This document shows positions 1 through 64,000 of a stretch of DNA of 64,000 nt, in pieces. The notes beneath the pieces are model-generated. The model saw only the letters and a list, made by a program, of their open reading frames with translations. It searched no databases and was not told the DNA's origin. The DNA is taken from contig NZ_LR746496.1 in NCBI RefSeq assembly GCF_902729405.1, positions 2,108,001-2,172,000 on the forward strand, written 5' to 3'. The stretch is from Acididesulfobacillus acetoxydans. GTDB lineage: Bacteria > Bacillota > Desulfitobacteriia > Desulfitobacteriales > Desulfitobacteriaceae. Position numbers and translations under genes: made by a program. Position 1 is the first letter of the stretch. The number at the start of each line of letters is the position of its first letter.

Positions 1-86
1 TTCAACCGGGTGCTGACTTGGGCGTTCGCGGCGCGGGGGGAGTTTTCCGGAGAAGCTGAAAAAACCGAACAATAAACACATAAACA

Positions 87-115
87 TTTACATTGTACGG
101 AAATATAGGTATGAT
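87..115 (+). promoter_or_regulatory. Sigma-A promoter of purL
   Basis: TTTACA at 87-92 and TATGAT at 110-115 are separated by exactly 17 bases, a near-consensus vegetative promoter. Transcription would start near 122 and read a leader of about 170 bases before the purL start codon at 293. Confidence 0.6.
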
Positions 116-121
116 TAGAGG

Positions 122-292
122 TGTCCAGTTAAATTGGGAAGTCTCCGGACGAGGAGAAAGCCAAAGGAGGCAGCCGGGGGTTTCGGTACAAAGGGCGTGC
201 TCCGGCAGAAGGATGCCCTGGCGGCGGATGGCCGGGAGCAGCGCACGGGTCACGCTTGTCAAGTAGGGGAAGGAATTGTTCAGGAGGATGAT
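122..292 (+). promoter_or_regulatory. Long 5' leader of purL, possible regulatory RNA
   Basis: About 170 bases lie between the predicted transcription start and purL. The stretch is GC-rich and contains several short complementary segments. I could not match it to the purine, ZMP, PRPP/ppGpp or cobalamin riboswitch patterns I know. The purL frame is open through part of it, but no good ribosome site precedes an upstream start, so I treat it as untranslated. The call rests only on leader length and on the habit of Firmicutes to regulate pur genes in the leader. Confidence 0.25.
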
Positions 293-3200
293 ATGGGTCT
301 GAAACGAATTTTCGTGGAGAAAAGGCCGGGATATGATGTCGAAGCCCAGGGACTTTTTCGGGATCTGGCGGAAAACCTAGGCCTGGCCGGGCTGCAACGG
401 GTCCGAATCGTTAATCGCTACGATATTGAAGGGATTTCGGACGAAGAATACCGCAGGGCGCGCGGCACGGTTTTTGCCGAACCGCCGGTGGACCTGGTCT
501 ACGACGAGGAGTTGCCTATCCCGTCAGGGGATCGGGTCCTGGCCATGGAGTACATTCCCGGCCAGTATGATCAGCGTTCCGACTCGGCGGCCCAGTGCTT
601 GCAGATTATTACGCAAGGAGAAAGGCCGTCGCTGGCCTCCGCCAAAATCATTGTGCTCAGCGGCAAATTAAGTGATCGCGATTTTGCCCGGGTTAAAGAT
701 TATTGCCTTAATCCGGTGGAAGCGCGGGAGGCGTCTCCGGAAAAACCGGTCAGTCTGGAGTTCAGGGCGCCTTCTCCGCCTAATGTGGAAATTCTCAACG
801 GTTTCAGGCGGAAGAACCCGGAGGAACTGGAGCAATTCCGGCTGAGTGCGGGTCTGGCTATGAGTGCGGCAGACTTAGCGTTCTGTCAGGAGTATTTCCG
901 GGCCACGGAAAAGAGAGATCCCTCCCTGACGGAGATCAGAGTGATTGATACTTATTGGTCTGATCATTGCAGGCATACGACTTTCCAGACCCGGATCACG
1001 GCGGTCGCTTTTGCACCGGGGGAGTCGTCCCGTCCGCTCCGCCTGGCCTATGATGAGTATTTGGCGGCACGCCGTTCCCTTTACGCCGGGGAGGCTGAGA
1101 AACGGGATATTTGCTTAATGGATATCGCGACCGCCGGCATGAAAGAACTCAAGAAAAAAGGATTGCTTCAAGATTTGGATGAATCGCCGGAGATCAATGC
1201 CTGCAGCATCATCGTCGACGCTAAGGTGGACGGGCGCACGGAAGAGTGGCTGGTGATGTTCAAAAATGAGACCCACAACCATCCCACCGAGATCGAGCCT
1301 TTCGGCGGGGCGGCCACTTGTTTAGGAGGGGCGATCAGAGATCCTTTGTCCGGGCGGACCTATGTTTATCAGGCCATGCGCTTCAGCGGCAGCGGGGATC
1401 CCCGCCGGCCTCTGGGCGAGACCCTGCCGGGTAAACTTCCCCAGCGGAAGATCACCACCGGGGCGGCGGCCGGGTACAGCTCGTACGGGAACCAGATCGG
1501 TCTCGCCACCGGGCAGGTGGCCGAAGTCTATGACGAAGGATTTATGGCTAAACGGATGGAAATAGGGGCTGTCATCGGGGCGGCTCCGCGTCACCATGTC
1601 GTGCGCGCCCAGCCGCTGCCGGGCGACGTCGTGCTCTTGGTGGGGGGGCGTACCGGACGGGACGGTTGCGGCGGGGCCACCGGGTCCTCGAAGGAACATA
1701 CGGCCGAATCCCTCCTGACTTGCGGGGCGGAGGTGCAAAAAGGCAACCCGCCGACGGAACGCAAGCTCCAGAGACTTTTCCGCCGGCGTGAGGTCAGTAC
1801 CTTGATCAAGAGATGCAACGACTTCGGCGCAGGCGGGGTGTCTGTCGCCATGGGCGAGTTGGCGGATGGGTTGGACATTGATTTGGACGCGATCCCGAAA
1901 AAGTATGAGGGGTTGGACGGAACGGAACTGGCGATCTCCGAGTCACAGGAGCGCATGGCGGTGGTGGTTGCGCGGGAGGATGCGGCGAGGTTTGTCATCT
2001 ATGCCCGGGAAGAGAATCTGGAGGCGACTCCGGTCGGCAGGGTGACAGACAGGAACCGCCTGTGCCTGACCTGGCGGAACCGTCCGATCGTCGATATCAG
2101 CCGGGCCTTTCTCGACACTAACGGGGTTAGGCCCAGTATAAACGTCAAAGTTAAAGCCCCTGATCCGGCGAGGGACTTCTTTGCCTCTGTGGTCCCGGAC
2201 GAGGCCTTGCTGAGCCGCAGCTATCCGCAGTCGGAGGCAAAGGAGCAAGCCGTGCGGGAAGCTTGGCTTACAAACCTGCGGGATCTGAACGTCTGCAGCC
2301 AAAAAGGTTTGGTGGAACGGTTCGATTCGAGTATTGGAGCCTCAACGGTGCTCATGCCTTTCGGCGGGCGCCACCAAGCGACTCCGAGTCAGGGGATGGC
2401 GGCCAAGCTCCCCGTCTTGGACGGGGAAACCGAAACCACGACACTCATGACCTACGGCTATCAACCCCGTCTGGCCCACTGGAGCCCTTTTCACGCTGCC
2501 GTCTACGCCATTGTCGAGGCCGTGACCAAGATCGCGGCTTTGGGGGGAGATCCCCGGAAAGTCAGGCTCACTCTGCAGGAGTACTTCGAAAAACTGGGCC
2601 GGGACCCGGAAAAATGGGGTAAGCCCTTTAGCGCTTTGCTGGGGGCGTATTACGCTCAGAAACGCTTGGGTATTCCCGCTATCGGCGGCAAAGACAGCAT
2701 GTCCGGGACCTTCCTGGACTTGAATGTTCCGCCGACCCTGGTGGCCTTTGCCGTCTGTGTGACCGAAGCTCCCCTGGTTATATCCCAGGAACTGAAAGAA
2801 GGCGGCAGTCAACTGGTCTTACTGCCCCTGCGGCGGGATGCCCAGGATCTCCCGGACTTTGAGGGGCTGAGGCAGAACTTCGCCAAGGTACGGCAACTCG
2901 CGGAAGGCGGCTGCGTCTTGGCGGTCCAGGCCGTTTCCTGGGGCGGGCAGGCGGCGGCCCTGACCAAGATGGCCTTTGGCAACCGCCTCGGAATTCGCTT
3001 GATTGACCGGCCGGATGTTCGCACATTGTTTACTCCGGAACTGGGTTCCCTGATCCTGGAACTGCGGGCGGATGTGGATCCGGCTCAGAAGTTTGGCGAG
3101 ATGGACTATCAGGTTCTGGGTACGACGCTGGACCGGCCGGTGCTGGTCGTGAACGGGACGGAGATCGCACTGGAAGAGGCCTGGGAAGCCTGGAGCAGCC

Positions 3201-4099
3201 CGTTGGAAAAAGTGTTTCCGACCCAGACCGCCCCGACCGCGCCGCCTCGGGCTATCCATTATCCGTCCAGAAATTCCCGCCGGCCGCTGACGAAGCTGGC
3301 CGCGCCGCGGGTCTTGATCCCGGTTTTTCCGGGAACGAACTGCGAATATGATTCAGCCCGCGCTTTTGCCCGGGCGGGCGCCGTCACAGAGACTTTGGTG
3401 ATCCGGAACCTGACCCCCCGGGAGGTGGAGGAATCCATCGAGATTCTGGCAGGGTCTATTCGCAAAAGCCAGATCGTCATGCTGGCCGGCGGGTTCAGCG
3501 CGGGGGACGAGCCGGACGGATCGGGCAAGTTTATCGCGGCCATGTTCCGTAATCCGCGGGTGGAAGAGGCGGTGGAAGACCTGATGCGACGGCGGGACGG
3601 CTTAATGCTCGGCATCTGCAACGGTTTTCAGGCCTTGATCAAGCTGGGGCTCGTACCTTACGGGGAGATTCGGGATCTGCAAGAAGATTCGCCGACTCTG
3701 ACATATAATAGGATTGGCCGCCATATCTCCTGCATGGCTCAGACCAAAGTGGTATCTGTTCTCTCACCTTGGTTCAGCCAAGTCGAACCGGGCGATGTGC
3801 ACACGGTGGCCCTTTCCCACGGTGAGGGGCGCTTTGTGGCCAGCCCGGAAGTGATCCAAAGCTTGGTCGAGAAGGGGCAGATTGCAACCCAATATGTCGA
3901 TTTGGCGGGAAACCCGAGCCATGACGTCCGCTATACGCCTAACGGTTCCTATGAGGCCGTTGAAGGGATTACCAGTCCGGACGGGAGAATTCTGGGCAAG
4001 ATGGGGCATTCGGAAAGAAGCGGGGCTTTCGTGGCGAAGAACGTGCCAGGCAACAAGTACCAACCGCTGTTTGCGGGCGGGGTTGAGTATTTCCGATAA
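293..4099 (+). CDS. purL: Phosphoribosylformylglycinamidine synthase, single-chain
   Basis: PurL converts FGAR, glutamine and ATP to FGAM in step four of purine synthesis, in the cytosol. This is the large single-chain form (1268 aa), with the synthase domains and a C-terminal class I glutamine amidotransferase domain in one polypeptide. Visible signs are the KNETHNHPTEIEPFGGAAT ATP-binding segment near residue 325, the GGKDSMSG repeat of the second synthase half, and near the C-terminus FPGTNCEYDS and the amidotransferase nucleophile in LGICNGFQ, followed by SHGEGRF. Bacillus instead uses three separate PurS/PurQ/PurL chains, so the fused form is notable for a Firmicute but is known in Clostridia. 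The start at 293 has AGGAGG just upstream. The gene is monocistronic here, with no other pur gene in the window. Confidence 0.95.
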   Translation: MGLKRIFVEKRPGYDVEAQGLFRDLAENLGLAGLQRVRIVNRYDIEGISDEEYRRARGTVFAEPPVDLVYDEELPIPSGDRVLAMEYIPGQYDQRSDSAAQCLQIITQGERPSLASAKIIVLSGKLSDRDFARVKDYCLNPVEAREASPEKPVSLEFRAPSPPNVEILNGFRRKNPEELEQFRLSAGLAMSAADLAFCQEYFRATEKRDPSLTEIRVIDTYWSDHCRHTTFQTRITAVAFAPGESSRPLRLAYDEYLAARRSLYAGEAEKRDICLMDIATAGMKELKKKGLLQDLDESPEINACSIIVDAKVDGRTEEWLVMFKNETHNHPTEIEPFGGAATCLGGAIRDPLSGRTYVYQAMRFSGSGDPRRPLGETLPGKLPQRKITTGAAAGYSSYGNQIGLATGQVAEVYDEGFMAKRMEIGAVIGAAPRHHVVRAQPLPGDVVLLVGGRTGRDGCGGATGSSKEHTAESLLTCGAEVQKGNPPTERKLQRLFRRREVSTLIKRCNDFGAGGVSVAMGELADGLDIDLDAIPKKYEGLDGTELAISESQERMAVVVAREDAARFVIYAREENLEATPVGRVTDRNRLCLTWRNRPIVDISRAFLDTNGVRPSINVKVKAPDPARDFFASVVPDEALLSRSYPQSEAKEQAVREAWLTNLRDLNVCSQKGLVERFDSSIGASTVLMPFGGRHQATPSQGMAAKLPVLDGETETTTLMTYGYQPRLAHWSPFHAAVYAIVEAVTKIAALGGDPRKVRLTLQEYFEKLGRDPEKWGKPFSALLGAYYAQKRLGIPAIGGKDSMSGTFLDLNVPPTLVAFAVCVTEAPLVISQELKEGGSQLVLLPLRRDAQDLPDFEGLRQNFAKVRQLAEGGCVLAVQAVSWGGQAAALTKMAFGNRLGIRLIDRPDVRTLFTPELGSLILELRADVDPAQKFGEMDYQVLGTTLDRPVLVVNGTEIALEEAWEAWSSPLEKVFPTQTAPTAPPRAIHYPSRNSRRPLTKLAAPRVLIPVFPGTNCEYDSARAFARAGAVTETLVIRNLTPREVEESIEILAGSIRKSQIVMLAGGFSAGDEPDGSGKFIAAMFRNPRVEEAVEDLMRRRDGLMLGICNGFQALIKLGLVPYGEIRDLQEDSPTLTYNRIGRHISCMAQTKVVSVLSPWFSQVEPGDVHTVALSHGEGRFVASPEVIQSLVEKGQIATQYVDLAGNPSHDVRYTPNGSYEAVEGITSPDGRILGKMGHSERSGAFVAKNVPGNKYQPLFAGGVEYFR

Positions 4100-4433
4100 A
4101 CTGCCCCCGCTCGACGCAGGGACAAAAAAACAACCCCTGACTATCCGGGGATTTCATAGTTATGAACCCTTCCTTTCGCTTTCGGGGCCCTATGCCAAGG
4201 AACGTGCTTTAGTGTCCGCGGTGCCGGCTTTTCAAAATCCTCTTTGTGCCATGGCTATCATCTCAGAAATCGGGGAATGTGCATTGATTATGCCGACAGC
4301 ACACCGTGACTTGAAGGATGAGGCCGGAGGCTTCGCGGGGCGGCCGGTAAATTACTCCTGCTATAGAGCGAATCGGCAAATGAATTGTTCCGCGCTTCCG
4401 GAGTCATATAGTTATCGTTCCACTACGAGAAAA
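4100..4433. other. Intergenic stretch with no recognised gene
   Basis: The 334 bases between purL and the bidirectional terminator contain a long open frame that overlaps the purL 3' end, but it has no plausible start signal and no recognisable protein. I see nothing else here. Confidence 0.5.
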
Positions 4434-4456
4434 CCCCCGGATCTTAATTCCGGGGG
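4434..4456 (-). terminator. Terminator of the FmdE-like gene
   Basis: CCCCCGG and CCGGGGG pair across a 9-base loop. Read on the minus strand the stem is followed by a T-run, as expected downstream of the minus-strand gene ending at 4483. It may also stop plus-strand readthrough from purL. Confidence 0.65.
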
Positions 4457-4482
4457 TAACGTAACCTCAAAATTGACGATAC

Positions 4483-5040
4483 TCAGTCGGCACAGGTCAG
4501 GCACTTAAATACCTCACCGGTTTGGACGGCATGATCCGTGCGCACAGCCTCGCCGCAAACCGAACAGGTGGTCCACCGGGGAGCCGCCGTGTCGTTATAC
4601 AGAACCGCAGGGGTTCTGCGCAGGGTGCAGAAATCTTCTTCCGGACAGGTCAAGATGAACTGAATCGTCTCCAAAACCCAATTTTGCCGCTGCCGCGGGC
4701 CGGGGAAGGACGCGGGTTCGGCAACGCGCGCCAGGAGGTCTCCCTTGAGGGCGATGCGCACCAAATCGTCCGTTCCCGAATATTGAAAAGAATAAACGTG
4801 TTTGCCTTTTTCTTTGATTTGCAGGGTACCGCGCCCACAAGTCGCTTTATTCAAGATCTGGAAGGCGTCCAAAGCACAGGATTGTGTTTCAGCCTTGACC
4901 AGGAGTTCGGCTGCGGGAGCCGGACGCAGACCCAACTCGCGCTGGGCGATCTGGGCGACCCGGAAGCCCAGCGCAATGCCCGGGCAGGTATGGCCGTGAA
5001 AATCGACGACCTGTTCCCAAGGAGTTTTCTCCACACACAT
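4483..5040 (-). CDS. FmdE-family protein with C-terminal zinc ribbon
   Basis: This 185-aa protein belongs to the FmdE family, named for the E subunit of molybdenum formylmethanofuran dehydrogenase. In bacteria, members are often stand-alone proteins of unproven role near molybdenum, tungsten or formate-related genes. The N-terminus carries the family signature FHGHTCPGIALG, with the CALDAFQ and CGRGTL segments further on. The C-terminus holds two CxxC pairs (CSVCGE and CLTC), a treble-clef or zinc-ribbon fold seen in many FmdE homologues. The start at 5040 is preceded by GGTGGAGGGG, so I reject a longer reading with additional N-terminal residues. It is a single-gene unit. Specific function is unknown. 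Confidence 0.8.
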   Translation of the reverse strand: MCVEKTPWEQVVDFHGHTCPGIALGFRVAQIAQRELGLRPAPAAELLVKAETQSCALDAFQILNKATCGRGTLQIKEKGKHVYSFQYSGTDDLVRIALKGDLLARVAEPASFPGPRQRQNWVLETIQFILTCPEEDFCTLRRTPAVLYNDTAAPRWTTCSVCGEAVRTDHAVQTGEVFKCLTCAD

Positions 5041-5064
5041 TTGTATCCCCTCCACCTTTGGCAA

Positions 5065-5416
5065 AATATCTTTCTACGAATATTCTAATCCTTTCTCCAA
5101 GAAAAGAAAAGGACTTTTCTTGATCCGGTGAGCGTGCTGCGGAGGCAACCAATCCCCCTTATTCCGCGAAGTTGGGGAGATTTCCCCTGCCGCCCGGGTG
5201 GGAGCGAGAAAGTGTGGGCATTGGAAACGGCAGTTTTGTTAAATTCGAAGAGAAACAATTTTCTATAAGTTCTAGAAGGAAAGGCAGGATTTCAGACACG
5301 CGAAGCGAAATATTATCCAGAGACGTCAGCAGGGCTGTCGGGCTGCGCCGTTGGCGCTGTTTGGGGCAGGGCCTGTTGAGACGTAATATTCTGAAACGGG
5401 ATGGGTGGGGAAGTGA
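5065..5416. other. Intergenic stretch between divergent genes
   Basis: This 350-base gap must hold the promoters for the minus-strand FmdE-like gene and the plus-strand cobO operon. I looked for a cobalamin riboswitch upstream of cobO and found no convincing B12 box. No clean sigma-A promoter with normal spacing was seen. Confidence 0.4.
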
Positions 5417-5935
5417 ATGCCAGGACTTGTGCTGGTTTATACCGGAAACGGAAAGGGAAAGACGACGGCGGCCTTGGGTCTGAGCCTGCGAGCGCTGGGA
5501 CACGGCCGGCGGGTGGGTTTTCTGCAGTTTATGAAAGGCAGCCAGGACTATGGTGAGGTTAAGATAGCCGCAGCCTTGCCGGGCTTTGTGCTGGAGCAAA
5601 CCGGCCGGGACAGTTTTGTCAATCCCGAGGACCCGGATGCGGTGGATGTAGCCATGGCCAAGGAAGGGTTGCGCAGAGGGGAAGAATGGCTCTCAGAGGA
5701 GAAATTTGACTTGGTTGTCTTCGACGAGATCCTGGTGGCCGCCGGTTTTGGCTTACTCTCGGCGGCTGAGATCCTGGAGGTGCTGACTAAGCGGCCACCG
5801 GAAACGGACCTCGTACTGACCGGACGTTATGCGCCTAAAGCGATTATCGAAGCGGCTGACACGGTTACGATGATGGAGGAGATACGTCACGCCTATCAAC
5901 GCGGAGTGACGGCGAAGGCGGGGATGGAGTTTTGA
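5417..5935 (+). CDS. cobO: Cob(I)alamin adenosyltransferase, CobO/BtuR type
   Basis: The enzyme transfers the adenosyl group of ATP to cob(I)alamin or cobinamide, producing adenosylcobalamin. The 172-aa protein begins with the P-loop YTGNGKGKTTAALGLSLRAL and contains FDEILVAAGFGLL and LTGRYAPKAIIEAAD, all typical of CobO/BtuR. It ends with the family tail containing AGMEF. The start at 5417 follows a GGGGAAG ribosome site. It overlaps meaB by four bases (TTGA), so the two are translationally coupled and probably co-transcribed with the mutase genes. The context says its job is to supply the AdoCbl cofactor to the downstream mutase. Confidence 0.92.
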   Translation: MPGLVLVYTGNGKGKTTAALGLSLRALGHGRRVGFLQFMKGSQDYGEVKIAAALPGFVLEQTGRDSFVNPEDPDAVDVAMAKEGLRRGEEWLSEEKFDLVVFDEILVAAGFGLLSAAEILEVLTKRPPETDLVLTGRYAPKAIIEAADTVTMMEEIRHAYQRGVTAKAGMEF

Positions 5936-6894
5936 GCCGGGACGAGATGGATGAATGGCTGGAACGGCTCTTACGGCATGAGCGCAGGGCGGTGGCTAAA
6001 CTCATTTCCCGGGTGGAGGACGACCGGGGCAGGGAAGAAATCATGCGCTCCGTGCGGGCCCATAGCGGTAAGAGTTTAGTAATCGGGATCACGGGGCCTC
6101 CCGGTGTCGGCAAAAGTTCGCTGGTCGAGGCTTTGACCCATTATTATCGGGAAAAGGGCGAGCGGGTGGGGATTGCAGCCGTGGACCCCAGCAGTCCCTA
6201 TACCGGTGGGGCCATTTTGGGAGATCGCATCCGGATGCAGGCTCACACGACGGACCGGGATGTTTTCATCCGCAGTATGGGCACGCGCGGACACTTGGGC
6301 GGGGTTGCCCGCTCAACGGCGGATGTCCTGCGCATTCTGGAGGCCGGGGGATATGGACGCTTGCTGCTGGAAACGGTGGGAGTCGGCCAATCGGAGATCG
6401 AGATCATGCGCTTGGCGGATACGGTGGTGGTCGTCCTCAATCCGGGCACCGGGGATGGGATTCAGGCTATTAAAGCCGGGATTATGGAAGTGGCGGACAT
6501 CTTTGTCGTCAACAAGTCGGATATGCCCGGGGCGGAAAGAATGAAGAATGACATTGAAATGATGTTGGATCTAAACGGCGGGGCCGGGCCGGTGAGACGT
6601 CCCCCGGTGGTTCTGACCAGCGCCCTGCAGGCCGCGGGGATCCAGGAGCTGGGGGAAGCGATAGCCGGCCAGCAGGCGTTCTTGCGCGAAAGCGGACAAA
6701 TCAAGATCCGTCGTCAAGTACAATTGCAAAGAGAAACCTGGCACTGTTTGGAGGAGAAAGTAAGATCCTTGTTTGACGGGGCTTGGCCGCAAATTCCCCA
6801 GGACTTGTTGGAGGTCGGGGAGCGGGATCCTTTTGTTTTGGTGGAAAAGGTTTGGGCGAAAATGACGGGAGGGAGAGATGATTATGAGCGATAA
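5932..6894 (+). CDS. meaB: MeaB/ArgK-family GTPase chaperone of the B12 mutase
   Basis: MeaB-type G proteins load AdoCbl into acyl-CoA mutases and eject damaged cofactor at the expense of GTP. The 320-aa protein shows the P-loop [10 protein letters not shown] near residue 55, the switch segment [27 protein letters not shown] and the guanine-specificity motif NKSD. Length is normal for the stand-alone family. The assigned start is TTG at 5932 overlapping the cobO stop; an in-frame ATG at 5947 is an alternative. Its end overlaps the mutase large-subunit gene. Because the downstream mutase is of isobutyryl-CoA type, this chaperone is inferred to serve that enzyme. Confidence 0.92.
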
Positions 6895-8518
6895 GGAACG
6901 CTGGCAGGAGAACTACCGGGCCTTGCGGGAGCGACAGAACCCCTTTGTCACAGTTTCATCCGTTCCGGTCGCACCGCTTTATACCCCGGAGCACTCTGCC
7001 GGTACGGATTATGAGAGAGACCTGGGGTATCCGGGATCCTACCCTTATACCCGAGGAATTCACGCCAATATGTACCGGGGACGTTTATGGACGATGAGGC
7101 AGTTCGCCGGGTTTGGCAGCGCTCAGGAATCAAACGAGCGTTACAAATTTCTGCTCAGCCAGGGTCAGACCGGTTTGAGCGTTGCCTTCGACATGCCCAC
7201 CATTATGGGTTATGACTCCGATCATCCCCGGGCTTACGGAGAAGTGGGGAGGGTCGGGGTCGCGATTGATTCCCTGCAGGACATGGAAAGGCTGTTTCAA
7301 GATATTGCCTTGGACCGGGTGAGCACTTCGATGACCATCAATGCCCCGGCGGCCATACTTTGGGCCATGTATATAGTGGCGGCCGAGAAAAAAGGAATCC
7401 CTTCCTATAAGCTCACGGGAACGATTCAAAACGACATTCTCAAGGAGTACATCGCTCAGAAATCCTGGATTTTCCCTCCGGAACCCTCCCTCCGGCTCAT
7501 CACGGATATCTTTAAGTATGCCAAAGAACACGTACCCAAGTGGAATACGGTTTCTATCAGCGGTTATCACATTCGCGAGGCCGGGGCGACAGCACTTCAG
7601 GAACTGGCTTTCACGCTGGCCGACGGGTTTGCCTACGTGGAAGCCGGCATAAAGGCCGGCCTGGACGTGGACGACTTTGTTCCGCGCCTGTCTTTCTTCT
7701 TCAACGCGCATATGGATGTCTTCGAAGAGATCGCCAAGTATCGGGCGGCCCGGCGCATCTGGGCCAGACACATGAAGGAAAAATACGGGGCTAAGAAATC
7801 CGAGAGTCTTCTTCTGCGCTTCCACACGCAAACAGCGGGTTGTTCCCTGACGGCTCAGCAGCCCGAGAACAATATCGTGCGCACGGCCTACGAGGCCTTG
7901 GCGGCGGTGCTGGGGGGAACACAGTCCCTGCATACCAATTCCATGGATGAAGTGCTGGCTTTGCCCACAGAGAAGGCGGTGCAAATAGCCTTGCGTACCC
8001 AGCAGATTCTGGCTTATGAAAGCGGTGTGGCCAACACGATCGATCCTTTGGCAGGATCGTATTTCGTGGAATCTTTGACTGACCAAATGGAGAGGGGTGC
8101 CGAGGACTATTTCCGTCGGATCGAAGAAATGGGCGGAGTGTTGGCTGCCATCGGGCAGAATTTCTTCCAACAGGAAATCGCGGACGCGGCCTTCCGCTAC
8201 CAACGGGAGATAGAGAAGCATGAGCGCATTATTGTCGGGGTCAATGAGTTCACTAAAGAGGAGAAGCTGGGTATCGATCTCCTCAAGATTGGTCCGGAAA
8301 CAGAAAAAGCCCAGGTAGGGCGGGTCCAAGAACTGAAACGGATCCGGGACAATGCTCGGGTCAGGTCCGCTCTGGCGGATTTGGAGGGGGCTGCCAAGGG
8401 TTCCGATAATCTCATACCTAAAATCATGACCGCTGTCAGGGCCTATGCGACCGAAGGGGAAATTATCGGCGTGCTCAAAACGGTTTTCGGCGAATATAGA
8501 GAGCAAGCGGTCTATTAA
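6884..8518 (+). CDS. icmA: Isobutyryl-CoA mutase large subunit (acyl-CoA mutase family)
   Basis: This is the substrate-binding TIM-barrel subunit (about 544 aa) of an AdoCbl-dependent acyl-CoA mutase; it lacks a B12 domain, which is supplied by the next gene. Two residues separate methylmalonyl-CoA mutase (Tyr89, Arg207) from isobutyryl-CoA mutase (Phe, Gln). Here the first motif reads TMRQFAGFG, with Phe at residue 74, and the second reads KEYIAQKSW, with Gln at residue 192. Both are the isobutyryl-CoA type, so the predicted reaction is isobutyryl-CoA to n-butyryl-CoA. Automated annotation would probably say methylmalonyl-CoA mutase. A start at 6878 is also possible, but the ribosome site GGGAGGGAG sits better for 6884. 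The gene overlaps meaB. Confidence 0.82.
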
Positions 8519-8751
8519 GGGGTTGGGGCTGCACGAGCCAAGAGAAATAATCAAAAGCGAATTCCGTGTACTGTTGTCGAATCTGGGGTTCGGGCCGCAC
8601 AAACCCAGCGAACCCTTTGAGCAGCGAAAATGTCCGCCGGACTGCCGCGGTAGTGTGGAAGGCGGTAAGACGGCAAAGTCGCGAAGCCGCAAAGCTGAGT
8701 GAAAGTCGAGTGAAGGCACGGTACAGGATTTCGGTCAAAGGAGCGGATATT

Positions 8752-9186
8752 ATGAGTCAGTCTCGGATCAGGGTTCTTGTGGGAAAACCCGGACTGGACG
8801 GCCATGACCGGGGAGCTAAAGTCATTGCCAGGGCACTGCGCGATGCGGGCATGGAAGTCATTTACTCCGGCTTGCACCAGACGCCGGAGCAAATCGTGGA
8901 AGCGGCTATTCAGGAAGATGTGGACGTCATCGGTCTGAGTATTTTATCAGGCGCTCACCTGACTATTTTTCCGCGCGTGAAAGACCTTCTGCGCGAACAA
9001 GAGGCAGAAGATATTCTTCTCATCGGCGGGGGAACAATTCCGGAAGAAGACGTCGAGGTTCTTCTCCGACAAGGTTTTGCCGAGGCCTTGTTTACTCCGG
9101 GCACTCCGACTGGGGAAATAGTGGGTTGGATCAAGCAACGGTTGGAGACAAAGGAACCCGAGCCGGTTCGCGCGAAGGACGAGTGA
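8752..9186 (+). CDS. icmB: Isobutyryl-CoA mutase small subunit, B12-binding
   Basis: This 144-aa Rossmann-like domain binds adenosylcobalamin base-off/His-on through the DxHxxG signature, visible as GLDGHDRG near residue 18; the SILSG and [10 protein letters not shown] segments complete the cobalamin site. It pairs with the large subunit to form the active mutase. The start at 8752 follows AAAGGAG with good spacing. A 233-base gap separates it from the large subunit, longer than usual in this operon, and nothing is recognised in that gap. The C-terminus has a short charged extension rich in Glu, Lys and Pro. Confidence 0.9.
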
Positions 9187-9272
9187 AGCGGCCCGGGAGC
9201 AGGTCTTGATCCGGGCGCCGATTAGGGGGGTGCGGAGAGGTGCGGGTGAGAAGGCCCGGGTAGGGGCGGGTA

Positions 9273-9644
9273 TCAGCCGCGGCTCAGCAGGACGCCCGTA
9301 ATGCCGCCAATCCCACCGGCAACAAGCGCCTGCAGCAGTTTTTCGGCGACGCTCAGCGGGGAGGGGGCCGTGTCGCGGAAAATTCCCGCCACAAGCAGGA
9401 GAAGGACGACATAACCCAATCCGATTAAGAGTCCGTAATAGAGACCTTTGCTTCCCGCCTGGCGCGCAGACAGGACGGAAGCGATAAATATGCTGAAGAC
9501 CATGATCCCGGTGACAGCTAAGCCGGATTCAGTGATGGAGGTCAAGGAAAGCAGGACGCCCAACCCCAAAGCCAGGATAAGAGCCAAAATGGCAGCCAGC
9601 AAAATTCCTTTAAACACTAGGCTTAATTGAAAGGATTTGGACAT
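9273..9644 (-). CDS. Small four-helix membrane protein, TIGR04086-like
   Basis: The 123-aa protein has four evident hydrophobic segments (about residues 10-32, 38-58, 68-88 and 98-118) with glycine-rich turns. It resembles the TIGR04086 family of small integral membrane proteins found in spore-forming Firmicutes, whose function is unknown. The start at 9644 is preceded by AAAGGGGGG. It is convergent with the mutase operon. I cannot propose a function. Confidence 0.6.
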   Translation of the reverse strand: MSKSFQLSLVFKGILLAAILALILALGLGVLLSLTSITESGLAVTGIMVFSIFIASVLSARQAGSKGLYYGLLIGLGYVVLLLLVAGIFRDTAPSPLSVAEKLLQALVAGGIGGITGVLLSRG

Positions 9645-10227
9645 GGCGGTTCCCCCCCTTTAAACTTGCTAACAATTTATGCGCGGGCAGGGCTGTGTAT
9701 GTCTGCCCGGCTAAATTGCCGGCACTCCTTCTCTTTATCCAATCGTAAGACTCCCACTTCTATAAGTGGGAGTGGGTTCCACGTACCCTTCGGTGGGGGT
9801 AGACTCCCCCACCGAAGACTCGATGGTGCGCCACGCATGACGATTAACTTGACGGTGAAAGTCCGTTATGGGGGTATGTAGCGACCAACCATTAGCTCAA
9901 GGCAAGGGTGTCCATTGCGAGATGGAATCTGAAGGAAGCCGGCGGCAAAGTTCCGCCCCGAGGAACACGAACAATATTAGGCGCGAAATGTGGGGTAAGA
10001 CTGCCATACAAGTTGAAGCCCAAAAGCTACACGGACACGTCAGCGTAAATGTTGCGGGGACATGGAATGAAAGTGAATCGTCTTACCGTGGGAGGCCTCA
10101 CGGACGGGTGGAAACGGAGTAAGAAGCCCGGTTGAAACAAGATTTGTCGTGAGGAGTCAGCAGAAGCCATAGTACAGAGGTGTCCCGGACACCGACGGAA
10201 GGGCGGAACCAAAGGAGGTGTGGGTCA

Positions 10228-11637
10228 ATGAAAGTTACCGAAGGTGGTAATTTAAAACACAGACAACTTTGCTTTAAAGACTATCTGCAAAGGTCATCTG
10301 CGGAACAGAGAGAGTATGCAGAAGTGTGCGTGCCACCCAGGATGACCAAAACCGACAACACCAACACAGACGAGCAGACAGAGAAACTGCTAGAGGAAAT
10401 TCTCAGCGCCGAGAACCTTAATCGAGCCTACTACAGAGTGAAGGGGAACAAAGGCGCGGGTGGAATCGACGGTATGCAGGTGGACGAACTTCTACCCTAC
10501 CTGAAAGGACACAAGGATGAACTTTTGCAAGCCCTCTGGGACGGGAAATACCGTCCGAAACCCGTACGGAGGGTAGAAATACCCAAAGAGAACGGGAAAA
10601 TGAGAAAGCTGGGAATCCCTACCGTCGTGGACAGACTGATCCAACAGGCCATAACCCAGGTCCTTTCGCCAATCTTCGAAAGGCAATTCTCAGACAACAG
10701 CTATGGGTTCCGACCTCAACGAAGCGCTCACGACGCGCTAAGAGCATGTCAAAGGCATATCACAGAAGGCTTTGTCTACGTCGTGGACATGGACTTGGAG
10801 AAATACTTTGACACGGTCAACCAAAGCAAACTCATCCAAATCCTCTCAGACACCATCAAAGATGGACGAGTCATATCCCTAATCCATAAATTCCTCAGAG
10901 CAGGGATTATGGTGGACGGACTATTTGAAGAAAGTCCGGAAGGCGTACCCCAAGGGGGGCCCCTTAGTCCCTTACTTGGAAACGTCATGCTAAACGTTTG
11001 TGACCACGAGCTAGAAAAGCGTGGGCATCGCTTCGTACGCTACGCGGATGACATGATGATTTTCTGCAAAAGCGAGAAAGCGGCCCGGCGAACGCTAGAC
11101 CATATTGTTCCTTATATCGAAGGGAAACTATTCCTCAGAGTCAATAAGGAGAAAACAAGCGTGGCACACGTGAGGAAAGTCAAGTATCTGGGATACGGCT
11201 TCTACATCCACAAAGGAAGAGGACGACTGAGAATCCACCCGAAAAGCATCCTGAAGCTAAAGGACAAGATCCGGAAAGTCACCGGACGGAGCAACGGGAT
11301 GGGAATCGAGGAGAGAAAGGCAAAACTCAATTACATCATCCGAGGATGGACCAATTACTTTAAACTGGCAGACGCCAAAGCGTTACTCGGAAAGATGGAC
11401 GAATGGCTACGAAGTCGAATTCGGATGGTCACATGGAAACGATGGAAGAGAGTACGCACACGATACGCGAACTTGCAGAAGCTTGGCATCAAGAAGGAGC
11501 AAGCATGGATGTGGGCAAACACAAGAAAGGGCTATTGGCGAGTAGCCCATAGCCACATTTTGACAATGTCCTTATCCAACAAACGCATCGAACGCGCAGG
11601 ATACCCCAGTTTTAGTCAATGCTACTCTGCCAAATAA
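10228..11637 (+). CDS. ltrA: Group II intron reverse transcriptase/maturase
   Basis: This intron-encoded protein reverse-transcribes the intron RNA during retrohoming and aids its splicing as a maturase. The 469-aa protein has the RT blocks in order: NKGAGGIDGM, KLGIPTVVDRLIQQA, YGFRPQRSAHDA, VDMDLEKYFDTV, GVPQGGPLSPLL and the catalytic FVRYADDMM. A maturase X domain follows, ending in RKGYWRVAHS. There is no C-terminal HNH endonuclease domain, as in class C and some class D proteins. The ATG at 10228 has an AAAGGAGGTG ribosome site. No frameshift or stop interrupts it. Confidence 0.93.
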   Translation: MKVTEGGNLKHRQLCFKDYLQRSSAEQREYAEVCVPPRMTKTDNTNTDEQTEKLLEEILSAENLNRAYYRVKGNKGAGGIDGMQVDELLPYLKGHKDELLQALWDGKYRPKPVRRVEIPKENGKMRKLGIPTVVDRLIQQAITQVLSPIFERQFSDNSYGFRPQRSAHDALRACQRHITEGFVYVVDMDLEKYFDTVNQSKLIQILSDTIKDGRVISLIHKFLRAGIMVDGLFEESPEGVPQGGPLSPLLGNVMLNVCDHELEKRGHRFVRYADDMMIFCKSEKAARRTLDHIVPYIEGKLFLRVNKEKTSVAHVRKVKYLGYGFYIHKGRGRLRIHPKSILKLKDKIRKVTGRSNGMGIEERKAKLNYIIRGWTNYFKLADAKALLGKMDEWLRSRIRMVTWKRWKRVRTRYANLQKLGIKKEQAWMWANTRKGYWRVAHSHILTMSLSNKRIERAGYPSFSQCYSAK

Positions 11638-11651
11638 CGTGTAAACTTTGG

Positions 11652-11685
11652 AGGCGCCGTATACCGAACGGTACGTACGGTGCTG
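11652..11685 (+). ncRNA. Group II intron domain V
   Basis: GCGCCGTA (11654-11661) pairs with TACGGTGC (11676-11683). An upper TACC/GGTA stem is capped by a GAAC tetraloop, and a two-base CG bulge sits at 11674-11675. This is the catalytic domain V shape. Domain VI follows, up to 11728. Confidence 0.75.
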
Positions 11686-12049
11686 TGGGAGGTCGGCTGG
11701 CCAATTAATGACTAGCCTCCTACCCGATTTCAGCTTAAGCTGAACGAGTTCACTGGCAGAACGTTGTCAGAAGAAGAGAAGCTGCACGGCTTTAGCCATG
11801 GTGGAGGGTCACTTCGGACCGTACCGCAGGAATCCGGCTTTGCGGGGGGGGCACTCTTGGGAGTCAAAGAAGTTGGGGTTTTAGAAAATAATTGTGAAAT
11901 TTCCGCAGGAAAACTATAGCTTTTTCTCGCGCTTTTTATTATAATATAGAAAAACTAACGGGAAAGTTTAAATTCGTACGGTTTTTGCCTGCAATTGCGA
12001 AGTGCGGGAAGGCCTTGGGCCGAAAAATAGGACGGGACGGAGGCTTAAT

Positions 12050-12721
12050 TTGAAGTTGAGGGAAAGAACACAACGCAAGTTTATGGATTTCTTTGAGGAG
12101 AAAGCACAAATGCATCAAGGTGAGCCCTTTGAGCTCGCTTATTCGGAGATCCAGCGTGAAACCGGCGCGGCGAGCGTCACTTTGAAAAGGGCGATACATG
12201 CTTTGGTTGAGGATCAGGTTCTAGAAGTCGAGCCCGGCAGGAATTCGCGCTATGGTAAGTTTCACTATCTCGGTCAGCTGTCTGGGCAAGAACAGCCTGG
12301 GCAAGACGAAGAAGTGAGCCAAGACAAGGCAAAGGAGAGCTCGCCGGCCGCAAGTACTTGGGCAGACGAAAGCCAGGAGGTGCTGGCGGGGACCGGGGAG
12401 CGCGAACTGGGCGGTAACGGCCGTAAAGAGGCGGGCCAAGCCCAAATGAATAAGGGTGCCGGGACGAGCGCTGAGGAGACGACTCAGGTTGAGCAGGGAA
12501 CGGGGGCCGAGGGGCGCGTTGCTTCGTTGTCGGAAGATGGCGCGAAGATTGTGTCTTCTCCCGAGCCTGCTCCCTATGAAGCGGCGGAGTTGCGCAGGGA
12601 CGTCGAAGAATTGTCAGGAGTAACCAGTCATTTATGGAGAAGGGTGCGTCATCAGGAGGCGGCAATCGCCCTTTTGCAGGAACGTTTGGCTGCACTTGAG
12701 GACAAAGTCTATAAGCGATGA
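12050..12721 (+). CDS. Putative winged-helix DNA-binding protein with disordered linker
   Basis: The N-terminal ~75 residues look like a winged helix-turn-helix: EIQRETGAASVTLKRAIHAL would be the recognition region, followed by a short beta wing (LEVEPGRNSRYGKFHYLG). A low-complexity stretch of about 100 residues rich in Glu, Gln, Gly and Ala follows. The last ~40 residues (ELRRDVEELSGV through LEDKVYKR) form a predicted coiled coil, suggesting oligomerisation. TTG at 12050 is preferred as start because GGACGGAGG lies just upstream; a GTG at 12002 is in frame but lacks such a site. I do not recognise a named family. A -10 box TATAAT at 11940-11945 could drive it. Confidence 0.55.
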   Translation: MKLRERTQRKFMDFFEEKAQMHQGEPFELAYSEIQRETGAASVTLKRAIHALVEDQVLEVEPGRNSRYGKFHYLGQLSGQEQPGQDEEVSQDKAKESSPAASTWADESQEVLAGTGERELGGNGRKEAGQAQMNKGAGTSAEETTQVEQGTGAEGRVASLSEDGAKIVSSPEPAPYEAAELRRDVEELSGVTSHLWRRVRHQEAAIALLQERLAALEDKVYKR

Positions 12722-12757
12722 TTTCCAGCCGTTTTCTAAAGAGTTTTTCGGAAAATG

Positions 12758-12766
12758 TGGTATAAT
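12758..12766 (+). promoter_or_regulatory. Extended -10 promoter of the putative 6S RNA
   Basis: TGG immediately followed by TATAAT gives an extended -10 promoter; no good -35 was seen. Predicted transcription begins close to 12773. Confidence 0.5.
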
Positions 12767-12772
12767 AGAGAC

Positions 12773-12945
12773 ACGACCTGCCTTGTACGTGTAGATTTAT
12801 CTTGGTTTTGATCCTATATGTTTTGAGGGAACCGAAATGGTCCGTCGGTACAGGAATCCCCTGAGGGGGAAGCTGGAGGATGGGGCCTAGGTGCCCACCT
12901 GCGAGAGCAGGGTCAGAAACCCGGAGTCTCACGGCAAGGCGGGAC
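12773..12945 (+). ncRNA. ssrS: Probable 6S RNA
   Basis: A non-coding stretch of about 173 bases lies between a promoter and an intrinsic terminator. Its ends, GACCTGCCTTG (12775-12785) and CAAGGCGGGAC (12935-12945), form a closing stem with one mismatch. Inside, the 3' half contains GTGCCCACCTGC, a CAGGGTCAGAAACCC hairpin arm and CCCCTGAG, all resembling the conserved 3' side of 6S RNAs. 6S RNA mimics an open promoter and sequesters vegetative RNA polymerase. The identification comes from recalled consensus features; a leader RNA of the downstream phosphatase gene is the main alternative. Confidence 0.6.
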
Positions 12946-12969
12946 AGGTAGGGAATTTTGTCCCTACCT
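12946..12969 (+). terminator. Intrinsic terminator of the putative 6S RNA
   Basis: AGGTAGGGA pairs with TCCCTACCT around a TTTT-containing loop, followed by TTCTTC. It ends the small RNA 30 bases before the next gene. Confidence 0.6.
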
Positions 12970-12998
12970 TCTTCGTGTTTAAAAGAGTGGGGAGTGTC

Positions 12999-13613
12999 AT
13001 GACCAGAATCATTTTGACCCGCCATGGGGAAACGCTCTGGAACCTGGAGAAAAGGGTGCAGGGAAGCATGGATTCGCCCTTGTCTCCCACCGGGGTGTGG
13101 CAAGCCCGACGTTTGGCTCTTCGCCTCCGCGACGAAGGGATTGGGCATCTCTACGCCAGTGATGCTCCGCGGGCTCGGGCCACCGCCGAAGAAATCCGCC
13201 GGGAACTGGGGCTGTCTGAGATTATCGAGACCCCTTATCTGCGGGAGTTTTCTTTTGGGGAATGGGAAGGGAAGGTTTGGAGCGAACTGCGCTCAGCGCA
13301 GCCGGATGTTTTTGCCGTTTGGGATACGGAACCCCATCGGGTCCGGGTGCCGGGCGGAGAAACGATGCAGGGCGTGTCTGACCGTGCCTGGGGTTTTCTG
13401 GAGAAAGTCATAGAATGGCATCGAGGGGAAACGGTTTGCCTCGTGAGCCACGGCCTGACGGTCAAGCTTTTGATGACGCGGGCTGCGGGATTCGCTGTTC
13501 ACGAGTGGAGCAAGACGCCCTGGCAATTTAATACCGCAGTGAACATCCTCGAGCTAAGAGAGGGAATCCTTTGTCCGGTTGTCGTGGCGGATGGGAGCCA
13601 CCTGAATCCCTGA
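12999..13613 (+). CDS. Histidine phosphatase family protein (CobC/GpmB-like)
   Basis: This 204-aa protein belongs to the branch 1 histidine phosphatase superfamily. The phospho-accepting His is in TRHGETLWN at the N-terminus; the partner segments SDAPRARATAE, EFSFGEWEGK and SHGLTVKLL carry the other catalytic Arg, Glu and His. Members include alpha-ribazole phosphatase (CobC, B12 synthesis), phosphoglycerate mutase-like enzymes and broad-specificity phosphatases, and sequence alone does not separate them. With no cob genes next to it, I leave the substrate open. The ATG at 12999 is chosen over an upstream in-frame start that would lie within the 6S-like RNA. Confidence 0.85.
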   Translation: MTRIILTRHGETLWNLEKRVQGSMDSPLSPTGVWQARRLALRLRDEGIGHLYASDAPRARATAEEIRRELGLSEIIETPYLREFSFGEWEGKVWSELRSAQPDVFAVWDTEPHRVRVPGGETMQGVSDRAWGFLEKVIEWHRGETVCLVSHGLTVKLLMTRAAGFAVHEWSKTPWQFNTAVNILELREGILCPVVVADGSHLNP

Positions 13614-13625
13614 AACCCGGATGTC

Positions 13626-13912
13626 TCTATCCAAATGTAAGACTCCTGCTTCCACAAGTGGGAGTGGGGCACGATCGGCACAAAAGCATAATTTCACGCT
13701 CTCTGCCTACGGCGATAGTCATCCTCAGCCGTCGGGTCATCCTGTGACAGCGTCGGCTTCGGCGATAGTGTCCGCAGGAGACTATCGTCACCGGAGACTA
13801 TCGTTACCGAAGTCATCCTCACCGCACAGGTATTGTTTGAAAGCTTGCGGTTCGGCGATAGTATCCACAGGACACTATCGTGATGTTCAGCGTAAGCTGG
13901 ACGAGTTCACTG
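13626..13912 (+). mobile_element. Palindromic IS200/IS605-like mini-element, copy B
   Basis: Same orientation as copy A. It begins with TCTATCCAAATGTAAGACTC and the GTGGGAG hairpin, and ends with TGTTCAGCGTAAGCTGGACG then AGTTCACTG. The middle is longer than in the other copies and is built of repeated inverted CGATAGT...ACTATCG motifs, including a section shared with copy C (CCGCAAGCTTTCAAA in the other strand). The right end overlaps the stop codon of the adjacent minus-strand gene. No transposase is present. Confidence 0.6.
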
Positions 13913-14932
13913 CGCCTGGGCCCAGTCATGGTCAAACACGGCGTCGAGTTTGGCGGTGGCTGCCGCGGAGGGTACGGTTATGGAGAACTCGTGATTGATC
14001 ACAAAAGTATAATAGGTCCAATCCGAACTGGTGAAGATAAAAGTTTTTTGATCAAAGATCCCGACGTTGAGATGAAAGGCGGGGACGGCGGAGTCCTTGA
14101 CAAAACGGACTTTGACTCCTCCGCTCCTGAGCTTCGCGAGTGCATCCGGGGCCGTTTTCTTCTCCCGCGGATCCAGAATAAGCCGTACATCACGCCCTTT
14201 GGCGGCTGCGTTAACCAAAGACTGAACCGTGCTCGGATCGCTAACCTCGGGGGATTCAATCCAAATGGAATGATTGGCCTGCAGGATCTGCTCGGAGATT
14301 TGCTGTTGGAGATTGGCGTTGGTGGCTAAGGTGATGTTATCGTTGGGAAAAGATGTCTTTTGAGGAACGCCGAGCGAGAGAGTAGTCGTAAAATTCCAGT
14401 CGCGGGCAAAGACAAGCGCTGTCCACCAAGCGGAATACCCGCTTAATTCGACGGCCAGGTCATGCGTATTTTGCCAAACGGACGGTGTCCAGGCGGGCCC
14501 ATAAATGAGGGCCTTTTTTTGATCGACCACCAAGAGTTTGACGTCATCGTATTGCCCTTTCAGTGCCGGATAGAATTGAATGGACACGTTTTGACTCTTC
14601 AAAGCCGCCAAGGTCGCTTGGTTAGCAGGCTGCCAGCGGTCAAGAAGGATTTTGACCGTGAGTCCCTCCCGTTGTTTGGCTAAAACAAGATTCATTAGGG
14701 CCGGATCGTCAAATAAGTTCTGTTCTATGTAAATGGATTTCTGAGCTGACTCCAGGAGATGAACCGTTTCCTGCCGGATGGCCGCACCGTCGAGGAATAG
14801 TGCTGAGGCAGGGAGATTGGAAGTCTGAGGATTCTTCCTGAAAAGATGGGTGAGCTTGTTTGTGGAGCAGCCGGTGCTCACCAGAAGAGTCAGGATAATG
14901 ACCAAAGGCAAAAACCATTTTCGCATCCGCAT
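13907..14932 (-). CDS. PLD-like lipoprotein with degenerate HKD motifs
   Basis: The N-terminus is a lipoprotein signal (basic MRMRKW, hydrophobic core, LVSTGC lipobox near residue 22), so the protein should be anchored outside the membrane. The rest (341 aa) shows the two-fold phospholipase D layout: residues 50-210 and 220-341 each resemble one half. The catalytic HxKxxxxD motif is damaged in both: the first half has DVKLLVVD (His replaced by Asp) and the second HLNVGIFD (Lys replaced by Asn). It is probably not an active phosphodiesterase and may bind lipid, nucleic acid or protein. Its stop codon lies in the terminus of the palindromic element. Confidence 0.75.
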   Translation of the reverse strand: MRMRKWFLPLVIILTLLVSTGCSTNKLTHLFRKNPQTSNLPASALFLDGAAIRQETVHLLESAQKSIYIEQNLFDDPALMNLVLAKQREGLTVKILLDRWQPANQATLAALKSQNVSIQFYPALKGQYDDVKLLVVDQKKALIYGPAWTPSVWQNTHDLAVELSGYSAWWTALVFARDWNFTTTLSLGVPQKTSFPNDNITLATNANLQQQISEQILQANHSIWIESPEVSDPSTVQSLVNAAAKGRDVRLILDPREKKTAPDALAKLRSGGVKVRFVKDSAVPAFHLNVGIFDQKTFIFTSSDWTYYTFVINHEFSITVPSAAATAKLDAVFDHDWAQAQ

Positions 14933-15160
14933 CTTAGTATCCCTCTTACAGTAGTCTTAGCAGTTTTAGCGGCATTTAGCAGTATTTAGCAGTATTGGTA
15001 GCATCTAGTGGTACCAGCGGTATTCACAGTATCATCTGTTACGCTGTTCCCTTGTCATTATAGCACGGATATCCGGCGGAAAAGAAACTTCCAGGCATAG
15101 AAAACCCGTTCAAGTCATAAAAATTGGCAGAATGAGTTGGCGTGAGGAAGGTTGGTCGCC

Positions 15161-17476
15161 ATGCGACGAAGTCTGGAACAGTTGCACGGCCTGCGGCGGG
15201 CCGTCATTCTTCTTCTTGCCCTGTCGCTTACGTTTTGTTCTGCGTCTCTTCTCTTCCGACCGGTTCCGGCTCGGGCCGATCAGGCCCCTGCTTTTTCGGC
15301 GGAGCGGGCCGCAGATTACATGAAGTATCTCGTGCAGAAAATTGGGCCGCGGCCGGCGGGCAGCAAGGCGGAAGTGAAAGCCGCTCAATATATCTACTAT
15401 AATCTGGAACAGAATGGCTGGAAGGTGCACGACGAGCCGTTCAGTAAAGTCGTGGTGCGCGATTCCCCTCTGCCAACGGGCCAAACGAAGGTCGAGCTGG
15501 TTAACAGCCAAAACATTATTGCCGAATTGCCGGGCGCGAAGGCAGATACAGTGGTGCTGGGGGCGCATTACGACTCGGCGGATGTCAATGCCCCCGGGGC
15601 CTTGGACAACGCGTCCGGGGTGGGAGTCTTATTGGAATTAGCCCGGGTTCTGGCCAAAGCGCCCCATGAAGAAACCTATGAACTAATCTTTTTCGGTGCG
15701 GAGGAAGCGGGCCTGGTAGGTTCGTCCTACTATGCTTCCCGGGCTGATCTTTCCGCCGTTAATTGGATGCTGAATTTAGACATGGTTGGGACACCGTTGG
15801 AAATTGACGTCGCAGGGAAAAAGTCGGCCCCGCCGGAACTCGTGGCGAAAATCACGGAGTTGGCCCGCAAAAGCGGAATTCCCTTTCATCTCAGCCGGGA
15901 TGCGCTGATCATGAATCGGGATGCGCCTCAGGGGGGAAACAGCGACTTCAGTTCTTTTTTGGAACACGGAATTCCGGCACTGGGGATAGGAATGGCCGGA
16001 CGTCCTCCCGGTTTTTACCATAGACCGGAGGACCGTGTAGAACGGGTTCCGCTGACCGAACTGCAAAAGGTGGGCGATTTCGTGGCGACGCTGGCCCAGT
16101 CGGTGCGCTTGAAGCATACGGGTCCCAGGACTTGGGACGAACTCTACCTGACTTTCCAGCTGGGGCCGTATGTCTTCATTTTGCCCAGTCTGGGGTTGCG
16201 CTTGTTTTCCCTCTTGGTCTTCCTCTTGGCCGGTTTGTGGTTTGCCCGCTGCCTGAAAAAGGGCTTGCCGGGAAGATGGATACATTACCTGGTTTTGCTG
16301 GGGGCCGTTAGCCTGACCAGTCTGGTCCTCGTAGCGGCGAGCGGTGCCGGCGAACTCCTGTGGCAGGTGCTCAAGAGGAAGGAGTTGGTGTGGTACGCTT
16401 ATCCGGGTTGGTTTCTGCTGGCCCGTTTGGGGATAGCGGCCGGGCTTTTCTTGTTTCTGACGGGGTTGTTTACGCGCGTGCCCTTACCGCGCGAGCCGGA
16501 CGTGTATTGGCTGACCTCGGCGGGTGCCGTAGGTATTGCCGGACTGCTGGCGGCCTTTATCCGGATTGATCTTGCTTTTCCTTTCGTCTTCTGGCTTTTA
16601 TGTCTCTGTATCCAGAAGGTGTGGCCGAACCTCATCCTCGCTTTCCTCGGACCGTATTTTTTCTACCGTTCTCATTGGGAGTTGTTTCATTCGAATCAGT
16701 GGGAGGGGTACTATTCTACTTTCCATAGCTATGCTCTCTTATTTATTGTTCTCTATTCCCTCCTAATCATTCCCCTGGTTTTGGCCCTGCTCCATGTCGC
16801 TTCCTTCAAACCCAAGGTGTGGCGGCGCCGCTTGATGGGTTTAAAGCGCCCGGCCCTTCTGTTCAGTGCGCTAACCGTCCTTCTGTTGGGATTGGTGCCC
16901 AGCTACACGGCTGAGTTTCCACAGAAGCTGACTGTGCGCGAGGAGTGGCGGGGTGACCAACCGGGGCAGTTGGTGCTCCTCTCCCCGGACAATTTGCCCG
17001 CTGATTTAGCCAGGGAACTGCGCGTGGCACAGAAAAAACGCGTAGTATTGCCCGGTCTGCGGCAGGAGGCCCCTATGGCGGTGACGGCCGAGGTTTTGAA
17101 TAAACCGGGTTCCGGGGAAAGAACTGTGGATTTAGCCTTAGGATTTAAGTATGCGCGTGACCCGTATCTGGTCAAAATAAAATTGGAGAGCAGCCGCCCG
17201 TTCAAAGTTACGGCCATGGACGAATTTCTGCCCCTGTCCAAATTGCCGCGTAAAGTTCAGCTCGTCGGGAAGCGCAGCCCTCAAGGAGACTACGCTCTCC
17301 TTTTGGAACGAACTCCGCCTCAGCGCAACCTGGTAAAAATGTCCCTGCAAGCGGAGAGTACGTTAAAATGCACGGTGGAGGCGACTTTTCCCGACCCTGA
17401 GCAGAGTTTCCGCATTGCGGCCAAGAATTTGTCAGTCGATTATCAGGCGGTTTACTTGAGGACTCTGGAGTTCTAG
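15161..17476 (+). CDS. M28-family metallopeptidase with C-terminal membrane domain
   Basis: A signal or anchor segment (residues about 15-38) leads into a zinc aminopeptidase domain of the M28 family. Metal ligands and catalytic residues are visible as GAHYDS, GALDNASGV, FGAEEAG, NLDMVG and GFYHRPEDRV. After about residue 325 come seven or so hydrophobic segments to residue ~575, then a soluble C-terminal domain of about 190 residues rich in beta-type sequence. The peptidase domain would face outside. ATG at 15161 is preferred because GAGGAAGG lies upstream. Substrate is unknown. The stop codon begins a tandem duplication. Confidence 0.85.
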   Translation: MRRSLEQLHGLRRAVILLLALSLTFCSASLLFRPVPARADQAPAFSAERAADYMKYLVQKIGPRPAGSKAEVKAAQYIYYNLEQNGWKVHDEPFSKVVVRDSPLPTGQTKVELVNSQNIIAELPGAKADTVVLGAHYDSADVNAPGALDNASGVGVLLELARVLAKAPHEETYELIFFGAEEAGLVGSSYYASRADLSAVNWMLNLDMVGTPLEIDVAGKKSAPPELVAKITELARKSGIPFHLSRDALIMNRDAPQGGNSDFSSFLEHGIPALGIGMAGRPPGFYHRPEDRVERVPLTELQKVGDFVATLAQSVRLKHTGPRTWDELYLTFQLGPYVFILPSLGLRLFSLLVFLLAGLWFARCLKKGLPGRWIHYLVLLGAVSLTSLVLVAASGAGELLWQVLKRKELVWYAYPGWFLLARLGIAAGLFLFLTGLFTRVPLPREPDVYWLTSAGAVGIAGLLAAFIRIDLAFPFVFWLLCLCIQKVWPNLILAFLGPYFFYRSHWELFHSNQWEGYYSTFHSYALLFIVLYSLLIIPLVLALLHVASFKPKVWRRRLMGLKRPALLFSALTVLLLGLVPSYTAEFPQKLTVREEWRGDQPGQLVLLSPDNLPADLARELRVAQKKRVVLPGLRQEAPMAVTAEVLNKPGSGERTVDLALGFKYARDPYLVKIKLESSRPFKVTAMDEFLPLSKLPRKVQLVGKRSPQGDYALLLERTPPQRNLVKMSLQAESTLKCTVEATFPDPEQSFRIAAKNLSVDYQAVYLRTLEF

Positions 17477-17573
17477 CTAGGCAAGGAGTTCTAGCTAGGC
17501 AAGACTCTGGAGTTCTAGCTAGGCAAGACGCCGGAGTTTTAGCTAGGCAAGACGCTGGGGTTTTAGGCAGGCA
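17461..17573 (+). repeat. 24-bp tandem repeat derived from the peptidase gene end
   Basis: The last codons and stop of the M28 gene (GACTCTGGAGTTCTAG plus CTAGGCAA) are repeated: units at 17461-17484, 17485-17502 (shortened to 18 bp), 17503-17526, 17527-17550 and 17551-17573, with growing divergence. The array is a tandem amplification of the 3' gene terminus. Confidence 0.9.
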
Positions 17574-17610
17574 CTCTTTTCTCAAGCGGCCGGCCGCCTG
17601 TTCATGCATT

Positions 17611-17650
17611 CGTAAAGAAGAGAACAAAGACGTAAAGAAGAGAACAAAGA
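17611..17650 (+). repeat. Exact 20-bp tandem duplication
   Basis: CGTAAAGAAGAGAACAAAGA occurs twice in direct succession (17611-17630 and 17631-17650) in the gap before the UPF0180 gene. Confidence 0.95.
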
Positions 17651-17773
17651 ATAATTGCTTTTGCGGAAATCAGCTTGAGGTGGCAAAACTCTCTAGCATA
17701 CGGAAGGTAAGAAACGCAGAAGATATTTCTGGAGATACGTTTGTCGCAGATGGTTCGGAGGAGGTAACGGAAC

Positions 17774-18019
17774 ATGTATAAAAAAATAGCGGTGGAAGAA
17801 GGGTTAACCAACATTAGCGAAGCCCTTCAGGCCGCGGGCTTTCAAACTTCGTCCCTTGACGGGCAGACCCTTGAGAATGTGCGGGCCGTGGTGGTGAAAG
17901 GAGACGGGGCCGGTGTTTTAGGTCAAGATGCCAACAACTTTAAAGTTCCTGTCATTAACGCGGCCGGACGAAGCGCCGAGGAAGTCGTGGACGTTTTGCG
18001 AGACCGTTTAGGGGAATGA
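17774..18019 (+). CDS. UPF0180 family protein (YkuS-like)
   Basis: A short acidic protein of 81 aa matching the UPF0180/YkuS family of spore-forming Firmicutes, whose function is unknown. Family features are the N-terminal KKIAVEEGLTNISEALQ, a central VVVKGDG and the C-terminal PVINAAGRSAEEVVD. The start at 17774 follows GGAGGTAACGGAAC with good spacing. It stands alone between repeat-rich intergenic stretches. Confidence 0.8.
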   Translation: MYKKIAVEEGLTNISEALQAAGFQTSSLDGQTLENVRAVVVKGDGAGVLGQDANNFKVPVINAAGRSAEEVVDVLRDRLGE

Positions 18020-18030
18020 GGTAAGGGCGC

Positions 18031-18146
18031 GGCACGGAGCCGCGCCGGGTCTTGCGGGTTGGCTGAGTGGCACGGAGCTGCGCCGAGTCTTGAGGGGTTG
18101 GCTGAGTGGCAGAGGGCTGCGGCGAGTCTCACGGGGTCACATGAGC
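18031..18146 (+). repeat. 38-39-bp tandem repeat behind the UPF0180 gene
   Basis: Three units start with GGCACGGAGC, GGCACGGAGC and GGCAGAGGGC at about 18031, 18069 and 18108. The third is diverged. The array begins 11 bases after the stop codon. Confidence 0.85.
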
Positions 18147-18184
18147 TGTGTCGAACTGCACCCGGCCAAGGTGAAGCCCCTGAT

Positions 18185-18225
18185 GGAAAAGCCAAGTCTT
18201 GGACATACCAAGGCATGGCTTTTCC
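18185..18225 (+). terminator. Hairpin terminator candidate
   Basis: GGAAAAGCCA (18185-18194) pairs with TGGCTTTTCC (18216-18225), and the loop itself contains CTTGG/CCAAG. Followed by TCTTTCC. Likely ends the UPF0180 transcript after the repeat array. Confidence 0.5.
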
Positions 18226-18432
18226 TCTTTCCGGTCACTTCGGATAAGTGGAGCAGAGGATGCCGCTTGCCTTTCGGGTTCGTCGTGTTCCGCAGTGCGA
18301 GTCCGGTTGACCTGATGCCCAAAATGCCATTACGACCTCTTGGTTTACTGTATCGCCATCATATCGCCCTACTAAGTCCACCGGGAAAGTTATGTTAAAA
18401 GGCGAAAATGGACCAAGTGGATTATTCTGCCA

Positions 18433-18438
18433 TATAAT
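18433..18438 (+). promoter_or_regulatory. Possible -10 box of the Tyr/Pro-rich gene
   Basis: A perfect TATAAT lies 37 bases upstream of the start codon at 18475; no convincing -35 was seen. Confidence 0.3.
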
Positions 18439-18474
18439 ACAGTGGAATAAGTGCGAGAGAGAGGAGGAATTCTT

Positions 18475-18636
18475 ATGGCTTTCGCCTTGCTGCCTTTGGG
18501 GGCCGGTCTCTTCGGGTTCGGTTTGGGTACTATCTATGGCGCTTCTCTGCACCCTTATCCTTACGCCTATCCCCCCCCGCCCTATGCCTACCCTTATCCC
18601 TATCCCTACCCATATGGTGGATACCGACGCTGGTAG
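18475..18636 (+). CDS. Small Tyr/Pro-rich protein, unknown
   Basis: The 53-aa product has a hydrophobic, glycine-rich first half (ALLPLGAGLFGFGLGTIYG) and a second half made of repeated Tyr-Pro and Tyr-Ala-Tyr-Pro units, ending GGYRRW. A strong GAGAGGAGG ribosome site precedes the ATG. Short Tyr/Pro/Gly-rich proteins of this build are frequent in the spore coat or crust of Firmicutes, so a spore-surface role is a guess from composition only. Codon use follows the repeat. An 84-bp tandem array begins nine bases after the stop. Confidence 0.6.
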   Translation: MAFALLPLGAGLFGFGLGTIYGASLHPYPYAYPPPPYAYPYPYPYPYGGYRRW

Positions 18637-18644
18637 CGGTCTCG

Positions 18645-18975
18645 GGGACAAGTGCAACCTCGGAAATCTGCCTGCGCTGACGCTTGGCACAAGCCGGGTT
18701 TTCTTTGCCCCTGCTCTGGGGCGTGGGTGGGACAAGTGCAACCTCGGCTTTTGCCTGCGCTGACGCTTGGCACAAGCCGGGTTTTCTTTGCCCCTGCTCT
18801 GGGGCGTGGGTGGGACAAGTGCAACCTCGGAAATCTGCCTGCGCTGACGCTTGGCACAAGCCGGGTTTTCTTTGTCCCTGCTCCGGGGCGTGGGTGGGAC
18901 AAGTGCAACCTCGGAAATCTGCCTGCGCTGACGCTTGGCACAAGCCGGGTTTTCTTTGCCCCCTGCTCTGTCTGG
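18645..18975 (+). repeat. 84-bp tandem repeat, four copies
   Basis: Copies start at 18645, 18729, 18812 and 18896, each opening with GGGACAAGTGCAACCTCGG; the second unit is one base shorter. Each unit contains TGCGCTGACGCTTGGCACAA and a GGGTTTTCTTTG run. Because 84 is a multiple of three, several frames on both strands stay open through the array and give repetitive false genes. I see no ribosome site for any of them. Confidence 0.95.
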
Positions 18976-19050
18976 GTGTGCGTTTTTGGTGGAGGTGTGG
19001 TATAGTCAGGGACAGAGATTTTGGCCTGTTTGGGCAGAGCGGAGGTTCGT

Positions 19051-20328
19051 ATGCCGGGTAAAGTTTACTTAAAGAGAGACCGAAAGAAGAGATTGGAACA
19101 AGGGCATCCCTGGGTCTACAAAAGCGAGATCGAACGGATGGAGGCGCTTGAAGAGAAGGATGACCTGGTACAAATCGTAAACCACGAAGGGCATTTTTTA
19201 GCCCGAGGTTTCTATAATCCGCACTCGCAAATTGCGGTAAGAGTTGTCGACTACCGTGAAGAGAGTGTCGTAGATCAGGAGTGGTTTGAACGAAGAATCC
19301 AAGCGGCCTGGGAACGGCGGAAGCGGCTGCTGCCGGGGATACGGTCCTGTCGGGTGGTCTACGGAGAAGCTGATTTTCTGCCCGGCTTAATCGTGGATAA
19401 ATATGAAAACGTGTTGGTTGTACAAATTCTCGCCGCCGGTATGGATCGGCGCAGGCTCTGGATTTTCGCGGCCCTGCGAAAAGTATTTGATCCCAAGGGA
19501 ATCTACGAACGGGATGACGTTCCGGTGCGGCGGCTGGAAGGGTTGGAAGAACGCAGCGGCTTTATTGGGCAGGAGTTCGAAACGACGCTCATTATCGAGG
19601 AGAATTCCCTGCGGATCGCCGTGGATGTTGCCGAAGGGCAAAAAACGGGCTACTTCTTTGACCAAAGGGAGAACCGGACCCGCTTGCAGCCATTTATGAC
19701 CGAATGGGGACACAAGCGCGGAATTACAGTGGAGGCGGACGGGCAAGCGGTTGATGCCAAAGGAAGACCTGTCAAAAATCCGTTTTGGGACGGAGCGGAG
19801 GTCCTGGATTGTTTTTCTCACACCGGCGGATTTATGCTCCATGCCTGTCTGTACGGGGCCAAGAGGGTGACCTGCGTGGATATCTCGGAAAAAGCGCTTA
19901 AGACCGCCAGGGAAAATGCCTTGACCAATGGTTTCTTGCACAGGACGGAGTTTGTATGTGAGAACGTATTTGATTATCTCCGCCAGCAAGTGGAGGCTGG
20001 GCGCAAGTGGGATGTTGTTATACTCGATCCGCCGGCCTTCGCCAAGAACCGCCAAGCTCTGCCGGGAGCGGTGCGCGGCTATAAAGAGATCAATCTTCAG
20101 GGAATGAAACTTCTTCGCCCCGGTGGAATACTGGTCAGTGCCTCTTGTTCATACCACCTCAGCGCGGAGAAATTTCTCAGTCTCGTGCAAGACGCGGCGG
20201 TCGATGCCAAGAAAGTTCTCCGGTTGGTGGAATTTCGCCGGGCGGGCTTGGATCATCCCGTTCTGGTGGGCAGCCCGGAAACCGACTACCTGAAATTCGG
20301 AATTTTTGAGGTGCTGGAACGGCGCTGA
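19051..20328 (+). CDS. rlmI: Class I rRNA (cytosine-C5) methyltransferase, RlmI-like
   Basis: The 425-aa protein has the RlmI layout: an N-terminal PUA domain (residues 1-75, KVYLKRDRKKRLEQGHPWVYKSEI), a linker domain, and a C-terminal Rossmann methyltransferase with the SAM motif EVLDCFSHTGGFMLHAC and the motif IV DPPAFAKNR. RlmI methylates 23S rRNA at C1962 in E. coli; the catalytic Cys lies in SASCSYHLS. The gene starts at 19051 with GCGGAGG upstream. An insert of about 20 residues (HKRGITVEADGQAVDAKGRP) lies before the SAM motif. Exact target site in this organism is inferred. Confidence 0.88.
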   Translation: MPGKVYLKRDRKKRLEQGHPWVYKSEIERMEALEEKDDLVQIVNHEGHFLARGFYNPHSQIAVRVVDYREESVVDQEWFERRIQAAWERRKRLLPGIRSCRVVYGEADFLPGLIVDKYENVLVVQILAAGMDRRRLWIFAALRKVFDPKGIYERDDVPVRRLEGLEERSGFIGQEFETTLIIEENSLRIAVDVAEGQKTGYFFDQRENRTRLQPFMTEWGHKRGITVEADGQAVDAKGRPVKNPFWDGAEVLDCFSHTGGFMLHACLYGAKRVTCVDISEKALKTARENALTNGFLHRTEFVCENVFDYLRQQVEAGRKWDVVILDPPAFAKNRQALPGAVRGYKEINLQGMKLLRPGGILVSASCSYHLSAEKFLSLVQDAAVDAKKVLRLVEFRRAGLDHPVLVGSPETDYLKFGIFEVLERR

Positions 20329-20330
20329 GG

Positions 20331-20429
20331 GGAGAGCGGCACCGGATGGTGAACGGCACGATGGAAGAGCGGCACTGGAGGATCGACGGCACGACGGAAG
20401 AGCGGCACTGGAAGGTCGACAACGCTGAG
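20331..20429 (+). repeat. 33-bp tandem repeat behind the methyltransferase gene
   Basis: Three consecutive 33-bp units start with GGAGAGCGGCAC, GAAGAGCGGCAC and GAAGAGCGGCAC, beginning two bases after the stop codon. The end of the third unit (ACGCTGAGG) resembles the gene's own last codons and stop (GGCGCTGAGG), suggesting that the array grew from the gene end. Confidence 0.85.
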
Positions 20430-20500
20430 GGCTCTGTCGGAGCGATTACAGAAACGTAGCCGATCGGATCGGGCGTAAAATTCACCCCGGTTTGCTGTGT

Positions 20501-20528
20501 TTGCAAATTGGCATGTTTCGCTTATAAT
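20501..20528 (+). promoter_or_regulatory. Sigma-A promoter of the Fur-family gene
   Basis: TTGCAA at 20501-20506 and TATAAT at 20523-20528 with a 16-base spacer, 66 bases before the start codon. Confidence 0.55.
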
Positions 20529-20593
20529 AAAATGTGAGATTCGCTGACGGTGTCCGCGGGAATAGGTTGGGTGATTGAGGAGGGGGTTGCCGT

Positions 20594-21064
20594 ATGTCGG
20601 AGAGGTCTCAGGAAACGGATGCGTTTGCCGATGTTTGTAACCAGTTGCGCAATCACGCTTATAAGTTGACCCCTCAACGTCAAACTATTCTCAAAATCTT
20701 TCTGGAACAGGGCAGCGGGCATTTGAGTGCCGAAGAGATCTATCAACTGGTAAAGCCGCATTATCCGGACATCGGCTTGGCAACGATTTATCGCACCTTA
20801 GATATTCTGGCTGATCTGGGCATTTTGCAGAAAAACGATTTCGGTGACGGACGCAGCCGTTATGAATTCAGCCGGCGGGATGAGCATCACCACCATCACT
20901 TGATTTGTCTGCGATGCGGGAGTGTATCGGAATTTGATGATGACCTTTTGGAATCCTTGGAAACGATGATTGCGAAACGCAATAAGTTCAAAGTCGTGGA
21001 CCATGTCTTGAAATTCTATGGCTATTGCAGCAAGTGCCAGGAAGAATTGAAGCGGGATGTTTGA
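20594..21064 (+). CDS. Fur-family metal-dependent repressor
   Basis: Fur-family regulators bind DNA as metal-loaded dimers and repress iron uptake, zinc uptake or peroxide-response genes. This 156-aa protein has the N-terminal winged helix (LTPQRQTILKIF, with PDIGLATIYRTLDIL as recognition region) and the C-terminal dimer domain with DEHHHHHLICLRCG. Two CxxC pairs (Cys105/108 and Cys145/148) form the structural zinc site. The extra N-terminal ~20 residues are a little longer than in B. subtilis Fur. Sequence does not decide between Fur, Zur and PerR. The start at 20594 has GGAGGGGG upstream. Confidence 0.92.
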   Translation: MSERSQETDAFADVCNQLRNHAYKLTPQRQTILKIFLEQGSGHLSAEEIYQLVKPHYPDIGLATIYRTLDILADLGILQKNDFGDGRSRYEFSRRDEHHHHHLICLRCGSVSEFDDDLLESLETMIAKRNKFKVVDHVLKFYGYCSKCQEELKRDV

Positions 21065-21393
21065 GCGATCGGGCGTCCGGGCCTGAGCGGGGTACGGACT
21101 GTAATCATAGCGGGGGAAAGAGTGCAGAGAATGTTCCTTATATCTGCCGCCGTTTAGCCATGTTAAAAAAGGTGCTTTCGGACACGTTGCTGTAACCGGG
21201 TCAAGAGAGAATACTGAAATATCGGATTGAAATATGGCGGAGGCTGAGCACAACCGGGGATATTTAAGCGGAAACGCGAGCGGGCTGCCGCTTGAAGCCG
21301 AAAGTTGGCGTACGGTTTTTTAAAAATAAGGAGGATATTCGGTAGGGGGCCACGAATTAGGGACATGGAAGAAAATGTAAGGAGGAAGGAGCC
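21065..21393. other. Intergenic stretch before the TPR gene
   Basis: About 330 bases with no recognisable gene. A polypurine ribosome site (GGAGGAAGGAG) ends it. I found no clear promoter, terminator or structured RNA. Confidence 0.4.
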
Positions 21394-22554
21394 ATGTCCC
21401 ATCCTTTGGTCTCAAAAACCGGTGACGAACGCAGGCAAGTGCCTGTTTTCTGGCGTGAGTTCAAAGCCAATGTTCTGTCTTTGCGCGGCAAGAACGATGA
21501 AGCGATAGAGGTTTGGGTAGAACTGCTGAGGTCGGATTTGCCCCGGCCGCAGTTTCAAATTGTAGAAAAACTGATTAAGGCCCGGGTGTACGTTGAAGCA
21601 AAAGAGTATCTGGAAAAGCTTGTCGAGAAGCCCGGAGGGGACCTGGGTGAAATCAAATACCAATTGGCGAGAAGCTGCCTCGGCCTGGGATTGGTGCAGG
21701 AGGCGAAAGAGGCCATTGAAGAAGCGCTGGAGGTTTGTCCCGAAAAAGCCGCCTACTGGAGTACTTTAGCGGACTGTCAGTTGGAACAGGGAGAATGGAG
21801 ATTGGCGGCGGAAGCGCTGGACAAATCGTTGCGTGCGGACCCCAAACAGGCGGAGACAGTCTTCCGCCTCGGTACGATATATTCTTACAACGGGGAGTAC
21901 GCCGAGGCCCTGCGTTGTTTTTCCGGCGCTTGTCAACTTCAGCCGCGTAAGGTCGGGTATTGGGAAATGAAAGCGGAAATGCATTTAGAACTCGGGCAGA
22001 TCAGGGAGGCGTGCTTTTCCTACAAGCAAGCTTTACGCTACTGTGCCGACCCGGAAATCATGGCCCGCACCGCTTATTGCTATGTCCAATTGGATGAAAT
22101 TGAAAAAGGAACACGCTATTATGAGAAGACCCTAAAACACGAGCCGGATCATTATGACAGTCTCTGCAATCTGGCCGCCATCTATCAGAATCAGGGTCGG
22201 TCCAATGAAGCACTCAGGCTCTTGGAACGGGCCCATAGCATTTTCCCGAATGATGCTATCCTTCTCAATAATCTGGCCTATATCATGGTACATCTGGGCC
22301 GGACCCGCAAGGCGCAGGAGTATTATCAGGCCGCGCTCAGCCTCACTCCGCAGCACCCGCTCATTCTCTATAATTTGAGTGTGTGTCTGGCAAGCAAAGG
22401 CGAATGGAATGGAGCAATTGAGATCATCCAACAGTTGCTGGAAATCGATCCGGATCATTCGGATGCTTGGGCACTCCTGGGGAATATTTATGATGAGATC
22501 GCCGAGCCGGAATTAGCGATTGACTGTTTCAACAAAGCACTGAAGCTTGCCTAA
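21394..22554 (+). CDS. Tetratricopeptide repeat protein
   Basis: The 386-aa protein consists almost wholly of TPR units of 34 residues, about nine from residue 25 to the end. Examples are AAYWSTLADCQLEQGEWRLA, AILLNNLAYIMVHLGRTRKA and DAWALLGNIYDEIAEPELAI. TPR solenoids bind partner proteins; no catalytic domain, signal peptide or membrane segment is seen. The partner is unknown. The ATG at 21394 follows GGAGGAAGGAG. A terminator follows about 90 bases downstream, so it appears monocistronic. Confidence 0.85.
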   Translation: MSHPLVSKTGDERRQVPVFWREFKANVLSLRGKNDEAIEVWVELLRSDLPRPQFQIVEKLIKARVYVEAKEYLEKLVEKPGGDLGEIKYQLARSCLGLGLVQEAKEAIEEALEVCPEKAAYWSTLADCQLEQGEWRLAAEALDKSLRADPKQAETVFRLGTIYSYNGEYAEALRCFSGACQLQPRKVGYWEMKAEMHLELGQIREACFSYKQALRYCADPEIMARTAYCYVQLDEIEKGTRYYEKTLKHEPDHYDSLCNLAAIYQNQGRSNEALRLLERAHSIFPNDAILLNNLAYIMVHLGRTRKAQEYYQAALSLTPQHPLILYNLSVCLASKGEWNGAIEIIQQLLEIDPDHSDAWALLGNIYDEIAEPELAIDCFNKALKLA

Positions 22555-22641
22555 CAAAAAGTTGCGTTTCACAGGGCGCACGATTTGCTATTATTTACAT
22601 TTTGACTTCATTTTAACATTTCATATAAAAAGATTTCACGG

Positions 22642-22667
22642 GAGCGCGGCGAGGCGCTCTTTTTTTG
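22642..22667 (+). terminator. Intrinsic terminator of the TPR gene
   Basis: GAGCGC and GCGCTC pair around a GGCGAG loop, followed by seven or more T residues. Confidence 0.85.
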
Positions 22668-22709
22668 AGGCAACCGGTCGCCCAAGTGGCGCGCGGCGTC
22701 AAAGGCAGT

Positions 22710-22737
22710 TTGCTTTTGGGGCCAAAAATGTTAGAAT
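22710..22737 (+). promoter_or_regulatory. Candidate promoter of folE
   Basis: TTGCTT at 22710-22715 and TAGAAT at 22732-22737, spacer 16 bases. Weak but well placed downstream of the terminator. Confidence 0.4.
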
Positions 22738-22876
22738 GGAATCTAAAATGTAACAATTTATCACTGAGTGGATATAGCCGACCGGGCTCCGTCTGCCGTC
22801 AGCCGTCCGGCCGTTGGGGGCGTACGCGGCGGGGTCTCGGAGAGAAAAGGGCAGAAAAAAGGGAGATGTTGACAAC

Positions 22877-23443
22877 ATGGATATGGCAAAGATTGAGGAA
22901 GCGGTGCGGATGATTTTGGAAGGGATTGGCGAGGATCCGGACCGGGAAGGACTGGTGGATACACCCAAACGAGTGGCCCGAATGTACGAGGAAGTTTTCT
23001 CGGGATTGCACGAGGATCCCAGTGAACACCTGAAAGTGCAATTTTCCGAGGATCATGAAGAGATGGTGATTGTCAAAGATATTCCGCTTTACTCTATGTG
23101 CGAACATCATTTAATTCCGTTTTACGGTTTTGCGCATGTGGCTTACATTCCGCGCAAAGGCAAGATTACCGGACTTTCCAAATTGGCGAGGGTGGTTGAG
23201 GGGTATTCCAAGCGCCCGCAGTTGCAAGAACGGTTGACTTCCCAGATAGCGGACTCTATTATGAAGATGTTGGAGCCGCGCGGGGTGTTGGTGGTCATTG
23301 AAGCCGAACACATGTGCATGACCATGCGCGGCGTGAAAAAACCCGGCTCGAAGACACTGACATCCGCTGTACGCGGGATCTTCAAGAGCAGTGAGGTCAC
23401 TCGGGCGGAAGGTTTTGCTTTGATTCACGGAAACCGTCCCTGA
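22877..23443 (+). CDS. folE: GTP cyclohydrolase I, zinc type
   Basis: FolE opens the purine ring of GTP to form 7,8-dihydroneopterin triphosphate, the entry to folate (and queuosine) synthesis; it acts as a cytosolic decamer. The 188-aa protein contains all zinc and catalytic motifs: [29 protein letters not shown] and [17 protein letters not shown]. Length is normal. The ATG at 22877 has a GGGAG site 11 bases upstream; an upstream in-frame start lacks a ribosome site. No other folate gene is adjacent. Confidence 0.95.
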
Positions 23444-23801
23444 AGGACGGAACGGTAAAACCTCGCTTGACCGGGAATATTTCAGGGACTTGGAGCCATC
23501 GAAGTATAACAGGGCAATCCCTTCAGCCTTCGGAGTATTCTGGAGTCAGAGCAAGTTGTGCGAGAAAGAGGACAAGGCTTAGGCGTAAGAGTCTGGATGT
23601 TGCAGCTTTGGAGCGAGGACCCATCAGAGCGCAGTCAACTGTAGGTTCATAGCCGACTATAAGTTCAGGGTAATGGTCGACGAGGCGGGAGGTGGGAAGC
23701 GAACCCCGGAACTTCACCGAGAAGCTTCCCGCTTTTGGTAAAGCGTAGAGGGCCAGTGCTCCGGTCTGCAGGAAGATTGATTGAAGATTGGATGATAGTC
23801 G
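23444..23801. other. Intergenic stretch, possible terminator only
   Basis: This 358-base gap has no recognisable gene. GGGAAGC at 23694-23700 and GCTTCCC at 23724-23730 followed by GCTTTT may be a terminator. Nothing else stands out. Confidence 0.4.
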
Positions 23802-24002
23802 ATGGATGAAAGTATGGGACATTCCTCAAGGGATGAGGTCCGCGGAAAACTGGCCTTAATCGCAACACAAAAACTATCTGCCAACCCGGAATTGTACAAG
23901 GTCGTGGACTTTCTTAACAAGTCTTTAAAAGATTACCATGTCATGTTTGGGCTGTCCAAGAAAGATGACAGGATGACCATCTCGATTTACGAAGTGGAAT
24001 AG
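23802..24002 (+). CDS. YpmA-like small protein (DUF4264 family)
   Basis: The 66-aa protein matches the YpmA/DUF4264 family of Firmicutes. The core reads LIATQKLSANPELYKVVDFLNKSLKDYHVMFGL, followed by a short beta strand (MTISIYEVE). Function is unknown. The start at 23802 has only a weak ribosome site; an in-frame ATG at 23814 is possible. The stop is directly followed by a palindromic mini-element. Confidence 0.7.
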   Translation: MDESMGHSSRDEVRGKLALIATQKLSANPELYKVVDFLNKSLKDYHVMFGLSKKDDRMTISIYEVE

Positions 24003-24003
24003 G

Positions 24004-24146
24004 TGAGTGAACTGGTTTAGCAGAAGCTGAACATCACGATAGTGTCCTGTGGACACTATCGCCGAACCGCAAGCTTTCAAAGAATACTTGTGCGGTGAAG
24101 ATGACTTCCCACTTGCAGAAGCGGGAGTCTTACGATTGGATAAAGG
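24004..24146 (-). mobile_element. Palindromic IS200/IS605-like mini-element, copy C
   Basis: Opposite orientation to copies A and B. It starts with GTGAGTGAACTGGTTTAGCA and the GCTGAACATC end, contains the ATAGTGTCC/GGACACTAT hairpin and a section shared with copy B, then the CCCACTTGC/GCGGGAG hairpin and ends TTGGATAAAGG. The last GG run merges with the ribosome site of surE, so the insertion may influence surE expression. Confidence 0.6.
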
Positions 24147-24153
24147 GGTCACC

Positions 24154-24915
24154 ATGGAGATTTTGCTTACAAATGACGACGGTTTTTTTGCGCCCGGATT
24201 ACAGACCCTCTTTGAAGTAATGGTTAAGAGTCCCGAAGATACGGTTTCCATCGTTGCCCCCGACAGTCAGCGCTCTGCCAGCGGTCATTCCATTACTCTG
24301 TTTGACCCGCTTTTTGTGACAGAGCACCCGCTTTCCGGTTCCGGTTACGGCTATGCCGTACGAGGAACTCCTTCCGATTGCGTTAAACTGGCCGTCGAGG
24401 GGGGGATTGTCCCTAAACCGGATCTGGTCATTTCCGGGATTAACCAGGGGCCGAATTTGGGCACGGACATTTTTTACTCGGGCACCGTAGCGGCTGCTAT
24501 GGAAGGCGTGCTGGCCGGTATACCGGCTATCGCGGCGTCTTTGGCGAGTTTTGATTTCACGGATTTTGAGCCGGCGGCCCGGTGGCTGGCAAAGCATGTG
24601 ACAAATATTACCGCCCGCTTTTCCACCGGTCTGCTCAACGTCAATTTTCCCGGTTCGCCGGGGGACGAATGGAAAGGTGTGCGTGTCACTCGCTTAGGCC
24701 GTGCCGTTTACGAAAACGTGTTTGAAAGTCGTCTGGATCCGCATGGCCGCCGTTATTTTTGGCAGGGAGGAACGCTGATCCCGGAAACGGATCCGGATAC
24801 TGACGTGGCCGCAATCCATGCCGGGTATGTGACCGTAACCCCGATGCACAGCGACCTGACGGACTATAAAAAACTCGAGGAATGGCAGGGACGGGGAGCC
24901 GGAACGTTCGAGTGA
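24154..24915 (+). CDS. surE: 5'-nucleotidase SurE
   Basis: SurE is a metal-dependent nucleoside 5'-monophosphatase linked to stationary-phase survival. The 253-aa protein begins with the invariant ILLTNDDGFFAPG; DSQRSASGHSITL and ISGINQGPNLGTDIFYSGTVAAAMEG are the remaining active-site segments. Length and motifs are normal. The ATG at 24154 follows AAAGGGG, part of which is contributed by the preceding mini-element. It is probably transcribed together with the YpmA-like gene or from within the element. Confidence 0.95.
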   Translation: MEILLTNDDGFFAPGLQTLFEVMVKSPEDTVSIVAPDSQRSASGHSITLFDPLFVTEHPLSGSGYGYAVRGTPSDCVKLAVEGGIVPKPDLVISGINQGPNLGTDIFYSGTVAAAMEGVLAGIPAIAASLASFDFTDFEPAARWLAKHVTNITARFSTGLLNVNFPGSPGDEWKGVRVTRLGRAVYENVFESRLDPHGRRYFWQGGTLIPETDPDTDVAAIHAGYVTVTPMHSDLTDYKKLEEWQGRGAGTFE

Positions 24916-25279
24916 GAGGTGAGTCTTACGCGCTCGCTTTCTCAAGCGAGCCTTTTATCAATATTGGGCAGATGTCTTCAATCCGCGCCTTCAGCCTCTC
25001 TTTACAGCCGTAGGGCCGGAGAGGTTGGATGGGTTAGAAAACAAGCGGCAGGGCTTTAGCCGTAGTGGAGTGTCACTGAATAGAGGATATGAAGAACTAA
25101 AAATTGTAAAGAGAGGAGTACAGTTTTGCCGCACTCCTCTTTCTTTGACTGATTGTGAAAGTCCTTTACCATCCGGCGCGCAATACCCTCTCTGATTTCT
25201 CTTTTTCGGCTGGACACGGGCTAGAAAAAGTGGCACCATAGGGGGTGGAGCAACAGGACGAGGGGGTGAAATGCAGTCC
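24916..25279. other. Intergenic stretch with a mobile-element end fragment
   Basis: About 360 bases. The segment around 25053-25078 (GGGCTTTAGCC then GTAGTGGAGTGTCACT) closely matches 11791-11815 behind mini-element A, so it may be an isolated IS200/IS605-like right end. A short GAGCG/CTCGCTT... inverted repeat near 24930-24955 may terminate surE. Confidence 0.4.
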
Positions 25280-25507
25280 TTACAGGGTACCGCCCTTGAG
25301 GGAGTCTTCAGCCCTACGAATCATGGCTTTGACCATACTGCCGCCGATTCGTCCACCCACGTGGCCGCATTCTCTGGAGGTCATGTTGGCCCAACCCTGG
25401 CTTTGAATTTTCTCGGTTAACCCGAGCTCATTGGCGACCTCCCATTTAAAATCGTCCAAGACAGATTGGGGCAGGATGCCGGCGTTGCGGTTAGAATTAC
25501 GAGCCAT
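25280..25507 (-). CDS. Alpha/beta-type small acid-soluble spore protein
   Basis: SASPs coat DNA in the dormant spore and protect it from UV and heat, then are degraded at germination. The 75-aa protein matches the alpha/beta SASP pattern: an N-terminal Asn-rich start (MARNSNRN), LDDFKWEVANELGL and the DNA-binding CGHVGGRIGGSMVKAMIRRAE near the C-terminus. The start at 25507 follows GGAAAGGAGATG, so I reject a longer reading. Its presence shows the organism sporulates; expression would be by forespore sigma-G. Confidence 0.88.
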   Translation of the reverse strand: MARNSNRNAGILPQSVLDDFKWEVANELGLTEKIQSQGWANMTSRECGHVGGRIGGSMVKAMIRRAEDSLKGGTL

Positions 25508-25680
25508 AAATGAAGCATCTCCTTTCCTTCCATCTGCTTTGGGACTCTTGCTTTGAGACATTATCATCCGTGGGACAATTCTAGTTTAAGCAGAAGCAAG
25601 GTTTTTATAGCGCTAAATTTCTGGCGGTTATTAATCCTTTTGCTAGTTTTAAATCCTTTTGGTAACGGAGGAAGCAAGAC

Positions 25681-25932
25681 ATGTCAATTACCACTTTTTT
25701 GTTCTACTTCATTGTTTTCATCTTCGTTTTTTCTTCTCCTTCGTTGCGCAAGAGGTTTAAAGGCAGGGGACTCTTACTTGTGGTGGGTATTCCGGCCGTA
25801 CTGGCGCTGGTCATGATGGTGCTCACGATCATTAAAGTCTACGTCATCTATAAGCTGTGGATTTTGGTTTTTGCCGGGGTGACGGTCTATTTGTCTTATT
25901 TGGAGTGGGGACGTGCCGGAAGACGGAAGTGA
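25681..25932 (+). CDS. Small membrane protein, unknown
   Basis: The 83-aa protein has three hydrophobic segments (residues 4-19, 31-50 and 53-72) and a basic C-terminus (WGRAGRRK). Ribosome site GGAGGAAGCAAG precedes the ATG. I do not recognise a family. It lies divergent from the SASP gene and convergent with the acyl-CoA ligase genes. Confidence 0.5.
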   Translation: MSITTFLFYFIVFIFVFSSPSLRKRFKGRGLLLVVGIPAVLALVMMVLTIIKVYVIYKLWILVFAGVTVYLSYLEWGRAGRRK

Positions 25933-26016
25933 GAGCATAGGGCTTATCACTCTGTCTTTTTGCCCTATCAGGTCCCCGTGCCGCATAGCGGCACCACTAA
26001 TCCATGGAACGAGTAG

Positions 26017-27696
26017 TCAGTCCAAGTCTTTCGCTTTCTTTTGTTCGAGATAGTGAGCCGCATAAAGGCTGCGCAAATCCCGTTTGAGAATCTTGCCGCT
26101 CGGCGTTTTGGGCAGCTCAGGAAGGAAGATCACCCCTTTGGGAACTTTGAAGGCCGGCAAGTTTTCACGGCAAAGTTGAATAATCTCTTCTTCGCTGACA
26201 TTGTTGCCTGGTTTAGGCACGACTAGGGCTGTCACTGCTTCCACCCATTTTTCGTGCGGCAGACCGATGACGGCAACTTCCGACACACGGCCATCCTGGT
26301 AAATAATCTCCTCCACCTCACGGCCGGGAACATTCTCACCGCCTGTTTTTACCATATCCTTCTTGCGGTCAATGACCGTGATATAGCGATCTTCATCCAA
26401 AATGCCGATATCCCCGCTGTGAAACCAACCGTGCTCAAAGGTCTTTTCTGTTTTGTCCGGGTCCTTAAAATAGAGCAGCATGGCATGGGGGCCGCGCCCG
26501 CAGATTTCACCGGGGATGCCGGGTTGGGCAAGTGCCCGGTGCTCTAGATCTTCCAACTGTGATTCCATGTTCAAACCGGCTGTTCCCGCTGAACCTGGCT
26601 TGGTCAGCATGTCTTCGGGTCTGAGCATGGTGTGGTAAGGCCCCAGTTCTGTCTGGCCATAGTAGTTATAGAACCTCTGGCAGCCGGGCAGCCGCCGGAC
26701 AACTTCTTTTAGGACCGCTACCGGCATGATCGAGGCCCCATAGTATCCTTTAGCGATTGAACTCAGATCGAAATTTTCAAACTCGGGATGACGCATGAGG
26801 CTAATCCAAACGGTGGGTGGAGCAAAAAATATTGTGACCCGGTATTTGACGATGTTCTCCATAATTTCTTTTACATTAGGATTAAACATTAAGATATTTG
26901 TCGCGCCTACCATGAAAGCGGGGGTGAGAAAAACATCCCTTTGGGCGCAGTGGTAAATGGGCAAAGCATTGAGAATTACGTCATGGCGTGTATATTCACC
27001 GTCAATAATACAGCTCGTATACTCAGCCAGAAGAGATTGATTGCTTAGAATTACTCCTTTCGGCAGGCTTTCCGTTCCGGAGGTATAAGTCATCTGGACC
27101 GGATCTTCAATCTGCAGTTCCACATCAGGTTCGGCAGCGGTGTATTGCCTGTACCAGATTTCAAAGTCGGAGAAACCCGCGGGCACTTCCTGACCGCTCC
27201 CCTGCCGTGACCAGAACAAGGTTTTGACCGTCGGTATTTCGCCTAGGATATCTTTGACCAAATCGTAAAGAGCATCTTCAACAATAAAAACCGTTGCTTC
27301 CGAATGGTTGAGACAGTAGGCAATGTCTTTGCCCCGCAGGAGGTAATTGACCGCTAAGTACACCCCTCCCGCTTTGGCCGTACCCAGCCAGGTCAGGACA
27401 TGGTCTATCGTGTTGTGAGCCAGTATGGCTATCCGATCATATTTTTTCAGGCCCAACGCGATTAGGGCATTGGCTACCCGGTTGGATTCTTCCTCTAACT
27501 GACGGTAAGAGAGGGTTATGTTGCGGTAAATCAAGGCAGGTTTATCCGGATACCGGTAAGCGCTTCGCCGGGAGATATCGGCCACGACCCAACGGTTGAT
27601 GTGATTATAGCGTCGACGCAGAAAACGGACATTTTCTTCATTGAGCAGATCATAATGTTCCCGTTCTTCTGGAGTGAGCGGGGGATATTGAAACAT
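26017..27696 (-). CDS. AMP-dependent acyl-CoA synthetase
   Basis: ANL-superfamily ligase (559 aa) that activates a carboxylic acid to its CoA thioester through an acyl-adenylate. Motifs in order: the P-loop MTYTSGTESLPKGV near residue 210, YYGQTELG, the hinge region GWFHSGDIG and IDRKKDMVKTGGENV, and the C-terminal catalytic lysine in KTPSGKILKRDLR. It is the second gene of a two-gene minus-strand unit with another ligase (95-base gap), facing the beta-oxidation operon. Fatty or branched short/medium-chain acids are the likely substrates; sequence does not give chain length. Confidence 0.88.
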   Translation of the reverse strand: MFQYPPLTPEEREHYDLLNEENVRFLRRRYNHINRWVVADISRRSAYRYPDKPALIYRNITLSYRQLEEESNRVANALIALGLKKYDRIAILAHNTIDHVLTWLGTAKAGGVYLAVNYLLRGKDIAYCLNHSEATVFIVEDALYDLVKDILGEIPTVKTLFWSRQGSGQEVPAGFSDFEIWYRQYTAAEPDVELQIEDPVQMTYTSGTESLPKGVILSNQSLLAEYTSCIIDGEYTRHDVILNALPIYHCAQRDVFLTPAFMVGATNILMFNPNVKEIMENIVKYRVTIFFAPPTVWISLMRHPEFENFDLSSIAKGYYGASIMPVAVLKEVVRRLPGCQRFYNYYGQTELGPYHTMLRPEDMLTKPGSAGTAGLNMESQLEDLEHRALAQPGIPGEICGRGPHAMLLYFKDPDKTEKTFEHGWFHSGDIGILDEDRYITVIDRKKDMVKTGGENVPGREVEEIIYQDGRVSEVAVIGLPHEKWVEAVTALVVPKPGNNVSEEEIIQLCRENLPAFKVPKGVIFLPELPKTPSGKILKRDLRSLYAAHYLEQKKAKDLD

Positions 27697-27791
27697 GAAA
27701 GACCCTCCTCTCCCGGTGTATTCCGGGGTGTTTTGTATTTCACAGTTTTAAACACAAACACTGCGTGTTATGCCGGTACTTTTGGTGGTGT

Positions 27792-29438
27792 CTATTGGCT
27801 CTCGTTGTTCTCGCTGTTCTCGTTTTCCGCGCTGCTTTCTGAGAACTGTTGCCGCAGGGCTTGCTTATAAAATTTCCCCACACTTGTACGCGGGATGGTC
27901 TCTAAGAACTCTACCCTGTCAGGCAGCCAGAGCTTGGGGACCTTTCCTTTGAGATAATCCAGAATATCCTCCTGACTCACTTGCCCTGCGAATTCCGGTC
28001 TGAGGACGACACAGGCTAAAGGCCTTTCCAGCCATTTTGGGTGAGGTATGGCGATGACAGCGGCTTCCAACACCGCTGGGTGGCCCATAAGGGTATTTTC
28101 CAGATCGAGTGAGGAAATCCATTCTCCTCCGCTCTTGATCAGATCCTTGCTCCGATCGGCGATGGCAACATATCCTTCCGGATCGACGGTGACGATATCT
28201 CCGGTGTGGAGCCAGCCTCCGGCGAAAGCCGCCCGGCTGCGCACAGGATCTTTATAATATTCTTTAGCGATCCAAGGTCCGCGGAGCAGAAGCTCGCCCA
28301 TGGTTTTGCCATCCCAAGGGACCTCCAGGCCGTCTTCTCTGACCACTTTCATTTCCAAACCCGGAACGAGCAGTCCCTGTTTGGCGGCGATATTGTATTT
28401 TTCCTCTTCAGTCCAATCGGCCATACTGCTCTTGGGCCGAGAGACGAGAGCGACGGGGGTGGTTTCGGTCATACCGTAGGCATGCAGGACGGACAGTCCA
28501 AGTTTTTCTCGATAATTCCTAATCATAGATTTCGGTGCGGCGGAACCGCCGCAAACAAGCTCACGCAGGCTGGACGGGTCGTATTGACCATTTGCCCACA
28601 GGGGATACGTTGCCATCCATATGGTGGGTACGCCGGCGGCCATAGTTACTCGGTGTTTCTCGATCATTTGGCAAATGTCCTCAGCCTGGGGCCGGGCGCC
28701 GGGGAAGACTTGGGTGGCACCTAACCAAGTGCAGGCAAAGGGGAGTCCCCAAGCGTTGGCGTGAAACATGGGCACAAAAGGAAGAACGCGGTCCGCTTCC
28801 CTGAGACCCAACGAATCCGGGATGGAAGCCGCATAGCTGTGAAGGACCAGGCCCCGGTGGGTATAGACGACCCCTTTCGGGTTTCCTGTGGTGGCGGTGG
28901 TGTAGCACATGGCGGCAGGATCCCATTCGCTTAGGTCTGGGAAAGCAATGTTCTCGCCGGCTGCGGCTAACAGAGTTTCATAGGAAAGGGGGTTTTCGAG
29001 GCTGTTCGCCGGTATCTCTTCTGTGTCCGACATCACGACAACATGTTCTACTGTCGGTAGTTGCGCCCGAATGCTTTCCAGGAGGGGAAGCAAATCCTGG
29101 TCGACAAAGAGGGCTTTGTCTTCTGCGTGGTTGATAATGTAAATCAACTGGTCCGGAGCCAGGCGCAGATTAAGGGTGTGGAGGACGGCACCGCTGAGCG
29201 GCACGGCGAAGTAAAGCTCAAGGTGGCGATGGTGGTTCCAGGCCAGTGTGGCCACTCGGTCTCCTTTACTGAGGTCCAGATCCTTCAGCACATTAGCCAG
29301 GCGCAGGACTCGTTTGTAAAAGTCCCCGTACGTGTAGCGAAAGGTTCCCGAGTAGTCACGGGAAATAATCTCTTTCTTGGGAAAAAGTGTGGCGGCCCGC
29401 TCCAGGAGCGCCCGCAGTGTCAGGTCGTAGGCCATCAT
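27792..29438 (-). CDS. AMP-dependent fatty-acid-CoA ligase (AlkK/DmdB-like)
   Basis: ANL-family acyl-CoA synthetase of 548 aa. The ATP-binding motif reads YTTATTGNPKGVVYTHRG, as in the AlkK/DmdB group of medium-chain fatty-acid and methylthiopropionate ligases. AYGMTETTPVA, GWLHTGDIV, ADRSKDLIKSGGEWIS and the catalytic lysine in PRTSVGKFYKQALR follow. The start at 29438 has GCGAGGAGAG upstream; a longer reading begins without a ribosome site. A minus-strand sigma-54 promoter lies about 160 bases upstream. Probable role is to activate the acid that the opposite operon then oxidises. Confidence 0.88.
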   Translation of the reverse strand: MMAYDLTLRALLERAATLFPKKEIISRDYSGTFRYTYGDFYKRVLRLANVLKDLDLSKGDRVATLAWNHHRHLELYFAVPLSGAVLHTLNLRLAPDQLIYIINHAEDKALFVDQDLLPLLESIRAQLPTVEHVVVMSDTEEIPANSLENPLSYETLLAAAGENIAFPDLSEWDPAAMCYTTATTGNPKGVVYTHRGLVLHSYAASIPDSLGLREADRVLPFVPMFHANAWGLPFACTWLGATQVFPGARPQAEDICQMIEKHRVTMAAGVPTIWMATYPLWANGQYDPSSLRELVCGGSAAPKSMIRNYREKLGLSVLHAYGMTETTPVALVSRPKSSMADWTEEEKYNIAAKQGLLVPGLEMKVVREDGLEVPWDGKTMGELLLRGPWIAKEYYKDPVRSRAAFAGGWLHTGDIVTVDPEGYVAIADRSKDLIKSGGEWISSLDLENTLMGHPAVLEAAVIAIPHPKWLERPLACVVLRPEFAGQVSQEDILDYLKGKVPKLWLPDRVEFLETIPRTSVGKFYKQALRQQFSESSAENENSENNESQ

Positions 29439-29598
29439 GCTTAAATCTCTCCTCGCACATAGTTTATAAAGCTCAGCAGAAGACTCCGATTTTCCCCTAG
29501 CCTGCACTTCGACCACGCATTTAAGGTGTTAAGGAGGGTGGTTGACAGGCGGAAAAGAGGGTCGGGGAAAACTGCCTGCCTCACGATGGCTGAATATT

Positions 29599-29614
29599 TG
29601 CAATACTTATGCCA
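29599..29614 (-). promoter_or_regulatory. Sigma-54 promoter of the acyl-CoA ligase operon
   Basis: On the minus strand the sequence is TGGCATAAGTATTGCA: GG and GC elements with the exact 10-base spacing of -24/-12 promoters, one mismatch from TGGCAC-N5-TTGCA. It points to the ligase genes. A sigma-54 activator gene lies in the facing operon. Confidence 0.7.
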
Positions 29615-29859
29615 AGTCTGGGATGCCCCCTGAGTTAGCCGGGGCTGCCACTTTTTCCGCCTGAGTCTGACATGGCGCCGATCTTTCGCTGTGTCAGCCC
29701 GAGGAGTAGGTGTCTTGTGTACTGTCCTGTGACAGGACAACATTGTCCAGTGCACACGGTCGGCAAAGGCAAAGGCCGCCCTGGCCAAGACTTGGGGAGA
29801 AGGATTGACCAGGGTGCGCCTCGCGCTTCACTGGACTGTGCCGTCATTTTCAATCAATT

Positions 29860-29875
29860 TGGCACGGAAATTGCT
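29860..29875 (+). promoter_or_regulatory. Sigma-54 promoter of the thiolase operon
   Basis: TGGCACGGAAATTGCT is a perfect match to the -24/-12 consensus TGGCACG-N4-TTGCW, about 290 bases before the thiolase start and pointing to it. Confidence 0.8.
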
Positions 29876-30159
29876 TTTCAATTTTGGCGTATTGTAATTT
29901 TCGAAGAGTGACCGTAAGCTCGGGAGGAAGTGAACAGGAAAAATATGGTGGATCTTTGGGACGCGGGGGGACGCGGGCGGGGAGCAGGCCGGGACTAGGC
30001 CGGGGCTGGGTCGGGAAGTGGCCAGCGGGAGGACTGTGACGGTCTGAGAGGGGTTGTGGATCTGTTCTCCCAGACACGCTTCTGGAGAAAATGCGGGACT
30101 GAATCCGTTTGAGTGGGATGCAGGTGAGATGCAATGGAAAAAGAAAGGGTGATCAATGG

Positions 30160-31311
30160 ATGAGGGAAGCGGTGATTGTAGAAGCCGTGAGGACGCCGGT
30201 AGGAAGGCGAAACGGTTTTTTCAGCAACCTGCGTTCGGAGGAATTGGCAGGGCTCGTGCTGCGGGAAGTCGTCAAACGGGCTGGAGTGGATCCGGCTTTG
30301 GTTGAAGATGTGATTATGGGTTGTGTTTCCCAAGTCGGGGAGCAAGGATTCTGTATCGGGCGGCAGGCCGCACTCATTGCGGGCTATCCGCTTCACGTTC
30401 CCGGTGTGACGATTGACCGGCAATGCGGATCGAGCCAGCAGGCGGTTCATTTTGCGGCCCAGGCGGTTCTGGCTGGGGATATGGAGGTGGTGGTAGCCGC
30501 CGGAGTGGAGAACATGACCCGGGTGCCCATGGGCTCGAATGTTAAAGGAACGGAACTCTCACGGGAACTCACTTCCCGCTATGAGATCATTCCCCAGGGG
30601 CTTTCAGCGGAAAGGATTGCTGATCAGTGGGGATTCAGCCGTCAACAGCTCGACGAGTTCTCTCTGGAGAGCCACGAAAAAGCCCTACGGGCACAAGCCG
30701 AGGGGCGTTTTGGACGGGAAATCATGCCGGTGGAGGTGGTTCAGGCGGACGGCACAAGGGCTCCGGTGAAGACGGATGAAGGGCCGCGCCGGAATACGAG
30801 CCTGGAGAAACTGGGGCAGCTGAAGCCTGCTTTCCAGGAAGATGGCAAAGTGACCGCCGGCAACGCCAGTCAGATCTCAGACGGCGCGGCGGCGCTTCTC
30901 ATCATGTCGCGGGACAAGGCGGCTGAGCTGGGCCTAAGACCGCGCTTTCGCATTGTGGCCCGTTCGGTGCTGGGCTCCGATCCAACCCTCATGCTCACGG
31001 GGCCCATCCCGGCGACCGCTAAGGTTTTGGCCAAAGCCGGACTCAGCCTCAGAGACATCGATATTTTTGAGGTCAATGAGGCGTTCGCCTCCGTTCCCCT
31101 GGCTTGGCTGGCCGAAACCGGTGCTGACCCGGGGAAGCTGAATCCCAACGGCGGGGCGATTGCCCTTGGCCATCCTCTGGGTGCCAGCGGCGCGAGAGTG
31201 ATGATCACGATGCTCTATGAATTGGAGCGCACAGGCGGGCGCTATGGCCTGCAAACGATGTGCGAAGGGCATGGCATGGCCAACGCGACGATTGTGGAAC
31301 GTTTAGACTGA
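30160..31311 (+). CDS. Acetyl-CoA acyltransferase (thiolase)
   Basis: Thiolase II family protein of 383 aa that cleaves 3-ketoacyl-CoA with CoA, or condenses acetyl-CoA in reverse. The acyl-accepting Cys89 is in DRQCGSSQQAV; the catalytic His is in GGAIALGHPLGASGAR and the second Cys in MCEGHGMANA. The last motif deviates from the usual CxGxGxG, with Ala-Asn after GHGM. The ATG at 30160 follows AAAGGGTGATCA. It is the first gene behind the sigma-54 promoter, so it opens a beta-oxidation operon with SDR, acyl-CoA dehydrogenase and CoA-transferase; no enoyl-CoA hydratase is present. Confidence 0.9.
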   Translation: MREAVIVEAVRTPVGRRNGFFSNLRSEELAGLVLREVVKRAGVDPALVEDVIMGCVSQVGEQGFCIGRQAALIAGYPLHVPGVTIDRQCGSSQQAVHFAAQAVLAGDMEVVVAAGVENMTRVPMGSNVKGTELSRELTSRYEIIPQGLSAERIADQWGFSRQQLDEFSLESHEKALRAQAEGRFGREIMPVEVVQADGTRAPVKTDEGPRRNTSLEKLGQLKPAFQEDGKVTAGNASQISDGAAALLIMSRDKAAELGLRPRFRIVARSVLGSDPTLMLTGPIPATAKVLAKAGLSLRDIDIFEVNEAFASVPLAWLAETGADPGKLNPNGGAIALGHPLGASGARVMITMLYELERTGGRYGLQTMCEGHGMANATIVERLD

Positions 31312-31402
31312 GAGGGGGGATACCACGGGTCTTGACTGAACAGTTATCTTTGCCTGATCGAAGGGTGTGTAGGAACAATATATGGTTAGAGAACTCATCA
31401 AA

Positions 31403-31442
31403 TACTGTGAACAAGATTTAAGTACTGTGAACAAGATTTAAG
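31403..31442 (+). repeat. Exact 20-bp tandem duplication
   Basis: TACTGTGAACAAGATTTAAG is present twice in succession, in the gap behind the thiolase gene. Confidence 0.95.
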
Positions 31443-31488
31443 CATTTGGAGACTGCTTTATAAGCACAAAGAGTTCAAAGGTAGGCGA

Positions 31489-32115
31489 ATGTATGTTTTT
31501 CTCATGATAGTGTCCATTGTAATGTTTTTCTTTTCATTGGCATTAGAGCGATCAGCTTGGTTGACAGTGGTGGCGGTCGTTTTCTACGTGGGAACACTGA
31601 TATTCATGAACACCCATAACACTAAAGAGGTCAACAGGATATATGCATCTGAGGCTAGTCGCGAATTAAGTTGGAAAGAAAACATTTATCACATCAGACA
31701 GAATAGATTGGAGGAAAAATTAGAGGAAAAGAATATTCGGGGTAAGGATGAGATACAGCTTGTTTTGGATAGGGTGTATAAAGAAGCAGAGAATAGAAAG
31801 TTCTCGGGGTTGTTAAGTCGGGGAGCATTCATTGGCATGGCAATTCCCTTGTGGAGTGGTTTTCTTCAGGCATGGTTTAGAATAGCAACCACTTCCCAAT
31901 TGTTAGCTGTTCTCTTTCTGAGGGCAATGAGTATAACAGCCAGCATATGTCTTCTTTCTGCCGTATTCGGTTCAGTCGTGAAAGAAATGCTTAACCTCGA
32001 ATCCGCAAGAATAAAGGGTGTAGCAGAGATGATAGATGAAATTTTACTGAAAGAACTTTTACAAGAGCAAAGGGATAGCAGCTTGAATGTAGTAAATTCC
32101 CAACATAGGGAGTGA
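31489..32115 (+). CDS. Membrane protein of unknown function, AT-rich
   Basis: The 208-aa protein has two N-terminal hydrophobic segments (residues 1-18 and 22-38), a charged Glu/Lys/Arg-rich cytosolic stretch (60-108), two more hydrophobic segments (113-135 and 140-165) and a charged tail. No family is recognised. Base composition is clearly more AT-rich than the flanking operon genes and codon use differs, so it looks like a later insertion between thiolase and SDR. A short AAAGGTAGG site precedes the ATG. Confidence 0.5.
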   Translation: MYVFLMIVSIVMFFFSLALERSAWLTVVAVVFYVGTLIFMNTHNTKEVNRIYASEASRELSWKENIYHIRQNRLEEKLEEKNIRGKDEIQLVLDRVYKEAENRKFSGLLSRGAFIGMAIPLWSGFLQAWFRIATTSQLLAVLFLRAMSITASICLLSAVFGSVVKEMLNLESARIKGVAEMIDEILLKELLQEQRDSSLNVVNSQHRE

Positions 32116-32217
32116 GCAGCGGCAGGAACTATCGAGGCAGCGAAGATCCATACACTAGAAAGAAGAAGGATGAGCAAAGAAAAAGAACGATGAGTAAACT
32201 TTGCGGGAGGAGAGAAT

Positions 32218-32985
32218 ATGGATATCAAACAAGTGGTCGCTGTGGTGACCGGAGGGGCTTCGGGACTGGGTGAAGCGACGGTGCGCAGGGTTATTAACGA
32301 CGGGGGCCGGGCTGTGATCCTGGATCTTGCCGTAGAGCGCGGGAAAAAACTGGCGGCTGAAGTGGGGGATCGGGCGCTCTTTCAGCCCACGGATGTCACG
32401 AGCGCGGAGAGTGTGCAAAGGGCCTTGGCGCAAGCGAGCGAAGTTTTCGGCCGGGTGACGGTTCTCGTCAACTGCGCGGGGATTGCCGTGGCGGAGAAAG
32501 TATTGGGCAAACAAGGACCTCATTCCCTAGAGAGCTTTACGAGGGTTCTCCAGGTCAACCTCATCGGCAGTTTTAACGTGATTCGTCTGACGGCCGAAAA
32601 AATGTCGGCTAACGAACCGGGAGCGGGAGGAGAACGGGGAGTCATTATCAACACCGCTTCCGTGGCCGCTTTCGAGGGGCAGATTGGGCAGGCGGCATAC
32701 AGCGCTTCCAAGGGAGGGATCGTGGGCATGACCCTACCGTTGGCGCGCGAGTTGGCCGGTCATGGCATCCGGGTTATGACTATCGCCCCCGGCCTTTTCG
32801 AAACTCCCATGTTTGAGACGCTGCCCGAAGCCGCCCGTAAATCTCTGGGGGCGACGGTGCCTTTCCCGTCCCGCCTCGGCTATCCGGAGGAGTACGCCCT
32901 GCTCGTCAAGAGCATCATCGAAAATCCCATGCTGAACGGCGGTACCATCCGTCTGGACGGTGCCATTAGGATGCAGCCAAGGTAG
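32218..32985 (+). CDS. Short-chain dehydrogenase, 3-hydroxyacyl-CoA dehydrogenase type II-like
   Basis: SDR-family NAD-dependent oxidoreductase of 255 aa. The cofactor motif is [16 protein letters not shown], with Asp in the ILDLAVERG strand favouring NAD over NADP; the catalytic Ser-Tyr-Lys set is in [11 protein letters not shown] and AAYSASKGG. The sequence resembles the HSD10/type II 3-hydroxyacyl-CoA dehydrogenases, including the C-terminal [12 protein letters not shown]. In this operon it would oxidise 3-hydroxyacyl-CoA to 3-ketoacyl-CoA before the thiolase. Ribosome site GGGAGGAGAG precedes the ATG. Confidence 0.85.
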
Positions 32986-33056
32986 GGATTGCTCCGGAAC
33001 CTATCTTTGCACCCTACAAAGATCGCGGGTATCTGTTTTTCAGGGGAGGGAGAAAA

Positions 33057-34190
33057 ATGACTCTTTACGGGGAGGAGCATGAATTATTTCGCCGGTCCTT
33101 TCGTAAATTTGTCGCCAAGGAACTGGTCCCCCAGGTGGAGAAGTGGGAGGAAGAGGGAGAGATGCCGCGTTCTGTTTGGCGGCGTTTAGGCGAGCAGGGC
33201 TACCTCTGTCCTTGGCTGGAGGAAAAATACGGCGGTGGCGGTGCGGATTTTCTCTATTCGGTCATCATTAATGAGGAACTCTCCGCGGCCGGAATCGGAA
33301 TTGCGGTCGGGTTGCACAGCGATATCATTGCTCCCTACATCGACACTTACGGCAGCGAAGCGCAAAAGGCCCGGTGGCTGCCGGGCTGTGCCACCGGGGA
33401 AACGGTCTTGGCTATTGCCATGACGGAGCCGGGGGCCGGGTCTGATCTGCAGGGGATCAAAACCACTGCCGTGCGCGAGGGAGAGGAATATATTCTCAAT
33501 GGTTCCAAGACGTTCATCAGCAACGGGTTTTCGGCCGACGCGGTGGTTGTGGTCGCCAGGACGGACCCGGCGGTGCCTGCCAGCAAAGGGCTGAGCTTGA
33601 TCGTAGTCGAGCAGGGAACTCCCGGTTTCGCGAAAGGACGGAAATTGAAAAAGCTGGGCTTGCACAGTCAGGATACGGCCGAGCTGTTTTTTGACAACTG
33701 CCGTGTGCCGGCTGCGAACCGTTTGGGGGCAGAGGGGAGCGGGTTTACCTATCTGATGGAAAAACTCCAGCAGGAACGGTTGGTTTCGGCCCTTGTTTCC
33801 CAGTCTTTGGCCCGACGAATGCTTACCGATACAATTGACTATGTCAAGAGGCGGGAGGCCTTCGGCCAGCCAATCGGGAAGTTTCAGCACAATGCCTTCA
33901 AGATCGCGGAAATGGCGACCGAAGTGGAGCTGGGGCAGGTATTTATGGAACACCTTATCGCCGACCATATGGACGGGAAAGAAATCGTGAGTGAGGTCTC
34001 TATGGCCAAATACTGGATCGGTGAGATGGCCAACCGGGTCGCTTATCAATGCCTTCAACTGCATGGGGGTTACGGTTATATGGAGGAATATCCCATCGCC
34101 CGTTTCTACCGGGATGTGCGGGCGCACACCGTTTATGCGGGAACTTCGGAAATTATGAAGTTGATCATTGCCCGGAGATTAGGGCTCTGA
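33057..34190 (+). CDS. Acyl-CoA dehydrogenase, LCAD/isovaleryl type
   Basis: FAD-dependent dehydrogenase of 377 aa that introduces the 2,3-double bond in acyl-CoA. Family motifs are AIAMTEPGAGSDLQGIKT, NGSKTFISNG, REAFGQPIGKFQ, and near the C-terminus LHGGYGYMEEYPIARFYRD and YAGTSEIMKLI. Short- and medium-chain enzymes carry the catalytic Glu in YEGT; here that position is Ala. A Glu is instead present in LQQERLV (Glu240), the place used by long-chain and isovaleryl-CoA dehydrogenases, so long-chain or branched substrates are more likely than butyryl-CoA. Start at 33057 with GGGGAGGGAG. Confidence 0.88.
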   Translation: MTLYGEEHELFRRSFRKFVAKELVPQVEKWEEEGEMPRSVWRRLGEQGYLCPWLEEKYGGGGADFLYSVIINEELSAAGIGIAVGLHSDIIAPYIDTYGSEAQKARWLPGCATGETVLAIAMTEPGAGSDLQGIKTTAVREGEEYILNGSKTFISNGFSADAVVVVARTDPAVPASKGLSLIVVEQGTPGFAKGRKLKKLGLHSQDTAELFFDNCRVPAANRLGAEGSGFTYLMEKLQQERLVSALVSQSLARRMLTDTIDYVKRREAFGQPIGKFQHNAFKIAEMATEVELGQVFMEHLIADHMDGKEIVSEVSMAKYWIGEMANRVAYQCLQLHGGYGYMEEYPIARFYRDVRAHTVYAGTSEIMKLIIARRLGL

Positions 34191-34639
34191 TGTCAACCAC
34201 CCCCGTGGCTGAAACCGTCTGAGGCCAGACTGACCCGTTTTCAACAGGAATCATTATGTTCGGTCTGGCACGACTTAAGGCAGCCTGCTTTGTGAAGCAG
34301 GTGACCCCGTTTAGCCGGAGTGCGGGAATAACCGGTAGGTCGTATCTAACAGATCGCGCAGATCGCGGGAGGCAAGGCCCAAAGGATTTCGCTTGGAGGA
34401 CGACGCGGGACGGGGATCTCGGAGGTTTCTCATCAGTCCGTGCCCCGCGCCCGCTAAGCGCAGCTCTCCCGTCCGGGTGGAACTCCCGGGACCAAGGTCC
34501 CCCTGTCGCAAATGTCCGCTTCCCAAAGTGGGCAAATCAAATCCGGAAGGAGCGAAGACCTGGTCATGGGGGTGGCCGGCCGGACAAAAACTAACAGCTG
34601 TTAGGTGTTGTAAGCTTTTTAGGACCAGGGAATTTGCTT
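34191..34639. other. Intergenic stretch inside the beta-oxidation operon
   Basis: The 449 bases between the dehydrogenase and the CoA-transferase contain no recognised gene. A TGGCACG at about 34266 has a downstream GC one base off the sigma-54 spacing and is not a convincing promoter. The gap may hold an internal promoter that I cannot see. Confidence 0.4.
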
Positions 34640-35815
34640 ATGTACAAGATGCTCGAGGAAATGCGCATTCTGGATCTCACCAGGCTTCTGCCCGGTGGCT
34701 ATGCCACCCAGATTCTGGCCGATCTGGGGGCGGACGTCCTCAAGGTGGAGGATCCCTGGCAAGGGGATTACCTACGCTGGATGAAACCTCATTTGCCGGG
34801 TACGCAGGATGGAGCCTATTATTGGACCTTAAACCGCAACAAGAAAAGCGTGATCCTCAACTTAAAGACTGTAGAGGGGAGAGAGGATTTTCTCAAGCTT
34901 CTGCGGGAGTATGACATTGTGGTCGAGGGGTTCCGGCCGGGGGTGATGGAAAAGTTAGGTCTCGGTTATCAGGTGCTGCAAAGAGCCAACCCGACAACGA
35001 TTCTCTGCTCCATCTCCGGTTATGGCCAGGACGGGCCTTATCGTCTGCGCTCCGGCCATGATTTGAACTATCTGGCTCTGGCGGGGGCTCTGAGCCTTAA
35101 CGGGGCGCGCGGTGGGCCGCCGGTGCCTCCGGCGGTTCAGGTGGCTGACATTGGCGGCGGAGGGCTCATGGCGGTAATCGCCATTCTCACCGCTCATATT
35201 GCCAGGGCAAGAACGGGCTTAGGTCAGCATGTTGATGTCTCGATGCTGGACGGAGTGGTTTCCTGGATGGCGATGGTCTACGCGCAGTTGGCTTCTGCCG
35301 GCGGTGGGCTCAAAAGAGGAGAGGGTCCTCTCAGCGGAGGGGATATCTGTTATGCGGTCTACGAAACGGCGGACGGACGCTACATGAGCTTGGCTGCTCT
35401 GGAGCCTAAGTTCTGGCAGGCTTTCTGCACGGCGGTGGAAAGGCCGGATCTGATCGAAAAACAGTTTACCCGCGATCCGGCGGCCAGGCGCGAGGTGGAG
35501 AAAATCTTTCGTGCCAGGACTCAAGCCGAATGGGTCAGCTTTGTGGGCAATTTGGATATCTGCTGCGAACCGGTTTTGGAACCGGGGGAAACAGCGGAGC
35601 ACCCCCAGGTGAAAGCGCGCAAGCTCTTTCTCGCTTTCGAGCATCCGGGAGGAGGCAGTGTTACAGTACCGGGCCGGCCGCTCAAATTTCAGGGTGAAAA
35701 GGAATATCCGGACAGCGCTCCCCCGGGATTTGGCGAACAGACCGGAGAAATATTGAGCAGGCTGCGTTTAGAGGAGGAATCCGCCTCGCCCGGGGAGAAT
35801 AAACCGGGCAGGTGA
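34640..35815 (+). CDS. CaiB/BaiF family class III CoA-transferase
   Basis: Class III CoA-transferases move CoA between acids through an aspartyl anhydride; the family also holds alpha-methylacyl-CoA racemase. The 391-aa protein starts with the family signature ILDLTRLLPGGYATQILADLGADVLKVEDP; NRNKKSVILNLK, SISGYGQDGPY, QVADIGGGG (catalytic Asp) and HVDVSMLDG follow. In context it may activate the growth substrate by CoA exchange or racemise a branched acyl-CoA. The ATG at 34640 is chosen from alignment to the family start; its ribosome site is weak. Confidence 0.85.
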   Translation: MYKMLEEMRILDLTRLLPGGYATQILADLGADVLKVEDPWQGDYLRWMKPHLPGTQDGAYYWTLNRNKKSVILNLKTVEGREDFLKLLREYDIVVEGFRPGVMEKLGLGYQVLQRANPTTILCSISGYGQDGPYRLRSGHDLNYLALAGALSLNGARGGPPVPPAVQVADIGGGGLMAVIAILTAHIARARTGLGQHVDVSMLDGVVSWMAMVYAQLASAGGGLKRGEGPLSGGDICYAVYETADGRYMSLAALEPKFWQAFCTAVERPDLIEKQFTRDPAARREVEKIFRARTQAEWVSFVGNLDICCEPVLEPGETAEHPQVKARKLFLAFEHPGGGSVTVPGRPLKFQGEKEYPDSAPPGFGEQTGEILSRLRLEEESASPGENKPGR

Positions 35816-35825
35816 GGTGATTCGA

Positions 35826-37931
35826 ATGTCCATGCGTGAGATGATGACCCGGGATGTGCCGCTTCTTGACCAAGATGACACCTTGGCAGAAGGAGTTGCC
35901 CAGCTAAGACGGGCTAAATTGGACGCTCTGCCTGTCACCGGAAAGGATGGCCGGTTGCTCGGCATCTTTACCAAGGCTAAACTTATGGACGCTTTCCTCG
36001 CGGGAGCTCAGCTCTCGGAAAGCCTAAGCGGCTATGTAGAGTCTAGAGTGGTGACGGTTCAGGCAGATACCCCCTATGCGGAAGTAGAACGCCGGGTTAA
36101 GCTCAGTCCGGTCGGCACGGGTGTGGTGGTGGATTCAGAGGGAAAAGTTCTCGGAATCTTTACGAAAGTCAATATGATTGCGGCTTTGTTCAAGGAAGCG
36201 GAGCAAATGGCGGCAAAGTTAAACTCCATTTATGCGGCGTTGCCCCATGGGCTGATGGTGGTTGACGCCCATGACCGGATCGAACGGCTAAATCCGGCCG
36301 GGGCCCGGATACTCGGGGTGAACGAGGAAACCCTTAAAGGATGCTCTTTGGTCAAAGTGTGTCCGGGACTTGATCTCAGTGCGGTTCTTAAGTCGGCGCA
36401 ACATGTGAGCGGGGTGCGGGTTGAAATCAAAGGGGTTAAAGTTCTTTGCAACATTAGTCCGGTGGGGAAGGGCGCAGGGGCAGTCGTTGCCTTTCAGGCC
36501 ATAATCGATTTGGAGCAAATCGCCTTGGAGTTAGAAACAACCAAACGCCTGTACGAGACTTTGAAGACCGTGATTAACATCGCCTACGAAGCCATATTTG
36601 TCGTCGATGAGCAGGGGCGGATTACTTTGGTCAATGAAGCAACCTGCCGGTTTTTCGGTAAAGAAGAAGAGGAACTCTTGCATCATCCGGTTGACGATGT
36701 CCTTGAGAATAACCGCTTGCTGAGAACTTTGAAAACCGGTATGGCCGAAACCAACGAGATTCAGATGATCCGCGGACAACCCCACATCGTTTCCCGCATA
36801 CCCATCGTGCGGCAAGGGAGAGTTGTCGGGGTGGTTGGCAAGATCGTCTATCAAAAAATCGAGGAGGTTAAAGAAGTTGCGGAACGTTTAGCGGAATTGG
36901 ACGGAGAACTAAGGTGTGACAAGGAGAAAGAGGGTCTTGAACGGCAGGCGGCTACCTTTAACCGGATCGTCACCGTAAATCCGGACATGGTTCGTTTGAA
37001 GCAGGACGCGGAGACAGCGGCTCGGGGGAGTTCCACTATCCTCCTGACCGGGGAAAGCGGAACAGGCAAGGAACTTTTCGCGGAAGCTATCCACCATGCC
37101 AGCCCCAAACGCAAGGGGCCTTTCGTCAGGGTCAATTGTGCCGCCGTGCCGGAGAACCTCCTGGAGTCGGAGTTCTTTGGCTATGTTAATGGGGCCTTTA
37201 CCGGAGCACAAAAAGGGGGCAGGCCGGGCAAATTCGCGCAGGCCGACGGGGGGACCCTGTTCCTGGACGAGATAGGGGATATGTCCCTCAACCTGCAGAG
37301 CAAGCTTCTGCGCGTGATTGAGAACAGGACGTTTGAGCCACTGGGGAGCAACGGGACGGTGAAAGTGGATGTTCGGATTATAGCTGCCACGAACCAAGAT
37401 TTGTTGCGGAATGTGGAAAAAGGTACCTTTCGTCGTGACCTCTACTACCGGCTCAACGTCATAAACTTCCATCTCCTTCCTTTGCGCCGCCGTCCGGAAG
37501 ATATCGTTCCGCTCGCCCATGTCTTTCTGGAACAGTTGAACCTGGACTCGGGCCGGGAGATTAAAGGAATGTCGCCTTTGGTAGAAATGATCCTTAAAGC
37601 ACACGCTTGGCCGGGAAATGTACGGGAATTGAAAAACGTCCTGGAGCGTTCCGTGAACTTGGGGGCCGCCGACCGCCTGGAAGCAGAGGATTTGCCGCTT
37701 TATCTGCGTGAGCCGCGGCGGGAAGGGAATGTGAAAGGGGTTTTATCTCGGAGCGAGGGCTGGAGTCCACAAAGACCATTCCCTGCGGGAAGTCATCAAG
37801 ACCCCATCGGCAAGGAATCCTTGGCCAGGGCATTGGCCATTGTTCATGGCAATAAGTCCGAGGCCGCCCGGCTCTTGGGGATTTCCCGCTCCTGGCTTTA
37901 TGAGAAAATGCGCCGTTATAATATGGGCTAA
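35826..37931 (+). CDS. Sigma-54-dependent activator with CBS and PAS domains
   Basis: The 701-aa regulator has, in order, a pair of CBS domains (residues 1-120), two PAS-like domains (about 130-220 and 240-345), an AAA+ domain (about 385-620) and a Fis-type helix-turn-helix at the end (NKSEAARLLGISRSWLYEKM). The AAA+ part has the Walker A GESGTGKELFAEAI, the sigma-54 contact loop GAFTGA and Walker B GGTLFLDEIGDM. CBS pairs bind adenosyl ligands such as AMP, ATP or CoA derivatives. It directly follows the CoA-transferase (10-base gap) and very likely drives the two sigma-54 promoters at 29.6 and 29.86 kb. Confidence 0.92.
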   Translation: MSMREMMTRDVPLLDQDDTLAEGVAQLRRAKLDALPVTGKDGRLLGIFTKAKLMDAFLAGAQLSESLSGYVESRVVTVQADTPYAEVERRVKLSPVGTGVVVDSEGKVLGIFTKVNMIAALFKEAEQMAAKLNSIYAALPHGLMVVDAHDRIERLNPAGARILGVNEETLKGCSLVKVCPGLDLSAVLKSAQHVSGVRVEIKGVKVLCNISPVGKGAGAVVAFQAIIDLEQIALELETTKRLYETLKTVINIAYEAIFVVDEQGRITLVNEATCRFFGKEEEELLHHPVDDVLENNRLLRTLKTGMAETNEIQMIRGQPHIVSRIPIVRQGRVVGVVGKIVYQKIEEVKEVAERLAELDGELRCDKEKEGLERQAATFNRIVTVNPDMVRLKQDAETAARGSSTILLTGESGTGKELFAEAIHHASPKRKGPFVRVNCAAVPENLLESEFFGYVNGAFTGAQKGGRPGKFAQADGGTLFLDEIGDMSLNLQSKLLRVIENRTFEPLGSNGTVKVDVRIIAATNQDLLRNVEKGTFRRDLYYRLNVINFHLLPLRRRPEDIVPLAHVFLEQLNLDSGREIKGMSPLVEMILKAHAWPGNVRELKNVLERSVNLGAADRLEAEDLPLYLREPRREGNVKGVLSRSEGWSPQRPFPAGSHQDPIGKESLARALAIVHGNKSEAARLLGISRSWLYEKMRRYNMG

Positions 37932-37946
37932 ACTGCAAAAAAACAT

Positions 37947-37973
37947 TTGACAAGAACAACTTGCTCATATAAT
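37947..37973 (+). promoter_or_regulatory. Promoter of the tRNA cluster
   Basis: A consensus TTGACA (37947-37952) is followed after 15 bases by TATAAT (37968-37973); an overlapping TAATAT gives a 17-base spacer. The first tRNA starts 22 bases further on. Confidence 0.65.
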
Positions 37974-37995
37974 ATATATATTGCGCGTAAAAAGT

Positions 37996-38071
37996 GGCCC
38001 GTTGGTCAAGCGGCCTAAGACACCGCCCTTTCACGGCGGCTACACGGGTTCGAATCCCGTACGGGTCACCA
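37996..38071 (+). tRNA. tRNA-Glu (TTC)
   Basis: Seven-bp acceptor stem GGCCCGT/ACGGGTC (one G-T pair), anticodon loop CTTTCAC, T arm GGTTCGAATCC and encoded CCA. First gene of the cluster. Confidence 0.97.
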
Positions 38072-38118
38072 GCCAGATGGTTGGCTGACCATCTTCTGAG
38101 GGGTTTGCGTCTTGGCTT

Positions 38119-38193
<75 letters not shown>

Positions 38194-38338
38194 AAGAAAC
38201 CAAGGAGAAGTCTGGGAACGGCCGCTCTCAAGGCCCCGATTCCAAGACCTATGAAACATTCGGGATGTTGGAGATGAAGCAGCGGTAAGGTCGGGAGAAG
38301 TCGGGCTTTCGCTTGCGTGTCTCGGACATCGACAATGA

Positions 38339-38413
38339 TGGGGTGTCGCCAAGTGGTAAGGCACCAGACTTTGACTCTGGCACGCGTAGGTTCGAATCCT
38401 GCCACCCCAGCCA
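38339..38413 (+). tRNA. tRNA-Gln (TTG)
   Basis: Acceptor TGGGGTG/CACCCCA, anticodon loop CTTTGAC, encoded CCA. The T1-A72 pair is typical of tRNA-Gln. Confidence 0.96.
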
Positions 38414-38421
38414 TCATCAGT

Positions 38422-38497
38422 GAGCCATTAGCTCAGTTGGTAGAGCACCTGACTTTTAATCAGGGTGTCCCGCGTTCGAGTCGCGGATGGCTCACCA
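38422..38497 (+). tRNA. tRNA-Lys (TTT)
   Basis: Acceptor GAGCCAT/ATGGCTC, anticodon loop CTTTTAA, T arm CGTTCGAGTCG, encoded CCA. Eight bases behind tRNA-Gln. Confidence 0.96.
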
Positions 38498-38656
38498 ATT
38501 TACTAATTCGTTTTTGTTTTGTATATCATTAGTTTGTCATGACCATACTGCAAACCAAGTTCATCACCTTGATAAGCATGAAAAGGTTTGGTGAGGGCAT
38601 AAAGGCAAACGGGTTCAAGTCCGGCCGATACCGGACACAAGCAATGTTTGCTTTAT

Positions 38657-38731
38657 GCGGGTGTAACTCAGCGGTAGAGTGTCACCTTGCCAAGGTGAAA
38701 GTCGCGAGTTCGAATCTCGTCACCCGCTCCA
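38657..38731 (+). tRNA. tRNA-Gly (GCC)
   Basis: Acceptor GCGGGTG/CACCCGC, anticodon loop TTGCCAA, encoded CCA. Confidence 0.96.
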
Positions 38732-38737
38732 GAAAAT

Positions 38738-38814
38738 GCGCTCGTGGCTCAGCTGGATAGAGCGTCTGACTACGAATCAGAAGGTCGGGGGTTCGAATCC
38801 CTCCGAGCGCACCA
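38738..38814 (+). tRNA. tRNA-Arg (ACG)
   Basis: Acceptor GCGCTCG/CGAGCGC, anticodon loop CTACGAA (A34 expected to be edited to inosine), encoded CCA. Confidence 0.96.
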
Positions 38815-38910
38815 ATTATTACACTATTATTTTAAAACAAGCCGGTTTAAAAAACTTGGGACCGGATACCGTCCGGACCCGATTGACACTGAGAATTTGA
38901 AAGTTAACTT

Positions 38911-38986
38911 GCCGTTGTAGCTCAGTCGGTAGAGCGTATCCTTGGTAAGGATAAGGTCACCGGTTCAATCCCGGTCAACGGCTCCA
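38911..38986 (+). tRNA. tRNA-Thr (GGT)
   Basis: Acceptor GCCGTTG/CAACGGC, anticodon loop TTGGTAA, encoded CCA. Confidence 0.96.
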
Positions 38987-38990
38987 AAAT

Positions 38991-39075
38991 GCGGGAGTGG
39001 CGGAACTGGCAGACGCGCACGTTTGAGGGGCGTGTGGGTAACACCGTACGGGTTCAAGTCCCGTCTTCCGCACCA
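38991..39075 (+). tRNA. tRNA-Leu (GAG)
   Basis: Acceptor GCGGGAG/CTTCCGC with one G-T pair, anticodon loop TTTGAGG, long variable arm, encoded CCA. Confidence 0.95.
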
Positions 39076-39245
39076 AATGAGAAGTCGGAAGTCAGTGGGG
39101 GCAGGCCGTTCAATGCCTGTGGGACTGACGGATGACAATATAAATTAACCAGATTCCTTCTTGTTCTTCGCCGAGGTGGGATACCGTAAACATTGGCCTT
39201 CCGCAGCCCATAAATATTGTTAAATTTCTACACTAACGAAGCCGT

Positions 39246-39336
39246 GGAGAAGTACTCAAGTGGCTGAAGAGGACGGTTTGCTAAACCGTTAGAGTGGGCA
39301 ACTGCTGCGAGGGTTCGAATCCCTCCTTCTCCGCCA
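39246..39336 (+). tRNA. tRNA-Ser (GCT)
   Basis: Acceptor GGAGAAG/CTTCTCC, anticodon loop TTGCTAA, long class II variable arm, discriminator G and encoded CCA. Confidence 0.95.
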
Positions 39337-39353
39337 GAATAATTCCGGTCAGG

Positions 39354-39458
39354 GATGCGCCCGTATCCCATTGCTGACTTGGCCTCAGGGCAAAATACTA
39401 ACGTCTTCGTCCAACCACTGCGATGCGCCCGTATCCCATTGCTGACTTGGCCTCAGGG
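39354..39458 (+). repeat. 37-bp direct repeat between tRNA-Ser and tRNA-Asn
   Basis: The segment GATGCGCCCGTATCCCATTG followed by CTGACTTGGCCTCAGGG occurs identically at 39354-39390 and 39422-39458, with 31 bases between. Confidence 0.95.
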
Positions 39459-39487
39459 ATAACCTCGGCGGCCACGATGAAAACTGT

Positions 39488-39562
39488 TCCTCGATAGCTC
39501 AATGGTGGAGCAACCGGCTGTTAACCGGTAGGCTGCAGGTTCGAGTCCTGCTCGGGGAGCCA
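39488..39562 (+). tRNA. tRNA-Asn (GTT)
   Basis: Acceptor TCCTCGA/TCGGGGA, anticodon loop CTGTTAA, discriminator G and encoded CCA. Confidence 0.95.
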
Positions 39563-39563
39563 T

Positions 39564-39640
39564 GGCAGGGTAGCCAAGCGGTCTAAGGCAAGCGGTTCAT
39601 ACCCGCTCATGCGAGGGTTCAAATCCCCCCCCTGCTACCA
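39564..39640 (+). tRNA. Elongator tRNA-Met (CAT)
   Basis: Acceptor GGCAGGG/CCCTGCT with G-T first pair, anticodon loop TTCATAC, encoded CCA. The GGTTCATACC anticodon arm is like elongator tRNA-Met; tRNA-Ile with a lysidine-modified CAT is the alternative. Confidence 0.85.
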
Positions 39641-39789
39641 TTTTGATATTCGATGTTCGTGGTTCGAAGTTCGCCTGTACGGAAACTTTGCGGCCAAGAG
39701 TACGGATATATGTCTATGAATAAGGTGGAGTGGCGATTTTAGGGAGGTCTTAATTGATCTTCGAATATTGAACCACGAGCCACGATTTT

Positions 39790-39863
39790 GCGGGTGTAGC
39801 TCAATGGTAGAGCACTAGCCTTCCAAGCTAGCTACGTGGGTTCGATTCCCATCACCCGCTCCA
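39790..39863 (+). tRNA. tRNA-Gly (TCC)
   Basis: Acceptor GCGGGTG/CACCCGC, anticodon loop CTTCCAA, encoded CCA. Last tRNA of the cluster. Confidence 0.96.
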
Positions 39864-40090
39864 AAAACCGGGTAGAAGCGGCTGGGTTTTTTAGGATTGT
39901 CGCCGGGAATTCCTCTGACTTCGGTCAGGAGATAAAAGGCGACCGTTGTTTCCATTATCGAATTGAAAGTACATTACATAATTCCAAGAAACCCCACATA
40001 GGCAGGATATGCGACTTTCTGAGATTCTTAAACAGTGAAATCTCACAAGCTGACCTCAAGCAGAATCACAACGTCGTAAGATTACATTAT

Positions 40091-40118
40091 AAGACCGGGG
40101 CCGGAAAGTCCCGGTCTT
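40091..40118 (+). terminator. Terminator candidate of the tRNA operon
   Basis: AAGACCGGG pairs with CCCGGTCTT around a 10-base loop, followed by TCC. It lies in the otherwise featureless 340-base gap (39864-40205) between the tRNAs and the next gene. Confidence 0.6.
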
Positions 40119-40205
40119 TCCGCATCTTTCTACATCATCTTCCCGTATTTTTCGTATTTTCTCCTTTCCATGGCTGTTTGCATCTTGCCCGTGTTCTTGT
40201 TTGCC

Positions 40206-40604
40206 TCAGTTTTTCAGTCTGTCTCTGGTTTGGATGAGCACACACTGGTCGTGGATCACATCCAGGCCGTTCTCTTCCCCTCGGCGTATCGCTTCGGCAC
40301 TCTCACTCCCCGGCTGCATCCAAATCCGTTTGATGTCAAGGGTGATGCAGTCTTGAACCACCTGTTCCGTGGCTTTGGGCGGGACAACAACGCTCACCGC
40401 ATCAGGTTTGACCGGAAGTGACGCTAAGTTTGGATAGATGCGCTCTCCTTCGATTTCCTGGAGTTTGGGGTTGATACCGTAGACAGTATAGCCGGCCTTT
40501 TTTAGCTGGAAGTATACTTTGTTACCGTATTTGGCAGGATCAAGTGACACGCCGATCACGGCCCAGGTGGGATGGCTGAGGAATTCCTGAATATCTCCCG
40601 GCAT
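40206..40604 (-). CDS. CoA-binding domain protein
   Basis: Stand-alone CoA_binding_2 protein (132 aa) with a Rossmann fold like the N-terminal part of succinyl-CoA synthetase alpha. Signature segments are WAVIGVSLDPAKYGNKVYFQLKKAGY, YGINPKLQEIEG, VSVVVPPKATEQVVQDC and IWMQPGSES. Homologues are small cytosolic proteins that bind CoA or acyl-CoA, with no established reaction. The start at 40604 follows GGAGGGTGAAAT. Confidence 0.88.
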   Translation of the reverse strand: MPGDIQEFLSHPTWAVIGVSLDPAKYGNKVYFQLKKAGYTVYGINPKLQEIEGERIYPNLASLPVKPDAVSVVVPPKATEQVVQDCITLDIKRIWMQPGSESAEAIRRGEENGLDVIHDQCVLIQTRDRLKN

Positions 40605-40837
40605 ATTTCACCCTCCTCAAATAGATTCTCGTGAGTAAATTCTGGTTCGCGTCGAGTTCAGTTTAAGGGATATCAGACAAATTTGCAAATCCGGAGGGGC
40701 ACAATCCCACAGCAGGCCGAATTGGGCACAATAGGCCGAACAGCGTCTGACACCGCCGGAAGCCGACTGAACGTTTCGGTGGCTACCGTTTACGGCTGCG
40801 CACGGCTCGCTCGTGCTGTAATATAAATGTGCCGATA

Positions 40838-40961
40838 AGTGAACTCGTTCAGCTTAAGCTGAACATCGGGACTTCGGTGGGGGAGTCTACCCCCACCGAA
40901 GCGGGGTATGTAGGACCCACTCCCGCTTGTAGAAGTGGGAGTCTTACGCTTTGGATAAAGG
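40838..40961 (-). mobile_element. Palindromic IS200/IS605-like mini-element, copy D (complete)
   Basis: Opposite orientation to copy A. It runs from AAGTGAACTCG and TTCAGCTTAAGCTGAACATC through a perfect 12-bp stem hairpin (40872-40901) to the CTCCCGCTTGTAGAAGTGGGAG hairpin region and TTGGATAAAGG. This uninterrupted copy defines the insertion point of the group II intron in copy A. Confidence 0.65.
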
Positions 40962-41072
40962 ACGGATCCTTGGCGGTTGCGGACAAGATTTCCGGATGCT
41001 GTAGCCGGAACCGGCAGCCGCTAAAAATTGCCGATCCCTTAGGCGGGAGGCGTGTTGGAAGGGGTCAATTTT

Positions 41073-41201
41073 ATGCCTCTGCCTAAATCAAAGGAGAAGT
41101 ACACCTACGGAGATTATTTAACGTGGCGGCTCGGCAATGTGTTTACTTTACGAATCCGGCAGAATCCTTTCCATTGCCTTTACGAAACGGTCCGAGGCTG
41201 A
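41073..41201 (+). pseudogene. N-terminal fragment of a Uma2-like nuclease gene
   Basis: The frame begins MPLPKSKEKYTYGDYLTWRL, which resembles the N-terminus of Uma2/PF05685 restriction-endonuclease-like proteins (normally about 190 aa). It stops after 42 residues. The following residues (GNVFTLRIRQ...) no longer match the family. I read it as a fragment left by deletion or recombination. Confidence 0.4.
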
Positions 41202-41352
41202 TTATGACGATTTTGTTATTGTCAGTGAGGAAGAGGCAGAGAAGATGAGGTTGGAGGTTCGGCTTTTTATCGATGAAATTAAGCGGGCTATTAACAGCCT
41301 GCGTTTGGCCTGGGAAGGGCAGCGCCCGGTCCGTTGCCGGCTAAAAGAGTAG
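41137..41352 (+). pseudogene. Fragment resembling the C-terminus of a HEPN-domain protein
   Basis: The 71-residue frame contains RSEADYDDFVIVSEEEAEKM followed by an amphipathic helix, like the C-terminal end of HEPN-domain proteins that usually have about 130 residues. It lacks the N-terminal helices. It overlaps the Uma2-like fragment in another frame, which argues for debris from two toxin/nuclease-type genes. A small intact gene of unknown function is possible. Confidence 0.35.
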
Positions 41353-41374
41353 AAGCAAGTGAGAAGAAATCAGT

Positions 41375-41402
41375 AAAAAGAAGCCCCTTGGGGCTTCTTT
41401 TT
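41375..41402 (+). terminator. Intrinsic terminator
   Basis: AAAAAGAAGCCCC and GGGGCTTCTTTTT pair around two bases, a near-perfect stem with T-run on both strands. It insulates the sugar island from upstream transcription. Confidence 0.9.
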
Positions 41403-41564
41403 ACTTGTCCTTGCGGAGGAAATGCAAGGTACTTCTGCCGCAGGCGTTAGCCAGATGGTGGGGAGGGCCAGGATAGATTTTACGCTATCTTAAGAGAATA
41501 GGGGTATCGCTGAGAGATCGAAACGAGGACGGCGCTCCGCTTGAAAACTGCGCTATTTCTGGAT

Positions 41565-41593
41565 TTGTGGAATGGACAGAGTGGTAAGATAAT
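41565..41593 (+). promoter_or_regulatory. Candidate promoter of the microcompartment operon
   Basis: TTGTGG (41565-41570) and GATAAT (41588-41593) with a 17-base spacer, leaving a leader of about 310 bases before the aldolase gene. The leader shows no structure I can name. Confidence 0.35.
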
Positions 41594-41911
41594 AAACGCA
41601 AACATTGATGTCTGAAACGAAGATGAAACAAAGAAAATACCAAAGACAGACGGACGAAAAACAAAGATGCACAGGCGTGATGCACGAAAAATGGCCGGCA
41701 GCTGATAGCGCGCGGGATCAGCGCCCGACGGGATCTATGCCGGCAGCAATCACCCGCGTATGCACTGAGGCCTCGGCGAAAACTCAATGAGGTTGCGATA
41801 AACCAAAATGCGCACACAGCGGGCGCGGAGACCGGATAGCGGATGAAATCCTATCGATGCAGAGACAGAGATCGTAGAGATACCGTGATCCAAGAAGGAG
41901 GAGTTTGAGCC

Positions 41912-42763
41912 GTGGTGTCTGAATATCAGATTAAGCAAGACATGGTGGAAGTTGGGAGACGAATTTACCAGCAGGGGTTTGTGGCATCTAATGATGGAAA
42001 CATCAGTGTGAGGCTGAACGAGAACGAGGTCCTGACTACGCCCACCGGGGTCAGCAAGGGTTATATGACTCCGGACATGATTATTAAAGTGAATATGAAA
42101 GGCGAGGTGCTCTCAGGCAAGCTGAAGCCTTCCACGGAGTTAAAAATGCATCTGGATGTCTATAAACACCGGCCGGATGTGCGCTCGGTAGTGCATGCGC
42201 ATCCCCCTACGGCTACCGGATTTGCGGTCGCCGGTATACCCCTGGATCGTTATGTTCTGCCGGAAATCATTATCAGCCTGGGCACGATTCCCCTGGCCCC
42301 TTACGGGACTCCGTCCACAGAAGAGATCCCCTTGGCGGTGCGGGAGTACCTTCAGGACCACGATGCCTTCCTATTGGCGAATCACGGCGCCCTCACCGTG
42401 GGAAGCGACGCCTTCAACGCTTATTACAAGATGGAGTCTATGGAGATCTTCGCCAAGATCAGCCTGACGGCCCGCCTTTTGGGCAATGAGCGGGAACTGA
42501 GTGGGCAACAGATCGGCAAACTCATGGAGGTGCGGGAGAAACTGGGGGTGACCGGGAAGAACTCCACCTGTGTCAATTGCGGGGAATGTACTTATAAGGA
42601 TGGTACCGGCACAGGTAAGGTAACTGCCTCCGGGTCGAATGGCTGTGGCTGTGACAGCAACCATGAGACCAAAAAGGCTGCCGAAGAGGAGTTCGACGAA
42701 GCAGCGGTAAGTGACCTGGTCAGCCGGGTGACGCAAGCGGTTCTGGCAAAAATGCGCGGGTAA
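41912..42763 (+). CDS. Class II aldolase (rhamnulose/fuculose-1-phosphate type) with encapsulation tail
   Basis: Zinc aldolase that cleaves a 6-deoxyketose 1-phosphate to DHAP and lactaldehyde. The catalytic domain (residues 1-210) has Glu76 (STELKMH), His95 and His97 (VVHAHPPTATG) and His158 (LANHGAL), the FucA/AraD metal set. Unlike free aldolases it has a 70-residue C-terminal extension: a Cys-rich linker (Cys220, 223, 226, 245, 247) and a final amphipathic helix (FDEAAVSDLVSRVTQAVLAK), which looks like a microcompartment encapsulation peptide. GTG start at 41912 with AAGGAGGAG. First gene of the shell operon; rhamnulose 1-phosphate is the likely substrate, given the isomerase and kinase downstream. 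Confidence 0.9.
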   Translation: MVSEYQIKQDMVEVGRRIYQQGFVASNDGNISVRLNENEVLTTPTGVSKGYMTPDMIIKVNMKGEVLSGKLKPSTELKMHLDVYKHRPDVRSVVHAHPPTATGFAVAGIPLDRYVLPEIIISLGTIPLAPYGTPSTEEIPLAVREYLQDHDAFLLANHGALTVGSDAFNAYYKMESMEIFAKISLTARLLGNERELSGQQIGKLMEVREKLGVTGKNSTCVNCGECTYKDGTGTGKVTASGSNGCGCDSNHETKKAAEEEFDEAAVSDLVSRVTQAVLAKMRG

Positions 42764-42897
42764 TACAGGGGCATTACAGGGGAGTTACAGGGGCCTTCCC
42801 CTTTCCCGCTCTGTAAGGAAACATAAGAGACCCGAGTGGGAGCTTCGTCAGGACTTTTCCGGCGTTGGCTTGTCTCGGGGCAGAAAGGCAGGCAGAA

Positions 42898-43152
42898 ATG
42901 GCGCTGGGAATTATCGAAGTACAAGGCTTGGTGGCCGCTCTGGCGGCAGCGGATGCGGCGGCGAAAGCAGCAGATGTGACGCTCTTGGGCTACGAGCCCA
43001 CAAAGGGAGGTGGCTTGGTGACCCTTAAACTGACCGGCGAAGTGGCCGCCGCTCTGGCGGCAGTGAGCGCGGCCACGGAGGCTGCGTCCGCACTGAGCTT
43101 GGTCTACGCTTCTCGGGTCATTGCCAAGCCGGCAGCGGACTTTGGCAATTGA
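42898..43152 (+). CDS. BMC-H shell protein, divergent
   Basis: Single BMC-domain protein of 84 aa that should form hexagonal shell tiles. It starts ALGIIEVQGLVAALAAADAAAKAADV, but the pore loop reads YEPTKGGGLVT instead of the usual [10 protein letters not shown], and the conserved C-terminal HVIPRPH is missing (ASRVIAKPAADFG). It is unusually alanine-rich. The pore and edge chemistry should differ from those of the other two BMC-H proteins. The start at 42898 follows AAGGCAGG. Confidence 0.88.
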   Translation: MALGIIEVQGLVAALAAADAAAKAADVTLLGYEPTKGGGLVTLKLTGEVAAALAAVSAATEAASALSLVYASRVIAKPAADFGN

Positions 43153-43252
43153 ATTGCCTTTTCATAAGCAGACCAGGAATTGACAGAAGAGTTTCAAAGT
43201 TGATCGAACGACTACGAGTCCACTTACATTTTTAGAGGAGGCCGGGATAGTT

Positions 43253-43555
43253 ATGAGCAGTGCTTTAGGCTTGATCGAAACCAAGGGGCTGACAGCCTCG
43301 ATCGAAGCGGCGGACGCCATGTTGAAAGCCGCCAATGTGGTTCTGGTGGGGACCGAAAAGATCGGATCCGGTTTAGTGACCGTTATGGTGCGGGGGGAGG
43401 TCGGGGCTGTGAAAGCCGCAACTGAGGCCGGGGCTGAGGCCGCACAAAAAGTGGGAGAAGTGGTGGCCGTCCACGTCATCCCCAGACCCCATGCCGATGT
43501 GGAAAAAATGCTGCCGGGCGGGGCGAAAACCAGCAAAGCCAAGGGAGTTGAGTGA
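43253..43555 (+). CDS. BMC-H shell protein, PduA/PduJ-like
   Basis: Canonical hexameric shell protein of 100 aa: [20 protein letters not shown], pore loop [12 protein letters not shown], and [16 protein letters not shown] short Lys/Ala/Gly tail ([12 protein letters not shown]) follows. Ribosome site GAGGAGG precedes the ATG at 43253. Its stop codon overlaps the start region of the next BMC-H gene. Confidence 0.95.
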
Positions 43556-43557
43556 GC

Positions 43558-43827
43558 ATGAATGGTGAAGCGTTGGGAATGATTGAGACCAAAGGTCTGG
43601 TGGCGGCGGTGCAGGCTGCCGATGTTGCTCTCAAAGCAGCTGACGTCGTTTTGGTTGGCTATGAAAAAATCGGTTCCGGTATGGTGAGCGTCCTCTTGCG
43701 CGGGGATGTGGCCGCGATCAAAGCGGCGGTTGAGGCCGGCGCGCAAGCGGCCGGAAGTTTGGGAGAAGTAATTTCCGCGCATGTCATCCCCCGCCCGCAC
43801 AACGAGTTGGAGAAAATGCTGCCTTGA
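43558..43827 (+). CDS. BMC-H shell protein, PduA/PduJ-like
   Basis: Second canonical BMC-H (89 aa): [20 protein letters not shown], pore loop [11 protein letters not shown] and [16 protein letters not shown]. It resembles the preceding gene strongly and probably arose by tandem duplication. The ATG at 43558 suits the AAGGGAG site; a GTG two codons upstream is possible. The last 15 bases with the stop (AAAATGCTGCCTTGA) are imperfectly repeated right behind the gene at 43828-43841. Confidence 0.95.
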
Positions 43828-43843
43828 AAATGTTGCCCTGAAC

Positions 43844-43940
43844 GTACGAGCAGGCGCGTGTGTGCGCGAGTGCGAGGTGGAAGCAAATACATTTCGCTTT
43901 TGACAGCGTGTACGAGCGCGCGCGTGTGCGCGAGGGCGAG
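43844..43940 (+). repeat. Imperfect GTACGAGC...GCGCGTGTGCGCGAG direct repeat
   Basis: Two copies of a roughly 32-bp GC/GT-rich sequence at 43844-43876 and 43910-43940, separated by 33 bases, in the gap between the last BMC-H gene and pduL. Confidence 0.8.
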
Positions 43941-44018
43941 CATGGAGAGTAAGAGTGTTCGTATGTAAGAGTGTGAGTTAGGTAAGAGCGACTGTAATGG
44001 ATAAGGGAGTGACAGGCA

Positions 44019-44699
44019 GTGGATCAGGCAACCCTGGTGGAATACATTGCCCGGGAAGTGCTGGCTCATTTAAACCCTTTGTCCGGCGGGGCGTGGGCTG
44101 TCGAAAGGCAAGCATTAGCCGCCAAGGGTGTACCTGTAGCCGTTTCGGTTCGCCACATCCACCTGGCGCAACCGGAGATTGACATCCTTTTCGGGCCGGG
44201 ATATGCCTTGCATAAACAGAGGGATCTCTATCAGCCGGGAGAGTTCGCGGCGGAGGAAGTAGTGACTCTGGTCGGTCCCAGATTACGTTCTCTCAGCAAC
44301 GTGCGGGTGTTAGGCCCGGTGCGCAAACGTACGCAGGTGGAAATTTCCCGCACGGATGCCATTACTTTGGGACTTAAGGTTCCGGTGCGTCCTTCCGGCC
44401 AGTTGAAAGGAGCGGCGACTCTGACCTTGGTCGGGCCGCGCGGTTCGATCACTCTGCCGGAGTGTTGCATTGTAGCTAACCGGCACATCCATATCAGCAC
44501 CGTTCAGGCCCGGACCTGGGGTTTAAGGGATGACCAGCGGGTCTCGGTCAGCGTGCGAAGCGAGCGGCCGGCGGTTCTGGGGGATGTCCAAATCCGGGTG
44601 GCGGACACCTTTAAACTGGTGATGCACATCGATACGGATGACGCGAACGCCGTCGGCTTAACCTGTGGCAGCACGGTCGAAATCACGGACGGGGAGTGA
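44019..44699 (+). CDS. pduL: Phosphate propanoyltransferase PduL
   Basis: PduL-type phosphotransacylase converts an acyl-CoA and phosphate to acyl-phosphate, recycling CoA within the shell. The 226-aa protein has two PduL beta-barrel halves with the zinc histidines in VSVRHIHLAQPE (near residue 48) and VANRHIHIST (near 150), plus VRVLGPVRKRTQVEISRTDA and MHIDTDDANA. The first ~20 residues (MDQATLVEYIAREVLAHL) form an amphipathic helix typical of encapsulation peptides. GTG start at 44019 with GGGAG upstream. Here lactoyl-CoA is the inferred substrate. Confidence 0.93.
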   Translation: MDQATLVEYIAREVLAHLNPLSGGAWAVERQALAAKGVPVAVSVRHIHLAQPEIDILFGPGYALHKQRDLYQPGEFAAEEVVTLVGPRLRSLSNVRVLGPVRKRTQVEISRTDAITLGLKVPVRPSGQLKGAATLTLVGPRGSITLPECCIVANRHIHISTVQARTWGLRDDQRVSVSVRSERPAVLGDVQIRVADTFKLVMHIDTDDANAVGLTCGSTVEITDGE

Positions 44700-44704
44700 G
44701 TGAG

Positions 44705-45073
44705 ATGATGGTGGGCCGGGTGATCGGGACGGTGGTGGCGACCCGAAAAAGCGACGCCTTGGTGGGTCAAAAACTGTTGGTGCTCCAACCGTTACACTCT
44801 TCACGGGAACAGGATCCCTCTTTGGCACAGGGTGCGGCGCTACCGGATATACCAGTGCAGGATGTCCCGATGCAGGGTGGGCCGGTTGAGAATGCGTTTC
44901 CACCTGACGCGGTCGTCGCGGTCGATACGGTGGGAGCCGGGGTGGGGGAAACGGTGCTTGTGGCGCTGGGAAGTGCTGCCCGCAAAGCTTTGTCCCGCCC
45001 GGAGGCACCCGTCGATGCGGCGATCGTGGGGATTGTCGACAGTATAAGAATAGCGGGCAGGGAGCAAGGGTGA
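44705..45073 (+). CDS. BMC-P vertex protein (EutN/CcmL family) with insertion
   Basis: Pentameric vertex protein that caps the corners of the shell. The start VGRVIGTVVATRKSDALVGQKLLVLQP and the end VAVDTVGAGVGETVLVALGSAARKA plus VDAAIVGIVDSI are typical of the family. Between them lies an insert of about 30 residues (SSREQDPSLAQ through AFPPDA) absent from usual ~90-aa homologues. Given the EutN fold, the insert would be a surface loop. The start overlaps the pduL stop region; ATG at 44705 or 44708 fits the GGGGAG site. Confidence 0.92.
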   Translation: MMVGRVIGTVVATRKSDALVGQKLLVLQPLHSSREQDPSLAQGAALPDIPVQDVPMQGGPVENAFPPDAVVAVDTVGAGVGETVLVALGSAARKALSRPEAPVDAAIVGIVDSIRIAGREQG

Positions 45074-45079
45074 TGGACG

Positions 45080-46537
45080 ATGCAAATTAGCGAGGATAAA
45101 ATTGCCCTCATTGTAGGTAAAGTATTGGAGCAAATTCGGGAGCAGGCGGGAAGTCCATTTTCCCTGCCAATTTCCCAGCCCGGCGGGCAAAACGCCCAGC
45201 CCAGTGGAGAGAACATTCGGGCCAACGGGGAGTGGGGCGTGTTTCATGACATTGAGCAGGCGATGCGGGCGGTTACGGAGGCGCAACGGGAACTTGTGAA
45301 GATCAGCCTGGAAAGACGGGCCGAGTTCCTGGACGCCTTGCGCCGGAGCGCCATCGACCACGCCAAAGAGTGGGCAAGGCTGGCCCATGAAGAAACGGGT
45401 ATGGGGAGAGTGAGCGACAAGACCCAGAAAAACATCAATTCGGCGCGTCTCACCCCCGGGCTCGAAGATCTAAGGACGGAATCCGCGACAGGGGACAAAG
45501 GGGCGGTGTTGATCGAAAGGGCGCCCTATGGAGTCATCGCTTCGATCGAGCCGGCCACGCATCCGGTGGCTTGTCTCATCAATCACGCCATCTCCATGCT
45601 GGCGGGAGGCAACTCCATCTTCTTTTTGCCTCATCCCAGCGGCTTACGTTGTGCTCAGGCCGTAGTGAGGGCTTTTAATCAAGCGATTGTGGAGCGGGAC
45701 GGTCCGGCCAATCTTCTGGTGGTCTTGGATGGGGTCAACATGGACGACCTCAAAGCTGTGCTCAAGCACCCCGGCATTGATCTCATCGTCGCGACCGGCG
45801 GACCGGCCGTGGTGGAGATGAGTTTATCGAGCGGCAAGAAAGCCATTGGGGCCGGACCGGGAAATCCGCCCGTTGTGGTGGATGAGACGGCCGACGCGGT
45901 GCAGGCGGCGAGAGATATTGTCGTGGGGCATTCTTTTGATAATAATCTTTTATGTATTGCTGAAAAAGAAATCATTGCCGTGGATTGCAAAGCTGACCGC
46001 TTGTTGGCGGAATTGGAGAAACAGCCTACCTACCGGCTGGCGGGCAAGGACATTGACAGGCTGACGTCTCTGGTGACCAAGAATGGTGAAGTCAACCGCA
46101 AATACGTGGGTCAAAACGCCAGCTTCATTCTTAGGGAACTGGGGATCGAAGCCGGTGACGAGATACGAACGATTATCATGGAGGTGCCGAAATCTCACCC
46201 CCTGGTGAAAATCGAGCAAATGATGCCGATTCTGCCGTTGGTACGGGTGCCGAATTTCGAAGCAGCTTTGAAACTGGCGCTGGAAGCGGAACAGGGCTTC
46301 GGGCACACGGCCATGATTCATTCTCAGAACCTGGACCACATCACCCGCTATGCCCGGGCGATGGATACCACTTTTGTGGTGGCGAACGCTCCCTCCTCGG
46401 CTGGGTTGGCTGTGGAAGGAGAGGGAGTGTACTCCCATACCATTGCCAGTCCGACGGGTGAAGGGGTGGCAACTCCGCGGACTTACACGCGTGAGCGGAG
46501 ACTAGCGATCGGACGCCGGGCATTTAGGTTCGTCTAG
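45080..46537 (+). CDS. pduP: CoA-acylating aldehyde dehydrogenase, PduP-like
   Basis: This enzyme oxidises an aldehyde with NAD and CoA to acyl-CoA inside the shell. The 485-aa protein has an N-terminal encapsulation-type helix (ISEDKIALIVGKVLEQIREQ) followed by a Gly/Pro/Asn-rich linker (residues 24-50). The catalytic domain includes ATHPVACLINHAISMLAGGN, ATGGPAVVEMSLSSGKKAIG and the nucleophile Cys in SFDNNLLCIAEKE. Because the aldolase yields lactaldehyde, the predicted product is lactoyl-CoA. It lies six bases after the vertex gene. Confidence 0.94.
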   Translation: MQISEDKIALIVGKVLEQIREQAGSPFSLPISQPGGQNAQPSGENIRANGEWGVFHDIEQAMRAVTEAQRELVKISLERRAEFLDALRRSAIDHAKEWARLAHEETGMGRVSDKTQKNINSARLTPGLEDLRTESATGDKGAVLIERAPYGVIASIEPATHPVACLINHAISMLAGGNSIFFLPHPSGLRCAQAVVRAFNQAIVERDGPANLLVVLDGVNMDDLKAVLKHPGIDLIVATGGPAVVEMSLSSGKKAIGAGPGNPPVVVDETADAVQAARDIVVGHSFDNNLLCIAEKEIIAVDCKADRLLAELEKQPTYRLAGKDIDRLTSLVTKNGEVNRKYVGQNASFILRELGIEAGDEIRTIIMEVPKSHPLVKIEQMMPILPLVRVPNFEAALKLALEAEQGFGHTAMIHSQNLDHITRYARAMDTTFVVANAPSSAGLAVEGEGVYSHTIASPTGEGVATPRTYTRERRLAIGRRAFRFV

Positions 46538-46540
46538 CCG

Positions 46541-46746
46541 GTCAGAAAGGTGCGGGCGCGTGGATGGAGGAGAATCCACACACCGACCGATACGTACGAC
46601 ACGAGACCCACCTGGGTAAAGGAGAAAACCCGTTGGTGAGGGAGAAAACCCCTGGGTGAAGGAGAACGCCGGAGGGTGGTTGCACCCGGACTCCTACGTA
46701 AAATGTCGCAGGGCTGGCGGGGGTTTCTCGCAAAGGAGCAAGTCAA
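46541..46746 (+). repeat. Gap with three imperfect GGTGAAGGAGAAAACCC-like repeats
   Basis: Between pduP and pduS, a CCTGGGTAAAGGAGAAAACC-type unit recurs about every 22-24 bases, three times, from roughly 46608 to 46672. Each copy contains an AGGAGA that looks like a ribosome site without a following start codon. Confidence 0.6.
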
Positions 46747-48321
46747 ATGGATTTAGCCGAATTGGCAGCCAAGGTTCAGGCCGCCGGGGTCGTCGGGGCT
46801 GGGGGCGGCGGTTTTCCGACTCATGTTAAGCTCAATAACCGCTGCGACACCGTGCTTGTCAACGGGGCTGAGTGCGAACCCTTGCTGCAGGTAGACCAAC
46901 AGTTGCTCGAGCGGGAGGCTCCGGTACTTGTTGACACCCTCGCCTCGATCGTGGAGTCGACTGGGGCCGGCCAAGGGATCCTGGCGCTGAAAGCCAAGTA
47001 CAAGGCGGCCCGGGTTGCACTGGAAGGGGCACTTACCGGAAGAGACCATTCCCTATGCGCGGGCCGTCACTCTGCAGTTGGGGAGGGTTATTCCCCGGCC
47101 GAAGGCAGTCATTTCGCGTCCAAAGAGGGTCATTCCCTGCCTGCGGACAATCATGCGGCATCCGCTGAAGGCCACTGCACATCCGGAGAAGGTCGTTCCC
47201 CTGCCGGGGAGGGTTACCTCGTACCTAAAGGCAGTCGGTCCTCAGCAGGGACAGGTTATCTTACGACCGGAGAAAGTTGTTCCCGGGTGGGACGGGGTCG
47301 TTTAGCGGTCTGTCCATTAGAAGATTTTTACCCGGCTGGGGATGAGCAGGTCTTGGTCTATGAAGTTTTGGGCCGGGTGGTGCCTCAGGGGGGAATTCCC
47401 TTGCACGTGGGCGTGATCGTGCTCAACGTGGAAACCCTTCTGAACATCGGGAAAGCCTTGGCCGGTCAGTCAGTGACGCATAAATATGTCAGCGTGGTCG
47501 GGGCCGTGGCGAATCCGCTCACCGTTTGCGTTCCGGTCGGGACCCCGGTGGCTGAGCTCCTGGCTATGGCCGGAGGGAGCAGGGCAGGCAAATACCGGGT
47601 GCTGGACGGGGGTCCCATGATGGGGCGCGAGGTGCGGAATCTGAATCAGGGAATTAGCAAAACGACTAAGGGATTATTGGTACTTCCCGCGAATCATCCG
47701 CTCTGGCGCCACAAAGAGATTCCCACGGGAATTGCCCTGAAGCGGGCCATGTCGGTCTGTTGCCAGTGTTTTGCTTGCACTGACCTCTGTCCCAGATATC
47801 TGCTGGGACATACGATTGAACCCCATCGGGTCATGCGCAGCCTCGTGCACAATGTCAGCACAGACGCTCGCGGGGTCACGGGAGCCCAGTACTGTTCAGA
47901 ATGCGGAGTTTGTGATAATTACGCCTGTCCCATGGATATCTCTCCCCGTTTGATCAACCAGGCTGTAAAGCGCGAACTGGCGCAACAAGGCTTTCGCCCG
48001 GTAGTGGGAGGGGAAGGCCGTCCCAGAGCCTCAAGGTCGGAGCGGAAGGTTCCTGTGAAGCGTTTAATCTCCCGCCTGGGGTTGGATAATTATCACAGGC
48101 CGGCTCCTTTAATGGATGCACCCGGCGAACCGACCCAGGTCATCCTGGAATTGAAGCAGCACGCGGGGGCTCCCTGCTATCCTGTCGTTCAGCCGGGGGC
48201 CAAAGTAGAGATGGGTCAAGTGGTGGCCGAGGTTCCGGAGGGACAATTGGGCAGCCGCCTTCATGCCGGTATCACGGGCACTGTGCTCAGGGTTTCCCCT
48301 CAGATCGTGATTGCGAGGTAA
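46747..48321 (+). CDS. pduS: PduS-like flavin/iron-sulfur oxidoreductase with heptad-repeat insert
   Basis: RnfC/PduS-family protein (524 aa) thought to pass electrons from NADH or a B12 system across the shell. The FMN/NADH-binding start GVVGAGGGGFPTHVK, DFYPAGDEQVLVYEVLG and two ferredoxin motifs (Cys338-x2-341-x2-344-x3-348-Pro and Cys383-x2-386-x2-389-x4-394-Pro) are intact, as is the C-terminal barrel-sandwich domain. Residues 98-187 are an extra low-complexity block of heptads, absent from known PduS. No B12 diol dehydratase is encoded here, so a cobalamin reductase role is less likely than NADH reoxidation with PduT. Confidence 0.9.
   Translation: MDLAELAAKVQAAGVVGAGGGGFPTHVKLNNRCDTVLVNGAECEPLLQVDQQLLEREAPVLVDTLASIVESTGAGQGILALKAKYKAARVALEGALTGRDHSLCAGRHSAVGEGYSPAEGSHFASKEGHSLPADNHAASAEGHCTSGEGRSPAGEGYLVPKGSRSSAGTGYLTTGESCSRVGRGRLAVCPLEDFYPAGDEQVLVYEVLGRVVPQGGIPLHVGVIVLNVETLLNIGKALAGQSVTHKYVSVVGAVANPLTVCVPVGTPVAELLAMAGGSRAGKYRVLDGGPMMGREVRNLNQGISKTTKGLLVLPANHPLWRHKEIPTGIALKRAMSVCCQCFACTDLCPRYLLGHTIEPHRVMRSLVHNVSTDARGVTGAQYCSECGVCDNYACPMDISPRLINQAVKRELAQQGFRPVVGGEGRPRASRSERKVPVKRLISRLGLDNYHRPAPLMDAPGEPTQVILELKQHAGAPCYPVVQPGAKVEMGQVVAEVPEGQLGSRLHAGITGTVLRVSPQIVIAR
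47038..47307 (+). repeat. 21-bp in-frame repeats encoding heptads in pduS
   Basis: About 13 degenerate 21-bp units code for heptapeptides such as EGHSLPA, EGHCTSG, EGRSPAG and TGYLTTG (consensus Glu/Gly-Gly-His/Tyr/Arg-Ser-x-x-Gly/Ala). The frame is kept throughout and the flanking PduS sequence is intact on both sides. Confidence 0.85.
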
Positions 48322-48336
48322 GAGAGGACCGTGGCC

Positions 48337-48588
48337 GAGGATTACGGTAAGAGGATTACGGTGAGAGGACTACGGTAAGGGGACTACGGTGAGAGGACTA
48401 CGGTAAGGGGACTACGGCAAGAGGATTACGGCAAGAGGATTACGGTGAGAGGACTACGGTGAGAGGACTACGGTGAGAGGACTACGGTAAGAGGATTACG
48501 GTGAGGGGACTACGGTGAGAGGATTAAGGTGAGAGGATTAAGGTGAGAGGACTACGGTGAGAGGACTACGGTGAGAGGATTACGGTAA
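48337..48588 (+). repeat. 14-bp tandem repeat array, 18 units
   Basis: Eighteen contiguous units of consensus GAGGAYTACGGTRA, with few variants (GGGG, AAGG, GGCA). The array begins 16 bases behind the pduS stop and ends about 120 bases before pduT. The unit is not a multiple of three, so no long frame runs through it; each unit contains a GAGG ribosome-site-like core. No spacers, so not a CRISPR. Confidence 0.97.
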
Positions 48589-48704
48589 GGAGACTTGAGG
48601 GTTTCGCTTCTGACCATGTTCGCAAGGTAAAAGGTAAGAGCGTGGGTCAGGGTGGAGAAAACAGCAAAGGTCAGGTTGGAGAAAATAGTGAGGGGGTGAG
48701 GAAC

Positions 48705-49253
48705 GTGAAGAAAGCCGTTGGCCTGTTGGAGTACCGTAGTGTCACCCGGGGCATTGTCGGAGCAGACACGGTGGTTAAAGCGGCCAGTGTGGAACTCCTG
48801 CAGGCGGCTACCGTCTGTCCCGGCAAATTCCTGGTCTTGTTTGCCGGTGATGTGGGTTCGGTTCAGAGTGCCATGGAAGCGGGGATAGCGGCCAGTGAGG
48901 GAGTGCTCATCGACCACTTCCTGCTGGCCAATGTCCATGAAGCTGTCTTTCCCGCTCTGTCCGCCACTTCAATCATTGAGCCCAAGGGCGCCCTGGGCGT
49001 GATCGAAACCTTTACGGCCGCCGCCGCCGTCGTTGCGGGGGATATCGCGGTCAAGACCGCTCAGGTGGACCTGATTGAGATTAGATTGGCCCGCGGCCTG
49101 GGGGGTAAATCCTTTGTCACCTTCTGCGGGGATGTTGGATCGGTAGCCATGGCGGTGGAAGCTGTGGCCAAGTCGCTCGCGGCTGAGGGGACACTTCTGG
49201 ATAAAGCGGTGCTGCCGGCTCCCCACCGGGAAGTGTGGGAGAGATTGGTGTAG
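48705..49253 (+). CDS. pduT: BMC-T trimeric shell protein, PduT-like
   Basis: Two tandem BMC domains (residues about 5-85 and 95-175 of 182) make a pseudohexameric trimer. The sequence matches PduT: LEYRSVTRGIVGADTVVKAA, the Cys in ATVCPGKFLVLFAGDVGS that in PduT ligates a [4Fe-4S] cluster at the trimer pore, then ALGVIETFTAAAAVVAGD and VLPAPHREVWERL. It is expected to conduct electrons through the shell together with PduS. GTG at 48705 is chosen because AGGGGGTGAGG precedes it; an upstream start at 48642 would add residues outside the family. Confidence 0.93.
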   Translation: MKKAVGLLEYRSVTRGIVGADTVVKAASVELLQAATVCPGKFLVLFAGDVGSVQSAMEAGIAASEGVLIDHFLLANVHEAVFPALSATSIIEPKGALGVIETFTAAAAVVAGDIAVKTAQVDLIEIRLARGLGGKSFVTFCGDVGSVAMAVEAVAKSLAAEGTLLDKAVLPAPHREVWERLV

Positions 49254-49311
49254 ATGGGAATGGCGATGGGTACAGATAGGAATTGCGATTTGTACAGATG
49301 GGGGACCGACA

Positions 49312-50580
49312 GTGCGAATCTTAGTGCTTAATAGCGGAGGGACTTCCATTAAATATCAACTATTTGGATTCAGGGGTGGGGAGCTTGTTACTGTGGCTAA
49401 AGGGGCCGTGGAAAGCATTGGCCAGCCGCATTCCCTCTTGAAGTTCGATGTCCCCAAGCAAGCTCCACTCAGGAAAGAGATTGAAGCTAAGGACCATGCG
49501 GGAGGGCTTGAGCAGGCCCTGCGTCTTCTGGTTGATCCTGAGATCGGTCCTCTTTCCTCCTACAGTGAGATCGACGCGGTCGGGCACAGAGTCGTCCAGG
49601 CGGGAGAGAAGTTCCGCGGCACTTTTCTGATCGACGATGCGCTTTTAATGGCTTTACGAGAGCATAGCGAATTGGCTCCTTTACACAACCCGCCCAATAT
49701 CAGGGGTATAGAGGCCTGTCGCCGGCTCATGCCCGGGGTTCCCCAAGTGGCGGTATTCGATAACGCTTTCCATAAAGATTTGCCTGATTATGCCTACATC
49801 TACGCTTTGCCTTACGAATATTACGAAAAATACGGCGTGCGGCGTTACGGCTTTCATGGTATTTCCTTTAAATATATGACAGAGAGGGCGGCTGAACTCC
49901 TCAAGGTGGATGTCAGCCAAAAACGAATTATTTCCTTGATGCTGGGAAGCGGGACGACCATCAACGCCTTGGCTTACGGACATTCGGTCGATGTCTCCAC
50001 AGGGTTAAGCCCCACAGAAGGTTTGGTCCAATCAACCCGCTGCGGAGATCTGGATCCGTTCATCATTACCCACATCATGCGCAAGGAAGGACTCTCCCTG
50101 GAGGAAATGGACGAAGTACTGAGCAAACGCAGCGGCTGGCTGGGCATTTCCGGCGTAAGCAATGATTTGCGTTTGGTTGAAGAGGCTGCGGAAGAGGGTA
50201 ACCCTCAGGCCAAGCTGGCTCTCCGGGCTTTCACCTATCGGGCCAAAAAATATATCGGTGCTTATGCCGCAGCCATGGGAGGGCTGGATTTAGTGCTCTT
50301 CGCCGGGGGAGTCGGGGAAAACAGCTCTGTCGTACGGGCTGAGATTTGCCGGGGTTTGGAGTTCCTGGGCATAGAACTTGACGAAGAACGCAATGCTCAA
50401 CTCAAGGGAGAAGGCCTTGTTTCCCGGCCGGAGGGGTCCGTGCCTGTCCTGGTTGTGGACACGAACGAAGAGGCCGTGATTGCTCAGGAAACGTACGCGC
50501 TTGTAACGGTTAAAAGCATGCTCGAGCTTAAATGTGTGGATCAAAGCAGCAGGGTGTTGAACCTGGAATCGGGGGGATAA
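49312..50580 (+). CDS. Acetate/propionate kinase family protein with altered active site
   Basis: Kinase expected to turn the PduL acyl-phosphate into acid and ATP. The 422-aa protein keeps NSGG-TSIKYQ, GHRVVQAG, LHNPPN, VAVFDNAFH, RRYGFHG, TRCGDLDP and LFAGGVGEN. Three normally conserved sites differ: the usual Gly-Ser-Ser-Ser near residue 10 is Gly-Gly-Thr-Ser, the second His of FHGTSH is Phe186, and the His of HLGNG is Met210. It also has a C-terminal tail of about 20 residues. It may use a bulkier acyl-phosphate such as lactyl-phosphate, or be impaired. GTG start. Confidence 0.85.
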   Translation: MRILVLNSGGTSIKYQLFGFRGGELVTVAKGAVESIGQPHSLLKFDVPKQAPLRKEIEAKDHAGGLEQALRLLVDPEIGPLSSYSEIDAVGHRVVQAGEKFRGTFLIDDALLMALREHSELAPLHNPPNIRGIEACRRLMPGVPQVAVFDNAFHKDLPDYAYIYALPYEYYEKYGVRRYGFHGISFKYMTERAAELLKVDVSQKRIISLMLGSGTTINALAYGHSVDVSTGLSPTEGLVQSTRCGDLDPFIITHIMRKEGLSLEEMDEVLSKRSGWLGISGVSNDLRLVEEAAEEGNPQAKLALRAFTYRAKKYIGAYAAAMGGLDLVLFAGGVGENSSVVRAEICRGLEFLGIELDEERNAQLKGEGLVSRPEGSVPVLVVDTNEEAVIAQETYALVTVKSMLELKCVDQSSRVLNLESGG

Positions 50581-50738
50581 GAGAAGTGTCAGTGCAAAAG
50601 TTGAGTCATCGGGGTTGGAATCCGAATTTGTGGATTTGGGGCAATTCGGACACTATAAGAGACCTTCCATAAATTCTAACCATAAACATAAGATTTCGCC
50701 GGAGTTTGTTGTAAATAGTAGATCGAGGGTGGTAAATA

Positions 50739-51527
50739 GTGTTGGCAGAGGATCGAAGAAAAAAAATCGTAGAGATGTTGGATGAAGGTGGAAGTGTTAA
50801 AGTGAGCCGACTTGCCGGCACTTTTCAAGTGACGGAGGAAACCATTAGGCGAGATTTGGAACTATTGGAGAAGGACGGCTATCTGACGCGCACACATGGG
50901 GGAGCAGTCAAGAGTTCTCTCGATCAGCAGGAAATTGCCTTCTATATTCGCAATATGCGCAACCGTGAGGAGAAGGAAGCCATCGGTCGAAAATCTCTGG
51001 AGTACATTCAACCCGGGGAGGTTATTGCTCTGGATGCCAGCACTACGGCTCTGCAGATTGCTCGTCTCCTAAAAGAGAACCCAATCAAAGATGTGGTTGT
51101 GATCACACATGCTCTCAAAGTTATTATGACACTTGCAGAGAGTCCGACCATTACGGTCATCAGTACGGGGGGGGTGCTGGAGCAGAGAACGATGTCATTC
51201 GTCGGTTCCTTGGCGGAAAATGCGCTCTCAAACTACAACATTAAAAAGGCTTTCGTGTCATGTAAAGGGGTCACGTTGGAAGAGGGTATCACAGAATCTA
51301 CCGATGTGCAGGCAAAAATTAAGGAAGAGATTGTGAAAGGAGCTAAGGAGGTGTTCCTTCTCGCGGACCATGACAAGTTTGGGCAGGCGGCGTTGGCGAC
51401 CGTCGCTCCTGTCACGGTTGTGCAAAAATTGATTACGGATGATAAGACACCTTTGCCGGAGATAGAACGTTATCGGTCAGAGGGAATAGATGTTGTTGCT
51501 GTTGACAGTGGAGAGGGAGGGAGGTGA
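50739..51527 (+). CDS. DeoR-family transcriptional regulator
   Basis: DeoR-type sugar regulator of 262 aa. The N-terminal winged helix reads SVKVSRLAGTFQVTEETIRRDLELLEKDGYLTRTHGGA; the C-terminal DeoRC sensor domain contains ALDASTTALQIARLL, VITHALKV and STGGVLEQRTMSFVG, a ribose-5-phosphate-isomerase-like fold that binds phosphorylated sugars. It lies between the shell operon and the rhamnose genes and probably represses both until rhamnulose 1-phosphate or DHAP accumulates. DeoR regulators are standard members of fucose/rhamnose compartment loci. GTG start at 50739. Confidence 0.93.
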   Translation: MLAEDRRKKIVEMLDEGGSVKVSRLAGTFQVTEETIRRDLELLEKDGYLTRTHGGAVKSSLDQQEIAFYIRNMRNREEKEAIGRKSLEYIQPGEVIALDASTTALQIARLLKENPIKDVVVITHALKVIMTLAESPTITVISTGGVLEQRTMSFVGSLAENALSNYNIKKAFVSCKGVTLEEGITESTDVQAKIKEEIVKGAKEVFLLADHDKFGQAALATVAPVTVVQKLITDDKTPLPEIERYRSEGIDVVAVDSGEGGR

Positions 51528-51534
51528 ATCCGGC

Positions 51535-51909
51535 ATGGGCAAAGAAGGTGCTAAGGTCTGGTTTATACCTGATGCCTATCTGCCAAGCAGTGGTTCGGGA
51601 GCCAAATATGAAAGCCATGAAGCGATCTGCGTTCTAAATACGTCGAACATCAACGCTAATCTGAGGTTGACCTTTTATTATGAAGACCGGGATCCGCTGC
51701 AAGACGTCCTTGTTAATGTGGGGGCTAAGCGTTCAAAGCATATCCGCTTGGACCATCCGGAAGAACTGGGTGGAGTTCGGCTAAGGCGGGACGTTCCTTA
51801 CAGTATACGGGTGGAGAGTGATGCGTATGTTTCGCTGCAATACTCCCGTCTGGACGTAACCCAACCCAATTATGCCCTTATGACGACTATACCGTATTTT
51901 GAAGGTTAG
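51535..51909 (+). CDS. Sensory rhodopsin transducer family protein
   Basis: The 124-aa protein matches the family of the Anabaena sensory rhodopsin transducer (PF07100), a beta-sandwich tetramer. Family segments are VWFIPDAYLPS, SHEAICVLNTS, LTFYYEDRDPL, HIRLDHPEEL and SLQYSRLDVTQPNYALMTTI. No rhodopsin is present; outside cyanobacteria this family is found in sugar-utilisation clusters, where a sugar-binding or regulatory role has been suggested. It lies seven bases behind the DeoR gene with GGAGGGAGGTGA, so the two are co-expressed. Confidence 0.82.
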   Translation: MGKEGAKVWFIPDAYLPSSGSGAKYESHEAICVLNTSNINANLRLTFYYEDRDPLQDVLVNVGAKRSKHIRLDHPEELGGVRLRRDVPYSIRVESDAYVSLQYSRLDVTQPNYALMTTIPYFEG

Positions 51910-52052
51910 CTGGGCCGGATCTGGACGCAACTGTATCTGGAAAGAAAAGTGCTTCTAAACAGCAGTGTCCAACTGACAAGAAGTGGGTAAAGGTAAGAAG
52001 CCCAAAGTCTCTAACAGTTAAAGCTTAGGCGTTTTTGAGAGGAGAGAAATCC

Positions 52053-53150
52053 GTGAAAGAAATGACTGCAAGAGAGCGTGTTGTTAATGCCATGGAGTTT
52101 AAACCTGTCGATAGAATACCTCTATTTGATCTCGTCCAAAATATACCCTTAATCGAGTATTGTACCGGGGAAAGGCTCACATTGAAGAATGGGTTGGACT
52201 TACTCTGCAAAACAATAAGTATGAAACTGGATGCTACGCGTGGTATTGCTTCCCCAGTGGAAGAAAAGACTTTTGCCGATAAAGACGGATTTATTTATAA
52301 ACAGGAGTGGTGGACCACTTGGCTGGTGGACCGCCCGTATAAGGACGTACAAGGTCTTGTAAATTATATTAAAAAAAATATAGAAGAGCTAGAAGATTAT
52401 AGGCCGGGTGATATTTGGACATTTGCCGGAAAGGCAAATGTTTGGGGTCAAAGTGACAAGAGCCCACGTGAGCAGTTCATGGAACTACAAGAAAAGTTAG
52501 GAGATACAGTATTATTCCCCTCTGAAAGTCCTGTTGGGCTTGACACGGCTTGGATACGTGCAGGTATGGAATTGTTTAGCTACGCGTACGTTGAGGATCC
52601 CGACATCATATCCTCTTGGCTCCAAGCATTGGCGGATTTCGAGGTACGCCGCATTCATGATGTTGCAGATGTGGACCTGTCTCCGGTCACCCTGGTATAT
52701 GCAGATTTGGCATTTAAGACCGGTTTGATGTTCTCTCCGAAATTTCTCCGGAAGGAATTTTTTCCTCGCCTTAAGCAACTGGTTGATGCCTGGCATTCTC
52801 ACGGAATTAAGGTCATTTACCACTCAGATGGTAATCTGATGGAGGTTATGGATGATTTTGTCGCAGCCGGGGTTGACGGAATCAACCCTGTTGAGACAAT
52901 TGCCGGGATGGATATAGGGGTAATTCGCCAGAGGTATCCGCAGCTTACCATGATGGGTGGTATTGATTGCAGCCAGCTTCTGCCTTATGGAACTGAAGAG
53001 GAAGTAGAAGCGGAGGTCAAAAAGGCGATCGACCAGGGCTTCAGCGGTGGGGGTTTGCTTTTGGGCTCAACTACCGAGATTCACCCGGACTGTAAAGTGG
53101 AAAATGTTCTCAAAATGTGGAACGTTGCCACTACTTATAGCCGGCGGTGA
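52053..53150 (+). CDS. UroD-fold methyltransferase (MtaA/CmuA-like)
   Basis: Uroporphyrinogen decarboxylase-fold protein of 365 aa. Together with a following corrinoid protein gene, this marks a corrinoid-dependent methyltransferase rather than a haem enzyme. It begins TARERVVNAMEFKPVDRIP, as in this family. The region equivalent to the MtaA zinc site reads IYHSDGNLMEVMDDFVAAG, with Asp where MtaA has Cys, and later STTEIHPDC with one Cys. The ligand set therefore differs from classical MtaA, and it may be the substrate-demethylating partner (MT1). GTG start at 52053 after GAGAGGAG. Function in the rhamnose cluster is not established. Confidence 0.8.
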   Translation: MKEMTARERVVNAMEFKPVDRIPLFDLVQNIPLIEYCTGERLTLKNGLDLLCKTISMKLDATRGIASPVEEKTFADKDGFIYKQEWWTTWLVDRPYKDVQGLVNYIKKNIEELEDYRPGDIWTFAGKANVWGQSDKSPREQFMELQEKLGDTVLFPSESPVGLDTAWIRAGMELFSYAYVEDPDIISSWLQALADFEVRRIHDVADVDLSPVTLVYADLAFKTGLMFSPKFLRKEFFPRLKQLVDAWHSHGIKVIYHSDGNLMEVMDDFVAAGVDGINPVETIAGMDIGVIRQRYPQLTMMGGIDCSQLLPYGTEEEVEAEVKKAIDQGFSGGGLLLGSTTEIHPDCKVENVLKMWNVATTYSRR

Positions 53151-53215
53151 TGAAGGTAGTGGATTAAGTTTTCTCCGACTTGTTAAAATTTGTCATGAGT
53201 GAGGGGGTTACATAT

Positions 53216-53839
53216 ATGCTAGTATTTCAGGAAATCGCTGAGGCAGTAATTTGCGGGAACGCCAAAAAAGTTAAGGAGTATGCCGAAAGGGCCTTGGAAG
53301 ACGGCGCCTTACCCCAATCCATTGTGAATGAGGGCCTAATAGCGGGGATGAATGTGGTTGGAATGAAATTCAAAAACAACGAGGTTTACGTACCGGAAGT
53401 TCTAATCTCCGCTCGGGCTATGCATGCGGGGATGGATGTTGTCAAACCGCTGTTATCTGCTTCCGAGCTACAAGACAAAGGGACAGTCTTAATCGGTACT
53501 GTCAAGGGAGACCTGCATGATATCGGTAAGAACTTGGTGCGCATGATGTTGGAGGGAGCGGGGTATAGGGTTATTGATCTGGGTGTAGATGTCGCTCCGG
53601 AAAAGTTTGTCCAGGTTGTGCAGGAGCAGAAACCCCAGGTTGTTGGGCTCTCAGCTCTGCTAACCACAACCATGGTCAACATGAGGAGTACTATCGAACG
53701 GCTCAAATCCTACCCGGTTAAGGTGATGATTGGCGGCGCTCCGGTGACGCAGAAATTCGCCGACGAAATAGGAGCAGATGCCTACGCTCCCGACGCGGCC
53801 TCAGCCGTAGAAAAGGCTGGCCAACTTTTAGCTTCGTGA
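53216..53839 (+). CDS. Methyltransferase corrinoid protein (MtaC/MtbC-like)
   Basis: The 207-aa protein has an N-terminal helical B12-binding cap (residues 1-85, with [23 protein letters not shown]) and a C-terminal cobalamin domain with the base-off signature [19 protein letters not shown], then [11 protein letters not shown] and [19 protein letters not shown]. It carries the methyl group on cobalt between two methyltransferases. The ATG at 53216 is preferred (GAGGGGG site) over an upstream TTG. It sits between the UroD-fold gene and the isomerase and ends four bases inside the latter's longest reading. A second methyltransferase and a reductive activator are not in the window. Confidence 0.92.
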
Positions 53840-53907
53840 GTCCGCATGGTAATGCCTTAAACTTTACTTTACTGCGGAAAATACGCGGGGGGGATAGAGG
53901 ATCAATG

Positions 53908-55119
53908 ATGACTGAGGATGAAATAAAACTTTGGGTAAAAGTACAGGACAGCAAGGGTGTGGATATTGAAAGCGTCAAAACGCGCCTAAAGGCTATGGTA
54001 ATTGAAACACCCACCTGGGGTTATGGAGATTCCGGCACGCGCTTTAAAGTTTTTAAACAGCAAGGGGCAGCGCAAAACCCATACGAAAAGCTGGAAGATG
54101 CGGCGGAGGTGCATCGCCTAACAGGAGTTTGCCCGAAGGTCGCAGTGCACATACCGTGGGACAAGGTCGATGATTACGGTGCTTTAAGACGATATGCCCT
54201 GGATCTTGGTCTTCGTATTGGGGCGGTGAATCCGAACCTTTTTCAAGATGAAGATTATGCACTCGGCTCACTATGCCACCCGCGCCCCGAGGTGCGGCAA
54301 AAAGCCCGTTCCCATATGCTTGAGTGCGTTGAAATCATGAAAAAGGTTGGCTCTAGCATCTTGAGCTTGTGGTTGGCCGATGGCACTAATTACCCCGGCC
54401 AAGACGATTTTCGTAAGCGCAGGCACTACCTTATGGACGCGTTAACAGAGGTTTATCAGGTTCTGGCTCCGGAAGCTCGCCTGTTGATAGAGTATAAAAT
54501 GTTTGAACCAGCTTTTTACCACACGGATCTGGCAGACTGGGGTATGGCTATTAGCTATGCTGAGAAATTAGGGAACAAAGCGCAAGTACTGGTGGACCTG
54601 GGGCATCATGCGCAAGGTACGAATGTAGCGCACATTGTGGCTACTTTGTTGGATGAAGGCAAGTTGGGCGGTTTCCACTTTAATAACCGTAAATATGCGG
54701 ATGACGACTTAATGGTGGGTGCCATCGCTCCTTATGAGTTGTTTTTGATTGCGCTGGAATTGGTGAGCGGGGAGCAGGATCCGGCCACCTCGGAGTGCGC
54801 GGGGAGGGTTTCTTATATGATCGATCAGTCCCATAATATTGAACCAAAAATTTCGGCTATGATCCGCTCCGTGATGAATATTCAAACCGCATTTGCCAAA
54901 GCCTTGTTGGTTCCCCAGGGGGAATTGAGGCAAGCCCAGGCAGCAGGTGACGTTATCACGGCTGAATCGCTAGTTAAGGGGGCCTTCGAAACAGACGTGC
55001 GTCCACTTTTAGCCTTGGTTCGCAAAGAGATGGGTTTACACACTGATCCTCTGAAAGCTTACGCGGAAGGTACTTACATTAAGACGATTTTGGCCAGAGA
55101 ATTTCGTGGTCAGGGGTGA
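53908..55119 (+). CDS. rhaI: L-rhamnose isomerase, RhaI type
   Basis: Sugar isomerase (403 aa) of the xylose-isomerase-like TIM-barrel group that converts L-rhamnose to L-rhamnulose. It is the RhaI type known from Pseudomonas stutzeri and Gram-positive bacteria rather than E. coli RhaA. Typical segments are [47 protein letters not shown] and [21 protein letters not shown] with metal ligands, then [18 protein letters not shown] at 53908 or 53905 fits the AGAGG site. A diverged copy of its last ~20 codons lies at 59989. Confidence 0.88.
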
Positions 55120-55250
55120 TAGACCGACGTGGAAAGGAGCAGATTCCTGGCAAACGAGAACTAAAGAGAACAGTAGTCTGGGTTTTAAGAAGCCTACGTT
55201 ATCAATAGGCGGAGCCGGAAGAGAGGAACAGAAGAACGGAGGAATCTATA

Positions 55251-56765
55251 TTGTGTGACTGCGTTCTCCAAATCAGGGGCATGACAAAAGTTTTTTCTGG
55301 GGTCAAGGCACTCGACAGCGTGAGTTTCGACCTGAAGGCTGGAGAGGTTCATGCTTTGATGGGTGAAAATGGGGCGGGAAAATCCACATTCATAAAGGTT
55401 ATTACTGGGGTTTATCAACCAGACGGTGGTGTGATTATTCTCAATGGGAGACAAGTACAAATTAATAATCCTAAAGATGCCCAGAAATTTGGAATAGCTG
55501 CCATCTATCAGCATGTTACCTGTTACCCCGACTTGACGGTGACAGAAAATATCTTTATGGACCATTTGGAGGTTTCGCCCAAAACCGGAAGGATTTTATG
55601 GAAGAGAATGCATGCTAAGGCTGCCGATCTGTTACGCCACCTGAGTTCGGAAATTGATCCCAAGACGTTAATGTCCGAGCTAAGTGTAGCACAACAGCAG
55701 ATTATTGAAATCGCTAAGGCTATTTCGACCCATGCAAACATTATTATAATGGACGAACCAACCGCGGCCTTGACAAAAAATGAGAGCGAAGATCTTTATA
55801 AAATTACGGACCAACTCCGTAATAGCGGAGCTTCCATTATCTTCATTTCCCATCGTTTCGAAGATTTTCACCGGGTTGCTGATCGCGTCACTATCTTAAG
55901 GGACTCCCAATACATTGGTACTTGGGGCGTTAATGAAATATCTGAGGAGGAACTGATTGTTGCAATGGTCGGCAGGGAAATAAAACAGATGTTTCCGCCA
56001 AAGACGGCTGTTGCTAGAGAAGAAATTCTTCGGGTCAAAGGCCTTACAAAAACGGGCTACTTTTCCGATGTTTCGATTACTGTAAAAAGGGGAGAGATCG
56101 TGGCTCTGACAGGTCTGGTCGGGGCCGGCAGGACGGAAATCTGCGAGACACTTTTTGGTATTATGAAGCCTGATAAGGGTGAAGTGTATTTTGAGAACAA
56201 AAAAATCAGGATAGTTGATCCCAATACTTCCATGAAACTCGGGATCGGATACCTTCCGGAGGATAGACAGGTACAGGGCTTAATTATGAATTGGAGTATT
56301 CAGAAAAACATTACCGTTTCCAGGCTGGAGATGTTTTCGAACCGTGGATGGCTCAGGCCTGATTTGGAAAGGTCGAAGGCGGAAGAACTAGCAAGCATGG
56401 TGAACGTGAAGGCAAAAAGTGTAAATGCTCCGGCGTTGTCTCTTTCAGGCGGTAACCAGCAAAAGGTAATCGTAGCTAAGCTACTTTTGGCAGATCTTAA
56501 ACTAATCATCCTTGACGAGCCGACAAAAGGTATCGATGTAGGAGCTAAATATGCCATTTATGAGATCATGGATAACCTTGCGGCGCAGGGGTACGGTATC
56601 CTCATGGTTTCCTCCGAGTTACCGGAAGTGCTGGGAATGGCTGACAGAATCGTTGTAATACGGCGCGGCAGAGTCTCAAAGACATTTTCCAGGAGGGATG
56701 CCACTCCGGAAAAAGTATTAGAAGCAGCTATGCCGATTGAAACTGCAGCATTGTGTCAGGAGTGA
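55251..56765 (+). CDS. Sugar ABC transporter ATP-binding protein (RhaT-like)
   Basis: Double-ABC ATPase of 504 aa of the CUT2 family (as RbsA, RhaT). The first Walker A is GENGAGKST, with Walker B IIIMDEPTAAL; the second half has the atypical P-loop GLVGAGRTE usual for the family, signature LSGGNQQK and LIILDEPTKG. It energises import of the deoxysugar. TTG start at 55251 follows GGAGG. Order ATPase-permease-permease-binding protein matches rhamnose importers of Rhizobium (RhaT, P, Q, S in a different order). Confidence 0.92.
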   Translation: MCDCVLQIRGMTKVFSGVKALDSVSFDLKAGEVHALMGENGAGKSTFIKVITGVYQPDGGVIILNGRQVQINNPKDAQKFGIAAIYQHVTCYPDLTVTENIFMDHLEVSPKTGRILWKRMHAKAADLLRHLSSEIDPKTLMSELSVAQQQIIEIAKAISTHANIIIMDEPTAALTKNESEDLYKITDQLRNSGASIIFISHRFEDFHRVADRVTILRDSQYIGTWGVNEISEEELIVAMVGREIKQMFPPKTAVAREEILRVKGLTKTGYFSDVSITVKRGEIVALTGLVGAGRTEICETLFGIMKPDKGEVYFENKKIRIVDPNTSMKLGIGYLPEDRQVQGLIMNWSIQKNITVSRLEMFSNRGWLRPDLERSKAEELASMVNVKAKSVNAPALSLSGGNQQKVIVAKLLLADLKLIILDEPTKGIDVGAKYAIYEIMDNLAAQGYGILMVSSELPEVLGMADRIVVIRRGRVSKTFSRRDATPEKVLEAAMPIETAALCQE

Positions 56766-56773
56766 TACTAGAA

Positions 56774-57775
56774 ATGGGAAAAAGGACAAAAAACCTTGGA
56801 AGGTTCCAGCGTGATTGGTCACGCCAGGTTGGGCTTACCCTTTTTATAATTGCGGTTTCGGTTGCGGTCGATATCCGAAATCCTAGATTTTTCTCAGTTG
56901 TGAATTTGAGCGATATGATTTCGAACACGGCAATTCTTTCCATTCTTGCCATTGGTATGATGATTGTAATCATAACTGCAGGTATAGACCTCTCCATTGC
57001 ATCAACAATGGCACTTTCCGGCATGGTCACGGCTCTCACTGTGCAGGCGAACAGGGGTTTGAGTCCAATGCTGGCACTACTCATAGGATTGGCGGTCGGG
57101 GTCCTGTGCGGGGGCGTTATCAGTGTCTTTGTGGTACGGTTCAGCGTAGCACCTATTATAGCGACGCTTGGCTTCATGAATGCCTATCGAGGTCTCACCT
57201 ATCTTGTCAGCCATTCAAACTGGGTGGGGCCGGGTCAGATGTCTAACGGTTTCATGATGATTGCAAGAGGCAAGATACTCGGAATTAATAACCTTGTGAT
57301 CATCGCCATGCTCCTTTATCTCTTGGCTTTCTATTTCCTTAATTATACTAGATTCGGTCGTCAGATTTACGCAGTCGGTTCCAATGCAGAATCTGCAAAA
57401 GTAAGTGGCATTAACACTAACCACGTACTATTTACAGTCTATGTGATTATGGGAGCTTTTGCGGGATTGGCAGGTGTTTTATGGGTGTCTAAATTTGCCA
57501 GCGCACAGGGAGATACCGCTCTGGGTTATGAAATGAATGTCATCGCTGCATGCGTGTTAGGCGGGGTTAGCCTTAGGGGCGGATCCGGCAAATTATCCGG
57601 TGTTCTGCTTGGTTCGTTGCTCCTTGGGATTCTCAACGACGCCTTACCGCTGATCGATGTTTCTCCGTTTTGGCAGTCGGCGATACAGGGCGCGATCATA
57701 CTAGTCGCGGTCATTAGCAACGTCTTTTTCAAACGCAGAGTCGAGTATAAAACTCTGGCAAGGAGGAATATCTGA
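56774..57775 (+). CDS. Sugar ABC transporter permease (RhaP-like)
   Basis: CUT2-family permease of 333 aa with eight to ten hydrophobic segments. The family motif is ITAGIDLSIASTMALSGMVTAL, followed by ATLGFMNAYRG, IYAVGSNAESAKVSGIN and VIAACVLGGVSLRGGSGKL. ATG at 56774 with AGGAG is chosen over a GTG inside the ATPase gene. It pairs with the next permease to form the channel. Confidence 0.9.
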   Translation: MGKRTKNLGRFQRDWSRQVGLTLFIIAVSVAVDIRNPRFFSVVNLSDMISNTAILSILAIGMMIVIITAGIDLSIASTMALSGMVTALTVQANRGLSPMLALLIGLAVGVLCGGVISVFVVRFSVAPIIATLGFMNAYRGLTYLVSHSNWVGPGQMSNGFMMIARGKILGINNLVIIAMLLYLLAFYFLNYTRFGRQIYAVGSNAESAKVSGINTNHVLFTVYVIMGAFAGLAGVLWVSKFASAQGDTALGYEMNVIAACVLGGVSLRGGSGKLSGVLLGSLLLGILNDALPLIDVSPFWQSAIQGAIILVAVISNVFFKRRVEYKTLARRNI

Positions 57776-57778
57776 ACC

Positions 57779-58786
57779 ATGCCAAAAAGGAAAGAACTGA
57801 TCACTGGCAGGAAATCATTTTCATTCAAACGCTTTTTTCTTCAGTGGGAATGGTTGCTGGTACTTGCCTTTATAGCAGTCAATATTTTTGACGCTGCGAT
57901 TTCACCATATTTCCTTGACATGAATAATATCCTATCCTCAACCATGAATTTTCTTGACAATGCATTCATTGTTTTACCGATGGTTTTCGTGATCATGCTG
58001 GGGGAAATCGATATTTCTGTCGGCTCGACGGTTGCACTTTCAGCCGTTGTGATGGGGGTGTTTTACGACAAATTTCACACTCCCATGTGGCTCGCAGTAC
58101 TCATCTGTCTTGCCGTAGGGGCGTTATGCGGCCTTTTCAATGGTATGATTATCGTAAAGTTTAAAGAAATCGCACCAATGATTGTTACACTCAGTACTAT
58201 GACTATGTACCGTGGTATTGCACAAATTATAATAAGGGATCAGTCCGGTGGGAATTTCGCACCTTGGTTCAAATTTCTGAGCTGGGGATACCTAGGGTCC
58301 ATCCCTTTCATATTGGTAGTATTTGCAGTTGCGGCTGTCATTTTTGGATTGTTACTTCACAAAACGAACTTTGGCAGGCGGGTTTACGCAATCGGAAATA
58401 ACGAAATTGCCTCTTTGTATTCAGGCATACAAATTGGTCGCATCAAGTTAATTATTTATACGCTGACCGGTTTTATGTCAGGCGTCGCGGCCCTGTTTCT
58501 GTCCTCACGCATGGGCAGTACCCGCTCCGATATGGCTACGGGCTATGAATTGAACGCCATCGCGATGGTTGTGCTTGGCGGTGTGAATATTATGGGCGGG
58601 AGAGGACGGATGATCGGTGCGATTATTGCCGTTTTCATTATCGGTTTCCTGAAATACGGGCTAGGTCTTATCAACATGAGCTCGCAGGTTGTCTTGATCG
58701 TCATTGGTTTACTTCTAGCAGTGTCCGTGGCGCTACCGAATATCAAAAAAAGTGGCGGGAAGCAGAGAAAAACTGAAGAAGCCTGA
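57779..58786 (+). CDS. Sugar ABC transporter permease (RhaQ-like)
   Basis: Second CUT2 permease, 335 aa, three bases behind the first. Motifs: MLGEIDISVGSTVALSAVVMG, TLSTMTMYRGIAQIII, RRVYAIGNNEIASLYSGI and LNAIAMVVLGGVNIMGGRGR. AAGGAGG lies upstream. Two different permeases are characteristic of the rhamnose and autoinducer-2 subgroups of CUT2 importers, in contrast to the single RbsC. Confidence 0.9.
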   Translation: MPKRKELITGRKSFSFKRFFLQWEWLLVLAFIAVNIFDAAISPYFLDMNNILSSTMNFLDNAFIVLPMVFVIMLGEIDISVGSTVALSAVVMGVFYDKFHTPMWLAVLICLAVGALCGLFNGMIIVKFKEIAPMIVTLSTMTMYRGIAQIIIRDQSGGNFAPWFKFLSWGYLGSIPFILVVFAVAAVIFGLLLHKTNFGRRVYAIGNNEIASLYSGIQIGRIKLIIYTLTGFMSGVAALFLSSRMGSTRSDMATGYELNAIAMVVLGGVNIMGGRGRMIGAIIAVFIIGFLKYGLGLINMSSQVVLIVIGLLLAVSVALPNIKKSGGKQRKTEEA

Positions 58787-58846
58787 TGTTAATGTGGTGC
58801 AACACCGCATCGCATAAAAATAAAAACATTTTTAGGGGGTAAAAGA

Positions 58847-59914
58847 ATGAAAAGGAAAGGCGTCCTCGCTCTGATGCTTACATCAGCAATGCTTATGTTA
58901 AGCGTCGCCGGTTGTTCGGGTAACAAGCCGGTTGCAACGGAAAACGGTACATCATCCGGAAAGGGTACTAGTGCAAGTTCCAACCAAGTTTATGCCATTA
59001 TCGCGAAGAACACGGGTAATCCCTATAATCAGGCAGAGACCCAAGGTTTTCAGGATGCGGTCAAGGAATTTGGCGGAAAATCAATTGTTCGGGCTCCGGA
59101 GCAGCCAACTGCCGAAGGTCAAATAACGATTATCAATCAGCTTATTGCCCAGAAAGTAGCCTCAATTGCCATTGCTAGTAATGACGCGAACGCTTTAGAA
59201 CCGGTGTTGCAAAAAGCCATGTCAGCGGGTATCAAAGTTCTTTCCTGCGACTCAGCGGTAAACCCGGCCAGCCGCATGGTTCACGTGGACCAGGCCGATC
59301 CGGTAAAGATAGGCCAGGTTGAGGTGCAGGCAATGGGCAAAATGATGAATTATACTGGCGAGTTTGCCATACTTTCTGCGACATCTACGGCGGACAATCA
59401 GAACACCTGGATCAAATACATGAAGGAAGAACTAAAAAAACCTGAATATAAGAAAATGCGTCTTGTCAAAATTGCTTATGGCGACGATCTACCAGATAAG
59501 AGTACCTCCGAGACGGAGGCGCTGTTGCAATCTTATCCCAAGCTGAAGGGTATTATTTCCCCGACAACCGTGGGTATCGCGGCAGCCGCAAAGGTTCTTT
59601 CCGATAAAGGTCTTGCCGGAAAGGTATATTTGACAGGTCTGGGCTTACCTAGTCAGATGATCACGTACATCAAGAGCGGCGTTTGTCCGTGGATGTATCT
59701 CTGGAATCCAATTGATATCGGTTATATCACGGGCTATGTGTCCAAGGCCTTGGTTGACGGTACGATTACCGGCAAAATCGGTGACACTTTTACGGCGGGA
59801 CGGCTCGGAAAGTACACGGTTACGAAAGCCGCCGATGGCGGAACGGAAGTTCTGCTTGGACCTCCCTACAAGTTCGATAAAGCGAATATCGATCGGTGGG
59901 CAAAAGTGTATTAA
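58847..59914 (+). CDS. Sugar-binding lipoprotein (RhaS-like)
   Basis: Periplasmic-binding-protein-like lipoprotein (355 aa). The signal MKRKGVLALMLTSAMLMLSV ends in the lipobox AGCSG near residue 23, so it is attached to the outer face of the membrane. The mature part is a type I sugar-binding fold: YAIIAKNTGNPYNQAETQGF, NQLIAQKVASIAIASNDANA, VLSCDSAVNPASRMVHVDQA and GLGLPSQMITYIKSG. The pattern resembles RhaS and LsrB-like proteins. The ligand may be L-rhamnose or an O-methylated derivative. TAGGGGGT precedes the ATG. Confidence 0.9.
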   Translation: MKRKGVLALMLTSAMLMLSVAGCSGNKPVATENGTSSGKGTSASSNQVYAIIAKNTGNPYNQAETQGFQDAVKEFGGKSIVRAPEQPTAEGQITIINQLIAQKVASIAIASNDANALEPVLQKAMSAGIKVLSCDSAVNPASRMVHVDQADPVKIGQVEVQAMGKMMNYTGEFAILSATSTADNQNTWIKYMKEELKKPEYKKMRLVKIAYGDDLPDKSTSETEALLQSYPKLKGIISPTTVGIAAAAKVLSDKGLAGKVYLTGLGLPSQMITYIKSGVCPWMYLWNPIDIGYITGYVSKALVDGTITGKIGDTFTAGRLGKYTVTKAADGGTEVLLGPPYKFDKANIDRWAKVY

Positions 59915-59939
59915 CCATTGCAGTGCATGATGTTCTATC

Positions 59940-59969
59940 ATTCCTGCCGTGCCTTGGCACGGCAGGAAT
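59940..59969 (+). terminator. Hairpin behind the importer genes
   Basis: ATTCCTGCCGTGCC and GGCACGGCAGGAAT form a perfect 14-bp stem around two T residues. There is no T-run, so it may attenuate or stabilise mRNA rather than terminate. Confidence 0.6.
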
Positions 59970-59988
59970 GATGCGCGTATTCCCAGCG

Positions 59989-60048
59989 TATCCCCTCAAA
60001 GCTTACGCCGAAGGACCGTATACCAAGAGCATCTTAGCCGGGGTTTTG
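59989..60048 (+). pseudogene. Remnant of a second rhamnose isomerase C-terminus
   Basis: The frame [19 protein letters not shown] parallels the end of the isomerase at 55119 ([19 protein letters not shown]): 13 of 18 residues are identical, with DNA-level similarity too. No upstream isomerase sequence precedes it. It directly precedes the kinase gene, the usual place of an isomerase end, and so looks like a scar of a rearrangement that placed the importer between isomerase and kinase. Confidence 0.75.
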
Positions 60049-60089
60049 ACGGATAGAGTGGGTGAGTTGACACACAAGGGGGGTTGACC

Positions 60090-61574
60090 GTGCCAAAGTG
60101 GCGTGGAATGGCAGCCGATCTGGGTGCAAGCAACGGACGTACCGTTTTAGGGGAGTATGATGGCGCAAAAGTCAGTTTGGCTGAAGTCAGCAGGTTCTCC
60201 AATGTGCCGATCAATTTAGGCGGTACACTTTATTGGAACTTTCTCGGCCTTTTCCGCGAGGTTGTAGCAGGTTTATCCAAAAGCTCAAGCCAAGGCAAGC
60301 CGCCCGTGAGCCTGGGAATAGACAGCTGGGCCGTTGATTTTGGCTTGCTTGATGCGAGTGGGGAGCTGATGCAAAACCCGAGGCACTACCGTGATCATCA
60401 CAATGAGGGTATGATGCAGGAGGTTTTTGCCCGGATTCCGGGTGCGATCGTATACGAACGCACCGGAATTCAACTGATGCAAATCAATACCCTATACCAG
60501 CTCATGTTTCTGCGCCTGTACCGGCCGGCATTGCTCCAGGGAGCTAAGGTTCTCTTGCTCTTTCCGGATCTGATGATCTATTTTCTGACGGGAGTCAAAA
60601 TTGCCGAGTTTACAAATGCGACTACAACTCAGTTATTCAATCCGTACCTGGGCACCTGGGATCAGGAACTGATGTCAAAACTGGACTTGCCCAGACAGAT
60701 CTTCGCCCCGATCGTTTCTCCGTTCCAGGTTATCGGTCCGCTTCGCCCTGATATAGTTTCCGCTAACCGAACTGAGAAGCTCTCAGTGGTGACTGTAGGA
60801 GAACATGACACAGCGTCGGCGGTTTTTGCCATTCCGTATGAGGCAGAGAACTACGCCTATATTTCAAGTGGCACCTGGTCTTTGGTAGGTACCGTGTCTG
60901 AAAAACCTCTCATTACCGAACTGACGGCGAAATACAATTTTACGAATGAGGGTGGGGTTAACGGAAATTACCGGGTGCTCAAGAATGTGATGGGTCTCTG
61001 GCTGCTGCAAGAAGTCCTACGACGACTTGACCAGGCTGGGCAAAGTTTCAGCTACTCGGACTTGTCAGCCTTAGCTTTAAAGGCACAGGCCTTCGAATGT
61101 GTGATCGATCCGGATGGTTCAGACTTCCTGGCCCCCGTGAATATGATCGAAGCGATTCAGGCTTACTGTTTGCGGACCCACCAAAGCAAACCGTCGAATC
61201 CGGGGGCAATAAGCCGGGTAATCTTTGAGAGCCTGGCACTTAAGTATCGTTTCGTCATTGAGAAACTTGAGCAGGTTACCGGGCGTTCTCTGGAAGTCAT
61301 TCACATTGTCGGTGGCGGGGTTCATAATGAGCTACTGTGCCAAATGACGGCTGACGCGACCCATAAACCGGTTTTGGCCGGACCGGCAGAAGCAACCATT
61401 ATCGGTAATATCTGCGCTCAGCTCATCGCCGTCAAGGAGCTTGGGCCGGCGGAGGTGCCGTTGCTTGTGAGAAATTCTTTTCCGCCCCAGGTATACACGC
61501 CGCAGAAGGACCGGTCAGCGTGGGATCAGGCTTATCTCAAACTTTTGAGTCTCATGGGAGAGCGGGGAGCTTGA
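60090..61574 (+). CDS. rhaB: L-rhamnulokinase
   Basis: FGGY-family kinase (494 aa) that phosphorylates L-rhamnulose at O1 with ATP. Rhamnulokinase-specific segments are AADLGASNGRTVLGEYDG, LGIDSWAVDFGLLDASGEL, HYRDHHNEGMM, TQLFNPYLGTWDQ, VGEHDTASAVFAIP, YISSGTWSLVGTV, NFTNEGGVNGNYRVLKNVMG and GGGVHNELLCQMTADATHKP. GTG at 60090 is preferred, since AAGGGGGG ends seven bases before it; a TTG six bases upstream is too close to that site. Its product feeds the encapsulated aldolase. Confidence 0.93.
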   Translation: MPKWRGMAADLGASNGRTVLGEYDGAKVSLAEVSRFSNVPINLGGTLYWNFLGLFREVVAGLSKSSSQGKPPVSLGIDSWAVDFGLLDASGELMQNPRHYRDHHNEGMMQEVFARIPGAIVYERTGIQLMQINTLYQLMFLRLYRPALLQGAKVLLLFPDLMIYFLTGVKIAEFTNATTTQLFNPYLGTWDQELMSKLDLPRQIFAPIVSPFQVIGPLRPDIVSANRTEKLSVVTVGEHDTASAVFAIPYEAENYAYISSGTWSLVGTVSEKPLITELTAKYNFTNEGGVNGNYRVLKNVMGLWLLQEVLRRLDQAGQSFSYSDLSALALKAQAFECVIDPDGSDFLAPVNMIEAIQAYCLRTHQSKPSNPGAISRVIFESLALKYRFVIEKLEQVTGRSLEVIHIVGGGVHNELLCQMTADATHKPVLAGPAEATIIGNICAQLIAVKELGPAEVPLLVRNSFPPQVYTPQKDRSAWDQAYLKLLSLMGERGA

Positions 61575-61683
61575 CCGGAACGACGAGAGTTGCAGAGAGA
61601 AAGTGGTACGAGCCTAAAAAGTTAAAAAATAAAAGATATAAAGCAACAAGTAAAAAGTTGAGTGATCGCAGCAGGAAACATAA

Positions 61684-61728
61684 GGGATAACGGTAAGGGA
61701 TAACGGTAAGGGATAACGGTAAGGGATA
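61684..61728 (+). repeat. 13-bp tandem repeat (GGGATAACGGTAA), 3.5 copies
   Basis: Three exact units at 61684-61722 and a partial fourth, in the gap between rhaB and aldA. Confidence 0.95.
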
Positions 61729-61823
61729 TTGCGACAGGTAAAACATTGTCAAGAAGATTGCGATCGCCATTCAGAACAGCAATCCAAGCCCATGAAGAAG
61801 AGATGAGGGAGGAAGGAACCCGA

Positions 61824-63272
61824 ATGAAAAAGTATCAACTGTACATTGACGGGGAATTCGTGTCAAGGCCTTCCGGCAGGGTGATAGCGGTAACCAACCC
61901 AGCGACGGAAGAAGTCATTTCCGAGGTTCCGGCGGGAACTGTGGAAGATGTGGCAGAAGCGGTAGTCGCTGCGGAGAGGGCGCAAAGGTCCTGGGCGAAG
62001 CTGCCCGCCGTGGAACGGGCCGGGTATTTGCATAAGATTGCTGATGGCCTGCGGGAAAATGCCGAAGATTTAGCGAGAACGATTGCGGAGGAACAAGGAA
62101 AGATACTCCCGTTATCGCGGGTGGAAGTGGATTTCTCCGCTGATTATCTGGACTATATGGCTGAGTTTGCCCGTCGCTATGAAGGCGAAATCATTCAAAG
62201 CGATCGCCCCAATGAGAATATCCTGCTCTACAAAATGCCGATTGGCGTTGTGGCGGGAATCTTGCCCTGGAATTTCCCCTTTTTCCTCATTGTCAGGAAG
62301 ATGGCTCCTGCCTTGGTCACCGGGAATACGATCGTGCTCAAGCCCAGTTCGGAAACCCCCAATAACGCTTTTGAATTTGCCAAGATAGTGGAAAAATCTT
62401 CTTTGCCCAAGGGGGTTTTCAACCTAGTATCCGGCTCAGGCGGAGTGGTCGGTGCGGCCCTGGCCGGTCATCCGAAAGTCGGGATGGTCAGCCTGACCGG
62501 GAGCGTTGAGGCCGGTATCCAAGCTATGAAGGCAGCGGCCAACAACGTGACCAAAGTGTCCTTGGAACTGGGAGGGAAAGCCCCGGCTATTGTCATGGCG
62601 GATGCGGATTTAGATTTGGCCGCGCAAGCCATTCGCGACTCAAGGGTGATCAATACCGGTCAAGTGTGCAACTGCGCCGAGAGAGTTTATGTTCATGAGT
62701 CCGTGGCTGAGAAGTTTATCGCAAAGGTAACCCAGGCCATGCAGAACACCAAATATGGCGATCCTTTGACGGAAGCCGATCTGGACATGGGACCGCTGGT
62801 AAGCAAACAGCAACTTGAGAATGTCGATGCCGCCGTGCGGCAGGCGGTCAAAGACGGAGCCCAAGTCGTTTTGGGAGGCAAGGCTTCAGAGCGTCAAAAG
62901 GGCTACTATTATGAACCCACGGTCCTGACGAATTGCCGGCAGGAGACCGCTATCATGAGACAGGAGATTTTTGGGCCGGTTCTTCCCATCACCACGTTCA
63001 AGGATCTGGATGAAGCGATAGAGATGGCGAACGATTGCGAGTATGGACTGACTTCGTCCATCTATACACAAAACATTGATGTGGCCATGCGGGCCTGCAA
63101 CGAAATTAAATTCGGTGAAACTTATATTAACCGGGAAAACTTTGAGGCCATGCAGGGCTTTCATGCCGGGTGGCGTAAGTCAGGCATCGGGGGTGCCGAT
63201 GGCAAGCACGGGCTAGAAGAGTATCTCCAGACCCATGTGGTTTATCTGCAATACAATCGCAATGTGAAGTAG
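61824..63272 (+). CDS. aldA: Lactaldehyde dehydrogenase
   Basis: NAD-dependent aldehyde dehydrogenase (482 aa) that oxidises L-lactaldehyde to L-lactate. Long stretches agree with E. coli AldA, for example YMAEFARRYEGEIIQSDRP, GILPWNFPFFLIVRKMAPAL, KVSLELGGKAPAIVM, SRVINTGQVCNCAERVYV (catalytic Cys), GETYINRENFEAMQGFHAGW and KSGIGGADGKHGLEEYLQT. It has no encapsulation tail, so it should act in the cytosol, in parallel to the CoA-linked route in the shell. ATG at 61824 after GGGAGGAAGG. A strong terminator follows and closes the island. Confidence 0.94.
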   Translation: MKKYQLYIDGEFVSRPSGRVIAVTNPATEEVISEVPAGTVEDVAEAVVAAERAQRSWAKLPAVERAGYLHKIADGLRENAEDLARTIAEEQGKILPLSRVEVDFSADYLDYMAEFARRYEGEIIQSDRPNENILLYKMPIGVVAGILPWNFPFFLIVRKMAPALVTGNTIVLKPSSETPNNAFEFAKIVEKSSLPKGVFNLVSGSGGVVGAALAGHPKVGMVSLTGSVEAGIQAMKAAANNVTKVSLELGGKAPAIVMADADLDLAAQAIRDSRVINTGQVCNCAERVYVHESVAEKFIAKVTQAMQNTKYGDPLTEADLDMGPLVSKQQLENVDAAVRQAVKDGAQVVLGGKASERQKGYYYEPTVLTNCRQETAIMRQEIFGPVLPITTFKDLDEAIEMANDCEYGLTSSIYTQNIDVAMRACNEIKFGETYINRENFEAMQGFHAGWRKSGIGGADGKHGLEEYLQTHVVYLQYNRNVK

Positions 63273-63303
63273 AATCAGGTGCTGATAAAGAAAGAAAGGA
63301 AAA

Positions 63304-63334
63304 CAAAAACCGGCGGTGTGCTTCCGCCGGTTTT
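63304..63334 (+). terminator. Intrinsic terminator of the sugar island
   Basis: AAAAACCGGCGG and CCGCCGGTTTTT pair around TGTGCTT, followed by TTGTC. It lies 32 bases behind aldA. Confidence 0.92.
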
Positions 63335-63564
63335 TGTCTATTTGTCTGTTCTCTTTCGACATGGGTATACTTTAGTTCTTCCTTCCTATTCCGGGGCTAT
63401 CCGTAATTTTTTAACGTTGATATCGGTGAGTAGGCATAATGTCCCGTAAGCAGAGATTTCCCGGTCCAGCTCATGGGCTTCATTTCCCCAGTTGTGTGTT
63501 AGCCCTCTTGAAAATGAGCCCACGCTCAATAGAAATGGCACCAAGAAATATTTAAAGAGTTACT

Positions 63565-63608
63565 GAATCTCCCCATGGCTAAAGCCGGCTTTTGCCATGG
63601 GGAGATTC
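63565..63608 (-). terminator. Long perfect hairpin behind the Rpn-like gene
   Basis: GAATCTCCCCATGGC (63565-63579) and GCCATGGGGAGATTC (63594-63608) form a 15-bp stem, extended inward by AAAGCC/GGCTTT. It lies 24 bases behind the minus-strand stop at 63632. The remaining bases between 63335 and 63564 show nothing recognisable. Confidence 0.55.
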
Positions 63609-63631
63609 AAAAGACGAGAACAAGGACGGGA

Positions 63632-64000
63632 TTACTGCGGGGTCGCTGGTTTATAGGATGTGAAGCGTTTTATGGCAGCTTGGGCTTCAGAGAAATTCGC
63701 AGCGGCGTAGAGGGCTTTCAACAATTGTTCCAGAACGTTCAAGTCCTGGAGCCGCTGGACCGTGTCCTGGAGCGATTTTGAAGCTTCACCGTATCGTATG
63801 GTCAGATAGAGAGCAATGGCTTCTTGCGTAGCTTTGATTTCTCCGGTCAAAAGGCCCCTTTGCAGTAACCGGGCATCGTAGAGTACGAAACGCTTTAAGT
63901 CTTCAAAACCAGCGGTGGTCATGAACTCGAGATGGAGCAGGGTCTCGTCTTCCAAGAGGAATATGTAGTCTGTCCGGTTTTCTTTAACCTCCAGAACAGG
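63632..64000 (-). CDS. Rpn-family recombination-promoting nuclease/transposase-like protein, C-terminal part
   Basis: The frame continues off the window edge, so only the last ~122 residues are seen. The motif ENRTDYIFLLEDETLLHLEF is characteristic of Rpn/PD-(D/E)XK transposase-like proteins (PF04754/DUF4351-type), with the catalytic core segment just visible. The rest, up to YKPATPQ, is the helical C-terminal domain typical of these genes. Such genes spread as solitary mobile-type nucleases in Clostridia. The apparent TTG start within the window is not the true start. Confidence 0.8.
   Translation of the reverse strand, partial: PVLEVKENRTDYIFLLEDETLLHLEFMTTAGFEDLKRFVLYDARLLQRGLLTGEIKATQEAIALYLTIRYGEASKSLQDTVQRLQDLNVLEQLLKALYAAANFSEAQAAIKRFTSYKPATPQ

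Follow-up and report, generated by a model that had tools for sequence, protein, structure and literature searches.

The gene pair and its operon

The question raised by this locus is why an operon for the breakdown of rhamnose should carry a corrinoid-dependent methyltransferase pair. In the window, by which we mean the whole stretch of 64,000 nucleotides that was analysed, the genes for a UroD-fold methyltransferase (UroD1, 52053..53150) and for an MtgC/MtaC-like corrinoid protein (53216..53839) are located between a deoR/ASRT pair and rhaI, and all of them lie on the + strand. The earlier note had described a UroD-fold gene and a corrinoid gene with a DLHDIG motif directly before the rhamnose isomerase on the same strand, and both the coordinates and the profile matches bear this out. 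UroD1 starts with GTG, preceded by GAGAGGAGAG, and was found to match PF01208 at 61.1 bits (cut-off 23.9) in a profile search. This match, the HSDG motif, the orthologues and the tree mark it as a putative O-methyl-rhamnose:corrinoid methyltransferase (MT1). A role as the heme enzyme UroD was rejected, as the 61 bits cover the C-terminal half only and other genes in the genome score 208-241 bits. The corrinoid protein contains PF02607 and PF02310; among NCBIfam models it comes nearest to MtgC and to 'methyltransferase cognate corrinoid protein', scoring under the cut-off of each, and its DLHDIG is the DxHxxG pattern of a cognate corrinoid protein.

The L-rhamnose isomerase RhaI (TIGR02635, 607.7 bits, cut-off 531.35) is encoded at 53908..55119 (+). 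A four-base overlap between the corrinoid gene and rhaI had been noted earlier, but it comes from the longest frame, which begins at 53836. RhaI homologues start at the residue aligned with the ATG at 53908, placing the start at or near this position, and about 68 nt then separate the corrinoid stop from rhaI; the overlap is thus probably an annotation artefact.

The rest of the run, also on the + strand, is that of a sugar operon. Upstream of the pair, a microcompartment (BMC) operon is opened by a class II aldolase of the rhamnulose-/fuculose-1-phosphate type (41912..42763, PF00596). It is followed by a BMC-H shell protein (42865..43152, PF00936), the phosphotransacylase PduL (44019..44699, PF06130), a EutN/CcmL-type BMC pentamer (44696..45073, PF03319) and a CoA-acylating aldehyde dehydrogenase of the PduP type (45080..46537, PF00171), which occupies the same place in related rha/BMC loci. 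Next come a PduS-type flavin/FeS protein (46747..48321; PF01512, SLBB, RnfC_N), a PduT-type BMC-T shell protein with two stretches of PF00936 (48642..49253), an acetate kinase-type acyl kinase (49312..50580, PF00871), a DeoR-family regulator (50739..51527; PF00455, PF08220) and an ASRT-family small protein (51535..51909, PF07100) that is kept in three rha/BMC loci. The class II aldolase, PduL, the acylating aldehyde dehydrogenase, the BMC-H, -T and -P proteins and the DeoR regulator together form the gene set of a rhamnose/fucose (PVM-like) microcompartment.

Downstream of rhaI are ABC transporter genes of the rhaTPQS type, namely a CUT2-type ATPase with PF00005 twice (55251..56765), a permease (56753..57775, PF02653), a second permease (57779..58786), recognized as an open reading frame adjoining the first and resembling permeases of related loci, and the rhamnose-binding protein RhaS (58847..59914; TIGR02637, above cut-off). 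Rhamnulokinase RhaB (60084..61574; TIGR02627 as best match, below cut-off) and a lactaldehyde-type aldehyde dehydrogenase, AldA (61746..63272; NF007497, above cut-off), complete the run, which is closed by a strong bidirectional terminator-like hairpin at 63301..63339. In a promoter scan, the number of sites did not exceed that in shuffled sequence. The source genome (4.52 Mb) and Paradesulfitobacterium ferrireducens (G009 = L013) fall within one (GTDB-style) family.

Distribution and linkage to rhamnose genes

UroD1 was found in two of the 82 genomes of the class, both times within a rhamnose run, and RhaI (TIGR02635) in five of the 82, so that the linkage is more than chance would give. A scan with exact peptide seeds over one genome per species (84,980 species) gave three orthologues, with 87% identity in Paradesulfitobacterium, 78% in a Bacillota MAG and 61% in an Acidobacteriota MAG. 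A sample of 398 genomes of the phylum added two 41% relatives (G061, G331) and, in G376, a fragment with 58-60% identity. The family is therefore rare, being present in four of these 398 genomes even with relatives of at least 40% included. The G376 fragment is a decayed copy, since its N-terminal half is missing and stops occur upstream. No other UroD1 was observed among 297 Acidobacteriota genomes, and a plasmid search returned only fragments of 26-30%. RhaI is encoded in all five genomes with UroD1 proper.

In Paradesulfitobacterium, an uninterrupted same-strand run reads rhaI-rhaB-aldolase-BMC...ackA-deoR-ASRT-sugar ABC-UroD1 (87%)-UroD2-Corr-pterin MeTr-RACo followed by two LUD proteins. 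The congener G001 lacks UroD1 and has the order BMC-ASRT-ABC-rhaB-rhaI-UroD2-Corr-aldA. The UroD-corrinoid module is thereby found in three of the four readable rha/BMC loci of the class, in a different gene order each time (the rhaI contig of G015 was too short to judge and was left out). The fourth, the G041 locus, includes a GH78 rhamnosidase and has no UroD or corrinoid gene, which argues that the module is accessory. Outside the class, UroD1 of the Acidobacteriota MAG (61%) is flanked by GH106 and GH78 alpha-L-rhamnosidases, and the G376 fragment adjoins a GH106-type protein and a second UroD. Conserved linkage in relatives, on which the earlier note had staked its reading, was therefore observed: two UroD clades occur in the rhamnose/BMC operons of three genomes, and UroD1 orthologues elsewhere lie beside alpha-L-rhamnosidases. 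One case goes against a rhamnose reading. In G061, a 78% orthologue adjoins an ABC transporter with no adjacent rhamnose gene, and RhaI is encoded elsewhere in that genome. Transporter linkage alone is weak because CUT2 transporters also adjoin non-sugar methyltransferases in the source genome.

In a maximum-likelihood tree of 40 UroD proteins, UroD1 with its 41% relatives (support 100/99) and UroD2 (100/100) were separated by long branches. Since the two clades are deeply separate, the linkage to rhamnose genes seems to have arisen more than once. The corrinoid protein of the window shares 84% identity with one encoded at a different locus of the source genome and 72-73% with the rhamnose-locus proteins of relatives, which also counts against a rhamnose reading. 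Its tree is poorly resolved around the window protein, but this closer kinship within the genome suggests that the modules may have been put together more than once. Comparison of UroD1 with the Paradesulfitobacterium orthologue gave a pN/pS of 0.10 (pN 0.083; pS 0.82), which indicates that UroD1 is under strong purifying selection. Recent horizontal transfer was rejected as the cause of the high identity, given the saturated synonymous sites.

Active site

The UroD1 family (seven rows) was aligned over the zinc site with the MtaA-type proteins of the source genome. In place of the zinc-site H-x-C, UroD1 has H257-S-D259, and the position of the second cysteine is occupied by T341, followed by E342. 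Residues H257, D259, E342 and H344 are common to all rows. The His-Cys-Cys zinc site of thiol and selenol methyltransferases (MtaA/MtbA/Mlp) lacks both cysteines in all seven, and UroD1 scores far under the MtaA and MtbA model cut-offs. UroD2 retains H-x-C, but its second cysteine is replaced by Ala-His. In a preprint, Kountz and Balskus state that the S/Se-methyltransferases of the superfamily are marked by His-Cys-Cys, and its O-methyltransferases by a carboxylate or a non-coordinating residue instead (PMC10418091). The metal-site pattern of UroD1, as read from the alignment, fits the O-demethylases. The HSDG region had been taken in the earlier note as the sign of a substrate-specific MT1; the fit to O-demethylases, with the second cysteine absent, upholds this in part, but the motif is not sugar-specific because the UroD of a conserved UroD-Corr-MFS cluster in the same genome, likely of the aryl type, has HSDG too.

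AlphaFold2 models of four UroD1 orthologues had a mean pLDDT of 54, which is too poor for a pocket model. When the PDB was searched by sequence and by profile, the sole relevant relative was 4ay7, a methylcobalamin:CoM methyltransferase with weak scores, and no aryl O-demethylase structure was found for comparison with UroD1.

Proposed function

Together, these observations make it probable that UroD1 and the corrinoid protein serve the rhamnose operon as an accessory, corrinoid-dependent O-demethylase with O-methyl-L-rhamnose as the substrate. From the gene content, the protein families, the recurrent linkage, the active-site pattern and the presence of acetyl-CoA synthase, MeTr and RACo genes, we infer which substrate is used, in which direction the methyl group moves and what route electrons and carbon take. 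The sugar would be rhamnose because the neighbours (RhaI, RhaS, RhaB) and the linked rhamnosidases are rhamnose-specific, and the demethylase signature points to a methyl ether. Alpha-L-rhamnosidases would release L-rhamnose that is methylated on, for instance, O-3 or O-2, and the sugar ABC transporter would import it. UroD1 (MT1) would then bind the sugar and use it to methylate the Co(I) corrinoid carried by the protein encoded at 53216-53839. From there, a pterin-binding methyltransferase encoded elsewhere in the genome would move the methyl group to tetrahydrofolate and so into the Wood-Ljungdahl pathway, with RACo-type activators rescuing oxidised corrinoid. The freed rhamnose would proceed through RhaI, RhaB and the aldolase, and the lactaldehyde would be dealt with in the microcompartment and by AldA.

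Isomerisation would be blocked if O-2 carried a methyl group, and the aldolase step if O-4 did, while a methyl group on O-3 would leave methylated DHAP after cleavage; demethylation would thus be needed, and its placement ahead of RhaI would be the economical order given the effects at O-2 and O-4. Methylated rhamnose occurs in nature: arabinogalactan-proteins from liverworts, mosses and ferns contain terminal 3-O-methyl-L-rhamnose (PMC6918356), and 2-O-methyl-rhamnose is present in exopolymers, S-layers and spores of bacteria (PMC11320575).

A point against this reading is that no pterin-binding MeTr or RACo gene was found in the window operon. The MT2 lies within the orthologous Paradesulfitobacterium cluster and, in the source genome, at L045 beside corrinoid proteins. 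RACo-type activators number four in the source genome, and one is present in the Paradesulfitobacterium cluster. As acetyl-CoA synthase is encoded as well, a route from methyl-corrinoid through methyl-THF to acetyl-CoA is available, and the UroD1 pair would presumably use it.

Alternative explanations

The pair could instead demethylate an aryl methyl ether that arrives with rhamnose, as in plant rhamnosides whose aglycone is methoxylated, hesperidin-type flavonoids being one example. A rhamnosidase frees rhamnose and aglycone together, which would explain co-regulation of the genes, and rhamnosidases flank UroD1 in two distant genomes. Furthermore, the corrinoid UroD-family O-demethylases known to be characterised act on aryl methyl ethers (PMC13222342, PMC8630106), and HSDG is shared with the likely aryl-type UroD. 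We consider this fairly unlikely, as no rhamnose locus contains an aromatic-degradation gene or an aromatic transporter, and the likely aryl-type UroD belongs to a clade and conserved MFS cluster of its own. Relatives of UroD1 and UroD2 also neighbour iolB and genes of the galactose, fucose-isomerase and nucleoside kinds, a setting in which a methoxylated aromatic is unexpected.

That the substrate is another methylated sugar or glycan co-occurring with rhamnose, such as O-methyl-fucose, O-methyl-xylose, O-methyl-galactose or methyl glycosides, is unlikely. Methylated fucose and xylose are present in rhamnogalacturonan II and related UroD proteins adjoin fucose-isomerase-like and galactose genes, but the enzymes directly adjacent to the pair are rhamnose-specific (RhaI, RhaS, RhaB) and the glycosidases beside the orthologues are alpha-L-rhamnosidases. 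For the same reason, of the O-methylated deoxysugars named in the earlier note, the rhamnose side gains from the linkage, with O-methyl-rhamnose itself still deduced from context, and O-methylfucose has become less likely. A coincidence, in which a general methyltransferase pair of the methylamine, thiol or haloalkane type happens to stand in the operon, is very improbable. With about 16 UroD-family genes and many corrinoid proteins in the source genome, some chance placements near sugar genes are to be expected. However, two separate UroD clades show the linkage, which persists through changes in gene order and extends to a second phylum; the His-Cys-Cys site typical of thiol methyltransferases is missing, and selection is strongly purifying. 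Demethylation of O-methyl-rhamnose is thus the reading that we prefer.

Relation to known systems

The closest parallels are OdmABCD/VdmB of Acetobacterium dehalogenans and MtvABC of Moorella thermoacetica, which likewise combine a UroD-superfamily MT1, a corrinoid protein, a pterin-binding MT2 and an ATP-driven activator, the full set of which is present in the Paradesulfitobacterium locus. Their substrates are phenolic or benzoic methyl ethers, whereas the UroD1 genes are located in sugar operons and form their own clade, and in the window the MT2 and activator lie outside the operon. Archaeal methoxydotrophy by MtoABCD also uses an MtvB-related MT1 with a corrinoid protein and an adjacent transporter, but its substrates are aromatic, its transporter is of the MFS type and its methyl group goes to tetrahydromethanopterin (PMC8630106). 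The chloromethane system CdmBCA shares the UroD-superfamily MT1, corrinoid protein and MT2 but acts on a haloalkane and has no sugar-gene linkage (PMC13222342). Type 1 mlp clusters and soluble CoM methyltransferases have the UroD fold and corrinoid protein, but carry His-Cys-Cys zinc sites in a sulfur/selenium context, in contrast to UroD1 without both cysteines (PMC10418091).

Microbial demethylation of a methoxy sugar is represented by the oxygen-requiring P450 6-O-methyl-D-galactose demethylase of marine Bacteroidota, which also takes a methyl ether off a sugar in a polysaccharide-utilisation context but is aerobic and oxidative, yields formaldehyde and uses no corrinoid (PMC10033563). The PVM and PVM-like fucose-rhamnose microcompartments share the class II aldolase, DeoR regulator, acetate kinase and shell genes with our locus, whereas their survey mentions no methyltransferase or corrinoid gene (PMC4207490). 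The earlier note had joined sugar catabolism, B12 methyl transfer and a microcompartment in one system; the genes do form one run, but nothing places the demethylase inside the microcompartment. No report of corrinoid demethylation of sugars, methyl-rhamnose or methylated inositols was found in the open-licence literature. The best explanation is that the UroD1 pair is a variant of the known corrinoid O-demethylases acting on a sugar substrate class for which we found no description in that literature.

Relatives in other sugar loci

Methylated sugars commonly cap the polysaccharides of plants, algae and bacteria, and aerobic P450 systems are known that remove methyl ethers from sugars. We tentatively suggest, as a possibility somewhat short of even, that UroD1 and UroD2 fall within a broad superclade of carbohydrate O-demethylases that gives anaerobes a general oxygen-free route from sugar methyl groups to one-carbon metabolism. 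If the O-methyl-rhamnose reading is right, corrinoid methyltransferases would gain a new substrate class and anaerobes a way to open sugar methyl ethers without oxygen, feeding on both the methyl group and the rhamnose of methylated rhamnose. Such a route would be a methyl source for acetogenesis in moss- and fern-rich wetlands, and substrates could be predicted for many UroD genes annotated only as 'uroporphyrinogen decarboxylase'.

The neighbours seen across this superclade are rhamnose/BMC, rhamnosidase, IolB-family (O-methyl-inositols?), galactose, fucose-isomerase-like, FGGY kinase and deoC/pyrimidine phosphorylase (2'-O-methyl-nucleosides?) genes. A sugar-catabolic neighbour was counted by eye for about 22 of 34 UroD genes, a set picked by similarity to UroD1 and UroD2 that makes the count a lead and not a rate; the remaining genes lie beside MFS transporters or have no sugar gene nearby. 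As examples, one G061 relative is located beside an IolB-family and an aldolase gene and another beside fucose-isomerase-like and GH31 genes, while relatives in the source genome itself adjoin a galactose-type GalT/GalK pair and an FGGY kinase. In G439, a 65% UroD2 relative lies beside a PnrA-type transporter, deoC, pyrimidine phosphorylase and a pfkB kinase.

Other UroD-fold methyltransferase clusters

A second putative sugar-type demethylase cluster is present in the genome that holds the window (L046:372-7980, corresponding to C1:1707.9-1715.5 kb), where ABC permeases, an FGGY kinase, two UroD genes, an alcohol dehydrogenase and a corrinoid protein were found, the latter sharing 84% identity with the corrinoid protein of the window. 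UroD genes and a CUT2 transporter of the same genome (L043:8684-18500) adjoin aldose-epimerase-like, GalT and GalK genes, and O-methyl-galactose use by this set is possible.

A cluster of UroD, corrinoid protein and MFS transporter genes (L047:1696-5528, minus strand; also in L011 and L012) was observed to be kept across the family. HSDG, which replaces the zinc-site HxC in the window methyltransferase UroD1, is present here too. In these organisms the cluster probably serves to demethylate aryl methyl ethers.

In genome G061, a UroD1 relative (40%) and a second UroD (L050:1824-6183, minus strand) neighbour a KduI/IolB-family gene, a Cgl0159-type aldolase and phosphofructokinase; these genes possibly demethylate O-methyl-inositol. 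A relative (65% identity) of UroD2, the separate clade of the relatives' rhamnose/microcompartment loci, lies in G439 (L095:17811-18908, minus strand) within a nucleoside-catabolism run comprising a PnrA-type transporter, deoC, pyrimidine nucleoside phosphorylase and a phosphopentomutase-like metalloenzyme; an Indigoidine_A/PsuG-like gene and one for a PfkB kinase are close by. Candidate substrates of this UroD2 relative could be 2'-O-methyl-nucleosides.

Microcompartment-side features

LutA/B-like LUD-domain proteins close the rhamnose/microcompartment loci of G041 (L070:4020-6233) and Paradesulfitobacterium (L013:15808-18550), which suggests that lactate oxidation is linked to the microcompartment. 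The window run holds no LUD-domain protein. An ASRT-family (Anabaena sensory rhodopsin transducer) gene follows DeoR or AckA in three such loci, namely those of the window (51535-51909), Paradesulfitobacterium and the congener G001. In the window PduS, imperfect Gly/Ser-rich repeats form a long insertion (47000-47330) within the FMN-binding domain. This insertion seems absent from the relatives, as their PduS proteins are shorter and the alignments with them cover fewer residues. EutN of the window (44696-45073) looks longer than usual.
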